Assembly: GCA_947502495.1 (NCBI GenBank)
Contig: CANNAC010000005.1
Location: 62,001 to 126,000 of the forward strand
Origin: an uncultured Flavobacteriaceae bacterium
GTDB taxonomy: Bacteria; Bacteroidota; Bacteroidia; Flavobacteriales; Flavobacteriaceae
Direction of reading: 5' to 3'
Length of the DNA: 64,000 nucleotides
Made by a program: the position numbers and the translations under genes. The notes beneath the pieces were generated by a model. It was not told the DNA's origin. It did no database searches and was given only the letters and a program-made list of their open reading frames with translations. Shown one piece after another: positions 1 through 64,000 of the stretch (position 1 is its first letter; each line of letters begins with the position of its first letter).

Positions 1-277
1 ATTCTGGGGAAGCGTACAATATAATGTCGTTTCAAAACAAGAAAATATTTCTAGAAGTTTTGGGGAAACAGAAACCGACGGATATCAAACTTTAGACGTT
101 CGTTTTGGAGTAAAACCTATGAAGAATATTACATTAGGTGTTGCTGTACTTAATGCTTTAGACGAAGCTTATAACAGCCATTTAAACTTCTCATTTACCA
201 ACCAAGCAGATTTTGGAAGAACACCAATTACAGAACCAGGTCGTAATTTATCCGCATTTTTACAGTATAAATTTTAA
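1..277 (+). CDS. TonB-dependent receptor, C-terminal fragment
   Basis: Only the last 91 residues are inside the window; the reading frame is open from base 2 and stops at 275-277. The fragment has the alternating hydrophobic/polar pattern of outer-membrane beta strands. It contains the motif typical of the end of TonB receptor barrels (V-x-N-A-L-D-E-A-Y near residue 50, then a tail on which R-N-L-S-A-F is followed by a strand) and ends in Phe, the usual last residue of outer-membrane barrels. It would import a siderophore, glycan or other large ligand using TonB energy. The substrate cannot be read from this piece. A strong terminator follows directly. Confidence 0.85.
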   Translation, partial: FWGSVQYNVVSKQENISRSFGETETDGYQTLDVRFGVKPMKNITLGVAVLNALDEAYNSHLNFSFTNQADFGRTPITEPGRNLSAFLQYKF

Positions 278-296
278 TCCAGATTTGGTATAAACA

Positions 297-331
297 AAAA
301 AATAGCGCATTTAAAATGCGCTATTTTTTTT
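297..331. terminator. Bidirectional intrinsic terminator
   Basis: Perfect 10-bp stem (301-310 with 316-325), loop TTAAA, flanked by an A tract on the left and a T tract on the right, so it works in both directions. It lies between the convergent receptor gene and the small membrane protein gene. Confidence 0.85.
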
Positions 332-354
332 ATAATTAAATGTTTTAAATAAAA

Positions 355-504
355 CTATCTTTCTTTAGGCTCTTCTTTATCTCTGTCGTTATTAGACATA
401 GATTTTACTAAAAAAGCAACTAGAGCTAGACAAACTAATCCAAAAATAGCGATCATAATTACGCCGTTATTCCAGTTCGCTAATGCAATGCTTTGAGATA
501 TCAT
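355..504 (-). CDS. Small single-pass membrane protein (49 aa)
   Basis: ATG at 502-504, TAG at 355-357. The product starts MISQSIALANWNNG, has one hydrophobic helix (about residues 15-34) and a very charged tail (NNDRDKEEPKER). It resembles the small one-helix proteins often left unannotated in flavobacterial genomes. I do not recognise a named family. It is followed by a terminator, which supports a real transcription unit. Function unknown; a role as a small subunit or regulator of a membrane complex would be a guess. Confidence 0.6.
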   Translation of the reverse strand: MISQSIALANWNNGVIMIAIFGLVCLALVAFLVKSMSNNDRDKEEPKER

Positions 505-663
505 AAAAATAGGTGTTAGTGTTTTTAAAGTATAAAAATAATATTTTTTTATATTTATAAATATGACTTTTATCAGCTAAAAAGAAGCATTCCTATTTTT
601 GTGTTTTCGAACTTTTTATCTAATAGATATAAGATATACCGCATTTTACATGAAATAATTCTT

Positions 664-1266
664 TTAATAAACGTTGGTTATAATATTCTTTTTCTGAATG
701 ATAAAAAACAATTCTTTGTCTTGTCTTGATGTAATAGAATTGTAAGAAGCTTCCATTATTTTAGTATCAAAATAATGCTTAAAATACTCTATGTATTCCA
801 TTTTACAACCTCCAAAAGGTGGATGCGTTTTATTTAAAGGCACATTAAAAAGCAGGCCTACCACTTTACCATTGTCATGTAACATTTCAAATGCTTTTGC
901 TGCATAAGCTGCTCTTAAATTAGGATCTATAGCACAAAAAAAAGTTTGCTCCATAATCAAATCAAAAGTCATATCAACATCAAAAAAATTCTTTTGGATA
1001 AGATGTGAAGTAGGAAAAGAAGGCACTCTAGATTTTATATTATCGAGTGCTGTTCTAGATAAATCTACTACATACACATTTTTAAAACCTTTATTATGAA
1101 GATATTCTGCTTCATAACTATTCCCGCCTCCTGGAATTAGAATTTTAAGCTCTTTATTGGTTAACTGATTGATATAGTTTTTTAATGGCGGAGAAACTTC
1201 GCCCAAATCCCAACCAATATCACTGGTTTTATATCTATGATCCCAAAAACCTTCGGATAAATCCAT
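664..1266 (-). CDS. TPMT-family SAM-dependent thiol methyltransferase
   Basis: A 200-residue class I methyltransferase of the thiopurine S-methyltransferase family. Visible features are the N-terminal F-W-D-x-R-Y and D-I-G-W-D motif typical of the family, the SAM-binding loop I-P-G-G-G-N-S-Y-E (about 44-52), an acidic strand end V-V-D-L-S (about 67-71) and the aromatic stretch after it. The family methylates thiols, selenols or sulfide with S-adenosylmethionine in the cytoplasm. The start codon overlaps the stop of the thioredoxin gene by one base, so the two are translationally coupled at the end of the sulfur operon. Methylation of sulfide or of a low-molecular-weight thiol as a detoxification step is inferred from context only. 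The exact substrate is unknown. Confidence 0.8.
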   Translation of the reverse strand: MDLSEGFWDHRYKTSDIGWDLGEVSPPLKNYINQLTNKELKILIPGGGNSYEAEYLHNKGFKNVYVVDLSRTALDNIKSRVPSFPTSHLIQKNFFDVDMTFDLIMEQTFFCAIDPNLRAAYAAKAFEMLHDNGKVVGLLFNVPLNKTHPPFGGCKMEYIEYFKHYFDTKIMEASYNSITSRQDKELFFIIQKKNIITNVY

Positions 1267-1562
1267 TAATAAGGTGTTGTAATTACATTTATTAATTCAT
1301 CTTTTTGAAGCATTCCCGACTGTCTCCAAACTTGCTTTCCGTTTTTAAACAATAGCATAGTTGGCACACCTCTAACTTGGTATTTTGCAGCAAGGGCTTG
1401 ATTTTTATCCACATCAATCTTAATAATAGATACTCTATCTTTTAAATTATCTTTAACCTCTTTTAAAATAGGACTCATCATTTTACATGGTCCACACCAC
1501 TCTGCATAAAAATCTACTAATACAGGAGTTTCTTGATTTATTAATTCTGAAAATTTACTCAT
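1266..1562 (-). CDS. trxA: Thioredoxin
   Basis: A 98-residue single-domain thioredoxin without a signal peptide, so cytoplasmic. The active site W-C-G-P-C is at residues 22-26, followed by K-M-M; the cis-proline loop G-V-P-T is near residue 66. Length and motif order fit a classical thioredoxin rather than a TlpA-type protein. It sits between the cytochrome and methyltransferase genes of the sulfur operon. In that setting it would reduce protein or glutathione-type persulfides and disulfides (inference). Paralogues elsewhere in the genome are likely, so the gene symbol is used only for the family. Confidence 0.9.
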   Translation of the reverse strand: MSKFSELINQETPVLVDFYAEWCGPCKMMSPILKEVKDNLKDRVSIIKIDVDKNQALAAKYQVRGVPTMLLFKNGKQVWRQSGMLQKDELINVITTPY

Positions 1563-1574
1563 AACGGACTTATT

Positions 1575-2594
1575 TTATTTGTCGAAAGTTATACTCCAAA
1601 TACCTCTAACCTCATTAACAACATATCCTGTAGCTTTATCTTGAGGATACAAACTAGCAAGTTTACTCACTGTTGGTTTTTTTATATCTTGATCTGGTTT
1701 CCCATGACATTGTAAACACATTGCATTTGTTGTTATTGGATAATACACGTGTACTTTATTGTCTAACACATCTACAATTGGTTCTGGTTCTTTACTATTT
1801 TTTATATCGTTTTTAAAAGAATTAATATACGCTAATTCTTTTGTATTTGCTAGATTATTTTGGTTTCTAGGTTTATCGGAAACACGTTTTATAATTGCAT
1901 GATGTACTACAGACATGCTATCTGTTAAGGGATATGCTTTTTCATTGCAAAAAGCTAATGCTTCTAATGTTCCTTTTTTTTGGATAGTTCCCATTAGGTT
2001 TTTCCCTAAAACCGCTTTTGTTGTCAATGCGTATTTTAAACCACGTTCTGCATAGCTTAATGTATCCAAAGTAGCGTTGGCTTGTTGCTTTTGCATGCCT
2101 TTTCCATTGCCCATACCTTTTCCTTTACCCATTCCATTACCTTGCCCTTTGTGCATGCCTTTTTCTTCATTAAAATGGGCTTCAAACCATGCTGGTTGTT
2201 CGATATCAAAATCGAACATATAGTCTGCAATTTGAGTAATCGTTTTCTCTGGAAAAGGCTGTTTTGGCATTACCCCAAAACGTTTTACTGCTCCAAACAT
2301 TTTAGCATCTTCTGCATTTGGGTTTTTAATCCAAGCTTGCATATCTGCAATAAATTGTTGTTTGGTAGTACCTTCCTGAATATAATGCTTTTTAATGGCA
2401 ATCATAGGAGGACCAATACGATCTTCTTGACTTGCTGTTGGACTATGGCATGTATAGCAATTGGTTTCCAATAGCTTTTTTCCAGGATGGGTATTGGATT
2501 CCATTTTTTGTTCTAAAGCGGTATATTCTTTTTTGGAATTATTACAGCTAAAAATCAACGTTAAAAAGACCATGCATACTATTACATTTTTCAT
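1575..2594 (-). CDS. Di-haem cytochrome c lipoprotein with DUF3365-like C-terminal domain
   Basis: 339 residues. The N terminus is a lipoprotein signal peptide with the acylated Cys at 17 (L-I-F-S-C). A class I cytochrome c domain follows, with the haem motif C-Y-T-C-H at 46-50 and a methionine-rich region (M-P near 109) that can supply the axial ligand. Residues about 145-171 are a Gly/Met/Lys/His-rich linker. The C-terminal domain (about 175-339) has a second haem motif, C-L-Q-C-H at 293-297, and matches the Tll0287-like/DUF3365 layout. It would act in the periplasm as an electron carrier or haem redox sensor. Its place among persulfide enzymes suggests that it passes electrons from sulfur oxidation, but this is inference. 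Confidence 0.8.
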   Translation of the reverse strand: MKNVIVCMVFLTLIFSCNNSKKEYTALEQKMESNTHPGKKLLETNCYTCHSPTASQEDRIGPPMIAIKKHYIQEGTTKQQFIADMQAWIKNPNAEDAKMFGAVKRFGVMPKQPFPEKTITQIADYMFDFDIEQPAWFEAHFNEEKGMHKGQGNGMGKGKGMGNGKGMQKQQANATLDTLSYAERGLKYALTTKAVLGKNLMGTIQKKGTLEALAFCNEKAYPLTDSMSVVHHAIIKRVSDKPRNQNNLANTKELAYINSFKNDIKNSKEPEPIVDVLDNKVHVYYPITTNAMCLQCHGKPDQDIKKPTVSKLASLYPQDKATGYVVNEVRGIWSITFDK

Positions 2595-2605
2595 AATAAT
2601 TTATT

Positions 2606-2875
2606 TTATGTGGAAAGTTTCCCTGTTGCACAACTAACAAAAGATTTTGCTTTAGATACTATGTTATTATTGTCATCTACGGAAGGATAACCTAAAGTTT
2701 TAAGCTTGTCTTTTACTGCAAAAGCGTCTGCTTCATTTGTATATTTAAAGGAAACTTTACTTTCCTCTACATCTATATTTATATCTGAAATATTTTCAAT
2801 TTCTGAAAGCTTTGTAGTAATAGTGTGTGCACAACCACCACATTTTAAGTTTTGTACTAGTATGGATGTTTTCAT
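2606..2875 (-). CDS. Heavy-metal-associated (HMA) domain protein
   Basis: 89 residues with the metal-binding motif C-G-G-C at 12-15 in the beta1-alpha1 loop of a ferredoxin-like HMA fold (residues about 1-68). A short tail carries one further Cys near residue 82. No signal peptide is visible. Such proteins bind Cu(I), Zn or Hg as chaperones. Here it lies 11 nt upstream of the cytochrome c gene in a sulfur operon. It could therefore handle copper, or act through its thiols as a persulfide carrier. The 37 bp before its start codon are nearly identical to those before the persulfide dioxygenase gene. Confidence 0.8.
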   Translation of the reverse strand: MKTSILVQNLKCGGCAHTITTKLSEIENISDINIDVEESKVSFKYTNEADAFAVKDKLKTLGYPSVDDNNNIVSKAKSFVSCATGKLST

Positions 2876-3000
2876 TTTTTAATTCTATTAAATTTTGGTA
2901 AAAATGTGTTCGCCAAAAAGCTCGATTCATTTTTATTTTTTATTTTTTATTTTGGTAAAATGTGTTCGCCATGAAGGAACTGTTCCTTTTTAATTCTATT
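2876..3000. repeat. Repeated leader segments between HMA and rhodanese genes
   Basis: Bases 2876-2912 match 4896-4932 (the leader of the persulfide dioxygenase) at 34 of 37 positions. A second, shorter copy of part of the unit (GGTAAAATGTGTTCGCC) is at 2954-2970, and TTTTTAATTCTATT recurs at 2987-3000, overlapping the rhodanese stop codon. The segment therefore looks like a partial tandem duplication of a leader sequence. No -7 element is evident here. Confidence 0.7.
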
Positions 3001-3355
3001 TGTAGTTTAAAAAACCTCCTTTTAAATCATAGATTTCAATAAACCCCAATTCTACTAACCTTTTGGATGCTTTATTACTTCTACTTCCGCTTCTGCAATA
3101 CACATAAACAGCTTGATCCTTATCTAGTTTATTGAATTCGAAAGCAAATTTATCGGAATAAAAATCTATATTTTCAGCTCCAGTAATATGTCCGGATTGA
3201 AATTCTTTAGGAGTCCTAACATCGATTAATTGTACGTTATTATTTTCTGTTTGTGCTTTAAATTCTTCCGAAGAAAGCATTTTAACAACATTACGATCTA
3301 AACTATTTGAACCTAATAAAGTTGTTAAAAATGTGATGATTATTATGTATTTCAT
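2996..3355 (-). CDS. Exported single-domain rhodanese
   Basis: 119 residues: a short hydrophobic signal (about 1-16), then one rhodanese domain with the D-V-R-T-P-x-E-F motif (about 45-52) and G-H-I-x-G-A. The active-site loop is C-R-S-G-S-R, with the catalytic Cys at 87. Rhodaneses move sulfane sulfur through a Cys-persulfide. Export would place this one in the periplasm or on the membrane. It is the first gene of the downstream half of the sulfur locus and has its own operator/promoter at 3374-3417. Confidence 0.85.
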   Translation of the reverse strand: MKYIIIITFLTTLLGSNSLDRNVVKMLSSEEFKAQTENNNVQLIDVRTPKEFQSGHITGAENIDFYSDKFAFEFNKLDKDQAVYVYCRSGSRSNKASKRLVELGFIEIYDLKGGFLNYK

Positions 3356-3373
3356 GCATGGCTTTATTTACCA

Positions 3374-3417
3374 TAAATATAATCAATAAAACATAAATTA
3401 TAAGTAACCTTTGTTAC
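3374..3417 (-). promoter_or_regulatory. Rhodanese promoter with GTAAC-N4-GTTAC operator
   Basis: The palindrome GTAAC-CTTT-GTTAC lies at 3404-3417, followed by ATA. Twenty-two nt downstream (minus strand) is TATATTTA at 3374-3381, one base off the flavobacterial -7 element TAnnTTTG. The layout is the same as at the other two sites of this locus, centring the palindrome near -41. It is the predicted site of the Crp/Fnr protein encoded at 5859-6491. Confidence 0.65.
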
Positions 3418-3420
3418 ATA

Positions 3421-3458
3421 GAAAAGCGCGTATTACATTGCTGTAATACGCGCTTTTC
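3421..3458 (-). terminator. Intrinsic terminator after persulfide dioxygenase gene
   Basis: Perfect 17-bp inverted repeat (3421-3437 with 3442-3458) around a 4-nt loop, GC-rich in the middle and ending in a CTTTTC arm. It lies 22 nt after the stop codon of the dioxygenase gene and before the rhodanese promoter, separating the two transcription units. Confidence 0.8.
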
Positions 3459-3479
3459 ACTAACTAAAAAATGATCTTT

Positions 3480-4895
3480 TTATTTTAATGTACTCGGACA
3501 AACAAAGTCCGTTCTTGGTATATCTGTTTTTTTAATAGCACCATAACCACCAGCAACATCGATTAAGTTATGAATACCTCTACTTTTTAAAATAGAAGCG
3601 GCAATTACGGATCTATAACCACCAGCACAGTGAATATAGAAAGGTTTATTTTCTGGAAACTCACTTAAATGGCTATTAATTGAATCTAGCGCAGTATGCT
3701 TTGCTCCGTCAATATGTTCTGCAAGGAATTCGCCATCTTTTCTAACATCAAAAATAACATCTTTATTATCTGGATAACGCTTTTCCAATTCTTCGGCAGA
3801 GATAGAAGTTAAAGAATCGTATTCCATACCGTCTTTTTTCCAAGCTTCAAAACTACCATCTAGATAACCAATAACCTGATCAAAACCAACACGTGAAAGT
3901 CTTGTAATTACTTCTTCTTCTCTGCCCTTTGGAGCAACTAATAAAATTGGCTGACTTACATCTGCTATTAAAGCGCCAACCCAAGGTGCAAATCCTCCAT
4001 CAATACCTATAAAAATAGAACGCGGAATATGTCCTTTTATAAATTCGGATTGATGACGAACATCTAAAACAATAGCTTCGGTTTCATTAGCAGCCGTTTC
4101 AAAAGCTTTTGGTGTTAATGGTTTTTGTGATTTTATCATTACTTTATCAAAACTTTCATACCCTTCAATATTCATCATTACGTTTTGAGGAAAATAGGCT
4201 GGTGGTTCGGATAAACCATCTAAAAGTTCGGTAATAAATTCCGCTTTAGTCATATCTGCACGTAAAGCATAATTCACCTTTTTCTGATTGCCTAAAGTAT
4301 CTGTAGTTTCTTTACTCATGTTTTTCCCACAAGCAGATCCTGCACCATGCGCAGGGTAAACAATAATATCATCAGATAGCGTCATTATTTTATTTCTTAA
4401 AGAATCAAATAAATAGCCAGCTAGCATTTCTTGTGTTAAATTGGAAGCAATCTTTTGTGCTAAATCGGGCCTACCAACATCTCCAATAAAAAGCGTGTCT
4501 CCGGTAACAATACCGTGTTCTTTTCCGTTTTCATCTATAAGCAAATAGGTGGTGCTTTCCATGGTATGTCCTGGTGTATGGATTACTTTAATTTTGTAAT
4601 CTCCAACTTCAAAAACCTGGCCATCGGTAGCTATTATAGCATCATAAGAAGGTTTTGCTGTAGGACCAAATACTATTTGCGCTCCAGATTTGGCTTTTAA
4701 ATCTAGGTGACCGGAAACAAAATCTGCATGAAAATGTGTTTCAAATATATATTTGATTTTTGCTTCGTCCTTTTTGGCTCTATCGATATATGGTTGTACT
4801 TCTCTTAACGGATCTATTATAGCAGCTTCGCCGTTACTTTCAATATAGTAAGCGGCATGTGCTAAACAACCGGTATAAATTTGTTTGATGTTCAT
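3480..4895 (-). CDS. Persulfide dioxygenase-rhodanese fusion (MBL fold)
   Basis: 471 residues, cytoplasmic. The N-terminal metallo-beta-lactamase domain (about 1-240) shows the ETHE1-type iron ligands: T-H-F-H-A-D at 53-58, H-T-P-G-H at 106-110, T-G-D at 131-133 and P-A-H at 181-183. Two rhodanese domains follow. The first (about 255-355) has no cysteine in its active-site loop (A-P-K-G-R-E) and is probably structural. The second (about 365-460) has C-A-G-G-Y-R with Cys423. The family oxidises glutathione or other persulfides to sulfite, and the rhodanese part then forms thiosulfate or supplies persulfide. The gene has its own operator/promoter upstream and a terminator downstream, so it forms a single-gene unit. 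Its leader can fold into a hairpin. Confidence 0.88.
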   Translation of the reverse strand: MNIKQIYTGCLAHAAYYIESNGEAAIIDPLREVQPYIDRAKKDEAKIKYIFETHFHADFVSGHLDLKAKSGAQIVFGPTAKPSYDAIIATDGQVFEVGDYKIKVIHTPGHTMESTTYLLIDENGKEHGIVTGDTLFIGDVGRPDLAQKIASNLTQEMLAGYLFDSLRNKIMTLSDDIIVYPAHGAGSACGKNMSKETTDTLGNQKKVNYALRADMTKAEFITELLDGLSEPPAYFPQNVMMNIEGYESFDKVMIKSQKPLTPKAFETAANETEAIVLDVRHQSEFIKGHIPRSIFIGIDGGFAPWVGALIADVSQPILLVAPKGREEEVITRLSRVGFDQVIGYLDGSFEAWKKDGMEYDSLTSISAEELEKRYPDNKDVIFDVRKDGEFLAEHIDGAKHTALDSINSHLSEFPENKPFYIHCAGGYRSVIAASILKSRGIHNLIDVAGGYGAIKKTDIPRTDFVCPSTLK

Positions 4896-4954
4896 TTTTT
4901 AATTCTATTTAATTTCGGTAAAAATGTGATCGTATTCGATGCAACACATTTTAC
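4896..4954 (-). promoter_or_regulatory. Structured 5' leader of persulfide dioxygenase gene
   Basis: Read on the minus strand, GTAAAATGTG (4945-4954) pairs with CACATTTTTAC (4918-4928), and the inner ATCG (4937-4940) pairs with CGAT (4929-4932), leaving a TTGC bulge and a 4-nt loop. The part next to the start codon (4896-4932) is the 37-bp segment shared with the HMA gene leader. No Shine-Dalgarno sequence is present. The hairpin lies downstream of the predicted transcription start (about 4963-4965), so it would be in the mRNA. Confidence 0.5.
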
Positions 4955-4968
4955 TTATTCTATTTCTT

Positions 4969-5012
4969 CAAATTTACGAATGTTTTAATTCTTTTTCTGC
5001 AACACAAGTTAC
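4969..5012 (-). promoter_or_regulatory. Persulfide dioxygenase promoter with operator
   Basis: The -7 element TAAATTTG (4969-4976, minus strand) matches TAnnTTTG exactly. Twenty-two nt upstream lies the palindrome GCAAC-ACAA-GTTAC (4999-5012), followed by ATA; it has one mismatch from GTAAC-N4-GTTAC. The palindrome is centred near -41 and covers the place of a -33 box, as in class II Crp/Fnr activation. Predicted target of the regulator at 5859-6491. Confidence 0.7.
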
Positions 5013-5016
5013 ATAC

Positions 5017-5811
5017 TTAAAAAACCAATTCCTTTAAAACGATATAAATAGACATCGCTAAAACAAACCAGCCAAAACTCTTTTTCAGTTTTTTACTAGA
5101 TATAAATTTAGAAAAATAACCACCTACTAAAATCCCTATAATAGTTATAAAAGAGAAGGTTAATAAAAAGGTCCATTCTATATCTAATACTTGTACATCG
5201 CCATAAAAACCAATTAACGAATTTATAGCAACTATTATTAAAGACGTACCCACGGCTTTTTTCATATCTAAACCTGCCCAAAGCACTAAAGCTGGCACGT
5301 ATAGAAATCCGCCACCTGCTCCAATAAGACCTGTAATAATACCGATAATAACACCTTGAATAAAAGTTTTATAATAGGGTTGCGTACTAGTACTAATTTG
5401 CTGTTTCTTTTTGGATTTAATCATCGAGAAAGCAGCTAAAAACATGATTATTGCGAAAAAAACCATGATTGCCATTCCCTTTGTTAAAGAAAAATCTCCA
5501 ATAGTAAAAAGTGTTTCTGGAATTGCTGGGACAAGAAATCTTCTTGAAATATATACCGCTAAAAACGATGGAAAACAGAATGCTAATCCGGTTTTAAAAT
5601 CTACTAACCCTTTTTGATGCTTTTGAATTACACCAACTAACGAGGAAGAACCTACTACAAATAAAGAATATGCTGTAGCTATTACAGGATTATATCCTAA
5701 AAAATACACCAATAATGGCACGGTAAGAATGGATCCTCCACCACCTATTAGGCCTAATACTGCTCCAATTAAGAAAGCACTTAAATACGTTATAATTTGT
5801 TGTAAATCCAT
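5017..5811 (-). CDS. TauE/SafE family sulfur-compound exporter
   Basis: 264 residues with about eight hydrophobic helices and the two inverted family motifs: G-A-V-L-G-L-I-G-G-G-G near residue 20 and its mirror G-L-I-G-A-G-G-G-F near 160. TauE/SafE proteins export sulfite, sulfoacetate or related anions across the inner membrane, and some carry thiosulfate. Next to a persulfide dioxygenase, which makes sulfite, export of sulfite or thiosulfate is the simplest reading. The gene is preceded by its own operator (5849-5862) and -7 element. No bacterial rhodanese fusion is present on this member. Confidence 0.82.
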   Translation of the reverse strand: MDLQQIITYLSAFLIGAVLGLIGGGGSILTVPLLVYFLGYNPVIATAYSLFVVGSSSLVGVIQKHQKGLVDFKTGLAFCFPSFLAVYISRRFLVPAIPETLFTIGDFSLTKGMAIMVFFAIIMFLAAFSMIKSKKKQQISTSTQPYYKTFIQGVIIGIITGLIGAGGGFLYVPALVLWAGLDMKKAVGTSLIIVAINSLIGFYGDVQVLDIEWTFLLTFSFITIIGILVGGYFSKFISSKKLKKSFGWFVLAMSIYIVLKELVF

Positions 5812-5819
5812 ATGAAGAG

Positions 5820-5862
5820 CAAAGGTAATTTATATAAATTAACAGCGTGTAACTTGAGTTAC
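5820..5862 (-). promoter_or_regulatory. TauE promoter with GTAAC-N4-GTTAC operator
   Basis: TACCTTTG (5820-5827, minus strand) is an exact TAnnTTTG match 9 nt from the start codon. The perfect palindrome GTAAC-TTGA-GTTAC at 5849-5862, followed by ATA, is 21 nt upstream and overlaps the stop codon of the crp gene. There is no TTG at -33, consistent with an activator-dependent promoter. Confidence 0.7.
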
Positions 5863-6491
5863 ATATCTAAAATTTTAATACTATTTCTATGTAGTTCAAT
5901 TTTCCCTGCATTCTCTAATGCTTTAAGTAATCTTGAAATTACCACTCTTGAAGTATGTAAATCTCTAGCTATTTTTTGATGGGTTACAATAATAACCTCA
6001 TTATGATTCACCATCGCTTTATCTTTTAAATATTTAAACAAGCGCTCATCCATTTTTAAAAAAGCAATACTATCAATAGCTTCAAATAATTCTGTCATCC
6101 TGTTATGGTAGCTTTGCAACACAAATTGTTGCCAGGTTTTATATTTACTCAACCATTCTTCCATTTTTGCAATAGGGATCATTATGAGCTTGGTATCTGT
6201 TTCGGCAATAGCTCTAATTTCACTTTTAGAATTACCCAAACAGCAAGATAGTGTCATAGCGCAAGTATCTCCTTGTTCTATAAAATACAAAAGAAGTTCA
6301 TCGCCATCTTTATCTTCTCGCAAAATCTTAATGGCTCCGCTTATTAAAAGAGGCATAGATTTTATATAATCTCCAATTTCTATTAGTTTAAAATCTTCCG
6401 GAATATCTTTATACGTCCCTACACTATTAATTTCTTGAAGTAAAGCATCTTCAAATAAATAACCATAATGCTGTTGTAATTCGTCTAACAT
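5859..6491 (-). CDS. Crp/Fnr-family regulator of the sulfur locus
   Basis: 210 residues. The N-terminal cyclic-nucleotide-binding-like beta roll (about 20-125) lacks the cAMP-binding R-x-S pair of CRP. It carries an unusual cysteine group, C-A-M-T-L-S-C-C, at residues 77, 83 and 84. A long dimer helix (about 120-145) is followed by a winged helix-turn-helix with recognition segment T-S-R-V-V-I-S-R (about 180-187). It is a cytoplasmic transcription factor; family members of this cys-containing type lie next to sulfurtransferase genes in Bacteroidota. Three matching palindromes in front of the neighbouring genes make it their likely activator. The cysteines could sense persulfide or redox state (inference). 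A -7 element (TAACTTTG, 6511-6518) lies before its own start. Confidence 0.85.
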   Translation of the reverse strand: MLDELQQHYGYLFEDALLQEINSVGTYKDIPEDFKLIEIGDYIKSMPLLISGAIKILREDKDGDELLLYFIEQGDTCAMTLSCCLGNSKSEIRAIAETDTKLIMIPIAKMEEWLSKYKTWQQFVLQSYHNRMTELFEAIDSIAFLKMDERLFKYLKDKAMVNHNEVIIVTHQKIARDLHTSRVVISRLLKALENAGKIELHRNSIKILDM

Positions 6492-6685
6492 AATACCATT
6501 TTGTTCTTCACAAAGTTATATAAATATCTTTGGTGTCCGTTACTATTACCATATTATTGAAGTAACTATATGCCCATTAGCATAAAACCACACACTTACG
6601 GCGTTTTTATTTGCTTTTCATCGATTAGAAATAAAATAAAATTCATAGATACGAAACAAATCATTTATTTTTTTAAAATTGCAAT

Positions 6686-7120
6686 ATGACGAATAATTAC
6701 TCCATTGATTGCACCCTCTTAATTGATGACGATAAAGTTATCAATTTTTACAACGAAAAAATTGTAAACAGACATAATGATTTTGGACAAGTAACTTCTG
6801 TTAATAGTGGACAAAACGCATTAGATTATTTAAAAGATGCCAAGAATGGATTAATATCAAAACCAGATTTAATATTTCTAGATATTAATATGCCTGCTAT
6901 GAATGGTTGGGAATTTTTAGAAGAATTTAATAAAATTGATCCTAACTTCACGAGTTCTATTAAAGTTATTTTATTGACTACGTCTAATAATCCAGATGAT
7001 TTTGAACGTTCTAAAACAATTAAAATAATTTCAGATTTTATTAATAAGCCACTAACCGCAGATATTTTAGACCACGTTAAGCAAAATCATTACATATTAG
7101 CTTCTAGTAAAAAAACATAA
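6686..7120 (+). CDS. Stand-alone response regulator, Rcp1-like
   Basis: 144 residues comprising only a CheY-like receiver domain. The acidic pocket is D-D-D at 14-16, the phospho-acceptor Asp66 is in L-D-I-N-M-P, a Thr/Ser pair near 98-100 ends beta4, and Lys121 is in I-N-K-P-L. There is no output domain. Single-domain regulators with the L-D-I-N-M-P motif belong to the Rcp1 type that works with phytochrome-like kinases of the S-H-D-L-K-E-P-L class. Exactly such a kinase is encoded 2.8 kb downstream, with a TonB receptor between them, so the three are read as one pathway (inference). Confidence 0.88.
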   Translation: MTNNYSIDCTLLIDDDKVINFYNEKIVNRHNDFGQVTSVNSGQNALDYLKDAKNGLISKPDLIFLDINMPAMNGWEFLEEFNKIDPNFTSSIKVILLTTSNNPDDFERSKTIKIISDFINKPLTADILDHVKQNHYILASSKKT

Positions 7121-7200
7121 ATTTTCTCCTTACTTTATAAAGCTTTTTATACTTGAAGTATTTACTTACAAGTAATTATTTTTTCTTAATTTAGTATTGC

Positions 7201-9930
7201 ATGTTAAAACTAAATAATTCATTTACATATCTCCATAAAAGTTCTTTATTTTTCTTGACTATATTACTTTTTACCTTTTCTGCATTCTCGCAGAATAAAG
7301 CAAAAATAACAGGAACGATATCGGATCAATTTGGAAGTCTTCCTGGTGCTAAAATTAGCATTGAAGGCTCTAATACATCTACGACTAGTGATGTAAATGG
7401 AAATTATGTTTTACACATTGAAGAAGGCGATGTTGTTATTCAGGTAGCTTTTATTATGTATAAAACGGCAACCAAATCGGCACACATTAAAGCTGGTGAA
7501 GAAGTGGTTTTTGATTTTATTTTAGAAACTGGTTTTTCTATAGAACAACCTGTTTCATTAGGTTCTAGAGCAAAACCAAGCTCCCTTTTAAAAACAACAG
7601 CACCTGTAGATATTATTTCTCCGCAAGATATTACGAACTCGCCGCAAATAGAGTTAAGCCACATATTACATTATTTAGTACCTTCTTTTCATTCTACAAA
7701 CCAAACCGTATCTGATGGAACAGATCATATAGATCCTGCAACCTTAAGAGGTCTTGGTCCAGATCAAATATTAGTATTAGTAAATGGTAAACGTAGACAT
7801 AACAGCTCCCTTTTAAATGTGAATGGAACCGTTGGAAAAGGAACGGTAGGTACCGATTTTAATGCAATTCCTGTAGCATCTATTGAAAGAATAGAGATTT
7901 TAAGAGATGGAGCAACCTCACAGTATGGATCGGATGCTATTGCAGGTGTAATTAATATTATACTAAAAAAACAAACCCAGTCTATAGATGTACAAGGACG
8001 CGCAGAACAAACTACGGCAGGAGATGGTTTTACCACTTACTTTTCGGCTAATTTTGGTTTTGAAGTAGGAAAAAAAGGATTTATAAACATTACAGGAGAA
8101 TATAGAAATAGAGAAGCATACAATAGAGCTGGTGATTATAATGGTTTAGTATATTCTAATGATCCAGATGAAGATGCAGACTTAATTGCTGCAAATAATT
8201 TTTATGACCAAAATGATTATTCGGGAAAACGAGTCATGGAAATTGGTAATGCTTCCACACAAAATCTTGCACTTTCGTTTAATGGTGAATTTCCTATTTC
8301 TAATAATTCTTTATTTTATTTTCATGGAGGAAGAAATTATAGAGAAGGAACATCAAAAGGTTTTTATAGATTTCCAAATGAAGTAGATCGTGTTGTTCTC
8401 GAACTATTTCCAGATGGTTTTTCTCCCGAAATATTAACAGACATACAAGATGATGCAATTTCATTAGGTTTTAGAGGTGAGAAAAATGAATGGAATCTAG
8501 ATTTTAGTCATACTATTGGTATTAACACTTTAGATTACACGGTTAATAATTCTAATAATGCCTCCTTAGGTATTACGTCTCCTCGTACTTTTTATTCTGG
8601 TGGTTTTTCTTATAAACAAAACACTTCAAACCTAGATGTCTCTAGAGCATATGATTGGTTAGATGGCGTAAATATTGCTTTTGGTGCAGAATTACGTGTA
8701 GAAAATTATAACATTATTGCTGGTGAAGAAGATTCTTATCTGGATGGAGACAACACCTATATAGATAGTGATGGTATAGAACAACAAAGTATTGCTGGCG
8801 CTCAAGTATTTCCAGGTATTCAGCCCGAAAATGAATTAAGCCGATTTAGAACCAACAGTTCTGGATATATAGATATAGAAGTAAATACATCTAAAGAAAC
8901 ATTACTAAAAGCTACTGCTAGATATGAAGCTTATAACGATTTTGGAGCCCAATTTATTTGGAAACTTTCAGGAAGATATAAAATAACCGAAGATTTAAAT
9001 TTTAGGTTAGGTTTATCTACAGGATTTAGAGCGCCATCGCTACACCAAGTATATTTTCAAAGTATAAGTACACAGTTTATTGATGGAGAAATTGTACAAG
9101 TAGGAACTTTTAATAATGAAAGCGCCGTTGCTAAAGAAGCTTTTCAAATTAAAAACTTAAAACCAGAACTTTCCAACCACTTTAACGCAGGTTTCTCTGG
9201 TAAACTAGCTAAAAACTTATCCTTCACAGCAGATTATTACAATATCAAAATTAAAGATAGAATTGTCCTTTCTGGACGATTTGATGAAGGCTACGAAGCA
9301 ACCCTAGAACCATTTAATGTTGGTGCTGCTCAATTCTTCTCTAATGCAATAGATACAAAAACCATTGGTTTAGATGTGGCTGTACATTATAAAAACAAAA
9401 TTGGTAATGGTGAGTTAAACGCATCTTTAGCAGGGAATTTAAAACAAACCGAAGTCATCGCTCTTAATAAAGTTTCCGATTTTTTAGAAGGTCAAGAAAG
9501 CACTTTATTCAACCGTGAGGATATAGCGCGAGTAGAATTTGGGCAACCAAATTACAAAGTAAATTCTATCATATCCTATCATTTTGATAAATACAGAATA
9601 CAATTAGGAAATACCTTTTTTGGAAAAGTAAAATATGTAAACGCAGAAGATGGTGTTCAAGAAAACTGGATATTAAATGAATTTTCTGGAGAACTAGAAA
9701 CTAGAGACCAAACATTTTCTTCTAAATTAATAACAGATTTAGCGCTATCTTACACCTTTGAAAAAATATGCAATATCACACTTGGAGGAACAAATATCTT
9801 TAATGTGTATCCAGATAAACACACACACTCTGCCAATACCGAAAATGGTAATTTTATTTATAGCAGAAGAGTGCAGCAATTTGGTGTTAAAGGCTCTAAT
9901 TATTATGTTAGATTTTTATTAAAACTATGA
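7201..9930 (+). CDS. TonB-dependent receptor linked to a YfiR-type kinase
   Basis: 909 residues. The signal peptide is about 1-31 (ends F-S-Q). A CarboxypepD_reg-like domain (about 35-115) is typical of Bacteroidota TonB receptors. The plug domain (about 125-255) holds the motifs L-R-G-L-G-P-D-Q-I-L-V-L-V-N-G-K-R and I-E-R-I-E-I-L-R-D-G-A-T-S-Q-Y-G-S. The beta barrel fills the rest. The plug's V-N-G-K-R-R motif is common in receptors for siderophores and small ligands. No SusD partner is adjacent, so a glycan system is unlikely. The stop codon overlaps the kinase start by 4 nt (ATGA), giving translational coupling. The ligand is unknown; it may be a signal as well as a nutrient. Confidence 0.9.
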   Translation: MLKLNNSFTYLHKSSLFFLTILLFTFSAFSQNKAKITGTISDQFGSLPGAKISIEGSNTSTTSDVNGNYVLHIEEGDVVIQVAFIMYKTATKSAHIKAGEEVVFDFILETGFSIEQPVSLGSRAKPSSLLKTTAPVDIISPQDITNSPQIELSHILHYLVPSFHSTNQTVSDGTDHIDPATLRGLGPDQILVLVNGKRRHNSSLLNVNGTVGKGTVGTDFNAIPVASIERIEILRDGATSQYGSDAIAGVINIILKKQTQSIDVQGRAEQTTAGDGFTTYFSANFGFEVGKKGFINITGEYRNREAYNRAGDYNGLVYSNDPDEDADLIAANNFYDQNDYSGKRVMEIGNASTQNLALSFNGEFPISNNSLFYFHGGRNYREGTSKGFYRFPNEVDRVVLELFPDGFSPEILTDIQDDAISLGFRGEKNEWNLDFSHTIGINTLDYTVNNSNNASLGITSPRTFYSGGFSYKQNTSNLDVSRAYDWLDGVNIAFGAELRVENYNIIAGEEDSYLDGDNTYIDSDGIEQQSIAGAQVFPGIQPENELSRFRTNSSGYIDIEVNTSKETLLKATARYEAYNDFGAQFIWKLSGRYKITEDLNFRLGLSTGFRAPSLHQVYFQSISTQFIDGEIVQVGTFNNESAVAKEAFQIKNLKPELSNHFNAGFSGKLAKNLSFTADYYNIKIKDRIVLSGRFDEGYEATLEPFNVGAAQFFSNAIDTKTIGLDVAVHYKNKIGNGELNASLAGNLKQTEVIALNKVSDFLEGQESTLFNREDIARVEFGQPNYKVNSIISYHFDKYRIQLGNTFFGKVKYVNAEDGVQENWILNEFSGELETRDQTFSSKLITDLALSYTFEKICNITLGGTNIFNVYPDKHTHSANTENGNFIYSRRVQQFGVKGSNYYVRFLLKL

Positions 9931-11744
9931 TAGTAATTACTACTAAATCTTCTCTACGTTTAAAAGCTACTCTAGCTTTTTTGTTCTTTTGTTTTCTTTT
10001 TAATGCTACTGCACAATCTCAAGAATCTAATAGTGAAGAGATCAAACGTTTACAACGAAGTATCTTTATTTTTAATTTTGTACAACAAGTAAGTTGGTCT
10101 AACCTTGATAATCTTGATCAATTTAAAATTGGAGTTCTTGGTCCCGATAGAACGATTATTGACTTAAAATCTTTATCCTTAAAACGAAGAATTTTTAATA
10201 AACCTGTGCAAGTTGTCAATTTTAATGGTATAAACGACATAGGAAATATTCAAGTGCTCTATGTTAATAATCATTATAATTATGACGTAAACCACATTCT
10301 AAACAAAATAGCAAATAAAAATATTTTACTCATTACAGAAGATTATAACTATAATGCTTCCATGATTAACATGGTTAATGTTGATAATTCTTTTGAATAC
10401 GAAATAAACAGAAATAGCCTAGAGCGAGAAGGTTTTCAAACTGCTGAAAGTTTAGCTAGCCATGCGATAACTTCTTCCCAAAAGTGGAAACTACTTTATA
10501 AAGACGTCAGTAAAAGTTTAAATCAAACAAAAGACACTTCTGCCTTACAAGAAGTCATTATTAAAAATAGTGAAAAAGAAATTCTTGATAAAACAAAAAC
10601 GATTCTAGATAAAAACAATGTAATAGACACTATCTCTGTTAAATTGAATGACCAGAAAAACTGGATAAATCAATTAAATCAGTATAATAAAATACAAAAC
10701 AAACAGATAGAAGATAAAATTGCAATAGAAAAGCAATTAGAGCAAATTATAAATTCACAAATAGATACCTTAAAATCGCAAAGCGAAACGATAAGAGAAA
10801 GTAACGAAAAAATTAAAATTCAGAATGATTTTCTAACTACCTTATATCAAGATATTGAAAAAAAGCAAGGCATTCTAAACGAAAATGATAGTCAAATAAG
10901 CAAACTAAAATTATTTAATTATTTATTAGCAGCATTAGCTTTGTTAACGCTTATTGCATTTTATAGCATCTATAGAATGTACATTTCTAATAAAAAATAC
11001 CTGAAGATATTAAAACAAAAAAGCGCTGTTATTTATAAGCAAACACAAAAATTAGCCTCTCAAAATAAAGAGCTAGAACAATTTGCTTACATCACTAGTC
11101 ATGACCTTAAAGAACCTCTAAATACCATCTCCGGACTAATTGTCTTACTACTCGATGAATACGAAGATAAATTAGATGAAGACGGACAAATGAGTTTAAA
11201 CTTTATTAATGAATCTAGTTTAAGAATGAAATCCCTTATCGATTCCCTTTTAGACTATTCTAGATTAGGAAAAATTAAAGAGTACAACGCCATACATACT
11301 TCCAACTTAATTGAAGCTATAAAAACAGATTTGGGTAGTATGATAAATAAATCTAATGCAAAAATAACCACTAAGCATTTACCAATAATCACTGGTTCGG
11401 ATGTAGAAATACGCTTATTATTTCAAAATTTAATAAGTAACGGTATTAAATTTATAGATCCAAACACTACGCCTAACATAATGATTTCATGCATTAAAAC
11501 CGAAGATGAAGAATTGCATAAATATTGGCAATTTGCGGTCACAGATAATGGTATTGGAATCCCCGAAAATTATCAAGATAGAATCTTTGCTATCTTTCAA
11601 CGATTACATAATAGAGAGAAATACGAAGGAACAGGAATTGGTTTAGCACACTGCAAAAAGATTGTAGAATCGCACGGCGGAAAAATTTGGTTGAAATCTA
11701 AAGAAGGCATCGGAACCACTTTTTATTTTACCATACCAGTGTAA
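9927..11744 (+). CDS. Histidine kinase with periplasmic YfiR domain
   Basis: 605 residues. A signal/anchor segment (about 10-30, ends A-T-A-Q) leads into a YfiR/DUF4154-like periplasmic domain (about 42-190, with F-I-F-N-F-V-Q-Q-V-S-W). A long coiled coil (about 205-325) and one membrane helix (about 330-350) follow. The cytoplasmic part holds a HisKA dimer domain with phospho-acceptor His392 in S-H-D-L-K-E-P-L-N-T, and an ATPase domain with the N box, D-N-G-I-G-I and G-T-G-I-G-L-A motifs. It should autophosphorylate and pass phosphate to a receiver protein; the only one nearby is at 6686-7120. The gene overlaps the TonB receptor gene, so the YfiR domain may read the receptor's state or its ligand. 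Confidence 0.9.
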   Translation: MIVITTKSSLRLKATLAFLFFCFLFNATAQSQESNSEEIKRLQRSIFIFNFVQQVSWSNLDNLDQFKIGVLGPDRTIIDLKSLSLKRRIFNKPVQVVNFNGINDIGNIQVLYVNNHYNYDVNHILNKIANKNILLITEDYNYNASMINMVNVDNSFEYEINRNSLEREGFQTAESLASHAITSSQKWKLLYKDVSKSLNQTKDTSALQEVIIKNSEKEILDKTKTILDKNNVIDTISVKLNDQKNWINQLNQYNKIQNKQIEDKIAIEKQLEQIINSQIDTLKSQSETIRESNEKIKIQNDFLTTLYQDIEKKQGILNENDSQISKLKLFNYLLAALALLTLIAFYSIYRMYISNKKYLKILKQKSAVIYKQTQKLASQNKELEQFAYITSHDLKEPLNTISGLIVLLLDEYEDKLDEDGQMSLNFINESSLRMKSLIDSLLDYSRLGKIKEYNAIHTSNLIEAIKTDLGSMINKSNAKITTKHLPIITGSDVEIRLLFQNLISNGIKFIDPNTTPNIMISCIKTEDEELHKYWQFAVTDNGIGIPENYQDRIFAIFQRLHNREKYEGTGIGLAHCKKIVESHGGKIWLKSKEGIGTTFYFTIPV

Positions 11745-11750
11745 CAAACA

Positions 11751-12542
11751 TTACTTTGGGGGCTGTTGAAAACAAACGGAAAGCATCGCATATAATTCTG
11801 GATGCTTTTGTTTAAAAAGCTTTGGTCTTTCAAAAAAATACTCTGAGGCTACTGCAAAAAATTCAATTTCGCTTGTCCCTCCATATTTTCTAATATCCGA
11901 TGCATCGTTATTAATAGCTTCCATTTCTTTGTGCATTAATCCCAACCAAGGCGCAATATATTCTTTACCAAGAAAAAACGAAGGAATACCATCGGTTTCC
12001 CCATCCATTTTATCTAATAAATGTACAAACTCATGCACTGGTGTATTGTGTTTATCGGTTTTGTTATTAAAGGCTAATCGGATTGCCTTTTTAGAGAGGA
12101 TCATTTGCTTTTCAAAACGACCTGTTCCCACCATTCCAAGAATTTGTTTATTTTCATCTTTATCTGAAAACTGTAAATCCGCATTAAAACTATCGGGATA
12201 AACAATAATACCCGTTAAGTTATTATAGCTCCAATTGGAAAACCCAAATACAGGAATAACACCACTAGAAGCAATTAGTATTTTATCTAATTCTTCTATT
12301 TCTGTATCTACACCTTCTATATGTATTTCACTTAAAAAAAGCATGATTCGTTTTCTAAATATTGCTCGATTCTCGGGAGTTAGGTTTTTATAAAACAGCA
12401 CTTTTTCCATTAAAATAGCATGCCAATGTTTTGGCGTTTCTTGTACCTTTTTAGCTTTCATAATATAAAAAGCATAGCAGACAAAAATGACAAAGAGTAT
12501 AAAAATCAGTGTGTAGATCATGTTCTTAAATTGTATTTGCAA
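11751..12542 (-). CDS. mtfA: MtfA-family zinc peptidase
   Basis: 263 residues. An N-terminal membrane helix (about 8-28) is followed by the MtfA (peptidase family M90) domain with the zinc site H-E-F-V-H-L-L-D at 170-177 and the further family motif K-M-D-G-E-T-D-G at 178-185. The E. coli relative is a cytoplasmic aminopeptidase that binds the sugar repressor Mlc; the membrane anchor here is a common flavobacterial variation. It is convergent with the kinase gene with 6 nt between them. Its substrate in this organism is unknown. Confidence 0.85.
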   Translation of the reverse strand: MQIQFKNMIYTLIFILFVIFVCYAFYIMKAKKVQETPKHWHAILMEKVLFYKNLTPENRAIFRKRIMLFLSEIHIEGVDTEIEELDKILIASSGVIPVFGFSNWSYNNLTGIIVYPDSFNADLQFSDKDENKQILGMVGTGRFEKQMILSKKAIRLAFNNKTDKHNTPVHEFVHLLDKMDGETDGIPSFFLGKEYIAPWLGLMHKEMEAINNDASDIRKYGGTSEIEFFAVASEYFFERPKLFKQKHPELYAMLSVCFQQPPK

Positions 12543-12604
12543 AATATTCTATTTTTTAGAGAATAAAAAAATATACGATCCCTTATCTTCGTAAAAAAAA
12601 CAAA

Positions 12605-13261
12605 ATGTTAAAAGCGGTTTTATTTGATATGGATGGTGTTATTGTAGACACAGAACCACTACACCATAAAGCGTATCACAACATGTTTAACGACTACAAC
12701 ATACATGTAGATAAAGCTTTATACGAAAGCCTTACCGGACAGTCGACAAAAAATGTTTGTAAAAAATTATGTAATCATTTTAATTTGAACGTAAACGCAA
12801 ATGAACTTGTGGATAGAAAAAGATATCATTTTAAAGATCTTTTTTTTAACGATCCTAGCCTAAAATTGATAGATGGTGTGCATGACATTATTAAAGAGTA
12901 TCATAAAAACGGAATCACCTTAGTACTTGCGTCCTCTGCTTCTATGCTTACTATTAACAATGTGTTTACTAAATTTGATTTAGACCAATATTTTATTGCT
13001 AAATTAAGTGGAGCAGATTTAAAAGCATCTAAACCGCATCCCGAAATATTTATAAATGCTGCAGAAGCTTCCGGATTTAACAGAAAGGAATGTTTGGTAA
13101 TTGAAGACTCTACTAGCGGCATTAAAGCAGCCTTTGATGCGGGAATTTATTGTATTGGTTATGATAGCTTAAACTCTAAAAACCAAGACTATTCTTTAGC
13201 AAACAAAGTAGTATCCAATTTTAATGAGATACCTTTTGAGAAGGTTAAGAATTTAGTGTAG
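12605..13261 (+). CDS. HAD phosphatase, beta-phosphoglucomutase-like
   Basis: 218 residues. Motif I is D-M-D-G-V at 8-12, with the nucleophile Asp8 and acid/base Asp10. Motif II is near S-S-A-S (about 103-106). The Lys of motif III lies in S-K-P-H-P-E (about 140), and motif IV is E-D-S-T-S-G-I (about 159-165). A helical cap sits between motifs I and II. It belongs to the PGMB/GPH-like subgroup that dephosphorylates or isomerises small sugar phosphates in the cytoplasm. The T-G-Q-S-T motif in the cap fits a phosphatase more than a true mutase. A partial -7 match (TATCTTCG, 12584-12591) lies just upstream. The exact substrate is unknown. Confidence 0.82.
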   Translation: MLKAVLFDMDGVIVDTEPLHHKAYHNMFNDYNIHVDKALYESLTGQSTKNVCKKLCNHFNLNVNANELVDRKRYHFKDLFFNDPSLKLIDGVHDIIKEYHKNGITLVLASSASMLTINNVFTKFDLDQYFIAKLSGADLKASKPHPEIFINAAEASGFNRKECLVIEDSTSGIKAAFDAGIYCIGYDSLNSKNQDYSLANKVVSNFNEIPFEKVKNLV

Positions 13262-13318
13262 AACGATACAATCATTTATGTATTTGCTTCTAAAAAAGGA
13301 ATGCATTCTCTATAAGTC

Positions 13319-13359
13319 AAGCATTATAATTTTATTTAACCTTAAAAATCATAATGCTT
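13319..13359. terminator. Possible bidirectional hairpin between convergent genes
   Basis: AAGCATTAT (13319-13327) pairs with ATAATGCTT (13351-13359), and AT-rich flanks extend the stem imperfectly. It is the only hairpin between the HAD gene and the convergent nuclease-fold gene. The T tract is weak. Confidence 0.4.
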
Positions 13360-13376
13360 AACAACAGATAATTCTA

Positions 13377-14141
13377 TTATTTTATATACTTATTCAGTAT
13401 ATTTTTAAGAAGTCTTACATCTTTATCCTTTTCGCGACTTAGGTTCTTTTTAGAATCACATTCAAATAAAGAATAATCAATTTCTATGAAATGGATTTCC
13501 TTTTTTTCAAGAACATCTCTTCGTCTTTTATTGTACTTTTTTATTTGTTCTCCTCTGGTAATACCACTTACGGTCATCACATCTAGTTTTTCTAAATGTT
13601 CCTTCGTTTGATTTTGCTTTTCTGAAAATTCAACAACTAAGTTAGCACCTTCATAAAAGGCAGCTAGAGGTAATTTTGTTCTTGTTTTTCCTTTTTTATG
13701 CATATCTCCAAACAAAAATGAAAAGGTATGTTTACGTGAGGCTTTTTCTTTAAGTATATCGTCACAAAGATCTAAAATGTAGAATTCATCACTATTCTCT
13801 CTAACTTCTTTAGATCTTTCTTTTTTAGAAACAGTACTACTAGCTTCATTTTCTGGAAACGTAGCTCCTTCTCTTACCAAATACCAATAAACAGCAGTTT
13901 CTGTTCGCTCTGCATGAACAGAAGGTATAGTATCTAAGGCATTGTCTTTATCTAAAGTTCTTAATACTTTTCTAAGCGGTAAGCCTTTTTTCTGATCCTT
14001 AGTAAAAACACCAGCTTCAATTAAATCGAACATGATGTCTTTTGCAGGAATCCAATCTTTATCTGTATTCTTACTAAAGTAATTCTCTATTACCTTATTT
14101 ATTTGCGTAACTCTGTCTTCGCTATTACTTCTTTTCTCCAT
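13377..14141 (-). CDS. Winged-helix protein with PD-(D/E)XK-like C-terminal fold
   Basis: 254 residues from the ATG at 14139-14141; an upstream in-frame ATG at 14208-14210 would add a hydrophobic stretch unlike the rest. Residues about 10-92 look like a winged-helix domain (D-W-I-P-A-K-D-I ... V-Y-W-Y-L-V-R-E-G). Residues about 95-120 are a charged linker. Residues about 137-228 match the layout of an endonuclease-like domain: F-S-F-L-F-G-D, L-P-L-A-A-F-Y (157-163), L-V-V-E-F-S-E-K-Q (168-176) and a closing strand I-H-F-I-E-I-D-Y. In related proteins I recall, the second block reads L-P-x-D-A-Y, so the metal-binding Asp is replaced by Ala here. It could be an inactive nuclease or a different binder. 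Family assignment is by eye only. Confidence 0.6.
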
Positions 14142-14604
14142 GATTATTACTTTTATATTACTTGCATGGACTGCAAATAAAACGGCTGCAAGATAAGTCA
14201 ATAATATCACGAAATAATTATACTACCTATTTAATTCTGTACTAAATATGATATGCGCTTTCTTCTAATCGTATTAAACTTTTTAGCCTTCCATAAATAA
14301 CAGCTATTTGTGCATGCGCTTCTTTTAAATTTAAACCCCACTTTAATATAAAATAATTCATAAAAACAGTTTTGGTATTTCACATAAGAATAGCCTATAT
14401 GTTAGACCGATGAAAAACGTCATACATCGCATTACAAAAAGCTTTAAAGAGTAATTAAGTCGTTTAACGATTAAATTCTTTATGAAGCAGAACTCCGTAT
14501 ATTTTTGTCACTCTCATTAAGATTAATAGCAAATTATTTAATGAATAAGATTTAGTCATGGTATTACACCGATGGCTTGACCTACTATGCAAATAATCGC
14601 TATT
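14142..14604. other. 463-bp intergenic region
   Basis: A gap between divergent genes. It holds one 39-codon minus-strand reading frame (14242-14361) and a -7-like TATTTTTG at 14500-14507 on the plus strand, about 100 nt before the adhesin start. It also has an imperfect CGATG/CATCG inverted repeat near 14409-14430. I see no RNA gene. Confidence 0.5.
14242..14361 (-). CDS. Possible small ORF (39 aa)
   Basis: ATG at 14359-14361 and TAG at 14242-14244. The product begins MNYFILKWGLNLKEAHAQ and is amphipathic and helical, with no signal peptide. Codon choice looks protein-like, but there is no clear promoter or family match. It may be a remnant of a longer gene or chance. Confidence 0.25.
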   Translation of the reverse strand: MNYFILKWGLNLKEAHAQIAVIYGRLKSLIRLEESAYHI

Positions 14605-17600
14605 ATGAATAAAAAATTCGTTTTTTACACGCTTATTTTAACTGTTTTTATTAATAGTTTTAATGGATTTTCGAAAAATGCCAAGGCCTCAAATCACTCG
14701 CTTGGCATAACGACAACTAACACATACACCCCATCTTTTAGTACGTATATCTCTGTGATATCTGATTTTGAACATACTAATCAAAGTCATGCTATTTATA
14801 GGAATATTAATTTCTGTCCTAGTTCTTCCATTACTGTAAATGTAGATCCAGGAACTTGTGCCGCGGTAGTATCTTCTATTCTTCCAACAACCGATATTTC
14901 TGGAGGTTCTATGTTTTTAATAACTCCTTTAGGTGATGGCGATACTTTCCCTGTTGGTACAACTTCTGTAACTTATGAAGAACGTGATGCCACTAATTCC
15001 TCAACTGGAAACACTTGTACTTTTGATGTAACGGTTGTAGATAATGTGTCTCCAATAACACCAACGCTAAATGCTATAACTGTAGATTGCACAGGAACAC
15101 TTACTGCCCCAACAACTACAGATGTTTGTGCAGGAACTATTACTGGTACAACAACAGATACTTTAGCGTTTTCTGAAGGCGGAAGCTCCATAATAAACTG
15201 GACTTTTAATGATGGTAACGGAAATTCTATTTCTGTACCACAAACCTATACTTACAACGATACTACAGATCCTGTAACACCAACGCTAAATGCTATAACT
15301 GTAGATTGCACAGGAACACTTACTGCCCCAACAACTACAGATGTTTGTTCAGGAACTATTACTGGTACAACGACAGACACTTTAGCGTTTTCTGAAGGAG
15401 CAAGCTCCATAATAAACTGGACTTTTAATGATGGTAATGGAAATTCTATTTCTGTACCACAAACCTATACTTACAACGATACCGCAGATCCTGTAACACC
15501 AATTCTAAATGCTGTAACGGTAGATTGCACAGGAACACTTACTGCTCCAACAACTACAGATGTTTGTGCAGGAACTATTACTGGAACAACGACAGACACT
15601 TTAGCGTTTTCTGAAGGAGCAAGCTCCATAATAAACTGGACTTTTGATGATGGTAATGGAAACATTATTTCTGTACCACAAACCTATAATTACAACGATA
15701 CTACAGATCCTGTAACACTGACGCTAAATGCTGTAACGGTAGATTGCACAGGAATACTTACTGCTCCAACAACTACAGATGTTTGTGCAGGAACTATTAC
15801 TGGCACAACAACAGATACTTTAATGTTTTCTGAAGGCGGAAGCACGATAATAAACTGGACTTTTGATGATGATAACGGAAATTCTATTTCTGTACCACAA
15901 ACCTATACTTACGACGATACTACAGATCCTGTAACACCAACTCTAAATGCTGTAACTGTAGATTGCACAGGAACACTTACTGCTCCAACAACTACAGATG
16001 TTTGTTCAGGAACTATTACTGGTACAACGACAGACACTTTAACGTTTTCTGAAGGAGCAAGCTCCATAATAAACTGGACTTTTGATGATGGTAACGGAAA
16101 CATTATTTCTGTACCACAAACCTATAATTACGACGATACTACAAATCCTGTAACACCAACTCTAAATGCTGTAACTGTAGATTGTACAGGAACACTTACT
16201 ATTCCTACTACAACAGATGTTTGTGCAGGAACTATTACAGGAACAACGACAGACACTTTAACCTTTTCTGAAGGCGGAAGCTCGATAATAAACTGGACTT
16301 TTAATGATGGTAACGGAAATTCTATTTCTGTACCACAAACTTATAATTACGACGATACTACAGATCCTATAACACCAACTCTAAATAATGTAACTGTAGA
16401 TTGCACAGGAACACTTACTATTCCTACTACAACAGATGTTTGTGCAGGAACTATTACCGGAACAACGACAGACACTTTAACGTTTTCTGAAGGAGCAAGC
16501 TCCATAATAAACTGGACTTTTGATGATGGTAACGGAAACATTATTTCTGTACCACAAACCTATACTTACGACGATACTACAGATCCTGTAACACCAATAT
16601 TAACGGATATAATTGATCAATGTTCTGTTTCAATTACACCGCCTACAACTACCGATCCTTGTGCAGGAACAATAACTGGTACTACAATGACGACTTTTCC
16701 TATTACAACACAAGGAACAACTGTAGTAACTTGGACATTTGATGATGGGAATGGAAACGTTATTACTGCAAACCAAAATGTGCTTGTAGCGGATACTACA
16801 GATCCTCTAACACCAACACTTACCGATGTAACTGCCCAATGTGAAGTAACAACTTTAACTACTCCGACAGCTACTGATAATTGCTCTGGTATAATAACCG
16901 GAACAACAACGACTACTTTTCCTATTTCAACACAAGGCACAACTGTAGTAATTTGGACCTTTGATGATGGCAACGGAAACACAATCACACAAACGCAGAA
17001 TGTTATCATTAATGATACCATACCTCCAACTTTCGATTCTTGCCCTTCTAACCTTTCCAGAAATAATGATGCTAGAGCATGTGGAGCTATTGTAAATTTC
17101 ACCGTTCCAACAGCTACAGATACTTGTGGGATTGTATCCGTAACACAAACAGATGTAACTGGTTTAACATCCGGTAGCTTATTTCCAATAGGAACAACAA
17201 CTATAGAATATACAGCAACAGATGGTCATGGAAATAATACGATTTGTTCTTTTACCGTAATAGTAGCAGATGTAGAAATACCAACGATTACTTGTCCTAC
17301 AAACATTACAGTAAATGCAGATACTAATTGTGAAGCAGCAACCGTTACTTTAGGAACGCCAACTACAAATGATAATTGTGGTGTCGCAACGATAACAAAC
17401 GATCTAACTTTACCACTACCTGTTGGTACGCATACGATAACTTGGACAGTTAGTGACACAGCAGGCTTAACTGCTACTTGTACCCAAACCGTTACTGTTC
17501 AAGACGTAACAGCGCCAGTAATTAGTTGTCCAGGAGATATAACTGTAAATGTTGATTCTGGTTTATGTTCAGCTAGTGGTGTAAACTTAGGCATACCAAC

Positions 17601-20600
17601 TATAACAGATAATTGTGGAGCAGGATATACCAATGATGCTCCTTCCTTATTTCCAATTGGTGAAACTATTGTAACATGGACTGCAACAGACGGTTCAGGT
17701 TTAATGGATACTTGCACACAAACTGTTACAGTTGAACCAATATTAGTTTGCCAAAACATTACAATTCAATTGGACAATACTGGAAATGCCACCATTTTAT
17801 CAGAAGATATATATAATGGTATCTCATGTGCATCATTTAATTTAAGTGTTTCACAAACTAGTTTTGATTGTGGCGATTTGGGTAATAATACAGTAACACT
17901 TACTGCTACTGATAATGCCAGTAATGTATATATCTGTAATGCAACAGTGACAATAATTGACTTCCCTTCAAATGCAGATTTAACGATATCTACACCTGAG
18001 ACTTCTGTATGTAGCACTAGTTTTGAAACTTTTACCGCTACAGCAACAAATATTGGTTCTGCTACACCAATATATTATTGGTATGTAGATGGCACATTAG
18101 TACAATCAACAACATCAAATATTTATACTCCAAGTGGTTTCACTTTTGGAACATACACTGTTGAAGCGTCTATTGGTCCATGTACGCTAAAAGTAGAAAG
18201 TAATACCATCCTTATTAATGTTTACGATAATCCACCAAACACACCTATTATTAGCGGCCCCACTGGTTTAGTATGTCCAACAACAACGGTAACACTATCC
18301 GTTCCTGCTGATTCGAATGTTGAATCTTATAATTGGAGTGTACCTAGCGAATTGCAAATAACAAACAACAATGGAAATGAAATAGAGGTTTACATTGATA
18401 ATACCGTATTAACACAAAATACTTACACAGTAAACCTAACTTTAGATAACCCATGCGGAAGCGCTTCAAATTCCTTTGAAATTGCAATAAACGATAATAG
18501 TGCTAGTATTAATGCTGGTCCCGACATTTATTTATGTGCAAGTGATTTAGATAGTAACGGAAATGGCTCAATAACAATGAATGGAGATGCCGATTGGGTA
18601 CCTCTTTTATTCTGGGGATGGAATGATAATGGCGCTGGAGGAACCTTTTCTGAAGATGCATGTTTAATTTCATGGTTTTTCGGATGTTTAGTAGATGATA
18701 ATTCAGAAACAGATACTTATTATATTCAAAATGCGCAACCAGGCGACGTAATAACCATAACATTAGAAACGTATGGAGAAGACTCAATTACTGATTGTGG
18801 AGCTCCTGTTTTTGATGAAATGCGGATTCACATCTTAGAAGAAACCGAAGCAGAAATAACTTCTTCAGATACTACAATTTGTGAAGGTGATAGCACTATC
18901 ATTTCATTTGAAGGCACCGAAAATAGTCAGATTAGAGTTAATGATGGAAGTGGTAATGTATGGTATGATATTGAACCAGATGGAACTTATTCTTTAACCG
19001 TTTCACCATTAACAACAACGACCTATACCTTAAATAGAACGAGATATCATCAAAATACGTATCCTGGTAATAATAATTGTCCTAATGCCATTACTAATGA
19101 ATTTGTAACTATAACAGTGAATCAACCTGCAACCATAAGTACTTTCAATTATGGAACAGGTATTTATTGTGAAAGCAATTCAAACATTACAGCTACACTC
19201 AATGGAACCAATGCATATACAGGAGGCTCTTACAGCAGTACTCCAACAGGTCTATCCATTAACAGTGCTACAGGAACTATTAATCCTAGTGCAAGTACTC
19301 CAGGAACTTATACCATAACATATACAACTCCTTCTACAATGGGTTGTGGTGAGTCATCAGCTTCTACAACTGTAACTATTCAAGAAGCTGTACTTGCAGA
19401 AGCTGGCTCAATAGTAATAGACACAAACAATTGTGGTTCCACTTCCATTGCCTTAACCGCTTCCGCATTTGCAACTGGAATCATTGGGGAATGGACTGTA
19501 ACTTCAGGACCTGTTCGTTATAATTTTTCTGACATAAATGATCCCAATGCTATTTTTACAGGAGAAAGCAATGGATCTTATACACTAGAATGGCTAGCTA
19601 CCAATAGTAATATATGTGGTACATTAAGCGATATTGTTTCCTTTACAATGCCTGACAACTGCGGTACACTAATAGATTTTGATGGTACTAATGACCATAT
19701 AAATTTTAATGATTCTTACACGCTAGGTGGAAACTTTAGCCTAGAGATTTGGGTAAAACCAAATGCTATTAATGGTAATATTCAAACTATTATTTCTAAA
19801 CGAAACGCTAATAATTTAAATTCAGGGTATGACTTAAGGTTAATTAATAATAGTATTTCTTTTAGATGGAATGCAGCCGGTTCTATTATTGGCAATGGTA
19901 TAACAGCTAATAGATGGTATCATATAGCTGTATCTTATAATTCAGGAACCTATAGACTTTATATAGATGGAATTCTTATTAACACAACTGCTGGCATAAT
20001 ACCAGTAGCTAATAATTTTGACTTTTTAGCTGGTGCTATGAGTCGAACAAATCAAGCTCCAACTAACTATTTTAACGGTTGGCTAGATGAGTTTAAGATT
20101 TGGAATGCGGCATTAAGCCCAACGCAAATTAGAGAAATGATGAACCAAGAAATAGAACCTAACGGAAACTTAGTTAGAGGTTCTGTTATTCCAGAAAACA
20201 TATCTGGCCCCTTAAATTGGAATACAGATTTATTAGGGTATTATAAAATGAATCAAAGTTCTGATATTTCAAATGGAATACTGGATACTAATTCAATTTC
20301 AGGGGCTACTGGTAACCTAATTAACATGAATACGCTTCAAGCAGAAACCGCTCCTTTACCATATATTAGTAGTAATAATGGTAACTGGGCTACTGCAGGG
20401 ACTTGGCTTAATGGAACTGTGCAACAAATTCCTAACTCAAACGGAGTTAATGGAACTCCTGTAAACTGGAACATTGTTAGAACCCAACATAATGTAACCT
20501 CTGGTAATAGAGCCACTACGCTTCTTGGTTTATTAGTAGATGCCAATACGTTTACTATTAATAATGACCAAGTATTAACGGTTAACAACTATTTAAATAT

Positions 20601-22146
20601 AGATAGTGTATTAGACCTAGAAGGGCAATCCCAATTATTACAACCTATGGGAAGTGAAGTAGACTATTCGGGAACCGGAGCACTGCATCGTGATCAACAA
20701 GGAACAACCAATCTATTCAATTATAATTACTGGGGATCTCCTGTAAGCACAAACGGAAGCAGCTACCAAATTAGCGCGCTTCATGACGGTCTTAATCCTG
20801 TAAATTGGACTGGTGCAGATGATGCTACTGGTAGTACAAACCCAGTAACATTAAGTAACCGTTGGTTATATTTGTATGAAAACCATACCGCTGGAAATTA
20901 TGCAGATTGGAATATAATAAACCAAACGTACGATATTCCGGTAGGTCTTGGATTCACAATGAAAGGTAGTGGTGTTGGAGATCCTATTACGGACTTTCAA
21001 AATTACACCTTTGTAGGGCAACCAAATAATGGTACTATTACAACTCCTGTAACTGGCGGAAATGAAGCCTTGGTTGGTAATCCATATCCTTCAGCAATAG
21101 ATGCAGATCTATTTATTTTAGACAATGTAGGAAGTATCACAGGTCCTTTATATTTCTGGGAACATTCTAAAACAAATGCCTCTCACATTACTGCAGATTA
21201 TGAAGGTGGATACGCTACATACTCATTAACGGGTGGAGTTGCTGCAACCACACCTCCTATTGGTTTAGGAAGTATTGGATCGGTTAGTTTAATACCTAGA
21301 AAACATATTACGGTTGGACAAGGTTTTTATGTTACTGGTGACGCTGATGGTGGAAACATCACTTTCAATAACAGCCAACGGGCTTTTGTTAAAGAAACAC
21401 CTAGTACTTCTGTTTTCCTAAGAACAGACGATGACATAGACACCTCGGACTTAGTAAAACGTGTTCGTTTAAATTTCACTTCACCAGAAGGAGCTCTAAG
21501 ACCGTTACTATTAGGTTTTACTCCTAATAATGAAGCTAGTGAAGGTTTTGATTATGGCTACGACGCCTTAAACACCGATTACTATCCAAGTGACATGTCC
21601 TTCATTATAGAAGGTGAAAAATATGTTATTCAAGGTGTTGGTGCGTTTACTACAGAGAATATGTATCCTGTAACTATCGATTTAGGTACTTCTGGAAACA
21701 TACAAATTGCACTAGGAGAATTAGAAAATTTTGACGAAGAGATTGATGTTTTTATTTATGATGCCTTATTAGGAACCTATACACGTATCAATACTACTAA
21801 TTATCAAGTAGCACTAGATCCAGGAAGTCATAGCGATAGATACTTTATTAGTTTCAAAGATGGAAGTGCATTAAATACGCCTGACGAGCAATTCTCTAAC
21901 GTAGTAATCAATTATTTAACTGCAACTAGTGAAATCTATATTAATGTGCCAACTTCTGTAGATATTAAACAAGTTTACTTGGTAAACTTATTGGGTCAAA
22001 CAGTTAAATCATGGAATGGGACAAATGCACCTTTATCTCATGAATGTAGACTTCCGGTTAATAAAATATCAGAAGGCACCTACATAATTAAAGTGCGAAC
22101 TTCGGATAATGCACTCATTAACAAGAAAATTGTAGTGAAACAATAA
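14605..22146 (+). CDS. Giant repeat-rich T9SS-secreted surface protein
   Basis: 2513 residues from the ATG at 14605, which starts a clean signal peptide (MNKKFVFYTLIL...); an ATG six codons upstream is possible. After a short unique region come seven near-identical 73-residue repeats (DNA 15049-16581) and two divergent copies (to 17022). Three HYR-type domains follow (about 17023-17740, each with a C-P-x-x-I-T-V-N-like start), then Ig-like modules and a concanavalin/LamG-like domain (about 19670-20160: F-D-G-T-N-D-H-I, L-E-I-W-V-K-P, L-Y-I-D-G). A long region typical of flavobacterial T9SS proteins, a roughly 140-residue module shared with the next gene (about 21450-21870) and a type A T9SS sorting domain ending K-K-I-V-V-K-Q complete the protein. 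It should be exported by T9SS and attached to or shed from the cell surface as an adhesin or glycan binder. Confidence 0.88.
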   Translation: MNKKFVFYTLILTVFINSFNGFSKNAKASNHSLGITTTNTYTPSFSTYISVISDFEHTNQSHAIYRNINFCPSSSITVNVDPGTCAAVVSSILPTTDISGGSMFLITPLGDGDTFPVGTTSVTYEERDATNSSTGNTCTFDVTVVDNVSPITPTLNAITVDCTGTLTAPTTTDVCAGTITGTTTDTLAFSEGGSSIINWTFNDGNGNSISVPQTYTYNDTTDPVTPTLNAITVDCTGTLTAPTTTDVCSGTITGTTTDTLAFSEGASSIINWTFNDGNGNSISVPQTYTYNDTADPVTPILNAVTVDCTGTLTAPTTTDVCAGTITGTTTDTLAFSEGASSIINWTFDDGNGNIISVPQTYNYNDTTDPVTLTLNAVTVDCTGILTAPTTTDVCAGTITGTTTDTLMFSEGGSTIINWTFDDDNGNSISVPQTYTYDDTTDPVTPTLNAVTVDCTGTLTAPTTTDVCSGTITGTTTDTLTFSEGASSIINWTFDDGNGNIISVPQTYNYDDTTNPVTPTLNAVTVDCTGTLTIPTTTDVCAGTITGTTTDTLTFSEGGSSIINWTFNDGNGNSISVPQTYNYDDTTDPITPTLNNVTVDCTGTLTIPTTTDVCAGTITGTTTDTLTFSEGASSIINWTFDDGNGNIISVPQTYTYDDTTDPVTPILTDIIDQCSVSITPPTTTDPCAGTITGTTMTTFPITTQGTTVVTWTFDDGNGNVITANQNVLVADTTDPLTPTLTDVTAQCEVTTLTTPTATDNCSGIITGTTTTTFPISTQGTTVVIWTFDDGNGNTITQTQNVIINDTIPPTFDSCPSNLSRNNDARACGAIVNFTVPTATDTCGIVSVTQTDVTGLTSGSLFPIGTTTIEYTATDGHGNNTICSFTVIVADVEIPTITCPTNITVNADTNCEAATVTLGTPTTNDNCGVATITNDLTLPLPVGTHTITWTVSDTAGLTATCTQTVTVQDVTAPVISCPGDITVNVDSGLCSASGVNLGIPTITDNCGAGYTNDAPSLFPIGETIVTWTATDGSGLMDTCTQTVTVEPILVCQNITIQLDNTGNATILSEDIYNGISCASFNLSVSQTSFDCGDLGNNTVTLTATDNASNVYICNATVTIIDFPSNADLTISTPETSVCSTSFETFTATATNIGSATPIYYWYVDGTLVQSTTSNIYTPSGFTFGTYTVEASIGPCTLKVESNTILINVYDNPPNTPIISGPTGLVCPTTTVTLSVPADSNVESYNWSVPSELQITNNNGNEIEVYIDNTVLTQNTYTVNLTLDNPCGSASNSFEIAINDNSASINAGPDIYLCASDLDSNGNGSITMNGDADWVPLLFWGWNDNGAGGTFSEDACLISWFFGCLVDDNSETDTYYIQNAQPGDVITITLETYGEDSITDCGAPVFDEMRIHILEETEAEITSSDTTICEGDSTIISFEGTENSQIRVNDGSGNVWYDIEPDGTYSLTVSPLTTTTYTLNRTRYHQNTYPGNNNCPNAITNEFVTITVNQPATISTFNYGTGIYCESNSNITATLNGTNAYTGGSYSSTPTGLSINSATGTINPSASTPGTYTITYTTPSTMGCGESSASTTVTIQEAVLAEAGSIVIDTNNCGSTSIALTASAFATGIIGEWTVTSGPVRYNFSDINDPNAIFTGESNGSYTLEWLATNSNICGTLSDIVSFTMPDNCGTLIDFDGTNDHINFNDSYTLGGNFSLEIWVKPNAINGNIQTIISKRNANNLNSGYDLRLINNSISFRWNAAGSIIGNGITANRWYHIAVSYNSGTYRLYIDGILINTTAGIIPVANNFDFLAGAMSRTNQAPTNYFNGWLDEFKIWNAALSPTQIREMMNQEIEPNGNLVRGSVIPENISGPLNWNTDLLGYYKMNQSSDISNGILDTNSISGATGNLINMNTLQAETAPLPYISSNNGNWATAGTWLNGTVQQIPNSNGVNGTPVNWNIVRTQHNVTSGNRATTLLGLLVDANTFTINNDQVLTVNNYLNIDSVLDLEGQSQLLQPMGSEVDYSGTGALHRDQQGTTNLFNYNYWGSPVSTNGSSYQISALHDGLNPVNWTGADDATGSTNPVTLSNRWLYLYENHTAGNYADWNIINQTYDIPVGLGFTMKGSGVGDPITDFQNYTFVGQPNNGTITTPVTGGNEALVGNPYPSAIDADLFILDNVGSITGPLYFWEHSKTNASHITADYEGGYATYSLTGGVAATTPPIGLGSIGSVSLIPRKHITVGQGFYVTGDADGGNITFNNSQRAFVKETPSTSVFLRTDDDIDTSDLVKRVRLNFTSPEGALRPLLLGFTPNNEASEGFDYGYDALNTDYYPSDMSFIIEGEKYVIQGVGAFTTENMYPVTIDLGTSGNIQIALGELENFDEEIDVFIYDALLGTYTRINTTNYQVALDPGSHSDRYFISFKDGSALNTPDEQFSNVVINYLTATSEIYINVPTSVDIKQVYLVNLLGQTVKSWNGTNAPLSHECRLPVNKISEGTYIIKVRTSDNALINKKIVVKQ
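15049..17022 (+). repeat. Tandem 219-bp repeats (7 near-identical, 2 divergent)
   Basis: Units start at 15049, 15268, 15487, 15706, 15925, 16144 and 16363, each exactly 219 bp (73 codons). Units at 16582 (219 bp) and 16801 (222 bp) have diverged. In the first seven, protein differences are confined to a few positions (A/S after V-C, G/A before S-S, N/D in F-x-D-G, S/I in G-N-x-I-S), and these variants are shuffled between copies. Such homogeneity implies recent duplication or gene conversion, so repeat number may vary between strains. Confidence 0.95.
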
Positions 22147-22175
22147 CTAATACATCCAAAATTACAAATATAAAT

Positions 22176-22204
22176 AGCGATCCTTTTGGGGTCGCTTTTT
22201 TTTT
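22176..22204 (+). terminator. Intrinsic terminator after the adhesin gene
   Basis: Stem AGCGATCC/GGGTCGCT (one G-T pair), small loop, then nine or more T residues, 30 nt after the stop codon. Confidence 0.85.
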
Positions 22205-22423
22205 GTTACATAGACATCGAAATGTCTACTGTATCGAACACTTAAGAGCATCTCACTGCATAAAATAAAGGGCCAAAATACGGTTACAATTAATCCTTAA
22301 TTCTAAACACACAAAAAAAATTCATGTATTTCATCGATTATTTATGCTTTTAATAGATTATTTTGTTAAAACCCCATATCTTCGCAGTCCCAAATCATAT
22401 CAATTCATTTAAAACCTAACAAA

Positions 22424-23233
22424 ATGAATAAACAAACCTACTTATGCTTTATTGTGCTATTAACTAGCACAATAATAAGCGCAAATCCCTTTTCCAAGAA
22501 CACAGCAAAAGCTATGGCCTATAGCGACATTCAGCGTGTTAGAATCGATTTCACTATGCCAACTGGCTATATAAAACACTTACTTTTAGGCTTTACTCCT
22601 AATAATGCCGCTTCCGACGGCGTGGATTACGGGTACGACGCATTAAGTATAGATGATTTTCCAGATGACCTTAACTGGATTATAGAAGAAGAAAGTTACG
22701 TAATTCAAGGTGTTGGTGCTTTCAATAGCTCTAACCAATATCCTTTAGGTATGTTTATTTCTAATGCTGGTGATATATCTATATCTCTAGATACCTTAGA
22801 AAATTTTGAAACAGATATTGATGTCTTCTTATTTGACTCCTTATACAACACCTACACTTTACTTACGGAGATCGATTTTCAAGAATATGTTAATGAAGGA
22901 ACCTATTTAAATCGTTATTTTATTTCTTTTGGAAACAACACAAACGGAACTATTTATAACAGTTATACTATGCAGCTTGCCGTAGACGAAAACAATATGA
23001 AGGAAACTTCTGTTTCTTTTTTAAGACAATCTAAAGAAATTTATATAACGTCTAATCAGAATATTTCAAAATTAGAGGTATACAACCTTTTAGGAAAGCG
23101 TATATTAAATAAAGAGCATGTAAATACAAAAACATTGAGATTACCTACAACAAGCTTTACAAACCAAGCTTATGGTATTGTTCGAGTTTATAGTAACGAA
23201 GGCGTCACCAATAAAAAACTATTATTTAAGTAA
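22424..23233 (+). CDS. T9SS-secreted paralogue of the adhesin C-terminal module
   Basis: 269 residues: signal peptide (about 1-20), one module (about 35-175) and a T9SS type A sorting domain (about 190-269, with L-E-V-Y-N-L-L-G-K-R and a K-K-L-L-F-K end). The module shares long identical stretches with residues about 2280-2420 of the upstream giant protein (L-L-L-G-F-T-P-N-N, D-Y-G-Y-D-A-L, Y-V-I-Q-G-V-G-A-F, D-R/N-R-Y-F-I-S-F). The small protein is thus the same C-terminal unit without the repeats and LamG part. The function of the module is unknown; carriage through T9SS is well supported. It has its own 277-bp upstream region after a terminator. Confidence 0.82.
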   Translation: MNKQTYLCFIVLLTSTIISANPFSKNTAKAMAYSDIQRVRIDFTMPTGYIKHLLLGFTPNNAASDGVDYGYDALSIDDFPDDLNWIIEEESYVIQGVGAFNSSNQYPLGMFISNAGDISISLDTLENFETDIDVFLFDSLYNTYTLLTEIDFQEYVNEGTYLNRYFISFGNNTNGTIYNSYTMQLAVDENNMKETSVSFLRQSKEIYITSNQNISKLEVYNLLGKRILNKEHVNTKTLRLPTTSFTNQAYGIVRVYSNEGVTNKKLLFK

Positions 23234-23276
23234 ATAATTATTTCTCTATACCACACCTAATCACGATATTGTTGAT

Positions 23277-23310
23277 AAAAAGGTGTCTTAGGACATATAG
23301 ACATCCTTTT
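23277..23310. terminator. Hairpin between convergent genes
   Basis: AAAAAGGTGTCT (23277-23288) pairs with AGACATCCTTTT (23299-23310) with one bulged base; A-rich on one side and T-rich on the other. It lies between the T9SS gene and the convergent luciferase-like gene. Confidence 0.6.
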
Positions 23311-23351
23311 AATTCAAAAAAAAATAGCATAAAGACAATAGATAAATTATC

Positions 23352-24317
23352 TTAAATATCAAACTCTGGTAAAACAATTTCTTTAATTTTAGTTATTGCT
23401 TCACTAACTGGAGTTTCAGATTTCCTAAGGTTTATTGCCATATGGTTGACACCTACATTTTCATATGCTTTTAAATATTTTGTAAGATGATTAATACCTA
23501 CTGTACCACCAAAACGCTGTGGTTTAAAAGTCGCATTGTCGTCTGTAGACAGGTTTAAATGTATAGCCGTGATATAAGGTTTTGCTGCTTGATCTTCATC
23601 ATACAAAGCATTACACCAATATTTTCTGTTTTCTAAAGTTTCTGCAACAGGTCTTGGATAATTAAACCAAGCTTGTGCATTTTTGGCAATCCAATTAATA
23701 CTTTGTCCGGAATGACCAGCTACAACAAGCGGAATGTTTTTAGTTGGTTTCGGATACACTTCAATACCATTTGTTAAAAAATCATACTTAGATTTTAAAT
23801 CGCTATTCGTTTTCCAAGCTTCTTTAATAATATCTAGATTAGTTCTAAATATTTCCGGTCTTTTTTTATAATCTATGTTATACATTGGGAACTCTACAGG
23901 TCTATCCCCCAAACCTAAGCCTAACAAAAGTCTACCTTCACTTAAATTTTCTATGGTAGCAGCAGCTTTTGCCAATTTTATAGGCTGCTGTAATGGTAAT
24001 ACAATTGCAGCTGTACCTAGTAAAATGTTTTTAGTTGCTGCAGATAAATAACCCAAATACGGAAGAGTATCAAACAATTGCGCACCATCACCAAAATTGG
24101 GGTCGTAAATAGGAACATCTCGCAGCCATAATGCAGCAAAGCCTGCTTCATCAATTTGTTGTGCCAGTGCTAAATGATTAGATATATCTGGAACGCCAAA
24201 AGGTCTGTTGTCCTCCAAACGTTTGCGATTTCCTTCTGAAGACCAATCGTTATCTAAAGGAAACTCTATACCAAGTGTCATTTTACCTGGTTTATATAGT
24301 TTATCAAATGGATTCAT
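23352..24317 (-). CDS. Luciferase-like (LLM class) flavin oxidoreductase
   Basis: 321 residues from the ATG at 24315-24317; a start eight codons upstream is less likely. The sequence shows the bacterial-luciferase TIM-barrel pattern: A-Q-x-I-D-E-A-G-F-A-A-L-W-L-R-D (about 45-60), G-T-A-A-I-V-L-P-L-Q-Q-P near 100, R-L-L-L-G-L-G-L-G-D near 130 and V-V-A-G-H-S-G near 200. It most resembles the subgroup TIGR03571. These enzymes use reduced FMN or F420 to oxidise small substrates; with no F420 genes seen, FMN is likelier. It is last in the cluster, separated from the aldo/keto reductase gene by a strong hairpin. The substrate is unknown. Confidence 0.82.
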   Translation of the reverse strand: MNPFDKLYKPGKMTLGIEFPLDNDWSSEGNRKRLEDNRPFGVPDISNHLALAQQIDEAGFAALWLRDVPIYDPNFGDGAQLFDTLPYLGYLSAATKNILLGTAAIVLPLQQPIKLAKAAATIENLSEGRLLLGLGLGDRPVEFPMYNIDYKKRPEIFRTNLDIIKEAWKTNSDLKSKYDFLTNGIEVYPKPTKNIPLVVAGHSGQSINWIAKNAQAWFNYPRPVAETLENRKYWCNALYDEDQAAKPYITAIHLNLSTDDNATFKPQRFGGTVGINHLTKYLKAYENVGVNHMAINLRKSETPVSEAITKIKEIVLPEFDI

Positions 24318-24333
24318 TGTGTTGTTTATTTTT

Positions 24334-24371
24334 AAAATCATCAGGTATCTGACAGGACACCTGATGATTTT
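24334..24371 (-). terminator. Intergenic hairpin/attenuator between AKR and LLM genes
   Basis: Perfect 13-bp stem (24334-24346 with 24359-24371) around a 12-nt loop, with T residues after it on the minus strand. Being inside an otherwise co-directional cluster, it probably lowers read-through into the oxidoreductase gene or stabilises the upstream mRNA. Confidence 0.7.
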
Positions 24372-24376
24372 TAAGA

Positions 24377-25318
24377 TTAATTATTCCAGATACTATCTGC
24401 GGTATATGGTCCGTTTTCAACTTCCCAAAATTTCCCATCTATAAAACGGTGTCCTTTATCTAAGTCCTTCAGCAACGCCATATCTTCTTCTGTAAGCGTA
24501 TGGTTTAAAGTCTCTAAATTCTGAAGCAATCGCGTTTCATTGATAGATTTAGGAATTACCGCAATGCCTCGTTGCATAGTATACGCCAATGCTACTTGTG
24601 CTGGCGACATATTTCTTGAGTCAGCGATGTTTATTATGGTATCATTTTCCAACAAGCGCAGCGTGTTGTTTTCATCTACAAGTGAACCTAATGGTGCATA
24701 AGCTGTTAGATGCATATCATAATGTGAGCATAAGGCTTTTAATTCTTTTTGCTGTAAAAACGGATGCATTTCAACCTGATTCATCTCTGGTTTATGAACT
24801 GCAGTCGCCATTATTTCTTTAAGATGATTTTCATTGAAATTACTCACTCCAATATGTTTTGTAAGACCTTGCTCTAAAGCAGCTTCCATACCTTTCCAAG
24901 TGTTGGTTAATGGCACTTCTAATAAAGGAATAAAATCGGATGCTTTTTCTGGCATTTCGGTTCCTTTTTTTAAAGCTACTGGCCAGTGGATGAGATACAG
25001 GTCTAGATACTCTAGTTGTAAATCTTCTAAAGTCTGATTAAGCGCTGGAATGATATTCTCTTCGCCGTGAGAAGCATTCCATAATTTGGAAGTCACCCAT
25101 AAATCGTTACGAGTAACCAAACCCTGTTTAATTGCTTCAGCAATGGCATTACCAACTTCTTTTTCGTTTCCGTATGCCGCAGCACAATCAATATGTCTGT
25201 ATCCAAATTTAATAGCAGAAAGTACTGCATTGTGCACTTCATTAGGTTCAGATCTAAATGTTCCTAAGCCTAAAATTGGCATTTCGTCGTTATTTCTAAA
25301 TTTTAATGTAGTCATCAT
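24377..25318 (-). CDS. Aldo/keto reductase
   Basis: 313 residues from the double ATG at 25313-25318. An upstream in-frame extension overlaps the MFS gene and has no family character. The AKR catalytic tetrad can be placed: Asp and Tyr in D-C-A-A-A-Y-G-N-E, Lys in V-T-S-K-L-W and His in Y-L-I-H-W-P. The C-terminal part has the NADP-binding I-P-K-S-x-N-E-x-R-L motif. It reduces aldehydes or ketones with NADPH in the cytoplasm. It belongs to the operon headed by the cyclase gene, 8 nt after the MFS gene. Confidence 0.88.
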   Translation of the reverse strand: MMTTLKFRNNDEMPILGLGTFRSEPNEVHNAVLSAIKFGYRHIDCAAAYGNEKEVGNAIAEAIKQGLVTRNDLWVTSKLWNASHGEENIIPALNQTLEDLQLEYLDLYLIHWPVALKKGTEMPEKASDFIPLLEVPLTNTWKGMEAALEQGLTKHIGVSNFNENHLKEIMATAVHKPEMNQVEMHPFLQQKELKALCSHYDMHLTAYAPLGSLVDENNTLRLLENDTIINIADSRNMSPAQVALAYTMQRGIAVIPKSINETRLLQNLETLNHTLTEEDMALLKDLDKGHRFIDGKFWEVENGPYTADSIWNN

Positions 25319-25326
25319 TATATTAT

Positions 25327-26535
25327 TTATATTTTTTCTTTTTTGAATAAAACGAGGGTCAACAAGAAACCTACCATTACTAGAATACCACCTACCCATG
25401 GTGTGGCTTCAATACCTAAATCAGATTCCACAACCATTCCGCCTACATAAGCACCAATTGCAATACCGACGTTAAAAGCAGCAATGTTTGATGCAGATGC
25501 TACGTCTTCTGTTCCAGGAAGATATTTTTCAGCCATTTTTACGACGTATAATTGTAATGCTGGTACGTTTGAAAACGCTAGTATTCCCATAAAAAATAGC
25601 GTTACTATTGCCAAAATCTGACTAGAAGCTGTGAAATATAAAACAAACAATACTATGGCTTGTAATGCAAACATTACCAATAATGCTTTACCTGGTTTGT
25701 TATTAGATACTTTACCACCAATAATATTTCCAATAGCGATGGCAATACCATAAATTAAAAGGAATATACTAGTCATATTTGAAGAGAAACCGGTTACTTC
25801 TTCCAATAATGGCGTTAAATATGTAAAGGTTACAAACGTACCACCATAACCAAATGCGGTTATAGCTAACACTAATAAAATAGATGGATTTTTAATCACT
25901 TTTAATTGGTCAATAAAACGTAATGGAGCTGATTGTTTGATGTTTTTAGGAACTAAAGCTAAACTAGCTATTGCACCTACCAATCCTAATAGTGCAACAC
26001 CAATAAAGGTTGCTCTCCACCCAAAATTTTGACCTATGTATGTTCCTAAAGGTACACCAGTTACAATAGCCACGGTAAGACCTGCAAACATTATGGAAAT
26101 AGCAGTTGCTCGCTTATCTTTTGGTACTAAACTTGCAGCAATAGTAGAACCGATAGAGAAAAATACACCGTGTGCAAAACCTGTTACCACTCTTGATAAA
26201 AGAAGCAATCCAAAACTTGGTGCAATTGCTGCTAATCCGTTACCAATTATAAATAGCACCATAATACCCATTAATAATTGTTTTCTAGGAATTTTACCTG
26301 TTAAAGCGGTTAATATTGGTGCGCCAATTGCTACACCAATAGCATATAAACTAACTAATAATCCTGCTGATGTTAATGATGTGCCTAAATCGTTTGCAAC
26401 AGTAGATAGTAGACCTACAATTACAAATTCTGTTGTTCCTATGGCAAATGCACTTATGGTCAATGCCCATAATGCTGCTGGCAGCCCCTTCTTTTTGGCT
26501 ACCGTTGTGTCTTTATTTATAGTTGATGTTTCCAT
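25327..26535 (-). CDS. MFS efflux transporter (DHA1/AraJ-like)
   Basis: 402 residues with twelve predicted membrane helices. Visible family motifs are the N-terminal F-A-I-G-T-T-E-F-V-I-V-G-L-L (about 30-43), typical of the AraJ/YdhP arabinose-efflux-like group. Motif C-like G-x-x-x-G-x-P-x-G-T-Y-I-G is near 155-168. These carriers are proton-driven exporters in the inner membrane. In this operon it could export the substrate or product of the cyclase and reductases, or import it; direction is inferred from family only. Confidence 0.87.
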   Translation of the reverse strand: METSTINKDTTVAKKKGLPAALWALTISAFAIGTTEFVIVGLLSTVANDLGTSLTSAGLLVSLYAIGVAIGAPILTALTGKIPRKQLLMGIMVLFIIGNGLAAIAPSFGLLLLSRVVTGFAHGVFFSIGSTIAASLVPKDKRATAISIMFAGLTVAIVTGVPLGTYIGQNFGWRATFIGVALLGLVGAIASLALVPKNIKQSAPLRFIDQLKVIKNPSILLVLAITAFGYGGTFVTFTYLTPLLEEVTGFSSNMTSIFLLIYGIAIAIGNIIGGKVSNNKPGKALLVMFALQAIVLFVLYFTASSQILAIVTLFFMGILAFSNVPALQLYVVKMAEKYLPGTEDVASASNIAAFNVGIAIGAYVGGMVVESDLGIEATPWVGGILVMVGFLLTLVLFKKEKI

Positions 26536-26560
26536 GATTTCTAATCGTTTTTTGTTATTC

Positions 26561-27499
26561 TTATTTAATAGCTACTGGATTAATTTGTACTTGTGTAGAG
26601 CCTTCATATAAAGGGTGACCTAATACAAAAAGGAATTCCCAAGCTTTATCAGCAACCAACTCATCCACAAGAATGTTTTCTAATACCTGAACACCATATT
26701 CAGTTGCCATCATTTGATTTACAGGGAAAGAAAGCGCGCTGTTTTCGTGTGGCACTGCTTCAAAAGACCAATTGTCTGCGCCTGCAGCTACAATTCCTTT
26801 TTTACCTAAATAATGTGCAGCTTCTGTACCAATTCCAGGTCCGCCAGCTAGGTAACGTTTGTCATCTTTACCCATTAATTTGGTCCATCCTGTGTAAAAC
26901 AGCACTACATCACCTTTACGGATTTCAATACCTTGTTTTTTGGCTACTTTTTCAATGTCTTCCACTGAAAAAACAGTACCTTCTTTTACAATATCTTGAT
27001 TGTAATACGAACGCATATCTAGCACAATACCTCTAGTTACGATTGGAGGTAATTTTTCTAGACCTAATTTTTTCACACCAGAAACGGTTAAAAAATCTTC
27101 TACTTTATGTCCGTTATAATGTACATTGTCTCTACCATAATGTGCCAATCCATTAATTTGTGAACCAACACCTGTCCAGCCAATTAACTGGTCATCTACG
27201 TAAGTAAATTTGTTAGAACCTGCAGCAGCAGTTTCAGGTTGTAAAGTTTCAATATGAAAGTATCTGTGACGGAAAGCTGCGGTTTGTGCATTTACAACCA
27301 TTCCTAGGCGATATACTTTTCCTTTCTTAACCAATTTTACGGCATCTAAAACCGTTTCTTCATTCAAAAGGTTTAGTGCGCCAATTTCATCGTCTGCACC
27401 ATAAGGTGACGTTGGTACTTGTTGTGCGTTTGTACTTAAAGCAGTAAAAAGTGTAGCTGCCAATGTCATTTTTTTTAATGTATTTACTATTGTTTTCAT
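26561..27499 (-). CDS. Exported cyclase-family hydrolase
   Basis: 312 residues with a signal peptide (about 1-25, ends S-T-N-A-Q). It resembles the 'cyclase family' (kynurenine formamidase/isatin hydrolase superfamily): W-T-G-V-G-S-Q-I-N-G-L-A-H, R-G-I-V-L-D, G-D-V-V-L-F-Y-T-G-W and a C-terminal H-E-N region. The classical H-x-G-T-H-x-D-x-P-x-H metal motif is replaced by G-L-A-H-Y-G-R-D-N, a variant seen in a large subgroup. It would hydrolyse a cyclic or aryl amide/lactone in the periplasm. It is the first gene of a four-gene operon under promoter P1 (27526-27593). Confidence 0.8.
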   Translation of the reverse strand: MKTIVNTLKKMTLAATLFTALSTNAQQVPTSPYGADDEIGALNLLNEETVLDAVKLVKKGKVYRLGMVVNAQTAAFRHRYFHIETLQPETAAAGSNKFTYVDDQLIGWTGVGSQINGLAHYGRDNVHYNGHKVEDFLTVSGVKKLGLEKLPPIVTRGIVLDMRSYYNQDIVKEGTVFSVEDIEKVAKKQGIEIRKGDVVLFYTGWTKLMGKDDKRYLAGGPGIGTEAAHYLGKKGIVAAGADNWSFEAVPHENSALSFPVNQMMATEYGVQVLENILVDELVADKAWEFLFVLGHPLYEGSTQVQINPVAIK

Positions 27500-27525
27500 T
27501 TTTATATGTTTTTAAATTTCTTATA

Positions 27526-27593
27526 CAAATTTCTAATTAATGCAAGGGGTGTGCGAGGATGTACATCACCATTTTAAAGTGATGTATGTCACA
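27526..27593 (-). promoter_or_regulatory. Promoter P1 with two CRP-like sites
   Basis: -7-like GAAATTTG (27526-27533, minus strand); then the block CAAGGGGTGTGCGAGGA (27543-27559 as read on plus), a palindromic core GATGTACATC (27558-27567) centred 33 bp from the -7 centre, and a second site AGTGA-TGTATG-TCACA (27578-27593) 23 bp further. The same arrangement recurs upstream of the cupin gene. It is the likely target of the Crp/Fnr protein at 29360-29935. Confidence 0.65.
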
Positions 27594-27618
27594 TTTAATA
27601 CTGCTCATACATCACTTT
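27576..27618 (-). terminator. Inverted repeat overlapping operator, possible terminator
   Basis: AAAGTGATGTATG (27576-27588) pairs perfectly with CATACATCACTTT (27606-27618) around 17 nt. It lies just after the stop of the gene at 27628-28725 and overlaps the distal operator of P1, so one sequence may serve both ends. Confidence 0.5.
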
Positions 27619-27627
27619 TTTAGTTAC

Positions 27628-28725
27628 TTATTCTTCAATCTTCATCTTTAAAACCAAGTAAGGTGGTTTACTAGCATCTTTCCCTTCATTTAATAAAGGT
27701 AAATTATGAAGCTGATTTGCTACGATATACAAGTAGTTTCCGTGTATGGCAACACCATCTGGCCAAGACAAGTCTTTTTTGGATTGTGCAATGGTTTTCA
27801 TTCCAGCAGGCGTACTTTCTACAATGGCTGAATTTTCAACATCGGTGACATACACTTTTCCGTTTGCACCCACTTTAAATCCGTCAGATTTTGGTTTGTT
27901 GGCATAAAACTCGATGTATTTATTCAGGTCGCTATCTTGCTTACTTTCATCAGCTAAAACAGCCGACGGAATACGGTAGATTTTGGTGTTTCCCATTGCA
28001 CCATAGTAGATGAAATTGTTTTCATCATCAATAGAAATTGGGTTTAAAGGGTATCTTGGCTGAATTGTAGTACCGTCTTTTCTTTTGTGAGAGACTAATC
28101 TACCGTGAATTTTCACAGGTTCATCAGCAGGTAAAAATGATGCATTACCTTCCAAAACTCGTCTTATATGACCCGTTTCTAAGTTAATCACGACAAAAGC
28201 TGGTGCAATTGGCGGATTTAAAGCATCGGTCATATCTGCAATTACAGCAGTGTTGTTTTTCACATCAATCACAAAATCCTGTAAAAAAGGTTTTGTTGAT
28301 AATACCGTATTTGGAATTGGAAAAACCTTTGTTACACTACCGGTTACCAAATCAAAACCCACCAATTTTGAAACCTGATTTTGCTTTACGTTCCCCATAT
28401 CCAACACCCAAAGTATTCCGTTAGCATCGGCTTGAATTCCGATGGTTGAATTGATACCTTTTAGACTTCCGCTTTCTGGTTTTACGATCCATTCTTTATC
28501 ACCAAACGGAATAGCTTCTCCATTTGGCAAAATTTCTTTCACCATATATTTTGAAGCACTTAATGCGCTCATTGTTACAAATATTCTTCCGTCGTTAGAG
28601 ACTGTAATATTCCCAGGTCTAGACTCAGGAAATGTTGCTATGGTTTCTAATTGTGCTTGTGCTAACATTGCGTGATTCATCACTAATGCTAACAAGACTA
28701 TTTTTAATACTGTTATAATTTTCAT
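27628..28725 (-). CDS. SMP-30/major royal jelly-like protein
   Basis: 365 residues with a signal peptide (about 1-24). The remainder is a beta-propeller-like sequence: S-R-P-G-N-I-T-V-S-N-D-G-R-I-F-V-T, D-A-N-G-I-L-W-V-L-D-M-G-N near 105, F-V-I-N-L-E-T-G-H and W-P-D-G-V-A-I near 325. It fits the L-dopachrome tautomerase-related/royal jelly family of exported six-bladed propellers. Enzyme activity is not established for most of these; lactonase- or isomerase-like activity on small organic compounds is possible. It is co-transcribed with the cupin gene (33 nt apart). Confidence 0.78.
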   Translation of the reverse strand: MKIITVLKIVLLALVMNHAMLAQAQLETIATFPESRPGNITVSNDGRIFVTMSALSASKYMVKEILPNGEAIPFGDKEWIVKPESGSLKGINSTIGIQADANGILWVLDMGNVKQNQVSKLVGFDLVTGSVTKVFPIPNTVLSTKPFLQDFVIDVKNNTAVIADMTDALNPPIAPAFVVINLETGHIRRVLEGNASFLPADEPVKIHGRLVSHKRKDGTTIQPRYPLNPISIDDENNFIYYGAMGNTKIYRIPSAVLADESKQDSDLNKYIEFYANKPKSDGFKVGANGKVYVTDVENSAIVESTPAGMKTIAQSKKDLSWPDGVAIHGNYLYIVANQLHNLPLLNEGKDASKPPYLVLKMKIEE

Positions 28726-28758
28726 TGTATTTATTTTTTAAAATTGAATATGATTTGA

Positions 28759-29241
28759 TTAGTTGCCTAAAAATTTCTTTTGGGTGGATGGGTCTACCCA
28801 AATAACATCGCTTGGGTCTCTGGCTATTGCGTCAAAAACGAGTACGTCTAACGGACCTTCTAAAATTTTTCCGTTTCCGTGGGCTATACCTTTGCCCCAA
28901 AAAAGTAAATCTCCTTTTCCTGCAACTACGGGACCTTTATCGGCTACGTAAAATTCTGCTTTGCCATTTAAAATGTAGAGGTAGGCATCAGATTTTGCGT
29001 GGTAGTGCATAGGCACTTCACCATACAACCTAAAGATTCTTACACCTGCGTGTTCACGGTCTATTAGTCTGATGTCTTTGATGATGCCGCTGTGGTTTTC
29101 TGGTAGTAACTTAACATATGCGTCAATGTTAATAACGCCGCAAGAGTTACCTGATAATGGTCTTTTACCTTCCTGTGCATAAGATGTAAATCCTAAAACA
29201 ATCATGGTAATAATGAAGAATAATCCTTTTGTTGTTTTCAT
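28759..29241 (-). CDS. Exported cupin protein
   Basis: 160 residues with a signal peptide (about 1-22, ends S-Y-A-Q). The cupin core has motif 1, P-M-H-Y-H-A-K-S-D-A-Y-L-Y-I-L-N-G (about 78-94), and motif 2, G-D-L-L-F-W-G-K-G-I-A-H-G (about 110-122), giving the His ligands of a metal site. Exported single cupins may be dioxygenases, isomerases or small-molecule binders. It is the first gene after promoter P2, next to the Crp/Fnr gene, so it should belong to the induced response. The substrate is unknown. Confidence 0.78.
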   Translation of the reverse strand: MKTTKGLFFIITMIVLGFTSYAQEGKRPLSGNSCGVINIDAYVKLLPENHSGIIKDIRLIDREHAGVRIFRLYGEVPMHYHAKSDAYLYILNGKAEFYVADKGPVVAGKGDLLFWGKGIAHGNGKILEGPLDVLVFDAIARDPSDVIWVDPSTQKKFLGN

Positions 29242-29267
29242 AATAAATTGTATTAAATTGTTCGATA

Positions 29268-29335
29268 CAAAATTCTATGAAAACCAAGGGGTGTGCGAGG
29301 ACATACATCACGGATTTTTTGTGATGTACATCAAT
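29268..29335 (-). promoter_or_regulatory. Promoter P2 with two CRP-like sites
   Basis: -7-like GAATTTTG (29268-29275, minus strand); CAAGGGGTGTGCGAGGA (29285-29301 on plus), identical to P1 over 17 bp; core GACATACATC (29300-29309); and a distal palindrome TGATGTACATCA (29322-29333). Spacings to the -7 element and between sites are the same as in P1 (33 and 23 bp). Confidence 0.65.
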
Positions 29336-29342
29336 TTTAAAA

Positions 29343-29358
29343 AGTGATTTAGGTCACT
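29343..29358 (-). promoter_or_regulatory. GTGA-N6-TCAC palindrome after crp stop
   Basis: AGTGA-TTTAGG-TCACT, a perfect 5-bp palindrome immediately after the crp stop codon (29360-29362). On the minus strand it is followed by TTTTT, so it may instead be a short terminator of the regulator gene, or both. Confidence 0.45.
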
Positions 29359-29359
29359 C

Positions 29360-29935
29360 TTAGCTGTTAAAACGACTTAAAGTCTCTCTGGATACGCCTA
29401 AATAGGAAGCTATTAATTTTTTAGGAACGCGTTGTATTAATTTTGGAAGTTTGTTTAATAGATACTCATATCTACTTTCTGCGGTCATTGTAAGTAAAGA
29501 CAAGATTCTTTGTTGCAGATTGATATAACCGTGGTTGGATTTAATTCTGAAAAAATTGGCAACGGCAGGTACCTCAAAGCACATCTTTTCCCTGTTTTCC
29601 AAAGACAAACAGAAAAACTCTGAATCTTCAAGGCAATCCACAAAAATAGTCCCTGGTTCTTGATGCTGAAAAGCGCAATGGTCGCTTACCCAATAGTTTT
29701 CCATGGCAAATTGAAGAATGTGTTCTTTGCCTTTTTCGTCTATGGAATACGCTTTTACCAACCCATTAATAATCCAATATTCAAAAGCTACAGGTTGTCC
29801 CACTTGAATTAAAAATTGGTGTTTTTTAAGGCTTTTATATTCAAAGTGTGATTTTACAAAGTCCCATTCATCATCAGTTAAAGAAACGATTTCTTCAAAA
29901 TGTTGTCTTAGCAAGTTATAATTATTTTGCATCAT
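29360..29935 (-). CDS. Crp/Fnr-family regulator of the cupin/cyclase cluster
   Basis: 191 residues. A cyclic-nucleotide-binding-like beta roll (about 20-115; I-Q-V-G-Q-P and W-I-I-N-G-L-V-K-A-Y) is followed by a dimer helix and a short helix-turn-helix ending in P-K-K-L-I-A-S-Y-L-G-V-S-R-E-T-L-S-R. The recognition helix has Arg183, Glu184 and Arg188 in the R-E-x-x-x-R spacing with which E. coli CRP reads TGTGA. The beta roll lacks the R-x-S phosphate cassette, so cAMP is unlikely as ligand. Matching GTGA-N6-TCAC-type sites lie in front of both neighbouring operons, so it is the probable activator of the cluster. The effector is unknown. Confidence 0.87.
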   Translation of the reverse strand: MMQNNYNLLRQHFEEIVSLTDDEWDFVKSHFEYKSLKKHQFLIQVGQPVAFEYWIINGLVKAYSIDEKGKEHILQFAMENYWVSDHCAFQHQEPGTIFVDCLEDSEFFCLSLENREKMCFEVPAVANFFRIKSNHGYINLQQRILSLLTMTAESRYEYLLNKLPKLIQRVPKKLIASYLGVSRETLSRFNS

Positions 29936-30070
29936 GCAAATTATTTTAAATCTTAAATGTTGTAAATATTCTAACGCCGAAATTACTTAAAATCAATAGG
30001 ACCTTCTAAATTACACCCTCCACTTTTACCACAATCAGAGATTGTTTAAATGGTTTGTTTGCTGATATAA

Positions 30071-31459
30071 TTACTTTCCGATACAGAAATTAGCAAAAAT
30101 ATTACCAAGTAAATCATCACTTGTAATTTCGCCTGTAATTTCACCAAAATGGTAAAGTGCTTGTCTAATATCTATTGCTAGTAAATCCCCTGATAAATCA
30201 GATTCTAGACCATATTTTACTTTAGTAACTTCTTCAAAAGCCTTAAGCAATGCATCATAATGCCTAGAATTAGTAACAATAGTTTCATTATTACGCAAAG
30301 CACCTGTATTTACAAAACCTAAAAGTTTATCCTTTAGTTCTTCTACTCCAATTCCTGTTTTTGCAGATAATAAATGTAGATTTTCAATAGAAGTTTTTAA
30401 AGCCTCCACTTCACTATCGGAAAGAATATCTAATTTATTAGCAATCACTAATAATGGTTTTAAAGGATACTTATTTTTTATCTTTTCTATTTCAACGATA
30501 AACTTTTTGCTATTGGTTTTAAATTTTTCAGCATCGAATAAATAAACGACTACTTGCGCTTGTTCGATTTTTTCAAACGTTTTCTTAATACCAATACTTT
30601 CAACAACATCTTTAGTTTCTCTAATTCCCGCAGTATCTATAAATCGGAAGCCAATGCCGCCAATAACAATTTCATCTTCAATAGTATCTCTTGTCGTTCC
30701 TGCAATTTCACTAACAATAGCTCTTTCTTCATTTAAAAGAGCATTTAGCAATGTAGATTTTCCAACATTTGGTTCTCCAACTATAGCAACAGGAATCCCG
30801 TTTTTAATCACATTACCAACAGCAAAACTATCTATCAATCGTTTTAAAACAAAAACAATTCTATCTACTAAAGATTTAAATTGTGCGCGATCTGCAAATT
30901 CTACGTCTTCTTCTGCAAAATCTAACTCTAACTCAATTAAAGAGGCAAAGTTTAAAAGCTCTTCGCGTAGTTTAGCAATTTCAGAAGAAAAACCTCCACG
31001 CATTTGTTGCATGGCTATTTGGTGAGAAGCTTCATTATCACTCGCGATTAAATCTGCAACAGCTTCTGCCTGACTTAGGTCTAGTTTTCCGTTTAAAAAA
31101 GCACGTAAAGTAAACTCACCGGCATTCGCCATTCGGCAACCATTACGCAAAAATAATTGTATAATTTCTTGCTGAATAAATATAGATCCGTGACAAGAAA
31201 TTTCGACTACATTTTCGCCAGTATAGGATTTTGGATTTCTAAAAACAGAAACCAAAACTTCATCCAGCGTTTTCGTTTTTTCTATAATATGCCCTAAATG
31301 AATAGTATGCGTCTTTTGTTTCCTTAAATCTTTGTTATGAATAGATTTAAAAAAAGGAGCACAAATGTTTATAGCTTCTGGTCCCGAAAGTCGTATTACA
31401 GCTATTGCTCCAGCTCCTGCAGGTGTTGCTAATGCAATTATAGTGTCGTTTAATATCAT
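30071..31459 (-). CDS. mnmE: tRNA modification GTPase MnmE
   Basis: 462 residues, full length. The N-terminal formyl-THF-binding domain has A-L-A-T-P-A-G-A-G-A-I-A-V-I-R. A helical domain surrounds a GTPase domain with G1 G-E-P-N-V-G-K-S-T-L-L-N (about 227-238), the T-x-R-D-T-I-E-D switch, G3 D-T-A-G-I-R and G4 N-K-L-D. The protein ends in the essential C-I-G-K. With MnmG it makes the 5-carboxymethylaminomethyl group on wobble uridine 34 of tRNAs. A -7 element (TACTTTTG, 31464-31471) lies 5 nt before the start, giving a very short or leaderless mRNA. The TlpA gene is divergent. Confidence 0.97.
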   Translation of the reverse strand: MILNDTIIALATPAGAGAIAVIRLSGPEAINICAPFFKSIHNKDLRKQKTHTIHLGHIIEKTKTLDEVLVSVFRNPKSYTGENVVEISCHGSIFIQQEIIQLFLRNGCRMANAGEFTLRAFLNGKLDLSQAEAVADLIASDNEASHQIAMQQMRGGFSSEIAKLREELLNFASLIELELDFAEEDVEFADRAQFKSLVDRIVFVLKRLIDSFAVGNVIKNGIPVAIVGEPNVGKSTLLNALLNEERAIVSEIAGTTRDTIEDEIVIGGIGFRFIDTAGIRETKDVVESIGIKKTFEKIEQAQVVVYLFDAEKFKTNSKKFIVEIEKIKNKYPLKPLLVIANKLDILSDSEVEALKTSIENLHLLSAKTGIGVEELKDKLLGFVNTGALRNNETIVTNSRHYDALLKAFEEVTKVKYGLESDLSGDLLAIDIRQALYHFGEITGEITSDDLLGNIFANFCIGK

Positions 31460-31506
31460 AGGACAAAAGTAAGCAATTGTTAAAATAAAACTAACATATT
31501 TACATT

Positions 31507-31539
31507 TTGAAAATAAATAAGTATTAACTGTTATATTTG
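31507..31539 (+). promoter_or_regulatory. Promoter of TlpA-like gene
   Basis: TTG (31507-31509), 22-nt spacer, TATATTTG (31532-31539), matching the Bacteroidota TTG/TAnnTTTG consensus; the start codon is 16 nt downstream. Confidence 0.7.
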
Positions 31540-31554
31540 CACAAAAAATAATTT

Positions 31555-32679
31555 ATGCAACGTATTCTATCCTTATTATGTATTTCTCTTTTAATTATTT
31601 CTTGTGGCAAAGAAAAAACAGATGGTTTTGTCGTTAATGGAAATGTAGACAAGGCTGAAAATAATAGCTTGGTTAAATTAATTAGAACAGAAAATAGACA
31701 GGAAATTCTTTTAGATTCTGCTAGAGTTACAGATAATACTTTTACTTTAAATGGGAAAGTAGAAAATCCAGACATGTATTTTTTAACTATTGATGGTGTT
31801 AGAGGAAGTCTTCCTTTTATAGTTGCTAATGAACCTATAGATTTAACTATTGTTTCCGACAGTATTTACACGTCTACCATTAAAGGAGGAAAGGAAAATG
31901 ACCATCTAAATGAATACCAAGAATTCATAAAAGTACTGCGATTAAGAAACAACAATCTAACCAAAGAGTTTCAAGCTTCCCAAAGCGTGAAAGATACCGC
32001 TCAAATGTCTGTTTTACGTAATAAATACGAAGCGATCATGGCTGAAAATGATGCTCATGATATAGCTTTTATGACAGAAAATAATGGTGCTGTTTTATCT
32101 GCACTTATTTTAGAACGTGCTTTAATGTCTAACAAAATAGAATTTGTAAAAATTAAAGACCTATATACCAACTTTGAAGCATCGTTAAAAAACACAAGAC
32201 CAGGAAAAGCAATTGCAACTTATATTGAAGCCAACGAAAATACGGCTATTGGTAGTGTTGTACCTAATTTTTCAGGACCAACTCCAGAAGGAGAAACCAT
32301 CGCTTTAAATGATATTAAAGGAAAAATTACACTTATCGATTTTTGGGCTGCTTGGTGTGCTCCTTGTAGAAAAGAAAATCCAAACGTTGTAAACGTATAT
32401 AATAAATATCACGAAAAAGGTTTAGAAATCATTAGTGTTTCTTTAGATGGAACACCACAACAAAAAGACCCTAAACAAGCTTGGATGGATGCTATTCAAA
32501 AAGATAAACTAACCTGGAATCACGTTTCTAACTTGCAATATTTTAATGATCCTATTGCGAAGCAATTTAATATCAATTCTATTCCTGCAACTTATTTAAT
32601 TGATGCTGATGGAAAGATCATTGCTAAAAACTTAAGAGGTCCAGCACTGGAAGAAAAAGTAGCAGCATTGCTAAACTAA
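31555..32679 (+). CDS. TlpA-like thiol-disulfide lipoprotein (DUF4369-thioredoxin)
   Basis: 374 residues. Lipoprotein signal peptide with the acylated Cys near residue 16 (L-I-I-S-C-G-K). A DUF4369 beta domain (about 20-130; G-F-V-V-N-G-N-V) and a helical region (to about 225) precede a TlpA/ResA-like thioredoxin domain (about 240-374). That domain has the active site W-A-A-W-C-A-P-C (about 263-270) and cis-Pro S-I-P-A-T-Y-L-I-D. It is anchored in the periplasm and reduces disulfides, for example during cytochrome c maturation. The target is unknown; several paralogues are usual in flavobacteria. Confidence 0.9.
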   Translation: MQRILSLLCISLLIISCGKEKTDGFVVNGNVDKAENNSLVKLIRTENRQEILLDSARVTDNTFTLNGKVENPDMYFLTIDGVRGSLPFIVANEPIDLTIVSDSIYTSTIKGGKENDHLNEYQEFIKVLRLRNNNLTKEFQASQSVKDTAQMSVLRNKYEAIMAENDAHDIAFMTENNGAVLSALILERALMSNKIEFVKIKDLYTNFEASLKNTRPGKAIATYIEANENTAIGSVVPNFSGPTPEGETIALNDIKGKITLIDFWAAWCAPCRKENPNVVNVYNKYHEKGLEIISVSLDGTPQQKDPKQAWMDAIQKDKLTWNHVSNLQYFNDPIAKQFNINSIPATYLIDADGKIIAKNLRGPALEEKVAALLN

Positions 32680-32728
32680 AAACAATTAAAATTTATATAT
32701 TCTGAATGTATTTCAGAATGTAATTACT

Positions 32729-32773
32729 AGATATAAAAAATGCTGAAATAATTTTTCAGCATTTTTTATATCT
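32729..32773 (+). terminator. Strong intrinsic terminator
   Basis: Perfect 20-bp inverted repeat (32729-32748 with 32754-32773) with a 5-nt loop and T-rich right arm, 50 nt after the TlpA stop codon; palindromic flanks allow both directions. Confidence 0.85.
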
Positions 32774-32883
32774 TTATTTTTCCTTTTAAGCAGTATCAAA
32801 AAACCTTGTTAGCGAATTACTAATAAAAAAAAATCTCCACTTTAGTCGAAATGACTTTATTTTTCCGCTTTAGTTTAGACCTT

Positions 32884-33534
32884 TTAAATCTTACCCATTC
32901 GTTTTAAGACAAACAACAATACTATAGGTATTGCCAACAAACCAATCATTAGTAGATTCGTTTCAAATAACCATGTAGCCAAAAGTAGCGTAATGACATA
33001 ACCGCCAATAGCACCACCAAAATGCGCATCGTGACCAATATTTCCAGATCTTGTTTTCATGCCGTAAATAGAATATAAAAGATACCCTATTCCAAATACA
33101 TAGGCAGGAATTGGTATAGGCACAAAAAACATATACAAACTCATTTCTGGTCGTAATAAAATTGCCGAATATAAAATTCCGGTTACCGCACCACTTGCGC
33201 CAACAGCACTATAATGATATTCATCTTTATGAAAATACAAAGATAATACACTACCAAGAATCAAGCTACCAACGTACACAAGAACAAAACTTAAGGTTCC
33301 TAAATCCTGCACAACAATATCTGCAAAAAAGTATAGTGTAAGCATGTTAAATAATAAATGCTGCGTGTCTACATGTAAAAATCCAGAACTAAACATTCGA
33401 AATTTTTCCCCTCGATTAATACCACCAACTTGGAATTTGTATTTTTCAAAAAAGTTAAAATCACTAAACCCTTTGTAAGATATTAATACATTTGCAACAA
33501 TAATTACTATTGTTACAATACTTAAATTGCCCAT
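32884..33534 (-). CDS. Rhomboid intramembrane serine protease
   Basis: 216 residues with six predicted membrane helices. The catalytic Ser114 is in G-A-S-G-A-V-T-G, and the catalytic His171 is in H-D-A-H-F-G-G-A-I-G-G. The helix-2 motif F-x-H-V-D-x-Q-H-L-L-F-N-M (about 53-64) supplies the H-x-x-x-N side chains. It cleaves membrane helices of substrate proteins. It has a clear promoter shared, divergently, with the acyltransferase gene. The substrate is unknown. Confidence 0.92.
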   Translation of the reverse strand: MGNLSIVTIVIIVANVLISYKGFSDFNFFEKYKFQVGGINRGEKFRMFSSGFLHVDTQHLLFNMLTLYFFADIVVQDLGTLSFVLVYVGSLILGSVLSLYFHKDEYHYSAVGASGAVTGILYSAILLRPEMSLYMFFVPIPIPAYVFGIGYLLYSIYGMKTRSGNIGHDAHFGGAIGGYVITLLLATWLFETNLLMIGLLAIPIVLLFVLKRMGKI

Positions 33535-33538
33535 AAAT

Positions 33539-33572
33539 TTGAAACGTTTAAATCAAATATAACATATATTTG
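33539..33572 (+). promoter_or_regulatory. Promoter of acyltransferase gene
   Basis: TTG (33539-33541), 23-nt spacer, TATATTTG (33565-33572); 24 nt before the start codon. Interleaved with the divergent rhomboid promoter. Confidence 0.7.
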
Positions 33573-33581
33573 TTCTTGCAA
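33554..33581 (-). promoter_or_regulatory. Promoter of rhomboid gene
   Basis: On the minus strand TTG (33579-33581), 17-nt spacer, TATATTTG (33554-33561); 19 nt before the rhomboid start. It overlaps the plus-strand promoter, so the two genes probably compete for polymerase. Confidence 0.7.
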
Positions 33582-33596
33582 ATCTAAAATTATTTC

Positions 33597-34487
33597 ATGC
33601 AATTCCTTGCTTACATTTTAATTTATCCGCTTTTGTGGATTATTTCTATTCTTCCGTTTAGAATTTTATACGTTGTTTCTGATATTTTATATCTTTTGGT
33701 ATACTATATTATCGGTTACCGAAAGAAAACAGTAAAGTATAACTTAACGCTTGTTTTTCCTGATAAATCGGAAAAAGAAATCACTACACTTTCTAAAAAA
33801 TTCTATCATCATTTATGCGATATGATATTAGAATCTGTAAAGTCTTTAACCGTTTCTGAAGCAGAAATGATGAAACGTTTTAAGTTTAAAAACATTGAAG
33901 AAATACATAAACTTGAAAAAGAAAATAAAAACATTGTTTTAATGTGTGCACATTATGCGAATTTTGAATGGATTTTTATTGCTCAAAAATTCGTAAATCA
34001 TAAAGGATATGGTGTTTATAAACGTTTAGCAAATAAATATTTTGATCGTTTAATAAAACGAAAAAGAGCCAAATACAATACACAACTTATTACCACAAAA
34101 GAAACCATTCCTGTTTTAATGGAGTCTATTAAAAATGGCGAATTATCTATTAGTGGTTTTGTCTCTGACCAATCCCCAAAAGTAAATAAAGCCTATCATT
34201 GGAATGATTTTATGGGAATTAAAGTTCCTGTGCATACGGGAGCAGAAATGCTTGCAAAACGCTTAGACTCTTCTGTAGTCTTCTTTGGTGTGAAGAAAAT
34301 AAAACGTGGTTACTACGAAACTACTTTTACAACCCTAGCTCAAAATGCAAATGATTATAAAAACTACGAAATTACCGATATGTTTTTAAAGCTAGTGGAA
34401 GAACAAATTTATAGCGCTCCAGAATATTATTTATGGACACATAAACGCTGGAAACATAAAGATAACGTTCCTGCTAAATTTCAATAA
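33597..34487 (+). CDS. Lipid A acyltransferase (LpxL/HtrB family)
   Basis: 296 residues. A hydrophobic N terminus (about 1-45) anchors it in the inner membrane. The acyltransferase motif H-Y-A-N-F-E (about 119-124) is the HX4E form used by LpxL/LpxM. A later block, G-F-V-S-D-Q-S-P (about 186-193), matches the second family motif. It transfers a fatty acyl chain from acyl-ACP to a lipid A precursor. Flavobacteria often carry more than one homologue, so the exact acylation site is not clear. Confidence 0.88.
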   Translation: MQFLAYILIYPLLWIISILPFRILYVVSDILYLLVYYIIGYRKKTVKYNLTLVFPDKSEKEITTLSKKFYHHLCDMILESVKSLTVSEAEMMKRFKFKNIEEIHKLEKENKNIVLMCAHYANFEWIFIAQKFVNHKGYGVYKRLANKYFDRLIKRKRAKYNTQLITTKETIPVLMESIKNGELSISGFVSDQSPKVNKAYHWNDFMGIKVPVHTGAEMLAKRLDSSVVFFGVKKIKRGYYETTFTTLAQNANDYKNYEITDMFLKLVEEQIYSAPEYYLWTHKRWKHKDNVPAKFQ

Positions 34488-34507
34488 AGCATTGTATTTA
34501 TCACATA

Positions 34508-34549
34508 AAAAAACAGCGTACAAATGTATTATTATTTGTACGCTGTTTT
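34508..34549. terminator. Bidirectional terminator
   Basis: 17-bp stem (34508-34524 with 34533-34549), A tract on the left and T tract on the right, between the convergent acyltransferase and glmM genes. Confidence 0.85.
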
Positions 34550-34568
34550 TCTATACTATAAAGGCTCG

Positions 34569-35954
34569 TTATTTAGAAACTGCCTCTATTTCTCCAATAA
34601 ATCTATCTGCCAAAGCATCTGCTACTTCTTGCGATTTTGCTTCTGTGTAAATTCTAATGATAGGTTCTGTATTACTCTTACGTAAGTGTACCCAGTTTTC
34701 TGCGAAATCAATTTTCACACCATCCACAGTAGTTATGTTTTCTTTAGCATAACGAGCTTCCATCGTTTTTAAAATAGCATCCACATCAATTTGTGGGGTA
34801 AGTTGAATTTTCTTTTTACTCATAAAGTAGCTTGTATACGTTTTACGTAATTCGCTTACTTGCATATCTTTTTCCGCTACAAGACTTAAAAACAAAGCAA
34901 CACCAACTAAAGAATCTCTACCGTAATGGCTTGCCGGATAAATAATTCCGCCATTACCTTCACCACCAATTACAGCGTTATTTTTCTTCATCAATTCGAC
35001 CACATTCACTTCTCCTACAGCACTTGCTTCATAGGTTCCTCCATGTTTTTCGGTAACATCACGTAACGCTCTAGAAGAACTCATATTACTCACCGTATTT
35101 CCTGGTGTTTTACTTAACACGTAATCTGCACAAGCAACTAAGGTATATTCTTCGCCAAACATTTCGCCATTTTCATCCATAAATGCTAGTCTATCTACAT
35201 CCGGATCTACTACAAGTCCAAAATCTGCACGTTCTTTAACCACCATTTCCGATAGGTCAGTTAAATGTTCTTTAAGCGGTTCTGGATTGTGTGGAAAATG
35301 CCCATTAGGCTCACAGTATAACTTTATAGGATGTACTCCTAAACGTTCCAATAATTCCGGAATTGCAATTCCTCCTGTAGAATTCACACCATCTACAACC
35401 ACTTTTAATTTAGCAGCCTTTATCGCTTTTACATTCACCAAGTCTAAAGCTAAAACAGCATCAATATGTAAATCTATGTAAGCTTGATTTCGAGTTATTT
35501 TCCCTAAATCATCTACTTCTGCAAATTGCATGGTATCTGCTTCCGCAATATTTAAAATCTTTTCTCCTTCTACGCCATTTAAGAATTCGCCTTTCGCATT
35601 TAGAAGTTTTAACGCATTCCATTGTTTCGGATTATGACTTGCGGTTAAAATAATTCCACCATCCGCATGCTCCATTGGCACAGCAATTTCAACCGTTGGC
35701 GTTGTAGACAAACCTACATCTACCACATGAATACCAAGACCAACTAAAGTATTCATAACCAAATTCTGAATCATTTCCCCAGAAATTCTAGCATCTCTAC
35801 CAACAACAACTTTATAATTTTCTTTATCACGTTGCGCTTTTAGCCAAGTACCATAAGCCCCCGCAAACTTAACCGCGTCAATTGGCGTCAGGTTCTCTCC
35901 TACTTGTCCTCCGATGGTTCCTCTAATTCCAGAAATTGATTTTATTAAGGTCAT
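34569..35954 (-). CDS. glmM: Phosphoglucosamine mutase
   Basis: 461 residues of the alpha-D-phosphohexomutase family. The phospho-serine loop is T-A-S-H-N-P with Ser106. The metal loop D-P-D-V-D-R-L is near 248-254, the sugar-binding G-E-x-N-G-G near 316, and the phosphate-binding R-K-S-N-T-E-P-I-I-R near 430. It converts glucosamine-6-phosphate to glucosamine-1-phosphate for peptidoglycan and lipid A. The non-standard S-H-N-P-K-Q-W-N-A-L motif is the form usual in Bacteroidota GlmM; a phosphomannomutase role cannot be fully excluded. A -7 element, TATATTTG, lies at 35978-35985. Confidence 0.88.
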   Translation of the reverse strand: MTLIKSISGIRGTIGGQVGENLTPIDAVKFAGAYGTWLKAQRDKENYKVVVGRDARISGEMIQNLVMNTLVGLGIHVVDVGLSTTPTVEIAVPMEHADGGIILTASHNPKQWNALKLLNAKGEFLNGVEGEKILNIAEADTMQFAEVDDLGKITRNQAYIDLHIDAVLALDLVNVKAIKAAKLKVVVDGVNSTGGIAIPELLERLGVHPIKLYCEPNGHFPHNPEPLKEHLTDLSEMVVKERADFGLVVDPDVDRLAFMDENGEMFGEEYTLVACADYVLSKTPGNTVSNMSSSRALRDVTEKHGGTYEASAVGEVNVVELMKKNNAVIGGEGNGGIIYPASHYGRDSLVGVALFLSLVAEKDMQVSELRKTYTSYFMSKKKIQLTPQIDVDAILKTMEARYAKENITTVDGVKIDFAENWVHLRKSNTEPIIRIYTEAKSQEVADALADRFIGEIEAVSK

Positions 35955-35977
35955 AAATTATATTTTATATTTAAATA

Positions 35978-35985
35978 CAAATATA
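35978..35985 (-). promoter_or_regulatory. -7 element of glmM promoter
   Basis: TATATTTG on the minus strand, 24 nt before the glmM start. I found no TTG at the right distance upstream. Confidence 0.5.
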
Positions 35986-36078
35986 GTATTTCAAAGTTGT
36001 ATTTATATATTATGAATTTGTAAATTCACTCTCAGAACAAAGTCTAACTAAAAGATTCCCGTTTTCATGGGAAATATT

Positions 36079-36672
36079 ATGAATTTTCTAGCGCACATTT
36101 ATCTTTCTGGAAATAACGAATCTGTAACTATTGGTAATTTTATTGCCGATGGTATTCGAGGTAAAAAATACTTGAAGTTTCCAGAAGAAATTCAAACCGG
36201 AATTTTATTACACCGACAAATAGATACCTTCACAGATGCACATAAAACGGTAAGAGAAAGTACCAAACGATTGCATAAAAATTACGGACACTATGCTGGT
36301 GTTATTGTAGATATTTTGTACGATCACTTTCTTGCCAAAAACTGGAGTAACTATTCCGATATTCCATTAGATGCCTATGTCGATACTTTTTATGATTCTT
36401 TGCAAGACAATTTTGAAGTTTTGCCTAGCCGAATTCAAAAAATGATGCCGCATATGATTGCCGATAATTGGTTATTAAGCTACGCCACTATTGAAGGGAT
36501 TTCTAAAGTTTTAGTCGGAATGAATAAGCGAACCGAAAATCGTTCTAAAATGAATTTAGCAGTCAACGAGCTACAAGAGTTTTATGACGAATTTGAAGAT
36601 GAATTTACACGTTTTTTTGAAGAGTTAATTCAGTTTTCAAATAAAAAATTGATAGAAATAGAAAATAGATAA
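36079..36672 (+). CDS. acpH: ACP phosphodiesterase (AcpH-like)
   Basis: 197 residues from the ATG at 36079, which gives the conserved start M-N-F-L-A-H-I-Y-L-S-G; an ATG four codons upstream is in frame. Family motifs seen are G-N-F-I-A-D-G-I-R-G-K (about 19-29), G-I-L-L-H-R-Q-I-D-T-F-T-D-A-H (about 40-54) and Y-D-H-F-L-A-K-N-W. The E. coli enzyme removes 4'-phosphopantetheine from acyl carrier protein with Mn2+. It fits near fatty-acid/lipid A genes but is not in an operon with them. Confidence 0.85.
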   Translation: MNFLAHIYLSGNNESVTIGNFIADGIRGKKYLKFPEEIQTGILLHRQIDTFTDAHKTVRESTKRLHKNYGHYAGVIVDILYDHFLAKNWSNYSDIPLDAYVDTFYDSLQDNFEVLPSRIQKMMPHMIADNWLLSYATIEGISKVLVGMNKRTENRSKMNLAVNELQEFYDEFEDEFTRFFEELIQFSNKKLIEIENR

Positions 36673-36713
36673 ATTGCACTTTGGCTACTCTCGGTAGGAC
36701 AATTGAATAAAAA

Positions 36714-36739
36714 TGTCAGTCTGAGCGCAGTCAAAGACC
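36714..36739 (+). repeat. REP-like intergenic repeat copy
   Basis: The sequence GTCAGTCTGAGCGCAGTCAA and the following AGACC resemble the short GC-rich repeat (TGAGCGCAGTCGAAG type) that I recall as scattered between genes in many flavobacterial genomes. It is clearly more GC-rich than its surroundings. Only this one copy was noticed in the window. Confidence 0.5.
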
Positions 36740-36752
36740 AAATATAATAATT

Positions 36753-38441
36753 ATGAAAAACAACATTTTAATCTTACTGATTAGTATTGCTTTTTTTTCT
36801 TGTAAAACGGAAACTAAAAAACAAGCTACGGGACTAATCACCGAAAAAGCAATGGTTGTTTCTGCTCGTGAAGAAGCCTCTAAAATAGGAAGTGCTATGA
36901 TGCAACAAGGCGGAAACGCTTTTGATGCCATGCTTGCCACAGACTTAGCTTTAGCGGTTGCATATCCATACGCTGGAAATCTTGGTGGTGGTGGTTTTAT
37001 GGTCTATCGCTTAGAAAATGGTGATATTGGTGCCTTAGACTACAGAGAAAAAGCTCCTGCTGCGGCGACAAAAAACATGTATTTAGATTCGCTTGGTAAT
37101 GTAATTCCTAATTTAAGTACTCGTGGCGCACTTGCTGTTGGTATTCCTGGAACCGTTGCTGGAACCTTTGCAGCACATAAACGTTTTGGAAAACTATCTA
37201 TAGAAACCATTATGAAACCAGTAATTGCCCTTGCCAAAAAAGGTGTTATCGTTACCAAAAATCAAGAATTACGTATTGCCGAAAAACAAGCAGATTTTAA
37301 AAATACAAATACCGAAGATTTTCTATTTACGAGAGCTTGGAAAGAAAACGATACCATCAAATACAATAGCCTTGCAGAGACGCTTACCAGAATCATGCAA
37401 AATGGTCCCGATGAATTTTACAAAGGCCAAACGGCAAAAATACTAGCAAAACACATTCAAGAAAATGGCGGAATTATAACCGAAGAAGACCTAGCAAATT
37501 ACCAACCAAAATGGCGTACACCAATTACATTTTCTTATGACGATTTAAATATTATCTCTATGTCTCCTCCTTCTAGTGGTGGCGTTTGTTTGGCGCAAAT
37601 CATGAAAATGATTGAACCTTATCCTTTAGATGAATTTGGTCACAACTCCCAAAAAGCCATTCAAATTATTACAGAAGCAGAACGTCGTGCTTATGCCGAT
37701 AGAAGTTTTTATCTAGGTGATCCTGATTTTGTAAATGTACCACAAGAACAGCTAATTAGTGCTCCTTATCTGCAAGATAGAATGCAAGATTTTTCGTTTG
37801 ACAAAGCGACTAAATCTTCAGAAGTATCCCATGGAAAAGTAGAAATCATCGAAAGTGATGAAACTACCCACTACTCTATTGTAGATCCGTTTGGTAATGC
37901 TATTTCTGTAACTACTACTTTAAATTCTGGTTTTGGTTCTAAACTATTTTGTAGCGAATTAGGTTTCTTTTTAAATAATGAAATGGACGACTTTTCTAGC
38001 AAACCTGGAGTTCCAAATGTGTACGGATTAATTGGAGCAGAAGCGAATAGCATTCTTCCCGAAAAACGCATGTTAAGTTCTATGACTCCTACCATTGTTA
38101 CTAGAAACGGAAAATTGCACATGGTAGTTGGTACTCCTGGTGGATCTACCATTATTACTTCGGTGATGCAAACCATTTTAAATGTACATGAATATAAAAT
38201 GGGAATGCAAGAAGCCGTAAATGTTCCTCGTTTTCACCACCAATGGTTACCAGACGTGATTATGATGGAACCAAATTCTTTCGCTATAGAAACCATAAAA
38301 CAGTTAGAATTAAAAGGCTATGAGATTAATGAGAAAGATGCTCCTGTTATTGGCAAAGTAGATGCTATTTTAATTTTAGAAGACGGAAAACTAGAAAGTG
38401 GCGCAGACAAACGTGGGGATGATGCAGCTGTAGGTTTTTAA
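36753..38441 (+). CDS. ggt: Gamma-glutamyltransferase lipoprotein
   Basis: 562 residues. Lipoprotein signal peptide (about 1-16, I-A-F-F-S-C). The precursor is cut before the nucleophile Thr371 in T-T-H-Y-S-I-V-D (371-378), giving large and small subunits. Other family motifs are G-G-N-A-F-D-A near 51, N-L-G-G-G-G-F-M near 78, P-P-S-S-G-G near 272 and G-T-P-G-G-S near 463. It hydrolyses glutathione and other gamma-glutamyl compounds in the periplasm or transfers the glutamyl group. Its own leader follows a REP-like repeat. Confident assignment. Confidence 0.94.
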   Translation: MKNNILILLISIAFFSCKTETKKQATGLITEKAMVVSAREEASKIGSAMMQQGGNAFDAMLATDLALAVAYPYAGNLGGGGFMVYRLENGDIGALDYREKAPAAATKNMYLDSLGNVIPNLSTRGALAVGIPGTVAGTFAAHKRFGKLSIETIMKPVIALAKKGVIVTKNQELRIAEKQADFKNTNTEDFLFTRAWKENDTIKYNSLAETLTRIMQNGPDEFYKGQTAKILAKHIQENGGIITEEDLANYQPKWRTPITFSYDDLNIISMSPPSSGGVCLAQIMKMIEPYPLDEFGHNSQKAIQIITEAERRAYADRSFYLGDPDFVNVPQEQLISAPYLQDRMQDFSFDKATKSSEVSHGKVEIIESDETTHYSIVDPFGNAISVTTTLNSGFGSKLFCSELGFFLNNEMDDFSSKPGVPNVYGLIGAEANSILPEKRMLSSMTPTIVTRNGKLHMVVGTPGGSTIITSVMQTILNVHEYKMGMQEAVNVPRFHHQWLPDVIMMEPNSFAIETIKQLELKGYEINEKDAPVIGKVDAILILEDGKLESGADKRGDDAAVGF

Positions 38442-38524
38442 AAAATAAGGATTAAAAAGTTTCTTTTTTTTAAAGGAAAGTAGTTTCAAATGCATAATAA
38501 GTGGAAATCGGAAGAATAAAAAAA

Positions 38525-39196
38525 ATGAATTTCATCTCACAATTAGACGAAAGTTTCCGGAAAAATGCTAATCCGGAATTTGCAGCGCAAATGAAATCCT
38601 ATTTAAAAGACAACTTTGAATTATATGGCTTAAAAACAAAGCTTCGCAGAGAAGTATTAAAACCTTTAGCCGAAAAAAATCGACTCGAAATTAGAGATAC
38701 AATTAGAACTTTAACCTTTGATTTATATGATTTCAAACAACGAGAAATGCATCTCAGTGCTATTGAATTATTCGAAAAACAACTCCGAAAAGTATACCAA
38801 AAAGAAGATATCATTTATATTGAAAAACTAATCACCACAAATTCTTGGTGGGATTCTGTAGATTTTATCGCCAAGCAAATACTAGGTAAATATCTTATAT
38901 TGCATCCCAACGAAACCGAGAAAGTAATTCGTCGTTTTTCCAATGCTGAAAATATGTGGTTAAACCGAAGTAGTATTATTTTTCAATTGGGTTATAAAGA
39001 AAACACAAACAAAGAATTGCTATTTAATCAATGTTTAGCGCATAAAGATTCTAAAGAATTTTTCATTCAGAAAGCTATTGGTTGGGCACTTCGAGAATAT
39101 GGTAGATACAACCCAAAGGATGTTCTTGAATTTGTCTCTAAAAACGATTTAAAACCATTAAGTAAACGGGAAGCAATTAGAAAATTAATAGGATAA
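38525..39196 (+). CDS. DNA alkylation repair protein (AlkD-like)
   Basis: 223 residues from the ATG at 38525 (M-N-F-I-S-Q-L); an ATG eight codons earlier is in frame but less typical. The protein is all-helical HEAT-like, with family landmarks Y-G-L-K-T (about 34-38), a helix-rich middle, W-W-D-S-V-D (about 105-110) and W-A-L-R-E-Y-G-R-Y (about 187-195). AlkD-type glycosylases excise cationic alkylated bases such as 3-methyladenine and 7-methylguanine without base flipping. The Trp and Asp of W-W-D-S-V-D match the catalytic region of the family. Confidence 0.88.
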   Translation: MNFISQLDESFRKNANPEFAAQMKSYLKDNFELYGLKTKLRREVLKPLAEKNRLEIRDTIRTLTFDLYDFKQREMHLSAIELFEKQLRKVYQKEDIIYIEKLITTNSWWDSVDFIAKQILGKYLILHPNETEKVIRRFSNAENMWLNRSSIIFQLGYKENTNKELLFNQCLAHKDSKEFFIQKAIGWALREYGRYNPKDVLEFVSKNDLKPLSKREAIRKLIG

Positions 39197-39256
39197 TATT
39201 CGTTGTAGGAATACAATCCGAAAAAATAAAAATCATAAAAAAATAAACAAAAACAA

Positions 39257-39982
39257 GTGGCTAAAAAAACAAGCATAAAAAAAATAGGAAAAATAATTGC
39301 TGGAGCAATCATATTCTTAACCTTACCAACCTTCCTATTCTTTGGGTTTTTATATTTTAAATATAACGAAGAATTACCTTTAGGACTGCAGGATAAACAA
39401 GCAGATGCTCTAGCTTATAAAATGCTAGATGCCTTAGATCATAAAAAATATGAAGCTACAGATTATATAGAATGGACCTTTAAAAAAAGACATCATTTTA
39501 AATGGAATAAAGAAGAACGCACTTGTCAAGTCTATTGGAAAAACTACAAAGTAGATTTAAACTTTAACGATCCTTCTAAAAACGAAGCATATCTAGGCGA
39601 AACAAAAATAGAAACAAGTGAAGCAGAAGAATTAATTAAAAAAGCAACAGACTATTTTAACAACGATTCTTTTTGGTTAGTCGCACCATATAAAGTTTTT
39701 GATGCAGGAACAAAAAGGAGTTTGGTTACTTTAGACAATGGAAAACATGCCCTTTTAATCACCTATACTTCTGGTGGTTCCACTCCTGGAGATTCGTATT
39801 TATGGCTATTAGACGATTCCGGAAAACCTACTAGCTTCAAAATGTGGACTTCCATTCTTCCTATTGACGGACTAGAAGCCACTTGGAGCGATTGGACAAC
39901 GACCGAAACCGGAGCCATGCTACCAACTTTTCATAAAATGATGGTTTTAGGGCTGGAAATTGAAGATATTAAAACCAAATAG
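39257..39982 (+). CDS. Membrane-anchored protein of unknown function, GTG start
   Basis: 241 residues starting at GTG (39257-39259); there is no ATG before the hydrophobic helix (about 13-33), so GTG is the natural start. The rest is soluble and probably outside the cytoplasm, with a conserved-looking block W-L-V-A-P-Y-K-V-F-D-A-G-T near 136-148 and G-G-S-T-P-G-D-S-Y near 174-182. I do not recognise the family. It lies between the AlkD and CrtI-like genes with short gaps, which suggests co-transcription. Confidence 0.65.
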   Translation: MAKKTSIKKIGKIIAGAIIFLTLPTFLFFGFLYFKYNEELPLGLQDKQADALAYKMLDALDHKKYEATDYIEWTFKKRHHFKWNKEERTCQVYWKNYKVDLNFNDPSKNEAYLGETKIETSEAEELIKKATDYFNNDSFWLVAPYKVFDAGTKRSLVTLDNGKHALLITYTSGGSTPGDSYLWLLDDSGKPTSFKMWTSILPIDGLEATWSDWTTTETGAMLPTFHKMMVLGLEIEDIKTK

Positions 39983-40026
39983 AACGCACTTATATTCATA
40001 CTATTCATTCACCAATAAAATCCATT

Positions 40027-41622
40027 ATGATTCAATCTTATAAAAAGAAACCAGAACTTCAAGAAAATTATGATGCTATTATTATTGGATCTGGAATTGG
40101 TAGTCTTGCTACAGGCGCTTTATTAGCAAAACAAGGACAAAAAGTATTAATTCTAGAACGCCATTATGAACCTGGCGGATTTACACATACTTTTAAACGT
40201 AGAGGATATGAATGGGATGTTGGTATTCACTACATAGGGGATATGCAACACCCAAAAAGCATTTTAAGAAAACTATTTAGTTATGTGTCTGATGATAATT
40301 TACAATGGGCAGATATGGGAGATGTGTATGATAAAATCATCATAGGCGATAAAGAATATGATTTTGTAAAAGGTGTTACCAATTTTAAAAATAAAATGAT
40401 TTCTTATTTTCCGGAAGAAGAAAAGGCCATCACCGAATACATTAATACTATTTTTAAAGCGAGTAAAACCAGTAAGAAATTCTATTTAGACAAATCCCTT
40501 CCGCCATTATTAAGCAAGTTAATTGGCGGGTTTATGCGTAAACCTTACAATAAATATTCCGATCAAACTACTTACCAAGTATTAAGAAACCTTACCGATA
40601 ACGAAGAACTAATTAAAGTTTTAACCGGACAATATGGCGATTATGGATTAGCACCAAAAGAAAGTAGTTTTGTCATGCATACCGCTGTTGCAAAACATTA
40701 TTTTGCCGGTGGTAGCTTTCCTGTTGGCGGATCCTCTCAAATTGTAAAAACGATAGTTCCTGTAATAGCAAAAACTGGAGGAACACTTTTAATAAGTGCC
40801 GAAGTCGATGAAGTTATTATTGAAAACAATACTGCAAAAGGTGTAAAAATGAAAGACGGTAAATCTTTTTATGCCAAAAACATTATCAGTGGTGCTGGTA
40901 TTATGACCACGTATAACAAATTACTTCCCGAAGATATAGTAGCAAAACACAACTTAAAAGAACAATTACAAAAAGTAAAGCGATCGGTTGCTTCTGCTTG
41001 TTTATATATTGGTTTAGAAGGTTCGCCGGAAGACCTTAAATTACCAAAAACAAATTATTGGATCTATCCCGAAGATTTAGATCACGATGCTTGTATTGCA
41101 CGTTATTTAAAAGATACAGACCAACCTTTTCCTGTTGTCTATATTTCTTTTCCTTCTGCTAAAGATCCAGATTGGCCAAATAGATATCCTGGAAAAAGCG
41201 CTATTGATATCATTACGCTTATGCCTAGTGATACTTTTAACGAATGGAAAGATACCAAATGGAAAAAAAGAGGCGAAGATTATGAACAGTTAAAAGAAAA
41301 AATTGCCAAACGATTACTCGAAGCACTATTCAAAAAACTACCACACCTTAGAGAAAAAGTAGACTGTTACGAATTATCTACACCTTTAACCACGCAACAT
41401 TTTGTGAATTATGAAGAAGGCGAAATTTACGGATTAGATCATAGTCCGAAACGTTTTAGACAAAAATTTCTGAAGCCTAGAACACCAATTAAAAATTTCT
41501 ATCTAACTGGTCAAGATATTATGACGGCAGGAATAGGATCGGCATTATTTTCTGGTGTTTTAACCGCAACGGCTTTAACCCAAAAAAATATCTTAAAGAA
41601 AGTACAGGCTTATAAAAACTAG
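40027..41622 (+). CDS. CrtI/RetSat-like FAD-dependent oxidoreductase
   Basis: 531 residues. The N-terminal dinucleotide-binding motif is I-I-G-S-G-I-G-S-L-A-T-G (about 20-31), followed by L-E-R-H-Y-E-P-G-G-F and the substrate-loop W-D-V-G-I-H-Y-I-G. The C-terminal FAD motif is T-G-Q-D-I-M-T-A-G-I-G-S-A-L (about 497-510). It belongs to the phytoene desaturase/all-trans-retinol 13,14-reductase superfamily and best resembles the retinol saturase/carotenoid isomerase branch. No other carotenoid gene is near, so its natural substrate (retinoid, carotenoid or lipid) is open. Confidence 0.83.
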   Translation: MIQSYKKKPELQENYDAIIIGSGIGSLATGALLAKQGQKVLILERHYEPGGFTHTFKRRGYEWDVGIHYIGDMQHPKSILRKLFSYVSDDNLQWADMGDVYDKIIIGDKEYDFVKGVTNFKNKMISYFPEEEKAITEYINTIFKASKTSKKFYLDKSLPPLLSKLIGGFMRKPYNKYSDQTTYQVLRNLTDNEELIKVLTGQYGDYGLAPKESSFVMHTAVAKHYFAGGSFPVGGSSQIVKTIVPVIAKTGGTLLISAEVDEVIIENNTAKGVKMKDGKSFYAKNIISGAGIMTTYNKLLPEDIVAKHNLKEQLQKVKRSVASACLYIGLEGSPEDLKLPKTNYWIYPEDLDHDACIARYLKDTDQPFPVVYISFPSAKDPDWPNRYPGKSAIDIITLMPSDTFNEWKDTKWKKRGEDYEQLKEKIAKRLLEALFKKLPHLREKVDCYELSTPLTTQHFVNYEEGEIYGLDHSPKRFRQKFLKPRTPIKNFYLTGQDIMTAGIGSALFSGVLTATALTQKNILKKVQAYKN

Positions 41623-41677
41623 CTTCTATAACAATCTATTCTAAGCAAAACCAATCCTTACTGCAAACGGGGACTAA

Positions 41678-42202
41678 CTACTTACTTTTCTGCCCAACAA
41701 ACTGTTGTTCTTTAGATTTAAAAAGCACATTAAAAGTGGTTAAGCTTCCGTAGATACGTGTAATATATTGTTGTAAATCTGTTTTTTCTTGTGCTTCCAG
41801 ATTACTAGAATTCACCTTTTGTTCCATAACTCGAAGTCGGTCTCTAACCATGGTTATTTTATGAAAGAAATCTTCCACTTTAATCTCTTTCGGTTTAAGA
41901 TTAGTGTCTTCTGGTTGCAGAATAAGTTTTCCACCTTTCCACTTATCGCCAATTGGCACAATTTCCGATACATCGCTCCACTTTTTTAAAATCTGCACCA
42001 AACTACTTTCTACATCAAATAAACTAACGGTATCGACTTCGTTTTCTGCTGCTTCAATAATTTGAAACGCGGCATCTAAATCTATGGTTTCCAACCCGTT
42101 CTCCATAAAAGTAACCCAATACTGTTTAGAGGTTACATTGGTTATAACACCTTTTCCAAATTCGCTGTGGTCTATTCTGGATCCTATTCCTAATATTTTC
42201 AT
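41678..42202 (-). CDS. Conserved protein with N-terminal Tudor-like domain
   Basis: 174 residues. Residues about 5-42 (I-G-S-R-I-D-H-S-E-F-G-K-G-V-I ... W-V-T-F-M-E-N-G) match the small beta-barrel found at the C terminus of PcrA/UvrD helicases (H-x-x-F-G-x-G-x-V). The rest is charged and helical, with a heptad pattern near 115-150. No signal peptide or membrane segment is present. The Tudor-like domain in helicases binds RNA polymerase, so an interaction with polymerase or nucleic acid is possible. Function not established. Confidence 0.65.
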   Translation of the reverse strand: MKILGIGSRIDHSEFGKGVITNVTSKQYWVTFMENGLETIDLDAAFQIIEAAENEVDTVSLFDVESSLVQILKKWSDVSEIVPIGDKWKGGKLILQPEDTNLKPKEIKVEDFFHKITMVRDRLRVMEQKVNSSNLEAQEKTDLQQYITRIYGSLTTFNVLFKSKEQQFVGQKSK

Positions 42203-42309
42203 ATCCTTTTTTACTAACTAAAACATTCATTAAAAACTTGTTATCCTTTTACTTTTTGGTAACTATTTTAAAATAAAAAGCAAAGCACTAAAATATAAAA
42301 TATAACCAT

Positions 42310-42345
42310 TTGTCTTAATTTATAATTTTAAAATAGTTATTTTTG
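42310..42345 (+). promoter_or_regulatory. Promoter of reprolysin-like gene
   Basis: TATTTTTG (42338-42345) is an exact TAnnTTTG match 23 nt before the start; TTG at 42310-42312 gives a somewhat long 25-nt spacer. Confidence 0.5.
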
Positions 42346-42368
42346 AGTAAACATAACAACCATAAATC

Positions 42369-45086
42369 ATGATAAAAAAATACCTAATTGTTTTCTTTTT
42401 TCTTCCTTTGATTAGTTTTTCCCAAGGAAAATCTTTTTGGAAAGTATCAAATAACACTAATTTAAACCAAGACCAATTACTAGAACGAAAATCCACACCT
42501 TCTGTATATGATATCTATACACTTGACTTAAACGGATTAAAACAACTACTGTCTGAAGCTCCTAAAAGAGATCTAAATTCAAGTTCAAATGTTGTCATCC
42601 AATTTCCTGGAGCAGCAGGAGAAATGGAAAATTTCGAAGTATATAATGCTTCTATTTTAGATTCAGAATTAGCTATCCATCATCCAGAAATTCAATCTTA
42701 TGTTGGTGTTAGTAAAGACAAAACGGGAACTATCCTTCGTTTTTCTACAACCGTTTTTGGTTTCCATGCAACCGTTCATGCTATCGGGCAAACGTTTTAC
42801 ATAGATCCATTAACCAAAGATCTAAAGAACTACGTGATGTATACCAAAGGAAATCTATATGCTAATTTAAAAGAAAGAATTGGATGTCTTGTAGATGACA
42901 CTACCGAAAACAGGAATACAGAGACTAGTTCTAGCGCTAGAAATGCAAACGATGGAGTCTTAAGAACCTTTCGTTTAGCTTTAGCATGTACGCAAGAATA
43001 TGCAAACTATCACATTAACGCAGCTGGCCAAGCTTCTGCAACAGATGCAGTAAAAAGAGCTACTGTTTTAGCTGCAATGAACGTTACAATGACTAGAGTT
43101 AATGCTATTTTTGAAAGAGATTTATCTACTACAATGACTTTAGTGGATAATACAAGTATTATATTTTTAGCTGAAAATGATGGATTTACTGATGATGACG
43201 CAAACTCATTAATTAATGAAAACCAAAGCATAGTTGACGCTAATATAGGTACAGCAAACTACGATATTGGACATGTATTTACTACTGGTGGTGGTGGATT
43301 AGCTGCTCGTGGTGGTATTTGCTACAGTAATGCTAAAGCAAGAGGTGTTACAGGATCTCCAAATCCAGTTGGCGACCCTTTTGATGTAGACTTTGTAGCC
43401 CATGAAATGGGACATCAGTTTGGTGCAAACCATACATTCAATGGTGGACAAGGAAGTTGTTCTGGCGGAAATAGAAGCGCTACAACTGCTGTAGAACCAG
43501 GAAGTGGAACAACCATAATGGCATATGCTGGTATTTGTGGTTCAGACAATGTACAAGGAAATAGTGATGATCATTTTCATGCCATTAGTATTGATGAAAT
43601 GTGGACACGTATCACACCTCCAGGAGAACCAACGTGCTCTACAGATACACCTAATGGAAACACTGCTCCTACTGCAAATGCAGGAGGTGATTACACGATT
43701 CCTTACGGAACAGCATTTACGTTAACAGGAACCGCTACCGATCCTGACGGAACCACATTATCCTATTGTTGGGAACAAACAGATGTTGGTGTTTCCACTA
43801 ACGTTCCTTCTACAACAAGCACAACAGACCCTCAATTTAGATCGTATTCTCCAAAGACAACTGGAGATCGTACATTCCCAGAATTGAATTATATTTTAAA
43901 CGATAACTTAACATCTACATGGGAAGTAGTTCCTAATGTAGCTAGAACTATGGATTTTGCCTTAACGGTTAGAGACAATGATTCTCCAAATGGTGGACAA
44001 ACCAACAGAGATGATATGACAGTAACCACTGCAAATACAGGTCCTTTTATCGTTACTGCACCGAGCACTACCAATGAAAGCTTTAGTTCTGGATCTACAA
44101 CTACCATTACTTGGGATGTTGCAGGAACAACTGCCAATGGTATTAATACAGCAAATGTAAATATCTTATTGTCGGTAGATGGCGGACAAACATTTACAAG
44201 TACTTTAGCAGGTAACACACCTAATGATGGTTCAGAATCTATTACACTTCCAACAGGACAAGAACCATTTTGTAGAATTAAAATTGAAGCTGTAGGAAAC
44301 ATCTTTTTTGCTATGTCAAAATCCTTTTCTATAGGTGCAACTGTAGTAACAACTACAAATTGTAACACCTACACTACAGGAGCAATAGCAACTGCAATTC
44401 CAGATGGTGCTGGCGCAAATATGCAGGGAACTCCTGTTTTTATACCTGTAAACGTTACAGAAACCACTCCAATTACAGATGTTAGAATAAGTGTTGATGT
44501 TACACATGGTTATATTGGAGATTTAATCATGCAATTACAAACCCCTAATGGAGGTGGTTTTTCTAATATTTGGGCAAGAACTTGTAATGACGCACAATAC
44601 ACAAATATAGATGTCACACTTAAAGATGGTGAACCAGCAATAATGTGTGCTTCCCCAACTACAGGAACCTATGCTCCAGCAAGTCCAATGACAGGATTTA
44701 TTGGTAATAACCCTTCTGGAACATGGAATTTGGTTTTTGTTGATTTCTTTAATGGAGACGCTGGGGTTGTAAACGAATGGTCTGTGGAACTTTGTACTAC
44801 AACTACAGAGGTAACATTAGGTACAGGAAGTTTAGAATTAAGCAACTTTGCTTTATATCCAAATCCGAATAAAGGAAACTTCTCTTTAGCATTTGATTCT
44901 AATTCTGGAGAAAACATAAATGTTAACGTATATGATATTTCAGGAAGATTAGTTTACAACAAAAACTACAATGCAACATCTAGATTTAATGAAACCATTT
45001 CTTTAAACAACGTTAGTTCAGGAATGTACTTAATGACAGTTATAGATGGTGGCAAAAGAATTACAAAGAAATTGATTATCGAATAA
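42369..45086 (+). CDS. Secreted reprolysin-family metallopeptidase with P domain and T9SS signal
   Basis: 905 residues. Signal peptide (about 1-19), a propeptide-like region (about 25-190) and a metzincin catalytic domain with H-E-M-G-H-Q-F-G-A-N-H at 345-355, giving three His ligands and the catalytic Glu346; the Met-turn I-M-A-Y-A is near 382. PKD/Ig-like modules follow (about 430-650). A proprotein convertase P domain (about 665-815; G-Y-I-G-D-L, S-G-T-W-N-L) and a type A T9SS sorting domain (about 825-905; L-Y-P-N-P-N-K-G-N-F, K-K-L-I-I-E) close it. It is an extracellular protease, probably for nutrient proteins. Confidence 0.92.
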   Translation: MIKKYLIVFFFLPLISFSQGKSFWKVSNNTNLNQDQLLERKSTPSVYDIYTLDLNGLKQLLSEAPKRDLNSSSNVVIQFPGAAGEMENFEVYNASILDSELAIHHPEIQSYVGVSKDKTGTILRFSTTVFGFHATVHAIGQTFYIDPLTKDLKNYVMYTKGNLYANLKERIGCLVDDTTENRNTETSSSARNANDGVLRTFRLALACTQEYANYHINAAGQASATDAVKRATVLAAMNVTMTRVNAIFERDLSTTMTLVDNTSIIFLAENDGFTDDDANSLINENQSIVDANIGTANYDIGHVFTTGGGGLAARGGICYSNAKARGVTGSPNPVGDPFDVDFVAHEMGHQFGANHTFNGGQGSCSGGNRSATTAVEPGSGTTIMAYAGICGSDNVQGNSDDHFHAISIDEMWTRITPPGEPTCSTDTPNGNTAPTANAGGDYTIPYGTAFTLTGTATDPDGTTLSYCWEQTDVGVSTNVPSTTSTTDPQFRSYSPKTTGDRTFPELNYILNDNLTSTWEVVPNVARTMDFALTVRDNDSPNGGQTNRDDMTVTTANTGPFIVTAPSTTNESFSSGSTTTITWDVAGTTANGINTANVNILLSVDGGQTFTSTLAGNTPNDGSESITLPTGQEPFCRIKIEAVGNIFFAMSKSFSIGATVVTTTNCNTYTTGAIATAIPDGAGANMQGTPVFIPVNVTETTPITDVRISVDVTHGYIGDLIMQLQTPNGGGFSNIWARTCNDAQYTNIDVTLKDGEPAIMCASPTTGTYAPASPMTGFIGNNPSGTWNLVFVDFFNGDAGVVNEWSVELCTTTTEVTLGTGSLELSNFALYPNPNKGNFSLAFDSNSGENINVNVYDISGRLVYNKNYNATSRFNETISLNNVSSGMYLMTVIDGGKRITKKLIIE

Positions 45087-45103
45087 TTAATAGTCAACCA
45101 AAT

Positions 45104-45148
45104 AAAGAAAGCTCTAAAACCTATGTTTTGGGGCTTTTCTTTTTTTTA
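45104..45148 (+). terminator. Intrinsic terminator
   Basis: A long imperfect stem around a CTAT loop (45104-45120 with 45125-45142, including GCTCTAAAAC/GTTTTGGGGC) followed by eight T residues, just after the metallopeptidase stop. Confidence 0.8.
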
Positions 45149-45233
45149 GGAATTACAAAAACTAAAAAAATAGCAACAAATATTTAATAAATTCTTAGCA
45201 TAAGGTTCCCTTCTATTATACTAACAAAAATCG

Positions 45234-45241
45234 TATCTTTG
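45234..45241 (+). promoter_or_regulatory. -7 element of uvrA promoter
   Basis: TATCTTTG matches TAnnTTTG. It lies 15 nt before the ATG at 45257, so transcription should begin about 45247, downstream of the in-frame ATG at 45239; this decides the start at 45257. The -33 region has only a weak TTC. Confidence 0.6.
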
Positions 45242-45256
45242 CAACTTTGCAAATTT

Positions 45257-48088
45257 ATGTCCAAATTCGAAGAAAATATTGAAGTTCAAGGTGCTCGTGT
45301 TCATAATTTAAAGAACATTGATGTTACTATTCCTAGAGAAAAACTAGTGGTTATTACCGGATTGTCTGGTAGTGGAAAATCCTCATTGGCTTTTGACACC
45401 ATTTATGCCGAAGGGCAACGTAGATATATAGAAACATTCTCTGCCTACGCAAGACAATTTCTTGGCGGTTTAGAGCGTCCGGATGTGGATAAAATTGACG
45501 GACTTTCCCCAGTAATTGCTATCGAGCAAAAAACAACCAGTAAGTCGCCACGGTCTACTGTTGGTACCATTACCGAAATTTATGATTTTATGCGTTTGCT
45601 TTTCGCAAGAGCGAGTGATGCCTACAGTTATAATACGGGAGAAAAAATGGTGAGCTATAATGACGAGCAAATAAAATCGCTAATCATAGAGAGTTTTTCT
45701 GGAAAACGCATAAACATTCTTGCTCCTGTAGTTCGTTCTCGTAAAGGGCATTACAGAGAGTTATTTGAGCAAATTGCCAAGCAAGGTTTTGTGAAAGTAA
45801 GAGCCGATGGCGAGATAAAAGACCTTGTAAAAGGGATGAAGCTGGACAGATACAAGAATCATGATATTGAAATTGTAATCGATAGATTGAAGATTGATGC
45901 ATCTGTAGATAATGATAAACGCTTAACCGAAACCATAAACACCGCCATGTATCATGGTAATGATGTATTAATGGTTTTAGATCAAGATACGAACGAAACG
46001 CGATTCTTCAGTAGAAGTTTAATGTGTCCTAGTTCTGGAATTTCTTATCCTAATCCAGAACCGAATAACTTTTCATTCAATTCCCCAAAAGGTGCTTGTC
46101 CGAAATGTAGTGGTATTGGAACGCTGTATCAAGTAAACGAAAGTAAAATAATTCCAGACGATTCACTTTCCATTAAAAATGGTGCACTTGCACCGCATGG
46201 ACCAGAAAAAAACTCTTGGATTTTTAAACAGTTAGAACTAATAGCACAGCGTTATAATTTTAAAATTAGCGATGCGTATAAAAGTATACCTGAAGAAGCA
46301 AAACAAATGATTTTGTATGGTGGAAATGAAAAATTCACCGTAGATAGCAAAACACTTGGTATAAAAAGAGATTATAAAATAGATTTTGAAGGGGTTGCCA
46401 ACTTTATAGAAAACCAATATGCGAACGCAGATTCTACTTCTTTAAAACGTTGGGCAAAAGACTATATGGATAAAGTAGATTGTAGCGAATGCCACGGCGC
46501 GCGTTTACGTCAAGAATCTCTATATTTCAAAATAAACGATCAAAATATTGCCGAACTGGCAAACAAAGATATTGTTGATTTAGCGGAATGGTTTAAAGAA
46601 TTACCAAAAAGCCTTTCCAAAAAACAATTCAAAATTGCAGAAGAAATTATTAAAGAAATAACGAACAGACTCCAATTTTTGTTGGATGTTGGTTTAGATT
46701 ATCTTTCTGTAAACCGAAGCTCTAAAACGCTTTCTGGTGGTGAAGCACAACGTATTCGATTGGCGACACAAATTGGATCACAGCTAGTTGGTGTATTATA
46801 TATTTTAGACGAACCTAGTATTGGTTTGCATCAGCGCGATAATGAAAAACTAATAAATTCTTTGGTTGCTTTACGCGATGTTGGAAACTCAGTAATTGTT
46901 GTAGAGCACGATAAAGATATGATTTTACGTGCAGATCACGTGATTGATATCGGTCCGCATGCCGGAAAACATGGTGGCGAAATTATTAGCCAAGGTACTC
47001 CAGAAGAAGTTTTAAAACACCATACACTTACGGCAGATTATCTTAATGGAACCAAGCAAATTGAAGTTCCTAAAACGCGCAGAGAAGGTAACGGAAAATT
47101 CATGGAGCTTAAAGGCTGTACCGGAAATAACTTAAAAAATGTTTCGGTTAAATTTCCTTTGGGAAAAATGATTGGTGTTACTGGTGTTTCTGGTAGTGGA
47201 AAATCTACTTTAATTAATGAAACGCTCTACCCTATTCTTAATGCTTATTATTTTAATGGTGTTAAAAAACCAATGCCATACAAAAGCATAAAAGGTTTAG
47301 AACATATAGATAAAGTAATCGACATTAATCAATCGCCAATTGGTAGAACACCACGTAGTAATCCTGCAACATATACTGGTACTTTTAGCGAAGTACGTAG
47401 TTTGTTTGCTAAAATTCCAGAAGCTATGATTCGTGGTTATAAACCGGGAAGATTTAGTTTTAATGTAAAAGGAGGACGTTGTGAAACCTGTCAAGGTGGA
47501 GGTTTACGTGTTATTGAAATGAATTTCCTTCCAGATGTTTATGTCGAATGTGAAACCTGCCAAGGCAAGCGTTTTAATCGTGAAACATTAGAGATTCGTT
47601 ATAAGGGAAAGAATATTAGTGATGTTTTAAACATGACAATGAATGAAGCTGTGGAGTTCTTTGAGCACATTCCGAAGATTCATAAAAAACTAAAAACCAT
47701 TAAAGATGTTGGTTTAGGATATATCACATTAGGACAACAAAGTACTACGCTTTCTGGTGGAGAAGCACAGCGAATTAAATTAGCTACAGAATTAAGCAAA
47801 CGCGATACCGGAAATACTTTTTACATTTTAGATGAACCTACTACAGGATTGCATTTTGAAGATATTAGAGTGTTAATGATTGTACTTAACAAACTGGCAA
47901 ATAAAGGAAATACTGTTTTAATTATTGAACACAATCTAGATGTTATTAAAACCGTAGACCACGTGATAGATATTGGTTATGAAGGCGGAAAAAATGGTGG
48001 TGAAATTATAGTAGAAGGTACTCCAGAAAAAGTGGCAAAACATAAAACCAGCTATACAGCGAAGTTTTTAAAGAAAGAATTGAACTAA
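45257..48088 (+). CDS. uvrA: UvrABC excinuclease subunit A
   Basis: 943 residues from 45257. Both ABC ATPase halves are complete: Walker [11 protein letters not shown] near 34 and [10 protein letters not shown] near 644, with signatures L-S-G-G-E-A-Q-R-I near 493 and 830. Zinc modules are seen as [16 protein letters not shown] and C-E-T-C-Q-G-G-G ... C-E-T-C-Q-G-K-R. It detects bulky DNA lesions and loads UvrB. Length and motifs are standard. The start is chosen from the -7 element and the common N terminus M-S-K-F-E. Confidence 0.96.
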
Positions 48089-48183
48089 AATAAATAGTAT
48101 CTAGTTTTGTTGGTGTGCTAAAAAAAGAATTAAATTAGCAAGTTGCCGAAAAAACAAAATACTAAAAATAAATATTAGAATAG

Positions 48184-48873
48184 ATGAGAAAAGAACAGCA
48201 CCATAAAGGTTGGAATGAAAGTAAAACAAATGATTCTTGGGCGATTTTTAAAATCATGGGAGAATTTGTTAATGGTTATGAAAAATTAAGTAGAATTGGA
48301 CCTTGTGTTTCCATTTTTGGATCTGCAAGAACAAAACCAGAAGATAAATATTATAAGTTAACAGAAAAAGTAGCACATAAAATTGTAGATCACGGTTACG
48401 GTGTAATTACTGGTGGTGGACCAGGAATTATGGAAGCTGGTAACAAAGGTGCACATCTTGGTGGAGGAACATCTGTTGGTTTAAATATCGAATTACCTTT
48501 TGAACAACATGACAATCCGTATATCGATCACGATAAGAGTTTAGATTTCGATTACTTCTTTGTACGTAAAGTAATGTTTGTAAAATACTCACAAGGATTT
48601 GTAGTTATGCCTGGAGGATTTGGAACTTTAGATGAATTGTTTGAAGCAATCACTTTAATACAAACCAATAAAATTGAAAAATTCCCTATCATTCTAGTTG
48701 GTACCGATTTCTGGGAAGGTTTATTAGACTGGGTAAAAGCTACCTTATTAGATAAGTTTAGCAACATTAGTGCTAAAGATTTAGACCTAATTCACCTTGT
48801 AGATACCGAAGATGAAGTCATCAATATTTTAGATGCTTTTTATAAAAAGTCTGGATTTAGTCCAAACTTCTAA
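48184..48873 (+). CDS. LOG-family Rossmann-fold protein (TIGR00730)
   Basis: 229 residues. Motifs are S-I-F-G-S-A-R (about 42-48), G-G-G-P-G-I-M-E-A-G-N (about 78-88) and the diagnostic P-G-G-F-G-T-L-D-E-L-F-E (about 141-152). LOG proteins hydrolyse nucleotide 5'-monophosphates (cytokinin ribotides in plants; AMP and similar in bacteria) to base and ribose 5-phosphate. The old 'lysine decarboxylase' label for this family is misleading. It follows uvrA by 95 nt on the same strand. Confidence 0.88.
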   Translation: MRKEQHHKGWNESKTNDSWAIFKIMGEFVNGYEKLSRIGPCVSIFGSARTKPEDKYYKLTEKVAHKIVDHGYGVITGGGPGIMEAGNKGAHLGGGTSVGLNIELPFEQHDNPYIDHDKSLDFDYFFVRKVMFVKYSQGFVVMPGGFGTLDELFEAITLIQTNKIEKFPIILVGTDFWEGLLDWVKATLLDKFSNISAKDLDLIHLVDTEDEVINILDAFYKKSGFSPNF

Positions 48874-48923
48874 AGTGTTTTACTCTTAAATAAATAAGAT
48901 TTTCACTTTCGTGGAAAGGAAGC

Positions 48924-49475
48924 ATGAAAAAAAACCTACTACTAGTTTTTCTAAGTATACTAAGTATTAAAGGTGTCTTTGCGTTAGACACCTTTAATCT
49001 TATGGTTTATAATTCGGCAAATCCATCATTACAAACGCGAAACGCCAAGAACACAAACTCTTGGTATATTCGGTATATAAAGGCTTCTACAACATGTACC
49101 AGAAGCACTTCTAATTTAGATACAGCGACAAACAGATTAGATTGTAGGTTTCCTTTTATAGTACCTTCCGAAAACAGTAAAACGGTTTCAGAAACAAATA
49201 TCAATTTAATTCCTGTAGAAGACACGCATTTCATTTATTATGAAATAATTGGCAGAAATTTAATTTCTAATACTTTAAATTTACAAACCAACCATCCATC
49301 ATTCACCAACAAAAAACCAAACATTTTTAACTCTTTAGGTCTGTTAGTAAAAACAATTCCGATAAATAATATAGAAATACTTAATAAGGACGTTTCTAAT
49401 TTATATAAAGGTTTATATTACATGACAATTCCTAATTTGAATGTAGAACCATTAAAGTTTGTGAAAGTAAATTGA
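48924..49475 (+). CDS. Small exported protein with degenerate T9SS-like C terminus
   Basis: 183 residues with a signal peptide (about 1-20). The middle is unfamiliar. The last about 50 residues (I-F-N-S-L-G-L-L-V-K-T, L-Y-K-G-L-Y-Y-M-T-I, K-F-V-K-V-N) match the pattern of type A T9SS sorting domains but lack the usual upstream Y-P-N-P motif. It is therefore probably exported and perhaps T9SS-processed. The stop codon overlaps the TTG start of the next gene, so the two are coupled. The signal-peptide coding region holds a perfect 13-bp hairpin. Confidence 0.6.
   Translation: MKKNLLLVFLSILSIKGVFALDTFNLMVYNSANPSLQTRNAKNTNSWYIRYIKASTTCTRSTSNLDTATNRLDCRFPFIVPSENSKTVSETNINLIPVEDTHFIYYEIIGRNLISNTLNLQTNHPSFTNKKPNIFNSLGLLVKTIPINNIEILNKDVSNLYKGLYYMTIPNLNVEPLKFVKVN
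48966..48998 (+). repeat. Perfect inverted repeat inside a coding region
   Basis: ATTAAAGGTGTCT (48966-48978) and AGACACCTTTAAT (48986-48998) form a perfect 13-bp stem with a 7-nt loop, 43 nt inside the gene, at the signal-peptide cleavage region. Confidence 0.8.
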
Positions 49476-52306
49476 GAAATAAAAACCTACTTATTGCCCT
49501 ATTCACTTTAGTGAATTTTTATAGCTTTGGTCAAAACAGCATTGACCTTAAGGCTACTTTTGATGTGGAAAATAAAAAGATAAAAATAGCACAAACTATT
49601 CAATATCAAAACACCACAGATAGCACTTTAGAGTATATTTATTTAACCGATTGGGCTAATAGTTATGCTACAAAAACGACACCATTGGCAAAACGTTTTG
49701 CCGAAGAATATAAAAACGATTTTCACTTTGCAAAAAATGAAGATAGAGGTTATACTGTAATTACTTCGTTACAGCAAGATAACCAAGATGTAACGCATGA
49801 AAGACTAAAAGAGCAGCTCGATATTATAAAAGTAAAACTGAATACGCCTTTAGCACCAAACGAAACCTATACCCTTCACCTAAATTATTTAGTACAGATA
49901 CCTAATGCCAAATTTACTCGCCATGGTATTTACAACGATAATAATATTACAATAAAATATTGGTACATTACTCCTGCTATTTATGATGGTACTTGGCAAT
50001 ACTTTAGTAATAAAGATTTAGAAGACGCTTATATTCCTAAGGCAGATCACACTTTCGAAATCACCTATCCCGAACGTTATATTTTAACTTCAGAACTAAA
50101 TGAAACCGAAAGTATAAAAGAAAACAACACGATTACAACCATCTTAGAAGGAAAGGATCGAATCAACACCAAATTATTCCTATTACAAGAGCCAAAATTT
50201 AATACCGTAGAAACCGATTATTTTAGTGTGGTATCTAGTATTGATGACGAAAACATAGCCCAAGTAGAAAGAGTTATATTAACCGATAAAGTAGCTGGAT
50301 TTATTACTAAAAACCTGGGAGATTATCCGCATAAGCGTTTATTGGTTTCCAATACCGATTATAAAAAGAAACCTATATACGGACTAAATTTATTACCAGA
50401 CTTTTTTCGTCCTTTTCCAGATAGTTTCCAGTATGAATTGAAGCTTTTAAAAACAGTATTATATAATTATTTAGAAAACACACTTCTTATAAACCCGAGA
50501 AAAGACCAATGGCTAATTGATGGTTTACAAATCTATTATTTAAAAAAATATGTAGATGAATATTACCCAGAAAAGAAAATTTTCGGAACACTTTCTAAAA
50601 TTTGGGGAATAAAATCTTTTCATGCTGCTCAGCTTAATTTTAATGATCAGTACAGTCTTTTGTATATGAATATGGCTAGAGGTTATCAAGACCAACCGCT
50701 TACTATGCCTAAAGATTCTTTATTAAAATTCAACAAGAATATAGCAAACCCCAATAAGGCTGCAATTGGTTTAGAATACTTAAATAGCTTCGACGAAAAC
50801 CTAGATTTAGACAAATCGATTCTTGATTTTGTGTCCAATCAAAAACTAAAAGCAACCTCTACAAAAGATTTTGAAAACTTTATAAAACCCAAAGCATCTA
50901 AAGATATTGATTGGTTTTTCGAGGAGTACCTTAAGACTTCCAAAAAAATAGATTACACCATTAAAACAGTTGATAAAGGTAAAGATTCGATCACGGTAAT
51001 TGTTAAAAATAAAAGCAAAACAAGTATGCCTACTTCGTTATTTGCTATGCAAAAAGATAGTATTGTATCTAAAACATGGATAGAAAGTAACAAACATCTA
51101 GATACCATTACACTTGCAAAAAACGAGGCTACAAAACTGGTAATTAATCAAGATAAACGAACACCAGAATTAAATAATAGAAATAACACGAAGTCTTTAA
51201 CGGCTTCCTTATTAAATAAACCAATACAAATAAGACTTTTAAAAGATGTAGAAGATACGAGATATAATCAAGTATTAATTATGCCTATTTTAGAGTTTAA
51301 TAATATATATGACGGAATTGTTGTAGGTACAAAAGCATACAATAAAACCATGCTTAAAAAAGACTTGACCTATAAAGTTGCACCGCAATATGGTTTAAAA
51401 TCGAATTCTATCACTGGATCTGGAAATCTAGTATATCATCAATATAACGCAACCAACAGAAACTTATTTAAAATACAATATGTACTAACAGGAAGCTATG
51501 ATAGTTATGCACCAGACCTATTTGTAACCTCTATAAAGCCATCTATAACACTACATTTTAGAGATACTAAAAATTTACGTGCAAATAAAAGAGGCTACTT
51601 AAATTTTAGATATGTTAGCATACATAGAGACGAAGATGTCGATAATATTTTATTAGAAGAAGCGACACCAAACTACAACGTATTTAATGTAAGATATATA
51701 AATAAAAACCCTGGATTAATTGAACACTCTAGTTGGTTTGCAGACTTTCAAGCTTCCCAAACATTTAGCAAAGTGTCTTTTAATTACGAATACAGAAAAC
51801 TATATCAAAACAACAGGCAACTAAGTGTACGTTTCTTTGCAGGAGCATTTTTAAAGAATAAAAACGAAGCGAATAACAATTATTTCAGCTTTGCATTAGA
51901 TAGACCAACAGATTATTTATTTGATTATAGCTATTTAGGAAGATCGGAAAGCACCGGACTTTTTAGTCAGGAATTAATTATTGCAGAAGGAGGATTTAAG
52001 TCGAAACTAGAAGTCCCTTATGCGAATCAATGGATGGCAACCACAAACATTAGCACATCGATTTGGCAATATATTCATGCATACGGTGATTTAGGAACTT
52101 TAAAAAACAAACACCAAAACGCGAAATTTGTATACGATTCTGGTGTACGAGTAAATCTAGTAGAAGATTATTTTGAAATCTACTTTCCTGTGTATTCTAA
52201 TCTTGGTTGGGAAATAGCACAACCGCAATACAGTCAAAAAATACGTTTCAAATTCACAGCAGATATACAATCGCTGTTAGGATTGTTTAGAAGACGTTGG
52301 TATTAA
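49472..52306 (+). CDS. Inactive M1-peptidase-like protein fused to an outer-membrane barrel
   Basis: 944 residues starting at TTG (49472-49474), which overlaps the previous stop (TGA 49473-49475); a signal peptide follows at once (about 1-20, ends F-G-Q), so no later start works. Residues about 20-500 follow the M1 aminopeptidase layout (N-terminal saddle with F-D-V-E-N-K-K-I-K-I-A-Q-T-I-Q-Y, later W-L-I-D-G-L-Q-I-Y-Y). The zinc motif H-E-x-x-H is absent: the matching helix reads L-K-T-V-L-Y-N-Y-L-E-N. Residues about 620-944 look like outer-membrane beta strands ending R-R-R-W-Y. A non-enzymatic surface role is inferred. The gene belongs with the small upstream protein. Confidence 0.7.
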   Translation: MRNKNLLIALFTLVNFYSFGQNSIDLKATFDVENKKIKIAQTIQYQNTTDSTLEYIYLTDWANSYATKTTPLAKRFAEEYKNDFHFAKNEDRGYTVITSLQQDNQDVTHERLKEQLDIIKVKLNTPLAPNETYTLHLNYLVQIPNAKFTRHGIYNDNNITIKYWYITPAIYDGTWQYFSNKDLEDAYIPKADHTFEITYPERYILTSELNETESIKENNTITTILEGKDRINTKLFLLQEPKFNTVETDYFSVVSSIDDENIAQVERVILTDKVAGFITKNLGDYPHKRLLVSNTDYKKKPIYGLNLLPDFFRPFPDSFQYELKLLKTVLYNYLENTLLINPRKDQWLIDGLQIYYLKKYVDEYYPEKKIFGTLSKIWGIKSFHAAQLNFNDQYSLLYMNMARGYQDQPLTMPKDSLLKFNKNIANPNKAAIGLEYLNSFDENLDLDKSILDFVSNQKLKATSTKDFENFIKPKASKDIDWFFEEYLKTSKKIDYTIKTVDKGKDSITVIVKNKSKTSMPTSLFAMQKDSIVSKTWIESNKHLDTITLAKNEATKLVINQDKRTPELNNRNNTKSLTASLLNKPIQIRLLKDVEDTRYNQVLIMPILEFNNIYDGIVVGTKAYNKTMLKKDLTYKVAPQYGLKSNSITGSGNLVYHQYNATNRNLFKIQYVLTGSYDSYAPDLFVTSIKPSITLHFRDTKNLRANKRGYLNFRYVSIHRDEDVDNILLEEATPNYNVFNVRYINKNPGLIEHSSWFADFQASQTFSKVSFNYEYRKLYQNNRQLSVRFFAGAFLKNKNEANNNYFSFALDRPTDYLFDYSYLGRSESTGLFSQELIIAEGGFKSKLEVPYANQWMATTNISTSIWQYIHAYGDLGTLKNKHQNAKFVYDSGVRVNLVEDYFEIYFPVYSNLGWEIAQPQYSQKIRFKFTADIQSLLGLFRRRWY

Positions 52307-52476
52307 TTGCTTTTCTTTTTCTGAAAACGGAATAAAACAAAAAATAATATAGGTGCAACAAGCACGAAACTTATTTCTACATGTGCATTCGATATACTTT
52401 TAATCATTTTGGATACCATTGGACTAATAAGCAAACTTATTAATGCAATCTTCCAATTTTCATTCCATACTTCCAT
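52303..52476 (-). CDS. Small membrane protein (57 aa)
   Basis: ATG at 52474-52476, stop at 52303-52305, overlapping the stop of the convergent barrel gene by 3 nt. The product begins MEVWNENWKIALISLLISP, has one or two hydrophobic stretches (about 9-20 and 34-48) and a basic tail (F-R-F-Q-K-K-K-K-S-N). No family recognised. Codon use is protein-like; no promoter motif stands out. Confidence 0.45.
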   Translation of the reverse strand: MEVWNENWKIALISLLISPMVSKMIKSISNAHVEISFVLVAPILFFVLFRFQKKKSN

Positions 52477-52659
52477 AATAATGCCCCTGTTATCCAGTAT
52501 AAAAATACAACATTTTTATAGAGATAACAAAAACAGAAATAAGTAAAAACGGTTTAAAATATATTCAGCGAAAAGGCATTTAATTACATTATTTTCAACA
52601 ATACACAACAAAAACTACTTACAGCTAGTAATTTCACAATTTTTTAAGACTTTTCCATA

Positions 52660-52690
52660 TTGCAAAAACCCTTTATTATTCTTAAATTTG
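52660..52690 (+). promoter_or_regulatory. Promoter of the fused E1 gene
   Basis: TTG (52660-52662), 20-nt spacer, TAAATTTG (52683-52690). Transcription would start about 52696, making the ATG at 52713 the better start than the one at 52698. Confidence 0.7.
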
Positions 52691-52712
52691 TAACTATATG
52701 AAAGCATCTAAA

Positions 52713-55124
52713 ATGACAACAAATCCAGAGGTAATAGAAGACATTTCTTTTAACGATTTTAAAACGGAAGTTTTAAAAGACTACACCATTGCTGTAACCT
52801 CGAGAGAATGCAGTTTACTAGGTCGTCGTGAAGTACTTACGGGAAAAGCGAAATTTGGAATTTTTGGTGATGGTAAAGAAATACCACAACTTGCTTGGGC
52901 TAAAGCTTTTAAAAATGGAGACTTTAGATCTGGTTACTACCGCGATCAAACCTTCATGATGGCAATTGGTGAATTAACCATCCAACAATTTTTCGCAGGT
53001 TTATATGCGCATACAGATATTAAACACGATCCAATGTCGGCAGGAAGACAAATGGGAGGGCATTTTGCAACCCATAGTTTAGACGAAAATGGAAATTGGA
53101 ACGATCTTACAAAACAAAAAAATTCTAGTGCAGACATCTCTCCTACTGCAGGGCAAATGCCTCGTTTACTAGGTTTAGCACAAGCTTCTAAAATCTATAG
53201 AAACGTAGAAGGAATAGATACTACTAATTTTTCAGAGAAAGGAAATGAAGTCGCTTGGGGAACTATTGGTAATGCAAGTACCAGTGAAGGTTTGTTTTTT
53301 GAAACTATAAATGCAGCCGGCGTTTTACAAGTACCAATGGTAATGAGTGTTTGGGATGATGAATACGGAATCTCAGTACACGCAAGACACCAAACAACCA
53401 AAGAAAGCATTTCTGAAATTTTAAAAGGATTTCAACGAGAGAAAGGCACTAACGGTTACGAAATTTTAAGAGTAAAAGGTTGGGATTATCCTGCTTTAGT
53501 AGATACCTACCAAAAAGCTGCTCAAGTAGCAAGAACACAACATGTTCCTGTTTTAATTCACGTAAATGAATTAACACAACCACAAGGACATTCTACTTCG
53601 GGATCGCATGAGCGTTATAAAGACACCGATCGCCTTAATTGGGAAGCAGAGAATGACTGTAACCTTAAAATGCGCGAATGGATAATTGCAAATAATTTTG
53701 CAACTAAAGATGAACTTAGAACCATCGAAAAAAACATTAAAAAGGAAGTCCGCGAAGCTAAAAAAGCAGCTTGGCTTGCTTATAGCAATCCTATTATCCA
53801 AGAACGTAGTGAACTTATTGTACTTTTAGAAAAGCTTGCTAAATCTAGCGCTAACAAAGCTTTTATAACAAAACTTACAAACGACTTAGTTGCAATTGTA
53901 GAGCCTATAAGAAAAGATAGCCTTTCAGCAGCAAGAAAAGCGTTACGTTATGTACTTAATGAAAATTCTTCAGAAAAAACACAAGTTTCTAACTGGATAA
54001 ATACATATATAGATAAAATACAACCTAAATACAGTTCGCATTTACATAGTGAATCGAAGCTTTCCGCTTTACAGGTAAAAGAAGTAAAACCAACCTATAG
54101 CGATGATGCGAAGTTAGTAGATGGACGATTAGTAATTAGAGATAATTTTGATGCCCTTTTTACAAAATACCCAGAAGTTTTAGTTTTTGGTGAAGATGCA
54201 GGACATATTGGTGATGTAAACCAAGGTCTAGAAGGAATGCAAGAAAAATATGGCGATTTACGTGTTTCCGATGTTGGAATTCGTGAAGCAACTATTTTAG
54301 GACAAGGAATTGGGATGGCAATGCGTGGTTTAAGACCAATTGCCGAAATACAATACTTAGACTACATTTTATACGCTTTACAAATAATGAGTGATGATTT
54401 AGCAACACTACATTATAGAACACAAGGGCGACAAAAAGCACCATTAATTATTCGTACTCGTGGACATAGATTAGAAGGTATTTGGCATTCTGGTTCGCAA
54501 ATGGGTGGCGTTATTAACTTGGTTCGTGGTATTCATGTTTTAGTACCAAGAAACATGACTAAAGCTGCTGGTTTCTATAATACGTTATTAGAAAGTGACG
54601 AACCTGCTTTAATTGTAGAATGCTTAAATGGCTATAGATTAAAAGAAAAAATGCCAAATAATATTGGTGCATTTAAAACACCATTAGGTGTTGTAGAAAC
54701 GGTTAAAGAAGGAAGTGATATTACATTAGTTTCTTATGGTTCTACATTAAATATGGTAGTACAGGCCGCAAAAGAATTAACAGAAGTTGGTATTGATGCA
54801 GAAGTAATCGACATTCAATCCTTATTACCTTTTGACCTCAATCATGATATTGTAAAAAGTATAGCCAAAACAAATCGTCTTATGGTTATAGACGAAGATG
54901 TTCCTGGAGGAGCTTCTGCTTATATTTTAAACGAAATATTAAACACACAAAATGGATACGAGCATTTAGATAGTAAACCGCAAACGTTAACTGCTAAAAG
55001 TCATCGTCCTGCTTATGGTACCGATGGGGATTATTTCTCTAAACCATCTCTTGAAGATATTTTTGAAGCTGTTTATAAAGTAATGCATGAGACTAATCCT
55101 AGTGATTTCCCAGAATTGAGATAA
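52713..55124 (+). CDS. Fused alpha/beta E1 component of a 2-oxoacid dehydrogenase
   Basis: 803 residues from the ATG at 52713. The N-terminal alpha-like half (about 1-420) binds thiamine diphosphate (G-N-A-S-T-S-E-G near 188) and has the E1 loop G-S-H-E-R-Y. The beta-like half (about 450-803) begins F-G-E-D-A-G and has the conserved R-T-R-G-H-R-L-E-G and V-P-R-N-M-T segments. This fused layout is common in Bacteroidota and is annotated as a branched-chain or related 2-oxoacid dehydrogenase E1. It decarboxylates a 2-oxoacid and acylates the lipoyl group of an E2. No E2 or E3 gene is adjacent, so the exact substrate is unsure. Confidence 0.88.
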   Translation: MTTNPEVIEDISFNDFKTEVLKDYTIAVTSRECSLLGRREVLTGKAKFGIFGDGKEIPQLAWAKAFKNGDFRSGYYRDQTFMMAIGELTIQQFFAGLYAHTDIKHDPMSAGRQMGGHFATHSLDENGNWNDLTKQKNSSADISPTAGQMPRLLGLAQASKIYRNVEGIDTTNFSEKGNEVAWGTIGNASTSEGLFFETINAAGVLQVPMVMSVWDDEYGISVHARHQTTKESISEILKGFQREKGTNGYEILRVKGWDYPALVDTYQKAAQVARTQHVPVLIHVNELTQPQGHSTSGSHERYKDTDRLNWEAENDCNLKMREWIIANNFATKDELRTIEKNIKKEVREAKKAAWLAYSNPIIQERSELIVLLEKLAKSSANKAFITKLTNDLVAIVEPIRKDSLSAARKALRYVLNENSSEKTQVSNWINTYIDKIQPKYSSHLHSESKLSALQVKEVKPTYSDDAKLVDGRLVIRDNFDALFTKYPEVLVFGEDAGHIGDVNQGLEGMQEKYGDLRVSDVGIREATILGQGIGMAMRGLRPIAEIQYLDYILYALQIMSDDLATLHYRTQGRQKAPLIIRTRGHRLEGIWHSGSQMGGVINLVRGIHVLVPRNMTKAAGFYNTLLESDEPALIVECLNGYRLKEKMPNNIGAFKTPLGVVETVKEGSDITLVSYGSTLNMVVQAAKELTEVGIDAEVIDIQSLLPFDLNHDIVKSIAKTNRLMVIDEDVPGGASAYILNEILNTQNGYEHLDSKPQTLTAKSHRPAYGTDGDYFSKPSLEDIFEAVYKVMHETNPSDFPELR

Positions 55125-55148
55125 CTTTATATTTTCAAATCAATTAAC

Positions 55149-55180
55149 AAACCTTTCAATATTTCTTGGAAGGTTTTTTT
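55149..55180 (+). terminator. Intrinsic terminator
   Basis: Stem AAACCTTTCAA/TTGGAAGGTTT (55149-55159 with 55166-55176, one G-T pair) followed by a T tract, 25 nt after the E1 stop. Confidence 0.85.
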
Positions 55181-55211
55181 TATATTTATAGGAAATCAAT
55201 CTGAAGAATAT

Positions 55212-56807
55212 ATGCTAACCAAAACAGATAAAGAACAACTTCGCGGAACCATTTTTAGGCACATAGACGGTATTGCTACAGCTACCACTTCTTTTGCGCT
55301 TTATAAAAAAGGGATTTTCGATTTTTTACTGAAGAACAAAAAAGTGACTATTGAAGAAATCACTTCTCATTTTGAAGCAAATGAAGGCTATTTAAACATT
55401 GCATTACGCGTTTTGGCTTCACAAGGTTGGTTGGTACAACATATAGATAATACGACCAATCAAGTTATATATCAAATAAATGCAAATAGCGAGGAAGCTT
55501 TTCAACTAGCTCCTTTATATGAAGATGCGGTAAAGCTGCTCTCCTATTCGGCTACATTCCCAGAAAAACATATTGGTGCAGATGCTTTTATCGCTTTAGA
55601 ACGTGTATTTAAGAAGTATCAAAACAACTTCGACTTACAAGCGGAAAGCGAAATAGAACAACAAGTTTTAAAACATATTGAAGGTTGTATCGTTGCTCCT
55701 ATCATTGTCATGTTGGGTGTAAATGGTTTGTTTCATAAATACTTTATGGAAGCTTGTTTTACTGCGGAAGAATATCACAAAGACCCAGAAAGCTTTAAAA
55801 AAATATTAGATTTCTTTTCACATTTAGGCTGGTTTACTAAAAAGAAAAACACCTATCAATTTACAGATCAAGGACTGTTTTTCGCAAAACGAGCAAGTGC
55901 TTACGGCGTAACCGTTTCGTATCTACCCACCTTTTTACAATTAGATGAATTACTTTTTGGTAATCCTTTAGTGCTAAAAACAAGTACACCAGACGAAACA
56001 GAGAAACACGTACACCGAGAAATGAATGTTTGGGGAAGTGGTGGTGCGCATTCTACCTACTTTAAAGTAATAGACCAAGTAATTATTAAACTCTTTAACA
56101 AACCTATTGACGAACAACCAAAAGGTATTCTAGATATGGGTTGTGGTAATGGTGCTTTTATAAATCATATTTTTGATGTCATTGAACACCAAACCTTACG
56201 CGGCAAAATGTTGGAAGAACATCCATTATTATTGGTTGGAGCAGATTTTAATCCCGCAGCATTAAAAGTAACTAGAGCTAATTTAATCAAAGCCGATATT
56301 TGGGCAAAAGTAATTTGGGGCGATATTGGAAGACCCGATTTATTAGCAAAAGACCTTAAAGAAGATTATAATATTGCCCTTAAAGATTTACTAAATGTGC
56401 GTACCTTTTTAGATCATAATAGAATTTGGGAAACTCCAGAAGTGCTTAGCAATAAAATAAGTACATCTACAGGAGCTTATGCTAGTCAAGGAAAACGCAT
56501 CAGCAATAATTTGGTCGAAGATTCTTTACGAGAGCATTTTCTAAAATGGAAACCTTATGTAGAGCAATTTGGTTTATTAATTATTGAATTGCATACTATA
56601 AATCCTAAATTCACTGCTAGCAATATTGGTAAAACTGCCGCAACAGCCTACGATGCTACACATGGTTATAGTGATCAATTCATTTTAGAAGTGGACGTTT
56701 TTAATAAAATAGCAACCGAAGTTGGATTGCAACCAGATAAGAATTATTTTTCGAGATTTCCAGACAACGATTTAGCAACCGTAAGTGTAAATTTATTAAA
56801 AGGATAG
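55212..56807 (+). CDS. Large class I SAM methyltransferase with winged-helix N terminus
   Basis: 531 residues. Residues about 20-90 look like the dimerisation/winged-helix region of O-methyltransferases (V-T-I-E-E-I-T-S-H-F-E-A-N-E-G-Y-L-N-I-A-L-R-V-L-A-S). A helical insert and a second winged-helix-like part (about 185-230) precede the SAM-binding domain, with I-L-D-M-G-C-G-N-G-A-F near 304-314 and V-G-A-D-F-N near 343. The length and two-part N terminus resemble the AprA-related methyltransferases. Those act in natural-product starter-unit formation, but no polyketide genes are nearby. The substrate is unknown. Confidence 0.75.
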   Translation: MLTKTDKEQLRGTIFRHIDGIATATTSFALYKKGIFDFLLKNKKVTIEEITSHFEANEGYLNIALRVLASQGWLVQHIDNTTNQVIYQINANSEEAFQLAPLYEDAVKLLSYSATFPEKHIGADAFIALERVFKKYQNNFDLQAESEIEQQVLKHIEGCIVAPIIVMLGVNGLFHKYFMEACFTAEEYHKDPESFKKILDFFSHLGWFTKKKNTYQFTDQGLFFAKRASAYGVTVSYLPTFLQLDELLFGNPLVLKTSTPDETEKHVHREMNVWGSGGAHSTYFKVIDQVIIKLFNKPIDEQPKGILDMGCGNGAFINHIFDVIEHQTLRGKMLEEHPLLLVGADFNPAALKVTRANLIKADIWAKVIWGDIGRPDLLAKDLKEDYNIALKDLLNVRTFLDHNRIWETPEVLSNKISTSTGAYASQGKRISNNLVEDSLREHFLKWKPYVEQFGLLIIELHTINPKFTASNIGKTAATAYDATHGYSDQFILEVDVFNKIATEVGLQPDKNYFSRFPDNDLATVSVNLLKG

Positions 56808-56814
56808 TATTTAA

Positions 56815-57081
56815 ATGAAAGAAGAAGACAAATTAACGACTAGAGATTGGCTAGCAATTGAGAGAACCAAACTTGCAAATGAACGTACGTTTTTAGCGTA
56901 TTTTAGAACTTTTCTAGTTATTCTAGGTACAGGAATTGCCATTTTAAAACTAGATCTTTTTAGTGAGCTAAAAACTTTTGGCATTACGCTAGTTGCCATT
57001 TCTCCAGTGATATTTCTAATTGGTATTGTTCGATTATTTCGTGTAAAAAAAACCATAAAACAGCATTACAAAATGCAATAG
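56815..57081 (+). CDS. DUF202 family membrane protein
   Basis: 88 residues: the family motif R-D-W-L-A-I-E-R-T-x-L-A-N-E-R-T-F-L-A-Y-F-R-T (about 9-31) leads into two membrane helices (about 31-48 and 56-74) and a basic tail. DUF202/YidH proteins are small inner-membrane proteins of unknown function. It starts 7 nt after the methyltransferase stop, so it is co-transcribed, and a terminator follows. Confidence 0.85.
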   Translation: MKEEDKLTTRDWLAIERTKLANERTFLAYFRTFLVILGTGIAILKLDLFSELKTFGITLVAISPVIFLIGIVRLFRVKKTIKQHYKMQ

Positions 57082-57116
57082 GAATAATATGCATTCCTAA
57101 TAACAGACTATAAAAT

Positions 57117-57152
57117 AATACAAAAACCTTCTTGCTTAGTTTTTGTATTTGT
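57117..57152 (+). terminator. Intrinsic terminator
   Basis: Stem AATACAAAAAC (57117-57127) with GTTTTTGTATT (57139-57149), 11-nt loop, after the DUF202 gene. Confidence 0.7.
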
Positions 57153-57182
57153 CAACGTCTATATAGAAAAACAAAACCGTTT

Positions 57183-58616
57183 ATGAAAAACATATTATGT
57201 ATCCTGCTCCTTTTACCATTAGTAACTTTCGGACAGAAAATAAAAATTAAAAAAGGACAACTTCTATTCGATGATACTGCGGTTGCCAATTTTGATTCTA
57301 AAGATAAAACATACCATTTCTCTTATTTAAATGGGGATAAAGCTTTTGACGCTATTTTTCATGGCGAAGAAGAATATAAAATAGAAGGTTTTCAATGGGT
57401 AGAAGTTATTAGTAACGAAGGTGTAAAAACCGAAATTCCATTCGAAATTCTAAAAGTATCCTTTAGTGCTAAAAAAATAATGGTTCGTTTGCTTTCCGAA
57501 AAATATAATCTAATAGATGCCAACGGAATTAATAAAGAAAACGTTGCGACTTTCTTTGCTGAAGAAAGAGAATCTTTAAGCGAAAAATATGCTGGTGACA
57601 TTGCCGATTTAGAAAATAAAGAAGCACTAAAAAAGACCTTAATGCGTAAGTACAATCCTTTTGTAAAAGACGATGGTACTATTTTATTTGGTGGTTTTCA
57701 AAGTACAAACATCGTTGGTCATGCATCGTTTCAGGATAATGTATATACCATCACAGATTTAGACCGAATTTCTGTAGCACAAACTAAAAAAACATCGAAT
57801 ACAGATACTTCTATTCATGTACTAATCTATTCTGGAGATACTTTCACTTACGATTATGGCTCAAGAACCATGTTAACGGGTAAGTTTTCAAGAAGCTTTG
57901 CACAATTATTAGTGGAAGAATTATTACTGAAAGGCTATACCTTTGGCCGACAAGCAAAAGCAAATAATGCGGCAATACACAAAGCAAAAGTAAAGGTAGC
58001 TAAAGAAAACAGCATTAATCTTTATGGTGTTTCTGGTTTTATTACCGATACCGAAGGCGTGAAATATGAAGGAACTATCTATGCCGTTTTTGAGCAACTA
58101 GAATTAAACCCAAATCAAGAAGAACCTAATGTTTATGATGCTTCTTCTATAGATAATTACGGGAAAAATGTGAGCATAAAATACCAAAATGATAAAGGAA
58201 GAACACGCATTAAAAAATTCGCAGCAAAAGACAATGTTTACTTTTGTGCGATGGATAATGGTGTAGAAAAATGTTTTTATGGTTTAAAAACAAAAGGGAA
58301 TACCATGAAGAAAATTGCAAATGCTACTAATTTCGGATTCAACAATTCGTATTTCTATCGAGTGGAAGAAACGGTAGATGGCAATATGCTACTAAGCAAA
58401 CCCGGAGAAAACGGAACCTATGTTTTAAAATTTTCAGATAAGGAAGATGGATTTATGATAGACAATAGAAATAATGATAAACTATCCGACGCTTTAGCAG
58501 CATATATTTCTAACTGTTCTAGTCTATCGGAAGACATTAAAAACAAAGAGTTTGATCTTTCTGAAAAGGAAAACTTAAAACAAATACTAGAAGAGTATAA
58601 AGATTGTGCTAACTAA
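57183..58616 (+). CDS. Exported protein of unknown function (477 aa)
   Basis: The ATG at 57183 begins a signal peptide (M-K-N-I-L-C-I-L-L-L-L-P-L-V-T-F-G-Q); an upstream ATG lies inside the preceding terminator and is rejected. Residues after 18 are beta-rich and repetitive in style (I-K-I-K-K-G-Q-L-L-F-D-D; later similar strands near 160-175, V-K-D-D-G-T-I-L-F-G). There is no membrane helix, no T9SS domain and no catalytic motif that I recognise. Ends with a charged helix containing two Cys (C-S-S and D-C-A-N). Likely periplasmic. It is followed 31 nt later by another unknown gene. Confidence 0.65.
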   Translation: MKNILCILLLLPLVTFGQKIKIKKGQLLFDDTAVANFDSKDKTYHFSYLNGDKAFDAIFHGEEEYKIEGFQWVEVISNEGVKTEIPFEILKVSFSAKKIMVRLLSEKYNLIDANGINKENVATFFAEERESLSEKYAGDIADLENKEALKKTLMRKYNPFVKDDGTILFGGFQSTNIVGHASFQDNVYTITDLDRISVAQTKKTSNTDTSIHVLIYSGDTFTYDYGSRTMLTGKFSRSFAQLLVEELLLKGYTFGRQAKANNAAIHKAKVKVAKENSINLYGVSGFITDTEGVKYEGTIYAVFEQLELNPNQEEPNVYDASSIDNYGKNVSIKYQNDKGRTRIKKFAAKDNVYFCAMDNGVEKCFYGLKTKGNTMKKIANATNFGFNNSYFYRVEETVDGNMLLSKPGENGTYVLKFSDKEDGFMIDNRNNDKLSDALAAYISNCSSLSEDIKNKEFDLSEKENLKQILEEYKDCAN

Positions 58617-58647
58617 AAATAGATTCCCATTTTAGAGGAAAGTAAAG

Positions 58648-59124
58648 ATGAAAACAGCTACTGTAAAACAACTTAAAGACGAACTGAAGCATAACTCTAC
58701 CGAAGAGTTAATGGAGCTTTGTTTACGTCTATCTCGCTTTAAAAAGGAAAATAAGGAACTGCTAACTTATTTGCTTTTTGAAGCACATGATGAAGCTAGT
58801 TATATTGAAAACGTAAAACAGGAAATAGATACACAGTTTGAAACGATAAATACGGATAGCTATTTCTATATTAAAAAGAGTGTCCGAAAAATATTAAGAC
58901 TTATTAAAAAATTTAGTCGGTATTCATTAAAAAAGGAAACGGAAGTAGAACTACTACTCTACTTCTGTCAAAAGCTTAAGGATTTTAAACCTTCTATAAA
59001 AAGAAACGTTACGCTTACCAATATTTACGACCGACAAATAGCAGCCATAAAAAAGATTATTTCTGGTTTACATGAAGATTTGCAGTATGATTATACGATG
59101 GCTTTAGAGGATTTGGAAAGTTGA
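58648..59124 (+). CDS. Helical protein of unknown function (158 aa)
   Basis: A soluble, highly charged and almost entirely helical protein (K-Q-L-K-D-E-L-K near the start; L-M-E-L-C-L-R-L-S-R-F-K-K-E-N-K-E-L-L in residues 20-39). No signal peptide, membrane helix or known motif. It follows the exported protein gene closely on the same strand and may be co-transcribed. I cannot assign a family. Confidence 0.6.
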   Translation: MKTATVKQLKDELKHNSTEELMELCLRLSRFKKENKELLTYLLFEAHDEASYIENVKQEIDTQFETINTDSYFYIKKSVRKILRLIKKFSRYSLKKETEVELLLYFCQKLKDFKPSIKRNVTLTNIYDRQIAAIKKIISGLHEDLQYDYTMALEDLES

Positions 59125-59147
59125 TTCGTTTAAATTAAAACACGTTT

Positions 59148-59615
59148 TTATTCTAATGTAATATCGTCTTCCGTATCAAATTGCCCATCTGATCCTGCAG
59201 ATATTATTTTAAAACCGATTGGGTTTTCCGTTTGTATGTATTTATAAGCACGATTCCATGCATCCCTTTTCCAATCTTGCATTATAGGATTATTCCCTAT
59301 AATTTCATTTAATTCTGTAGGATAGCGACCATAATTTTCTTTCCACTTTTCAGTCCATTCCGTAATTTTAACTAACTCGGTTCTTGTTTTCTCTGGATAA
59401 ATAGAATTGTGTTGATACATCGTAAATAGAAAAGAAGCAATAACAGTAAATAGTAATAAAAAAAAGAATATTAATGCGCTTGGTTGCAAAAAGTAACGTT
59501 GGAATGGCCTTTTTACGCCATCTTCTTTTTCCTTTGCTTTCACCTTTTTACGATGCTTATAATCTTCACGAAGAAGTCCAAATTCTGCTAATAATCCTGT
59601 TACTAATTCTAACAT
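59148..59615 (-). CDS. Membrane protein with GspG-like C-terminal domain
   Basis: 155 residues. A charged N terminus, one membrane helix (about 47-66) and a C-terminal domain (about 85-155) with the features of type II secretion major pseudopilins: Y-G-R-Y-P-T-E-L, then W-K-R-D-A-W-N-R-A-Y, G-F-K-I-I-S-A-G-S-D-G and the calcium-loop-like D-T-E-D-D-I. The classical prepilin cleavage site (G-F-x-x-x-E) before the helix is missing. It is an orphan, with no other secretion genes near. Function unknown. Confidence 0.7.
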   Translation of the reverse strand: MLELVTGLLAEFGLLREDYKHRKKVKAKEKEDGVKRPFQRYFLQPSALIFFFLLLFTVIASFLFTMYQHNSIYPEKTRTELVKITEWTEKWKENYGRYPTELNEIIGNNPIMQDWKRDAWNRAYKYIQTENPIGFKIISAGSDGQFDTEDDITLE

Positions 59616-59632
59616 TAATTAATCCATATAAA

Positions 59633-59830
59633 TTAAAGAGAATCATAAATTAAACTAATACCAACAATAGGTAATACAAATGCTCCTCCAATAAATTCTA
59701 TGGTAAAAGACATATTTATATAATCTTCTTTTTTTCTTTCGATAAGAAATCTATTCCTAAATTTATTAAATAAATCGATACTGAGAATTATTAGTAAAGC
59801 TCCTATTGTAAATTTAATTACTTCCTCCAT
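59633..59830 (-). CDS. Small membrane protein (65 aa)
   Basis: Two hydrophobic helices (about 5-21 and 43-62) around a basic loop (F-R-N-R-F-L-I-E-R-K-K-E-D). It is 17 nt upstream of the pseudopilin-like gene and 11 nt downstream of the UPF0173 gene on the same strand, so the three probably form an operon. No family recognised. Confidence 0.6.
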   Translation of the reverse strand: MEEVIKFTIGALLIILSIDLFNKFRNRFLIERKKEDYINMSFTIEFIGGAFVLPIVGISLIYDSL

Positions 59831-59841
59831 GTATTTAAAAC

Positions 59842-60519
59842 TTAAAGCTCAATACTATCCCCAATTTCCAACAGCATTAAATCTTTATCCTTATTAAAGA
59901 ATTCTTTTTTTGCTGCTTCATGGTCAATTTCTATATAGCCAAAAGTATCAAAATGATAGCCTAAAATTTTATCACATTCCACGAAATCACTAGCAAGAAT
60001 AGCGTCGGTAATTCCCATAGTAAAATTATCACCAATAGGTAAAATGGCTAAATCTAATTTGGTTTGTAGTGGAATCAATTTCATATCCATAGTTAACGCA
60101 GTATCTCCAGCGATATAAATATTTTTATGTTCGCTTTCAAGAACAAAGCCACCTGGTTGTCCGCCATATTTCCCATCTGGAAAAGACGAAGTATGAATAG
60201 CGTTTACATATTTAAGACTTCCAAATTCAAAATCCCAAGTTCCTCCATGATTCATAGGATGCCCTTCTAAACCTAGGTTTTGGAAATGCGTAACGATTTC
60301 AAAATTAGAAACAATTACAGCGTCTGTGCGGTTCGCAATAGCTTCCACATCTAAAATATGATCTTGATGTGCATGGGTAAGTAATATATAATCTGCTTGT
60401 AATGTATTAATATCTATATGTGCAGCTTTCGGATTTCCTGTTATAAAAGGATCCACAAGAATGTATATATCTTCTATTTGAATACCTAAACTAGCATGCC
60501 CGTAAAATGTGATTTTCAT
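59842..60519 (-). CDS. UPF0173-type metal-dependent hydrolase (MBL fold)
   Basis: 225 residues. MBL-fold motifs: F-Y-G-H-A-S (about 4-9), D-P-F-I-T-G-N-P (about 23-30), T-H-A-H-Q-D-H (about 49-55) with the metal ligands, and Y-I-A-G-D-T-A (about 134-140). The final segment holds Y-H-F-D-T-F. This matches the YtkL/UPF0173 family. It is distantly related to UlaG lactonase; the physiological substrate is unknown. Cytoplasmic. Confidence 0.88.
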   Translation of the reverse strand: MKITFYGHASLGIQIEDIYILVDPFITGNPKAAHIDINTLQADYILLTHAHQDHILDVEAIANRTDAVIVSNFEIVTHFQNLGLEGHPMNHGGTWDFEFGSLKYVNAIHTSSFPDGKYGGQPGGFVLESEHKNIYIAGDTALTMDMKLIPLQTKLDLAILPIGDNFTMGITDAILASDFVECDKILGYHFDTFGYIEIDHEAAKKEFFNKDKDLMLLEIGDSIEL

Positions 60520-60548
60520 AATTATTTTTTAGAAAAGAAAATTACAAA

Positions 60549-60586
60549 AAAAACTCAGACATATTGTAGAATTTGTCTGAGTTTTT
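60549..60586 (-). terminator. Intrinsic terminator after menA
   Basis: Perfect 13-bp stem AAAAACTCAGACA (60549-60561) with TGTCTGAGTTTTT (60574-60586); on the minus strand it is followed by further T residues. It also insulates the next minus-strand operon. Confidence 0.85.
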
Positions 60587-60726
60587 CAATCCCCAAAATT
60601 GAAGTTAATACCTTCGTATTTTATACTACTCTGGTATTCAACATATTAAATATACATATAATTATTTGATTTACAAACACATAGCGTCCTAAATCTAGGC
60701 TTTTCCATAATTAAATAAGAAATAGA

Positions 60727-61629
60727 TTACAATAAATGTCCTACTGCTAAAAGAATTGCTAATAAAAATGTGGTTAGCGCTAATTTTTTCAATTCGGGAT
60801 CTAAAGCAACTGGCTCTGTATTGTTTTTCACCTTTTTCAAATGCAAGAATAACGGAATATACGCAATAAAGAATAAGAAATTAAACATCGAATTATAATA
60901 AAGAATTCCGAATAGTACCGATGAAATTATTGCAGAAACAATTAAAAAGTAATGATACTTCTTCGCTTTATTACTACCTAGTTTAACAACCAGTGTATTT
61001 TTTTCTGCTTTTCTATCCGAATCAATATCTCTCATATTATTCAGGTTTAATACTGCAGCACTCAACAAACCTAAAGTACAGGCAGGTAAAAAAGTAACAT
61101 GATCTATTTGTTTACTATATAAAACATAGCTACCTATTACGCTAACTAAACCAAAAAACAGAAACACAAAAACATCCCCTAATCCTTTATAGCCATACGC
61201 ATTACTTCCCATGGTATACTTAATAGCAGCATAAATAGAAAGTAAACCAATAACAAAAAAGACTAAAGCATATACTAAATGTTTAGAGCCAAAGGCAGAA
61301 TAAATTAAACCTAAGGAAAGAACAATGCAAACAAGAATATTCTTTTTTATGGCTTCCAGCATTTGTTCTGCAGAGATATTTCCGCTTTGTAAAGCGCGCT
61401 CCGGACCAATTCTATCTTCATTATCTGTTCCTTTTACGCCATCCCCATAATCATTTGCAAAATTAGAAAGCACCTGAAGACTAATGGTAGTTAATATAGC
61501 AAAAATGAAAATTTGCCAATCAAAAAAACCATTATATGCAGCCAACGAAGAACCTACAATAATTCCGGAAACAGAAAGCGGTAAGGTTCTTAATCTTGCA
61601 GCTTGTACCCAATATTTAAATGTACTCAT
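60727..61629 (-). CDS. menA: 1,4-dihydroxy-2-naphthoate polyprenyltransferase
   Basis: 300 residues with eight or nine membrane helices of the UbiA superfamily. The first Asp-rich motif is N-D-Y-G-D-G-V-K-G-T-D (about 59-69), and the second is R-D-I-D-S-D-R (about 200-206). R-x-x-P-L-S-V-S-G near the start matches MenA. It prenylates DHNA to demethylmenaquinone, the respiratory quinone of flavobacteria. It starts 3 nt after the menB stop, so the pair is one operon. Confidence 0.93.
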   Translation of the reverse strand: MSTFKYWVQAARLRTLPLSVSGIIVGSSLAAYNGFFDWQIFIFAILTTISLQVLSNFANDYGDGVKGTDNEDRIGPERALQSGNISAEQMLEAIKKNILVCIVLSLGLIYSAFGSKHLVYALVFFVIGLLSIYAAIKYTMGSNAYGYKGLGDVFVFLFFGLVSVIGSYVLYSKQIDHVTFLPACTLGLLSAAVLNLNNMRDIDSDRKAEKNTLVVKLGSNKAKKYHYFLIVSAIISSVLFGILYYNSMFNFLFFIAYIPLFLHLKKVKNNTEPVALDPELKKLALTTFLLAILLAVGHLL

Positions 61630-61632
61630 AAA

Positions 61633-62472
61633 TTATGGAATCCATTTTTTTGGAAAGTTTGGCTTACGTTTTTCTAAAAAGGCATCACGACCTTCTTTTG
61701 CTTCATCTGTCATATATGCTAAACGTGTAGCTTCACCAGCAAATACTTGCTGACCAACCATACCATCGTCTGTTAAATTCATTGCGAATTTCAACATTTT
61801 AATAGATGTTGGCGATTTTTCTAATATTTCTTGCGCCCATTCAAAAGCGGTGTCTTCTAAATCGTTATGTGGAATAACGGCATTTACCATTCCCATTTCA
61901 TACGCTTCTTGTGCAGAATAATTTCTTCCTAAGAAAAAGATTTCACGAGCTCTTTTTTGTCCGACCATTTTGGCTAAATACGCAGAACCATAACCACCAT
62001 CAAAACTAGTGACATCTGCATCTGTTTGTTTAAAAATAGCGTGTTCTTTACTAGCAAGTGTTAAATCACAAACCACATGTAAACTATGTCCGCCACCAAC
62101 AGCCCAACCAGGAACGACAGCAATTACCGCTTTTGGCATAAAACGAATTAAACGCTGTACTTCCAAAATATTTAGTCTGTGATATCCATCTTCACCAACA
62201 TAACCTTGATGACCTCTTGCTTTTTGGTCTCCTCCTGAGCAAAAGCTCCAAATACCATCTTTGGTAGAAGGTCCTTCGGCAGATAATAGAACCACACCTA
62301 TACTGGTATCTTCTCCTGCATCATAAAATGCATCATACAATTCTTTTGTAGTTTTTGGTCTAAATGCATTTCTTATATCTGGTCTATTGAAAGCAATTCT
62401 TGCAACACCATTACATTTTTTGTAAGTAATGTCTTCATACTCTTTAGCGGTTTTCCAATCTATTTGGCTCAT
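61633..62472 (-). CDS. menB: 1,4-dihydroxy-2-naphthoyl-CoA synthase
   Basis: 279 residues of the crotonase fold. MenB landmarks are A-R-I-A-F-N-R-P-D-I-R-N-A-F-R-P (about 24-39), the oxyanion loop S-G-G-D-Q-K-A-R-G (about 79-87), G-W-A-V-G-G-G-H-S-L-H (about 121-131) and F-D-G-G-Y-G-S-A-Y (about 157-165). It closes the second ring of the naphthoquinone from succinylbenzoyl-CoA. Co-transcribed with menA; the preceding 267-bp gap has an AT-rich palindrome. Confidence 0.95.
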   Translation of the reverse strand: MSQIDWKTAKEYEDITYKKCNGVARIAFNRPDIRNAFRPKTTKELYDAFYDAGEDTSIGVVLLSAEGPSTKDGIWSFCSGGDQKARGHQGYVGEDGYHRLNILEVQRLIRFMPKAVIAVVPGWAVGGGHSLHVVCDLTLASKEHAIFKQTDADVTSFDGGYGSAYLAKMVGQKRAREIFFLGRNYSAQEAYEMGMVNAVIPHNDLEDTAFEWAQEILEKSPTSIKMLKFAMNLTDDGMVGQQVFAGEATRLAYMTDEAKEGRDAFLEKRKPNFPKKWIP

Positions 62473-62588
62473 GTTCTTTTATTAGACTGTAAAAATACAT
62501 TTTTTTATTATTTAAATCACGGCATTAAAACATACATTTCAATAATCCGAAAATCACACACAAAACACTGTAAAACAACAACCTATAT

Positions 62589-62615
62589 ATTACTACTATA
62601 TATATATGTAGTAAT
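62589..62615. repeat. AT-rich palindrome upstream of menB
   Basis: ATTACTAC (62589-62596) and GTAGTAAT (62608-62615) flank alternating TA. It could be an operator for menB or the divergent gene, or a simple AT palindrome. Confidence 0.5.
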
Positions 62616-62712
62616 TTCCTACATCAAAGACGTGTTTCGTCTGCTTTTTAAGTATTTCATCGTGTTTATTATAAATAAAAATTAAAGCACTGACAATAAG
62701 AGGGATAGGACC

Positions 62713-62720
62713 TAATTTTG
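62713..62720 (+). promoter_or_regulatory. -7 element of the first paralogue gene
   Basis: TAATTTTG matches TAnnTTTG, 20 nt before the start at 62740. No TTG at -33. Confidence 0.45.
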
Positions 62721-62739
62721 TACCACACTAATAATCACT

Positions 62740-63162
62740 ATGAAATTAATTGATTCAAAATTCGCTCCCTTAATAGAAGGTATTCAAGTTACCAGATTTG
62801 GTCTCGTTTACTTTTTTAACGAATTTGTCGTTACCGAAATCAATGAAGGTGAGCTATATAGCTCGGAGTCTTCTTTTGAATTAACAAAATTAATTTTTGA
62901 TCATTATGGACCAAATACGAATATACATGTAATATCTAATAGAATAAATAATTACTCTGTGGAACCAACATATTGGTTCGATTTTTACAAAAATGAAAAT
63001 GCAAATGCGTTAAAAAAAGTCTCTTTTGTTTATTATAATGAATTGGCTTATTCGAATGCAAAATTAGAGCAGATATTTATTAAATGTAAATCGGAATGCT
63101 TTAAAAGCTTACATGATGCAATTGATAGTATTTCAAATATTACTGATAAGAGGACCGCTTGA
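62740..63162 (+). CDS. STAS-like protein of unknown function, copy 1
   Basis: 140 residues, soluble, no signal peptide. Alternating strands and helices with a conserved core V-I-S-N-R-I-N-N-Y-S-V-E-P (about 67-79), followed by an aromatic W-F-D-F-Y. The size and pattern resemble SpoIIAA/STAS-like folds, but this is by eye. The next gene is a clear paralogue. Function unknown. Confidence 0.7.
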   Translation: MKLIDSKFAPLIEGIQVTRFGLVYFFNEFVVTEINEGELYSSESSFELTKLIFDHYGPNTNIHVISNRINNYSVEPTYWFDFYKNENANALKKVSFVYYNELAYSNAKLEQIFIKCKSECFKSLHDAIDSISNITDKRTA

Positions 63163-63304
63163 ATAAGGTAGATTAAAAACTCCCTAAACATAATTAGTAA
63201 CACCTAAAAACTAATTTAATCTACCTCAAGCCTCCTTTACTTTTTTGCCCTAAAAACCAATCTTTTTATCTTGTTAGTGTATCTAACATTTTATAGAACC
63301 TACA

Positions 63305-63338
63305 AACAAATAGCTTAATCTTTTTTAAGCTATTTGTT
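63305..63338 (+). terminator. Hairpin between the two paralogues
   Basis: Perfect 14-bp stem AACAAATAGCTTAA (63305-63318) with TTAAGCTATTTGTT (63325-63338), 6-nt loop. It probably ends the first paralogue's mRNA, so the copies are transcribed separately. Confidence 0.65.
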
Positions 63339-63364
63339 ATTATTAATTTTATAAAATAGTATTA

Positions 63365-63799
63365 ATGAAAATTACAGATACCGACCTAAAAGAAATTATA
63401 GAACACACGCATGTTTTTGAGCATGGCGTATATTACTTCTGTGAAGGTTTTATTATTTCTGAAGTTAACGAAGGTGTCGATTATAACTGGGGAATTGTAA
63501 AAGAAGTTATAGAAATAGCAACAAACTATTATGGTAAAGAAGCTACTATATGCCTTATATCAAACAGGATAAACCAATATTCTATAAATCCCTTAGGCTG
63601 GCATAATTTTTTTAATTCTGGCAGAAAAATAAATGGTCTAGCCGTGGTATCCTATACCGAAAATTCCATGGTAAGCGTTGTTATCGAAATGCTATTTTTT
63701 AACTCTAAACTAGAGCGCTTCCATAATATTTATGAAGCGATTAATTGGGCTAGAGAATTGAATTTAGAAAAACAAACAACATCGAGAAAAGATGATTAA
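63365..63799 (+). CDS. STAS-like protein of unknown function, copy 2
   Basis: 144 residues, paralogous to the gene at 62740-63162. Shared elements in order are G-x-x-Y-F-x-x-x-F-I/V-x-x-E-x-N-E-G, Y-Y/H-G, L/V-I-S-N-R-I-N-x-Y-S-I/V-x-P (about 67-79), W-x-x-F-F/Y and a C-terminal amphipathic helix (H-N/D-x-I/Y-E/D-A-I). Copy 2 ends with a polar tail. No signal peptide, membrane helix or catalytic motif. Tandem duplication with divergence suggests related but separate roles. Convergent with the CvfB-like gene, 8 nt apart. Confidence 0.7.
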   Translation: MKITDTDLKEIIEHTHVFEHGVYYFCEGFIISEVNEGVDYNWGIVKEVIEIATNYYGKEATICLISNRINQYSINPLGWHNFFNSGRKINGLAVVSYTENSMVSVVIEMLFFNSKLERFHNIYEAINWARELNLEKQTTSRKDD

Positions 63800-63807
63800 A
63801 TATCTTT

Positions 63808-64000
63808 TTAAATGAGATGAATACCGTCTTCTTTGATGGTTACAAGTTTCTGCTTATATAAATTACCTAAAGCCTTTTTAAAGCTTTTTTTACTCATTTG
63901 CAGTACTTCTTTAATAACTTCTGGACTCGATTTATCTGTTAGCTTTAAAAAACCATTATTATCTTGAAGATAGCTCATGATTATTTCTGCATTTGGTTCT
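63808..64000 (-). CDS. CvfB-like S1 RNA-binding protein, C-terminal fragment
   Basis: The frame is open to the window end and stops at 63808-63810; 63 residues are visible. They show the C-terminal winged helix of CvfB/YitL proteins: I-I-M-S-Y-L-Q-D-N-N-G-F-L, L-T-D-K-S-S-P-E-V-I, M-S-K-K-S-F-K-K-A-L-G-N-L-Y-K and E-D-G-I-H-L-I at the end. The missing N-terminal part should hold S1 domains. The family binds RNA and affects virulence-factor expression in S. aureus; here the role is unknown. Confidence 0.82.
   Translation of the reverse strand, partial: EPNAEIIMSYLQDNNGFLKLTDKSSPEVIKEVLQMSKKSFKKALGNLYKQKLVTIKEDGIHLI

Follow-up and report, generated by a model that had tools for sequence, protein, structure and literature searches.

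The window (the whole 64,000-nucleotide stretch of DNA that we analysed, from an uncultured Flavobacteriaceae bacterium) contains a presumed operon headed by a rhodanese gene, genes for a persulfide dioxygenase (PDO)-type protein and a TauE/SafE-type transporter, and a gene for a Crp/Fnr regulator, with an operator and a -7 box at each of three promoters:

664..1266, minus strand: TPMT-like methyltransferase (PF05724), last gene of the presumed rhodanese operon
1266..1562, minus strand: thioredoxin (TIGR01068 above cut-off), presumed rhodanese operon
1575..2594, minus strand: cytochrome c with a Tll0287-like domain (PF11845, PF00034), presumed rhodanese operon
2606..2875, minus strand: HMA (heavy-metal-associated) domain protein (PF00403), presumed rhodanese operon; gene order kept in many relatives
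2996..3355, minus strand: single-domain rhodanese (PF00581, 75.9 bits), first gene of the presumed operon
3374..3381, minus strand: rhodanese promoter -7 box TATATTTA, 22 nt from the operator; +1 predicted at 3369 (A)
3404..3417, minus strand: rhodanese-operon operator GTAACAAAGGTTAC, exact palindrome; centre predicted at -41.5
3480..4895, minus strand: PDO-type protein with a metallo-beta-lactamase domain (PF00753) and two rhodanese domains (PF00581 twice)
4969..4976, minus strand: PDO promoter -7 box TAAATTTG, 22 nt from the operator; +1 predicted at 4964 (A)
4999..5012, minus strand: PDO operator GTAACTTGTGTTGC, one mismatch (GCAAC); centre predicted at -41.5
5017..5811, minus strand: TauE/SafE-type transporter (PF01925, 147.9 bits)
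5820..5827, minus strand: tauE promoter -7 box TACCTTTG, 21 nt from the operator; +1 predicted near 5815, almost leaderless
5849..5862, minus strand: tauE operator GTAACTCAAGTTAC, exact palindrome; centre predicted at -40.5 (spacing 21)
5859..6491, minus strand: Crp/Fnr regulator (PF00027 and PF13545 above cut-off; Cys77, Cys83 and Cys84; recognition helix TSRVVISR)

The initial annotation had described three matched palindromes at 3404-3417, 4999-5012 and 5849-5862, and we find them as described, two exact and the middle one with its single mismatch, all followed by ATA on the plus strand. Since the rhodanese, PDO and TauE genes are read from the minus strand, with their ATGs at 3355, 4895 and 5811, the operators do lie upstream of them, and the distances to the -7 boxes are the 22, 22 and 21 nt that had been reported. 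The tauE operator includes the regulator gene's stop codon. The Crp/Fnr protein had also been called the only regulator of the locus; it is the sole DNA-binding regulator among the neighbours that we scanned with profiles, the protein encoded at 6686-7120 consisting of a receiver domain only. An Rfam scan of positions 1-14000 found nothing, a hairpin in the PDO leader was not significant (z = -1.19), and the sigma-70 promoter scan is poorly suited to Bacteroidota.

At one mismatch or less the palindrome has 8 matches in the window, compared with a mean of 1.84 and a maximum of 6 in 100 shuffles; the three operators are among the 8, and one of the other five (6791-6804) is inside the receiver-domain gene. 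In the genome as a whole we count 10 exact copies of the pattern (reversed control, 4), 3 of them within genes and 7 between genes, with the tauE site, which reaches into the end of the regulator gene, counted as intergenic. Further putative targets are a peroxiredoxin and cytochrome bd cluster, RND efflux genes, a DUF983 gene, a pyridine-nucleotide-disulfide-type flavoprotein, a second Crp/Fnr gene that adjoins cbb3-type oxidase genes, and perhaps a second rhodanese. The target genes are mostly sulfur genes, with PDO, rhodanese, TauE, SQR-like and YeeE/YedE genes the most frequent and the closest. When we allowed three mismatches, a promoter-type pattern was no commoner in this genome (37 forward and 37 reverse matches) than its control (48 and 38), so we considered only matches with 0-2 mismatches, and name only those in front of genes. 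The promoter-pattern candidates C1:282699, C1:780905 and C3:171885 were dropped as unconvincing.

The initial annotation had proposed a search for GTAAC-N4-GTTAC upstream of orthologues, and there the pattern proves to be conserved, with a fixed spacing to the -7 box. Among genes near orthologues of the regulator in Flavobacteriaceae, sites with at most one mismatch are present upstream of TauE in 30/35 cases, PDO in 26/37, rhodanese in 16/21 and other genes in 77/632 (reversed-pattern control: 0, 2, 0 and 6, respectively), in counts that, like all those given here, are inflated by the kinship of the genomes. A site follows the regulator's stop codon within 150 nt in 44 of 61 loci (1 of 61 for the reversed pattern); 17 of the 61 have none within that distance, and 6 have none at one mismatch or less anywhere in the fetched stretch. 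In the named genome set, sites are found at TauE in 43/51 cases, PDO in 48/57, rhodanese in 15/31 and other genes in 42/392, and 77 of 80 loci contain an exact site, compared with 2 of 80 for the reversed pattern. An unbiased ranking of gapped palindromes put GTAAC-N4-GTTAC first, in 96 of 139 upstream regions, with the runner-up in 15. In a phylum-wide draw of 28 loci of 3.6 kb, 19 had a site together with a -7 box and 9 had none. Raw genome-wide counts of the pattern are in many genomes no higher than those of the reversed control, and we do not use them as evidence.

Alignment of 157 sites by the palindrome alone revealed a common TAnnTTTG box that starts 22 nt downstream. The box (at least 5 of 6 positions) is at 22 nt in 115 of the 157 sites and at 21 nt in 15, and at every other offset from 12 to 35 nt in only 0 to 3 sites each; among 4345 random upstream placements, 3.9% have a box at any of three offsets. 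The argument that equal spacing is hard to attribute to chance is borne out on this larger sample. With TAnnTTTG fixed at this distance the centre of the palindrome falls at -41.5, in keeping with the position near -41 first suggested. By the predicted starts, which are based on the -12 to -5 position of the -7 box in F. psychrophilum, the operators overlap the upstream promoter element as in class II activation. The TTG that the initial annotation found missing at -33 of tauE is indeed absent, which is unremarkable because the 157 aligned sites have no conserved TTG near -33.

Sites are paired with the regulator. PDO genes have a site in 0/26 cases where the regulator is absent, in 0/14 where there is only a distantly related regulator, and in 15/40 elsewhere; at the other 25 of these 40 PDO genes the regulator is present, yet there is no site at one mismatch or less. 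Residue 183 of the regulator is Val in 80 of 81 orthologues and Glu in 1. Among 298 sites near close Val183 relatives, 264 have GTAAC in both halves and 24 show GTGAC in one half or both, as do all 10 of the sites found near Glu183 homologues. At 40 more distant loci, a site is present in 7 of 16 with Val183 and 7 of 24 with Glu183; of the 7 sites of these distant Val types, 3 have GTAAC in both halves and 1 has GTGAC. Residue 183 of the recognition helix and the third half-site base thus vary together. Comparative sequence evidence establishes the operator, its spacing and its pairing with the regulator, and in this family nature provides a test of how Crp/Fnr proteins read DNA, with a Val/Glu residue tracking one operator base and the target genes staying similar.

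The regulator itself belongs to the Crp/Fnr superfamily (PF00027, 35.8 bits with a cut-off of 27.5; PF13545, 35.4 bits with a cut-off of 27), and the best Foldseek match of its AlphaFold2 model (pLDDT 87) is Thermus CAP (E = 3.1e-14). Its recognition helix, with R182, V183 and R187, aligns with that of NtcA, having Arg-Val in place of CRP's Arg-Glu; it differs from the helices of both CRP and FNR, as had been pointed out. Cys77, Cys83 and Cys84 are present in 81/81 orthologues, and 76 of the 81 have cysteines at these positions only, so there is no FNR-type set of four. Part of the wider family retains Cys77 without Cys83 and Cys84, so a two-cysteine switch cannot be general. The three residues sit in the cNMP cassette, at the loop where CRP binds cAMP, and the near-invariance of cysteines at this site makes reactive sulfur species the leading guess for the signal.

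The three operators are part of a larger conserved flavobacterial set, all of it very probably activated by the adjoining Crp/Fnr regulator; conservation and pairing support the sulfur regulon originally proposed, which extends beyond three promoters. We consider it quite likely, from sequence evidence, that the protein encoded at 5859-6491 acts, as a dimer, as a class II activator of a sulfide/persulfide defence regulon. The dimer would bind TnTGTAAC-N4-GTTACAnA, with the motif centre 41.5 bp from the start on the upstream side and substituting for a -33 element, and would recruit the housekeeping RNA polymerase to the TAnnTTTG box. Arg182 and Arg187 would retain the base contacts of CRP, and Val183 instead of Glu would favour A rather than G as the third base of the half-site, as in NtcA. 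PDO, TauE, the rhodanese operon, the flavoprotein, peroxiredoxin/cytochrome bd, RND efflux, DUF983 and the second Crp/Fnr gene would be switched on, the signal probably being a persulfide or a polysulfide that Cys77 would sense together with Cys83/84. We infer activation in preference to repression, and, more weakly, reactive sulfur species as the signal. We know of no regulator assigned to the sulfide/persulfide response of Bacteroidota, for which this protein is a candidate master regulator in flavobacteria, and the single regulator, its single operator and the list of its targets can be read from many genomes. A bolder proposal, which we put forward tentatively as possible, is that it may be a reactive-sulfur sensor of a new kind, with a CX5CC cassette replacing the cyclic-nucleotide phosphate-binding cassette and cysteine persulfidation taking over the role of cAMP; it would be the master activator of sulfide tolerance in Flavobacteriaceae (including the sulfide-resistant cytochrome bd, and with the second Crp/Fnr regulator below it), with variants in other Bacteroidota and a natural Val/Glu switch from GTAAC towards GTGAC. 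The sulfur sensors named in the sections of PMC9774590 that we cite belong to protein families other than Crp/Fnr.

The alternative that survives best, unlikely as we consider it, is a heme or iron-sulfur regulator of redox, NO or low oxygen, for which the sulfur genes would be one part of a wider respiratory switch. Sites stand before the peroxiredoxin-cytochrome bd cluster and the Crp/Fnr gene beside the cbb3-type oxidase genes, and two relatives have them in the divergent regions upstream of HemN-type genes; a low-oxygen or NO signal would also be compatible with targets such as cytochrome bd, HemN and the cbb3-linked Crp/Fnr gene. Cys77 and Met79 are near the positions of the heme ligands of CooA, distant homologues may retain Cys77 alone, and relatives in the HcpR group respond to NO. 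Against this, the commonest and nearest targets are the sulfur genes, the orthologues lack FNR's four cysteines, and the Prismane (hcp) profile has no match in this genome and matches in only 3 of 149 genomes. Cytochrome bd itself is a sulfide-resistant oxidase, according to titles cited in PMC9774590.

It is improbable that the regulator is instead a repressor that leaves its promoters upon exposure to sulfur. CstR is a repressor, and so, in the part of PMC9774590 that treats them, are SqrR and BigR. However, both the -41.5 centre and the absence of any conserved TTG at -33 match class II activation, as described for NtcA in the relevant part of PMC3898017, and a repressor would not need a fixed phase to the -7 box. 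Still more improbable is that another Crp/Fnr protein reads the operators, chiefly the C4:237954 homologue, which in its helix, TSRPTLNI, carries Pro where HcpR2 also has it. HcpR2 with Pro181 is predicted to bind GTAACnnnnGTTAC in the pertinent passage of PMC1274295, and this genome encodes a Pro-type protein. We rejected this paralogue on its genome distribution: it is found in 33 of 149 genomes at an E threshold of 1e-30, the same-genus genomes G005 and G006 keep the sites without it, and G065 and G083 have it, lack a close orthologue of the regulator, and have no PDO site. The remaining three HTH_Crp_2 proteins above cut-off in this genome are ruled out as binders by the Glu at the key position of their helices. 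Finally, chance matches, in which an AT-rich palindrome was lined up by eye with a loose -7 box, might be suggested by five other near-matches in the window and three exact genome sites inside genes, but this reading is refuted by the conservation, the reversed-pattern controls and the fixed spacing, and its probability is negligible.

The preferred reading, a class II activator of sulfur genes, can be set beside several known systems. E. coli CRP shares the regulator's fold, domain order, class II position and equivalents of Arg180 and Arg185, and differs in having Glu181 where the regulator has Val183. CRP contacts cAMP through Glu72, Arg82 and Ser83, and the regulator has Met79, Lys89 and Ser90 at these positions, so the set of contacts is not reproduced; its score on the CRP equivalog (55.3) is also far below the cut-off (266). 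FNR binds a 4Fe-4S cluster through four cysteines, of which three are N-terminal, and has Glu in its recognition helix; the regulator has three cysteines, at 77, 83 and 84, and Val183. Its best sequence match in the PDB, EUBREC_1222 of Eubacterium rectale (3dv8, titled a putative regulator), has cysteines that align with Cys77 and Cys83 but an Arg-Glu recognition helix. Sulfur-oxidation genes are controlled elsewhere by FisR, CstR and SqrR/BigR; FisR is a Fis-type activator, CstR is CsoR-like and SqrR/BigR are of the ArsR family, whereas the protein here is Crp/Fnr, predicted to act on a Bacteroidota promoter. Persulfide-sensing regulators join conserved reactive cysteines through di- or polysulfide links; of these features, the sequences here show the conservation. 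FisR, with three conserved cysteines, and SqrR, with two, respond through them to reactive sulfur, as stated in the section of PMC9774590 on these sensors. NtcA, in the account given by part of PMC3898017, recognizes a GTAN8TAC box centred at about -41.5 for class II activation, and the regulator resembles it in being a Crp/Fnr protein with an Arg-Val...Arg helix and a box of this type at -41.5 (relative to predicted starts). However, NtcA responds to 2-oxoglutarate and nitrogen, whereas the regulator has a cysteine cassette and sulfur-gene targets, and scores 46 on the NtcA equivalog (cut-off 244.95). The motif GTAACnnnnGTTAC, common to the regulator's sites, was predicted for HcpR2 in 2005 and tied there to a change of Glu181, according to the corresponding part of PMC1274295; HcpR2 has Pro181, in contrast to Val183, and is linked to hcp, and we rejected HcpR proper as the identity of the regulator because our search of this genome found no hcp and because Val stands in place of Pro. 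With the motif already predicted for HcpR2 and a helix like that of NtcA, the DNA specificity is not new; the assignment of the regulon appears to be.

All three palindromes reported in the initial annotation can be read in the sequence at the positions claimed, each followed by ATA and lying 22, 22 and 21 nt from its -7 box (TAnnTTTG); one has a mismatch (GCAAC). The features concerned are:

3404-3417: palindrome of the rhodanese gene
3480-4895, minus strand: persulfide dioxygenase (PDO)
4999-5012: palindrome of the PDO gene
5017-5811, minus strand: TauE/SafE-type transporter (TauE)
5849-5862: palindrome of the TauE gene
5859-6491, minus strand: Crp/Fnr regulator

The PDO, TauE and regulator genes are the next upstream of a minus-strand run encoding a rhodanese, an HMA protein, cytochrome c, thioredoxin and a TPMT-like methyltransferase. 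Allowing one mismatch, the site GTAAC-N4-GTTAC occurs eight times in the window (shuffle mean 1.84), and the source genome has 10 exact sites compared with 4 for the reversed pattern; seven of the 10, including one that overlaps the regulator gene at its end, are intergenic, and the other three fall within genes. By eye we also noticed a 16-bp perfect hairpin without a T run, GAAAAGCGCGTATTAC...GTAATACGCGCTTTTC (3421-3458), which follows the PDO gene, is separated by 3 bp from the rhodanese operator and may insulate the two units. A leader element, GGCGAACACATTTTTACCAAAAT, lies ahead of the HMA gene at 2892-2914 with a near copy at about 2953-2985, and a stretch that by eye is related to it precedes PDO (about 4899-4930). 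Among relatives, the same-genus locus L044 has two copies of this element and L045 has one with two mismatches, and none was found in L041, L042, L043 or L046.

The sharing of the palindrome by these genes, as first proposed for the window, extends to relatives. Regulator orthologues are present in 106 of 149 relatives searched (E at most 1e-20), and our first set of 61 loci consists of the window and up to 15 kb around 60 places from the top of the orthologue list, with second copies left out in most genomes. With at least 150 nt of upstream sequence required and genes truncated at contig ends dropped, a site (at most one mismatch, within 200 nt) precedes 30 of 35 TauE, 26 of 37 PDO and 16 of 21 rhodanese genes, and 77 of 632 other genes, many of which are sulfur genes outside the reference set; the reversed pattern gave 0, 2, 0 and 6, respectively. 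The separate counts for homologues below 40% identity are 3/7 (PDO-like), 0/2 (rhodanese-like) and 0/2 (Crp-like). Sites are found ahead of few HMA (2/18), cytochrome c (4/20), thioredoxin (1/16) and TPMT (0/12) genes, and ahead of the regulator gene itself in 2 of 61 loci. A site lies within 150 nt past the regulator stop codon in 44 of the 61 loci (reversed pattern, 1), and six loci have no site with up to one mismatch anywhere in the fetched stretch. A second set, the best 80 of 589 named loci (Lacinutrix, Olleya, Psychroserpens, Mariniflexile, Maribacter, Polaribacter, Tenacibaculum, Zobellia and others), is not independent of the first, at least six of its contigs being equal in length to contigs there. 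It has sites upstream of 43/51 TauE, 48/57 PDO, 15/31 rhodanese and 42/392 other genes, and 77 of its 80 loci contain an exact site (reversed pattern, 2). When every gapped palindrome of 5-bp halves with spacers of 0-10 was ranked in an unbiased way over 139 target upstream regions, GTAAC-N4-GTTAC came top with 96 regions, the runner-up having 15. Phylum-wide, 133 of 395 genomes match the regulator alignment at E 1e-40; of 28 loci examined from these matches, 19 carry a site together with a -7 box, whilst the nine without one include both loci whose regulator has a Glu-type helix (see below).

To examine promoter geometry we aligned 157 of 167 site-gene pairs (site 25-200 nt upstream of the gene) on the palindrome alone. 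The palindrome extends to TnTGTAAC-N4-GTTACAnA, and one further block, TA-N2-TTTG, is conserved at a single place, starting 22 nt past it; TTG near -33 is not conserved across these sites. Of the 157 sites, 115 have a -7 box scoring at least 5 of 6 at 22 nt and 15 have one at 21 nt, and 3.9% of 4345 random upstream placements score as well at any of three offsets. By class, the box is at 21-23 nt in 29/31 TauE, 25/25 PDO and 15/15 rhodanese sites. A passage on Flavobacterium psychrophilum puts a box of this type at -12 to -5 (PMC9723704), so the predicted start is alignment position 49, at which 59% of the sites have A, the commonest base. The centre of the palindrome would then be at -41.5, in agreement with the original proposal of a class II position near -41. 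Predicted starts in the window are 3369 (rhodanese), 4964 (PDO) and 5815 (TauE), with centres at -41.5, -41.5 and -40.5. The tauE start would lie about 4 nt ahead of the ATG (5811-5827), which may leave this mRNA with almost no leader; at 5 of 31 TauE sites, the window included, the predicted leader is 2-3 nt long.

Three sequence-based tests (linkage, co-loss and recognition code) point to the 5859-6491 protein as the operator binder. For co-loss, PDO genes were grouped by the regulator status of their genome, with those of the first set left out of the orthologue group. A site (up to one mismatch, no more than 300 nt upstream) precedes 0 of 26 PDO genes without a regulator orthologue, 0 of 14 (12 genomes) where the only homologue is below 40% identity, and 15 of 40 with an orthologue, in a sample whose regulator-free group over-represents small genomes and distant families and which leaves out G072 and G073 (regulator-free, PDO present), G125, G133 and G147 (distant homologues only) and some PDO copies of regulator-bearing genomes. 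Allowing two mismatches and requiring a -7 box gives 1/26, 2/14 and 24/40. Within the source genome's own family, none of 10 PDO genes in regulator-free genomes has a site. The source genome encodes four other HTH_Crp_2 proteins over the cut-off, three with Glu and one with Pro at the key recognition-helix position (183), and the operators are unlikely to be bound instead by one of these. The Pro type occurs in 33 of 149 genomes, the same-genus genomes G005 and G006 keep the sites without it, and G065 and G083 have it, with only distant regulator homologues, and no PDO site.

The recognition helix bears on the same assignment to the 5859-6491 protein. Its Arg182, Val183 and Arg187 align with Arg180, Glu181 and Arg185 of E. 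coli CRP. Among the best homologues of 40 more distant loci, position 183 is Glu in 24 and Val in 16. We counted GTNAC-N4-GTNAC sites with a -7 box per orientation, so that a palindrome flanked by boxes on both sides contributes two. Near Glu types there are 10 sites in 9 of the 24 loci, all with GTGAC in at least one half, whereas in the two close sets the 298 sites near Val types include 24 with GTGAC in at least one half and 264 with GTAAC in both halves (Fisher 1.4e-9 for GTAAC in both halves, uncorrected for kinship of genomes). The 16 distant Val types have seven sites, three with GTAAC in both halves, one with GTGAC, whose locus encodes a Glu-type paralogue as well, and three others. 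An open ranking put GTGAT-N4-ATCAC (4) and GTGAC-N4-GTCAC (2) best in the Glu loci, and GTAAC-N4-GTTAC (3) best in the distant Val loci. The half-site preference is not absolute, because GTGAC-N4-GTCAC occurs in 4 of 60 close Val loci. Sites of this form with a -7 box at 21-23 nt were seen in L050, L075, L078 and L100 and in the PDO loci L169, L174, L182 and L191, where the regulator found either is a Val type or has a helix that was not read; they could reflect a Glu-type paralogue or relaxed specificity.

Elsewhere in the source genome, sites with a -7 box occur at three places in C5, ahead of genes for an outer-membrane efflux protein and its HlyD-type adaptor (C5:50.3 kb), a Pyr_redox_2 flavoprotein of 485 residues (C5:55.4 kb) and a peroxiredoxin with both cytochrome bd subunits behind it (C5:59.6 kb); these places and the window's promoters are all inside about 18 kb. 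Such sites also precede DUF983 (C7:41.1 kb) and a small protein with an AcrB-type RND pump next in line (C2:302.5 kb). The site ahead of a second rhodanese (C7:127.3 kb) is exact, with a weaker -7 box. Another site with a -7 box precedes a second Crp/Fnr gene (C1:224.8 kb; G000 C1:224766, also L031 and L351), which suggests that the sulfur regulator stands above another regulator; this gene adjoins genes for a cbb3-type oxidase (COX1-FixO, FixG) and a P-type ATPase, and is divergent from the latter. In relatives, sites precede YeeE/YedE pairs (PF04143), SulP transporters, a sulfite-oxidase-like protein and a flavoprotein like type III SQR, which at 216.6 bits is below the model cut-off of 525. 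They are also found ahead of peroxiredoxin, of cytochrome bd subunit I, of a polysulfide-reductase-type NrfD protein that is followed by a molybdopterin subunit and, on the far side of a divergent region, of HemN. Cytochrome bd as a target fits the support of sulfide-resistant respiration by this oxidase that appears in reference titles of a 2022 review (PMC9774590).

An AlphaFold2 model of the regulator (52 sequences; pLDDT 87, pTM 0.63) has the Crp order of elements, and all 50 Foldseek matches listed are to Crp/Fnr proteins. Their TM-scores, about 0.46-0.64, are probably due to uncertain domain orientation in the monomer model. CRP Glu72 and Arg82 are replaced by Met79 and Lys89, so from the alignment the regulator is unlikely to bind cAMP in the ordinary way. 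Its only cysteines, 77, 83 and 84, are all in the loop matching CRP residues 70-77. They are kept in 81 of 81 proteins of the second set (best 80 of 589 plus the window) and in 62, 58 and 57, respectively, of 63 in the first (two paralogues included); Cys77 is kept in 41 of 41 distant homologues from the 40 loci, and Cys83 and Cys84 are often lost. Reactive sulfur species are the most likely signal, a reading to which we give about an even chance, and heme-based or redox sensing is less likely. The regulators of L093, L097 and L335, beside YeeE/YedE-type genes, keep Cys77 and lack Cys83 and Cys84, and are possibly a separate subfamily. Eight distant Val-type homologues have C-G-G or C-N-G for C-C-C (L375, L377, L381, L382, L384, L386, L387 and L388); most are near thioredoxin, rhodanese, TauE or PDO genes, with a site nearby in L375, L381 and L387.

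The fold, the class II mechanism and the motif are already known. Among the literature matches listed, none concerns a Crp/Fnr regulator of this regulon, a search that may have missed the slash spelling CRP/FNR, and the absence of such a regulator from the literature is weakly indicated. The 2022 review, in the passages matched, names CstR, SqrR, BigR, PigS and FisR as sulfur sensors, and its two matches to Crp are both in reference titles (PMC9774590). The same source describes FisR as using three cysteines, as many as the regulator carries. A passage by Rodionov and colleagues predicts GTAACnnnnGTTAC for HcpR2 and links it to a change of Glu181 (PMC1274295). A parallel in DNA recognition is with NtcA: matches to PDB sequences show Arg-Val...Arg to be common to both proteins, and GTAAC-N4-GTTAC conforms to the NtcA box, which a passage in PMC3898017 gives as GTAN8TAC centred about -41.5.
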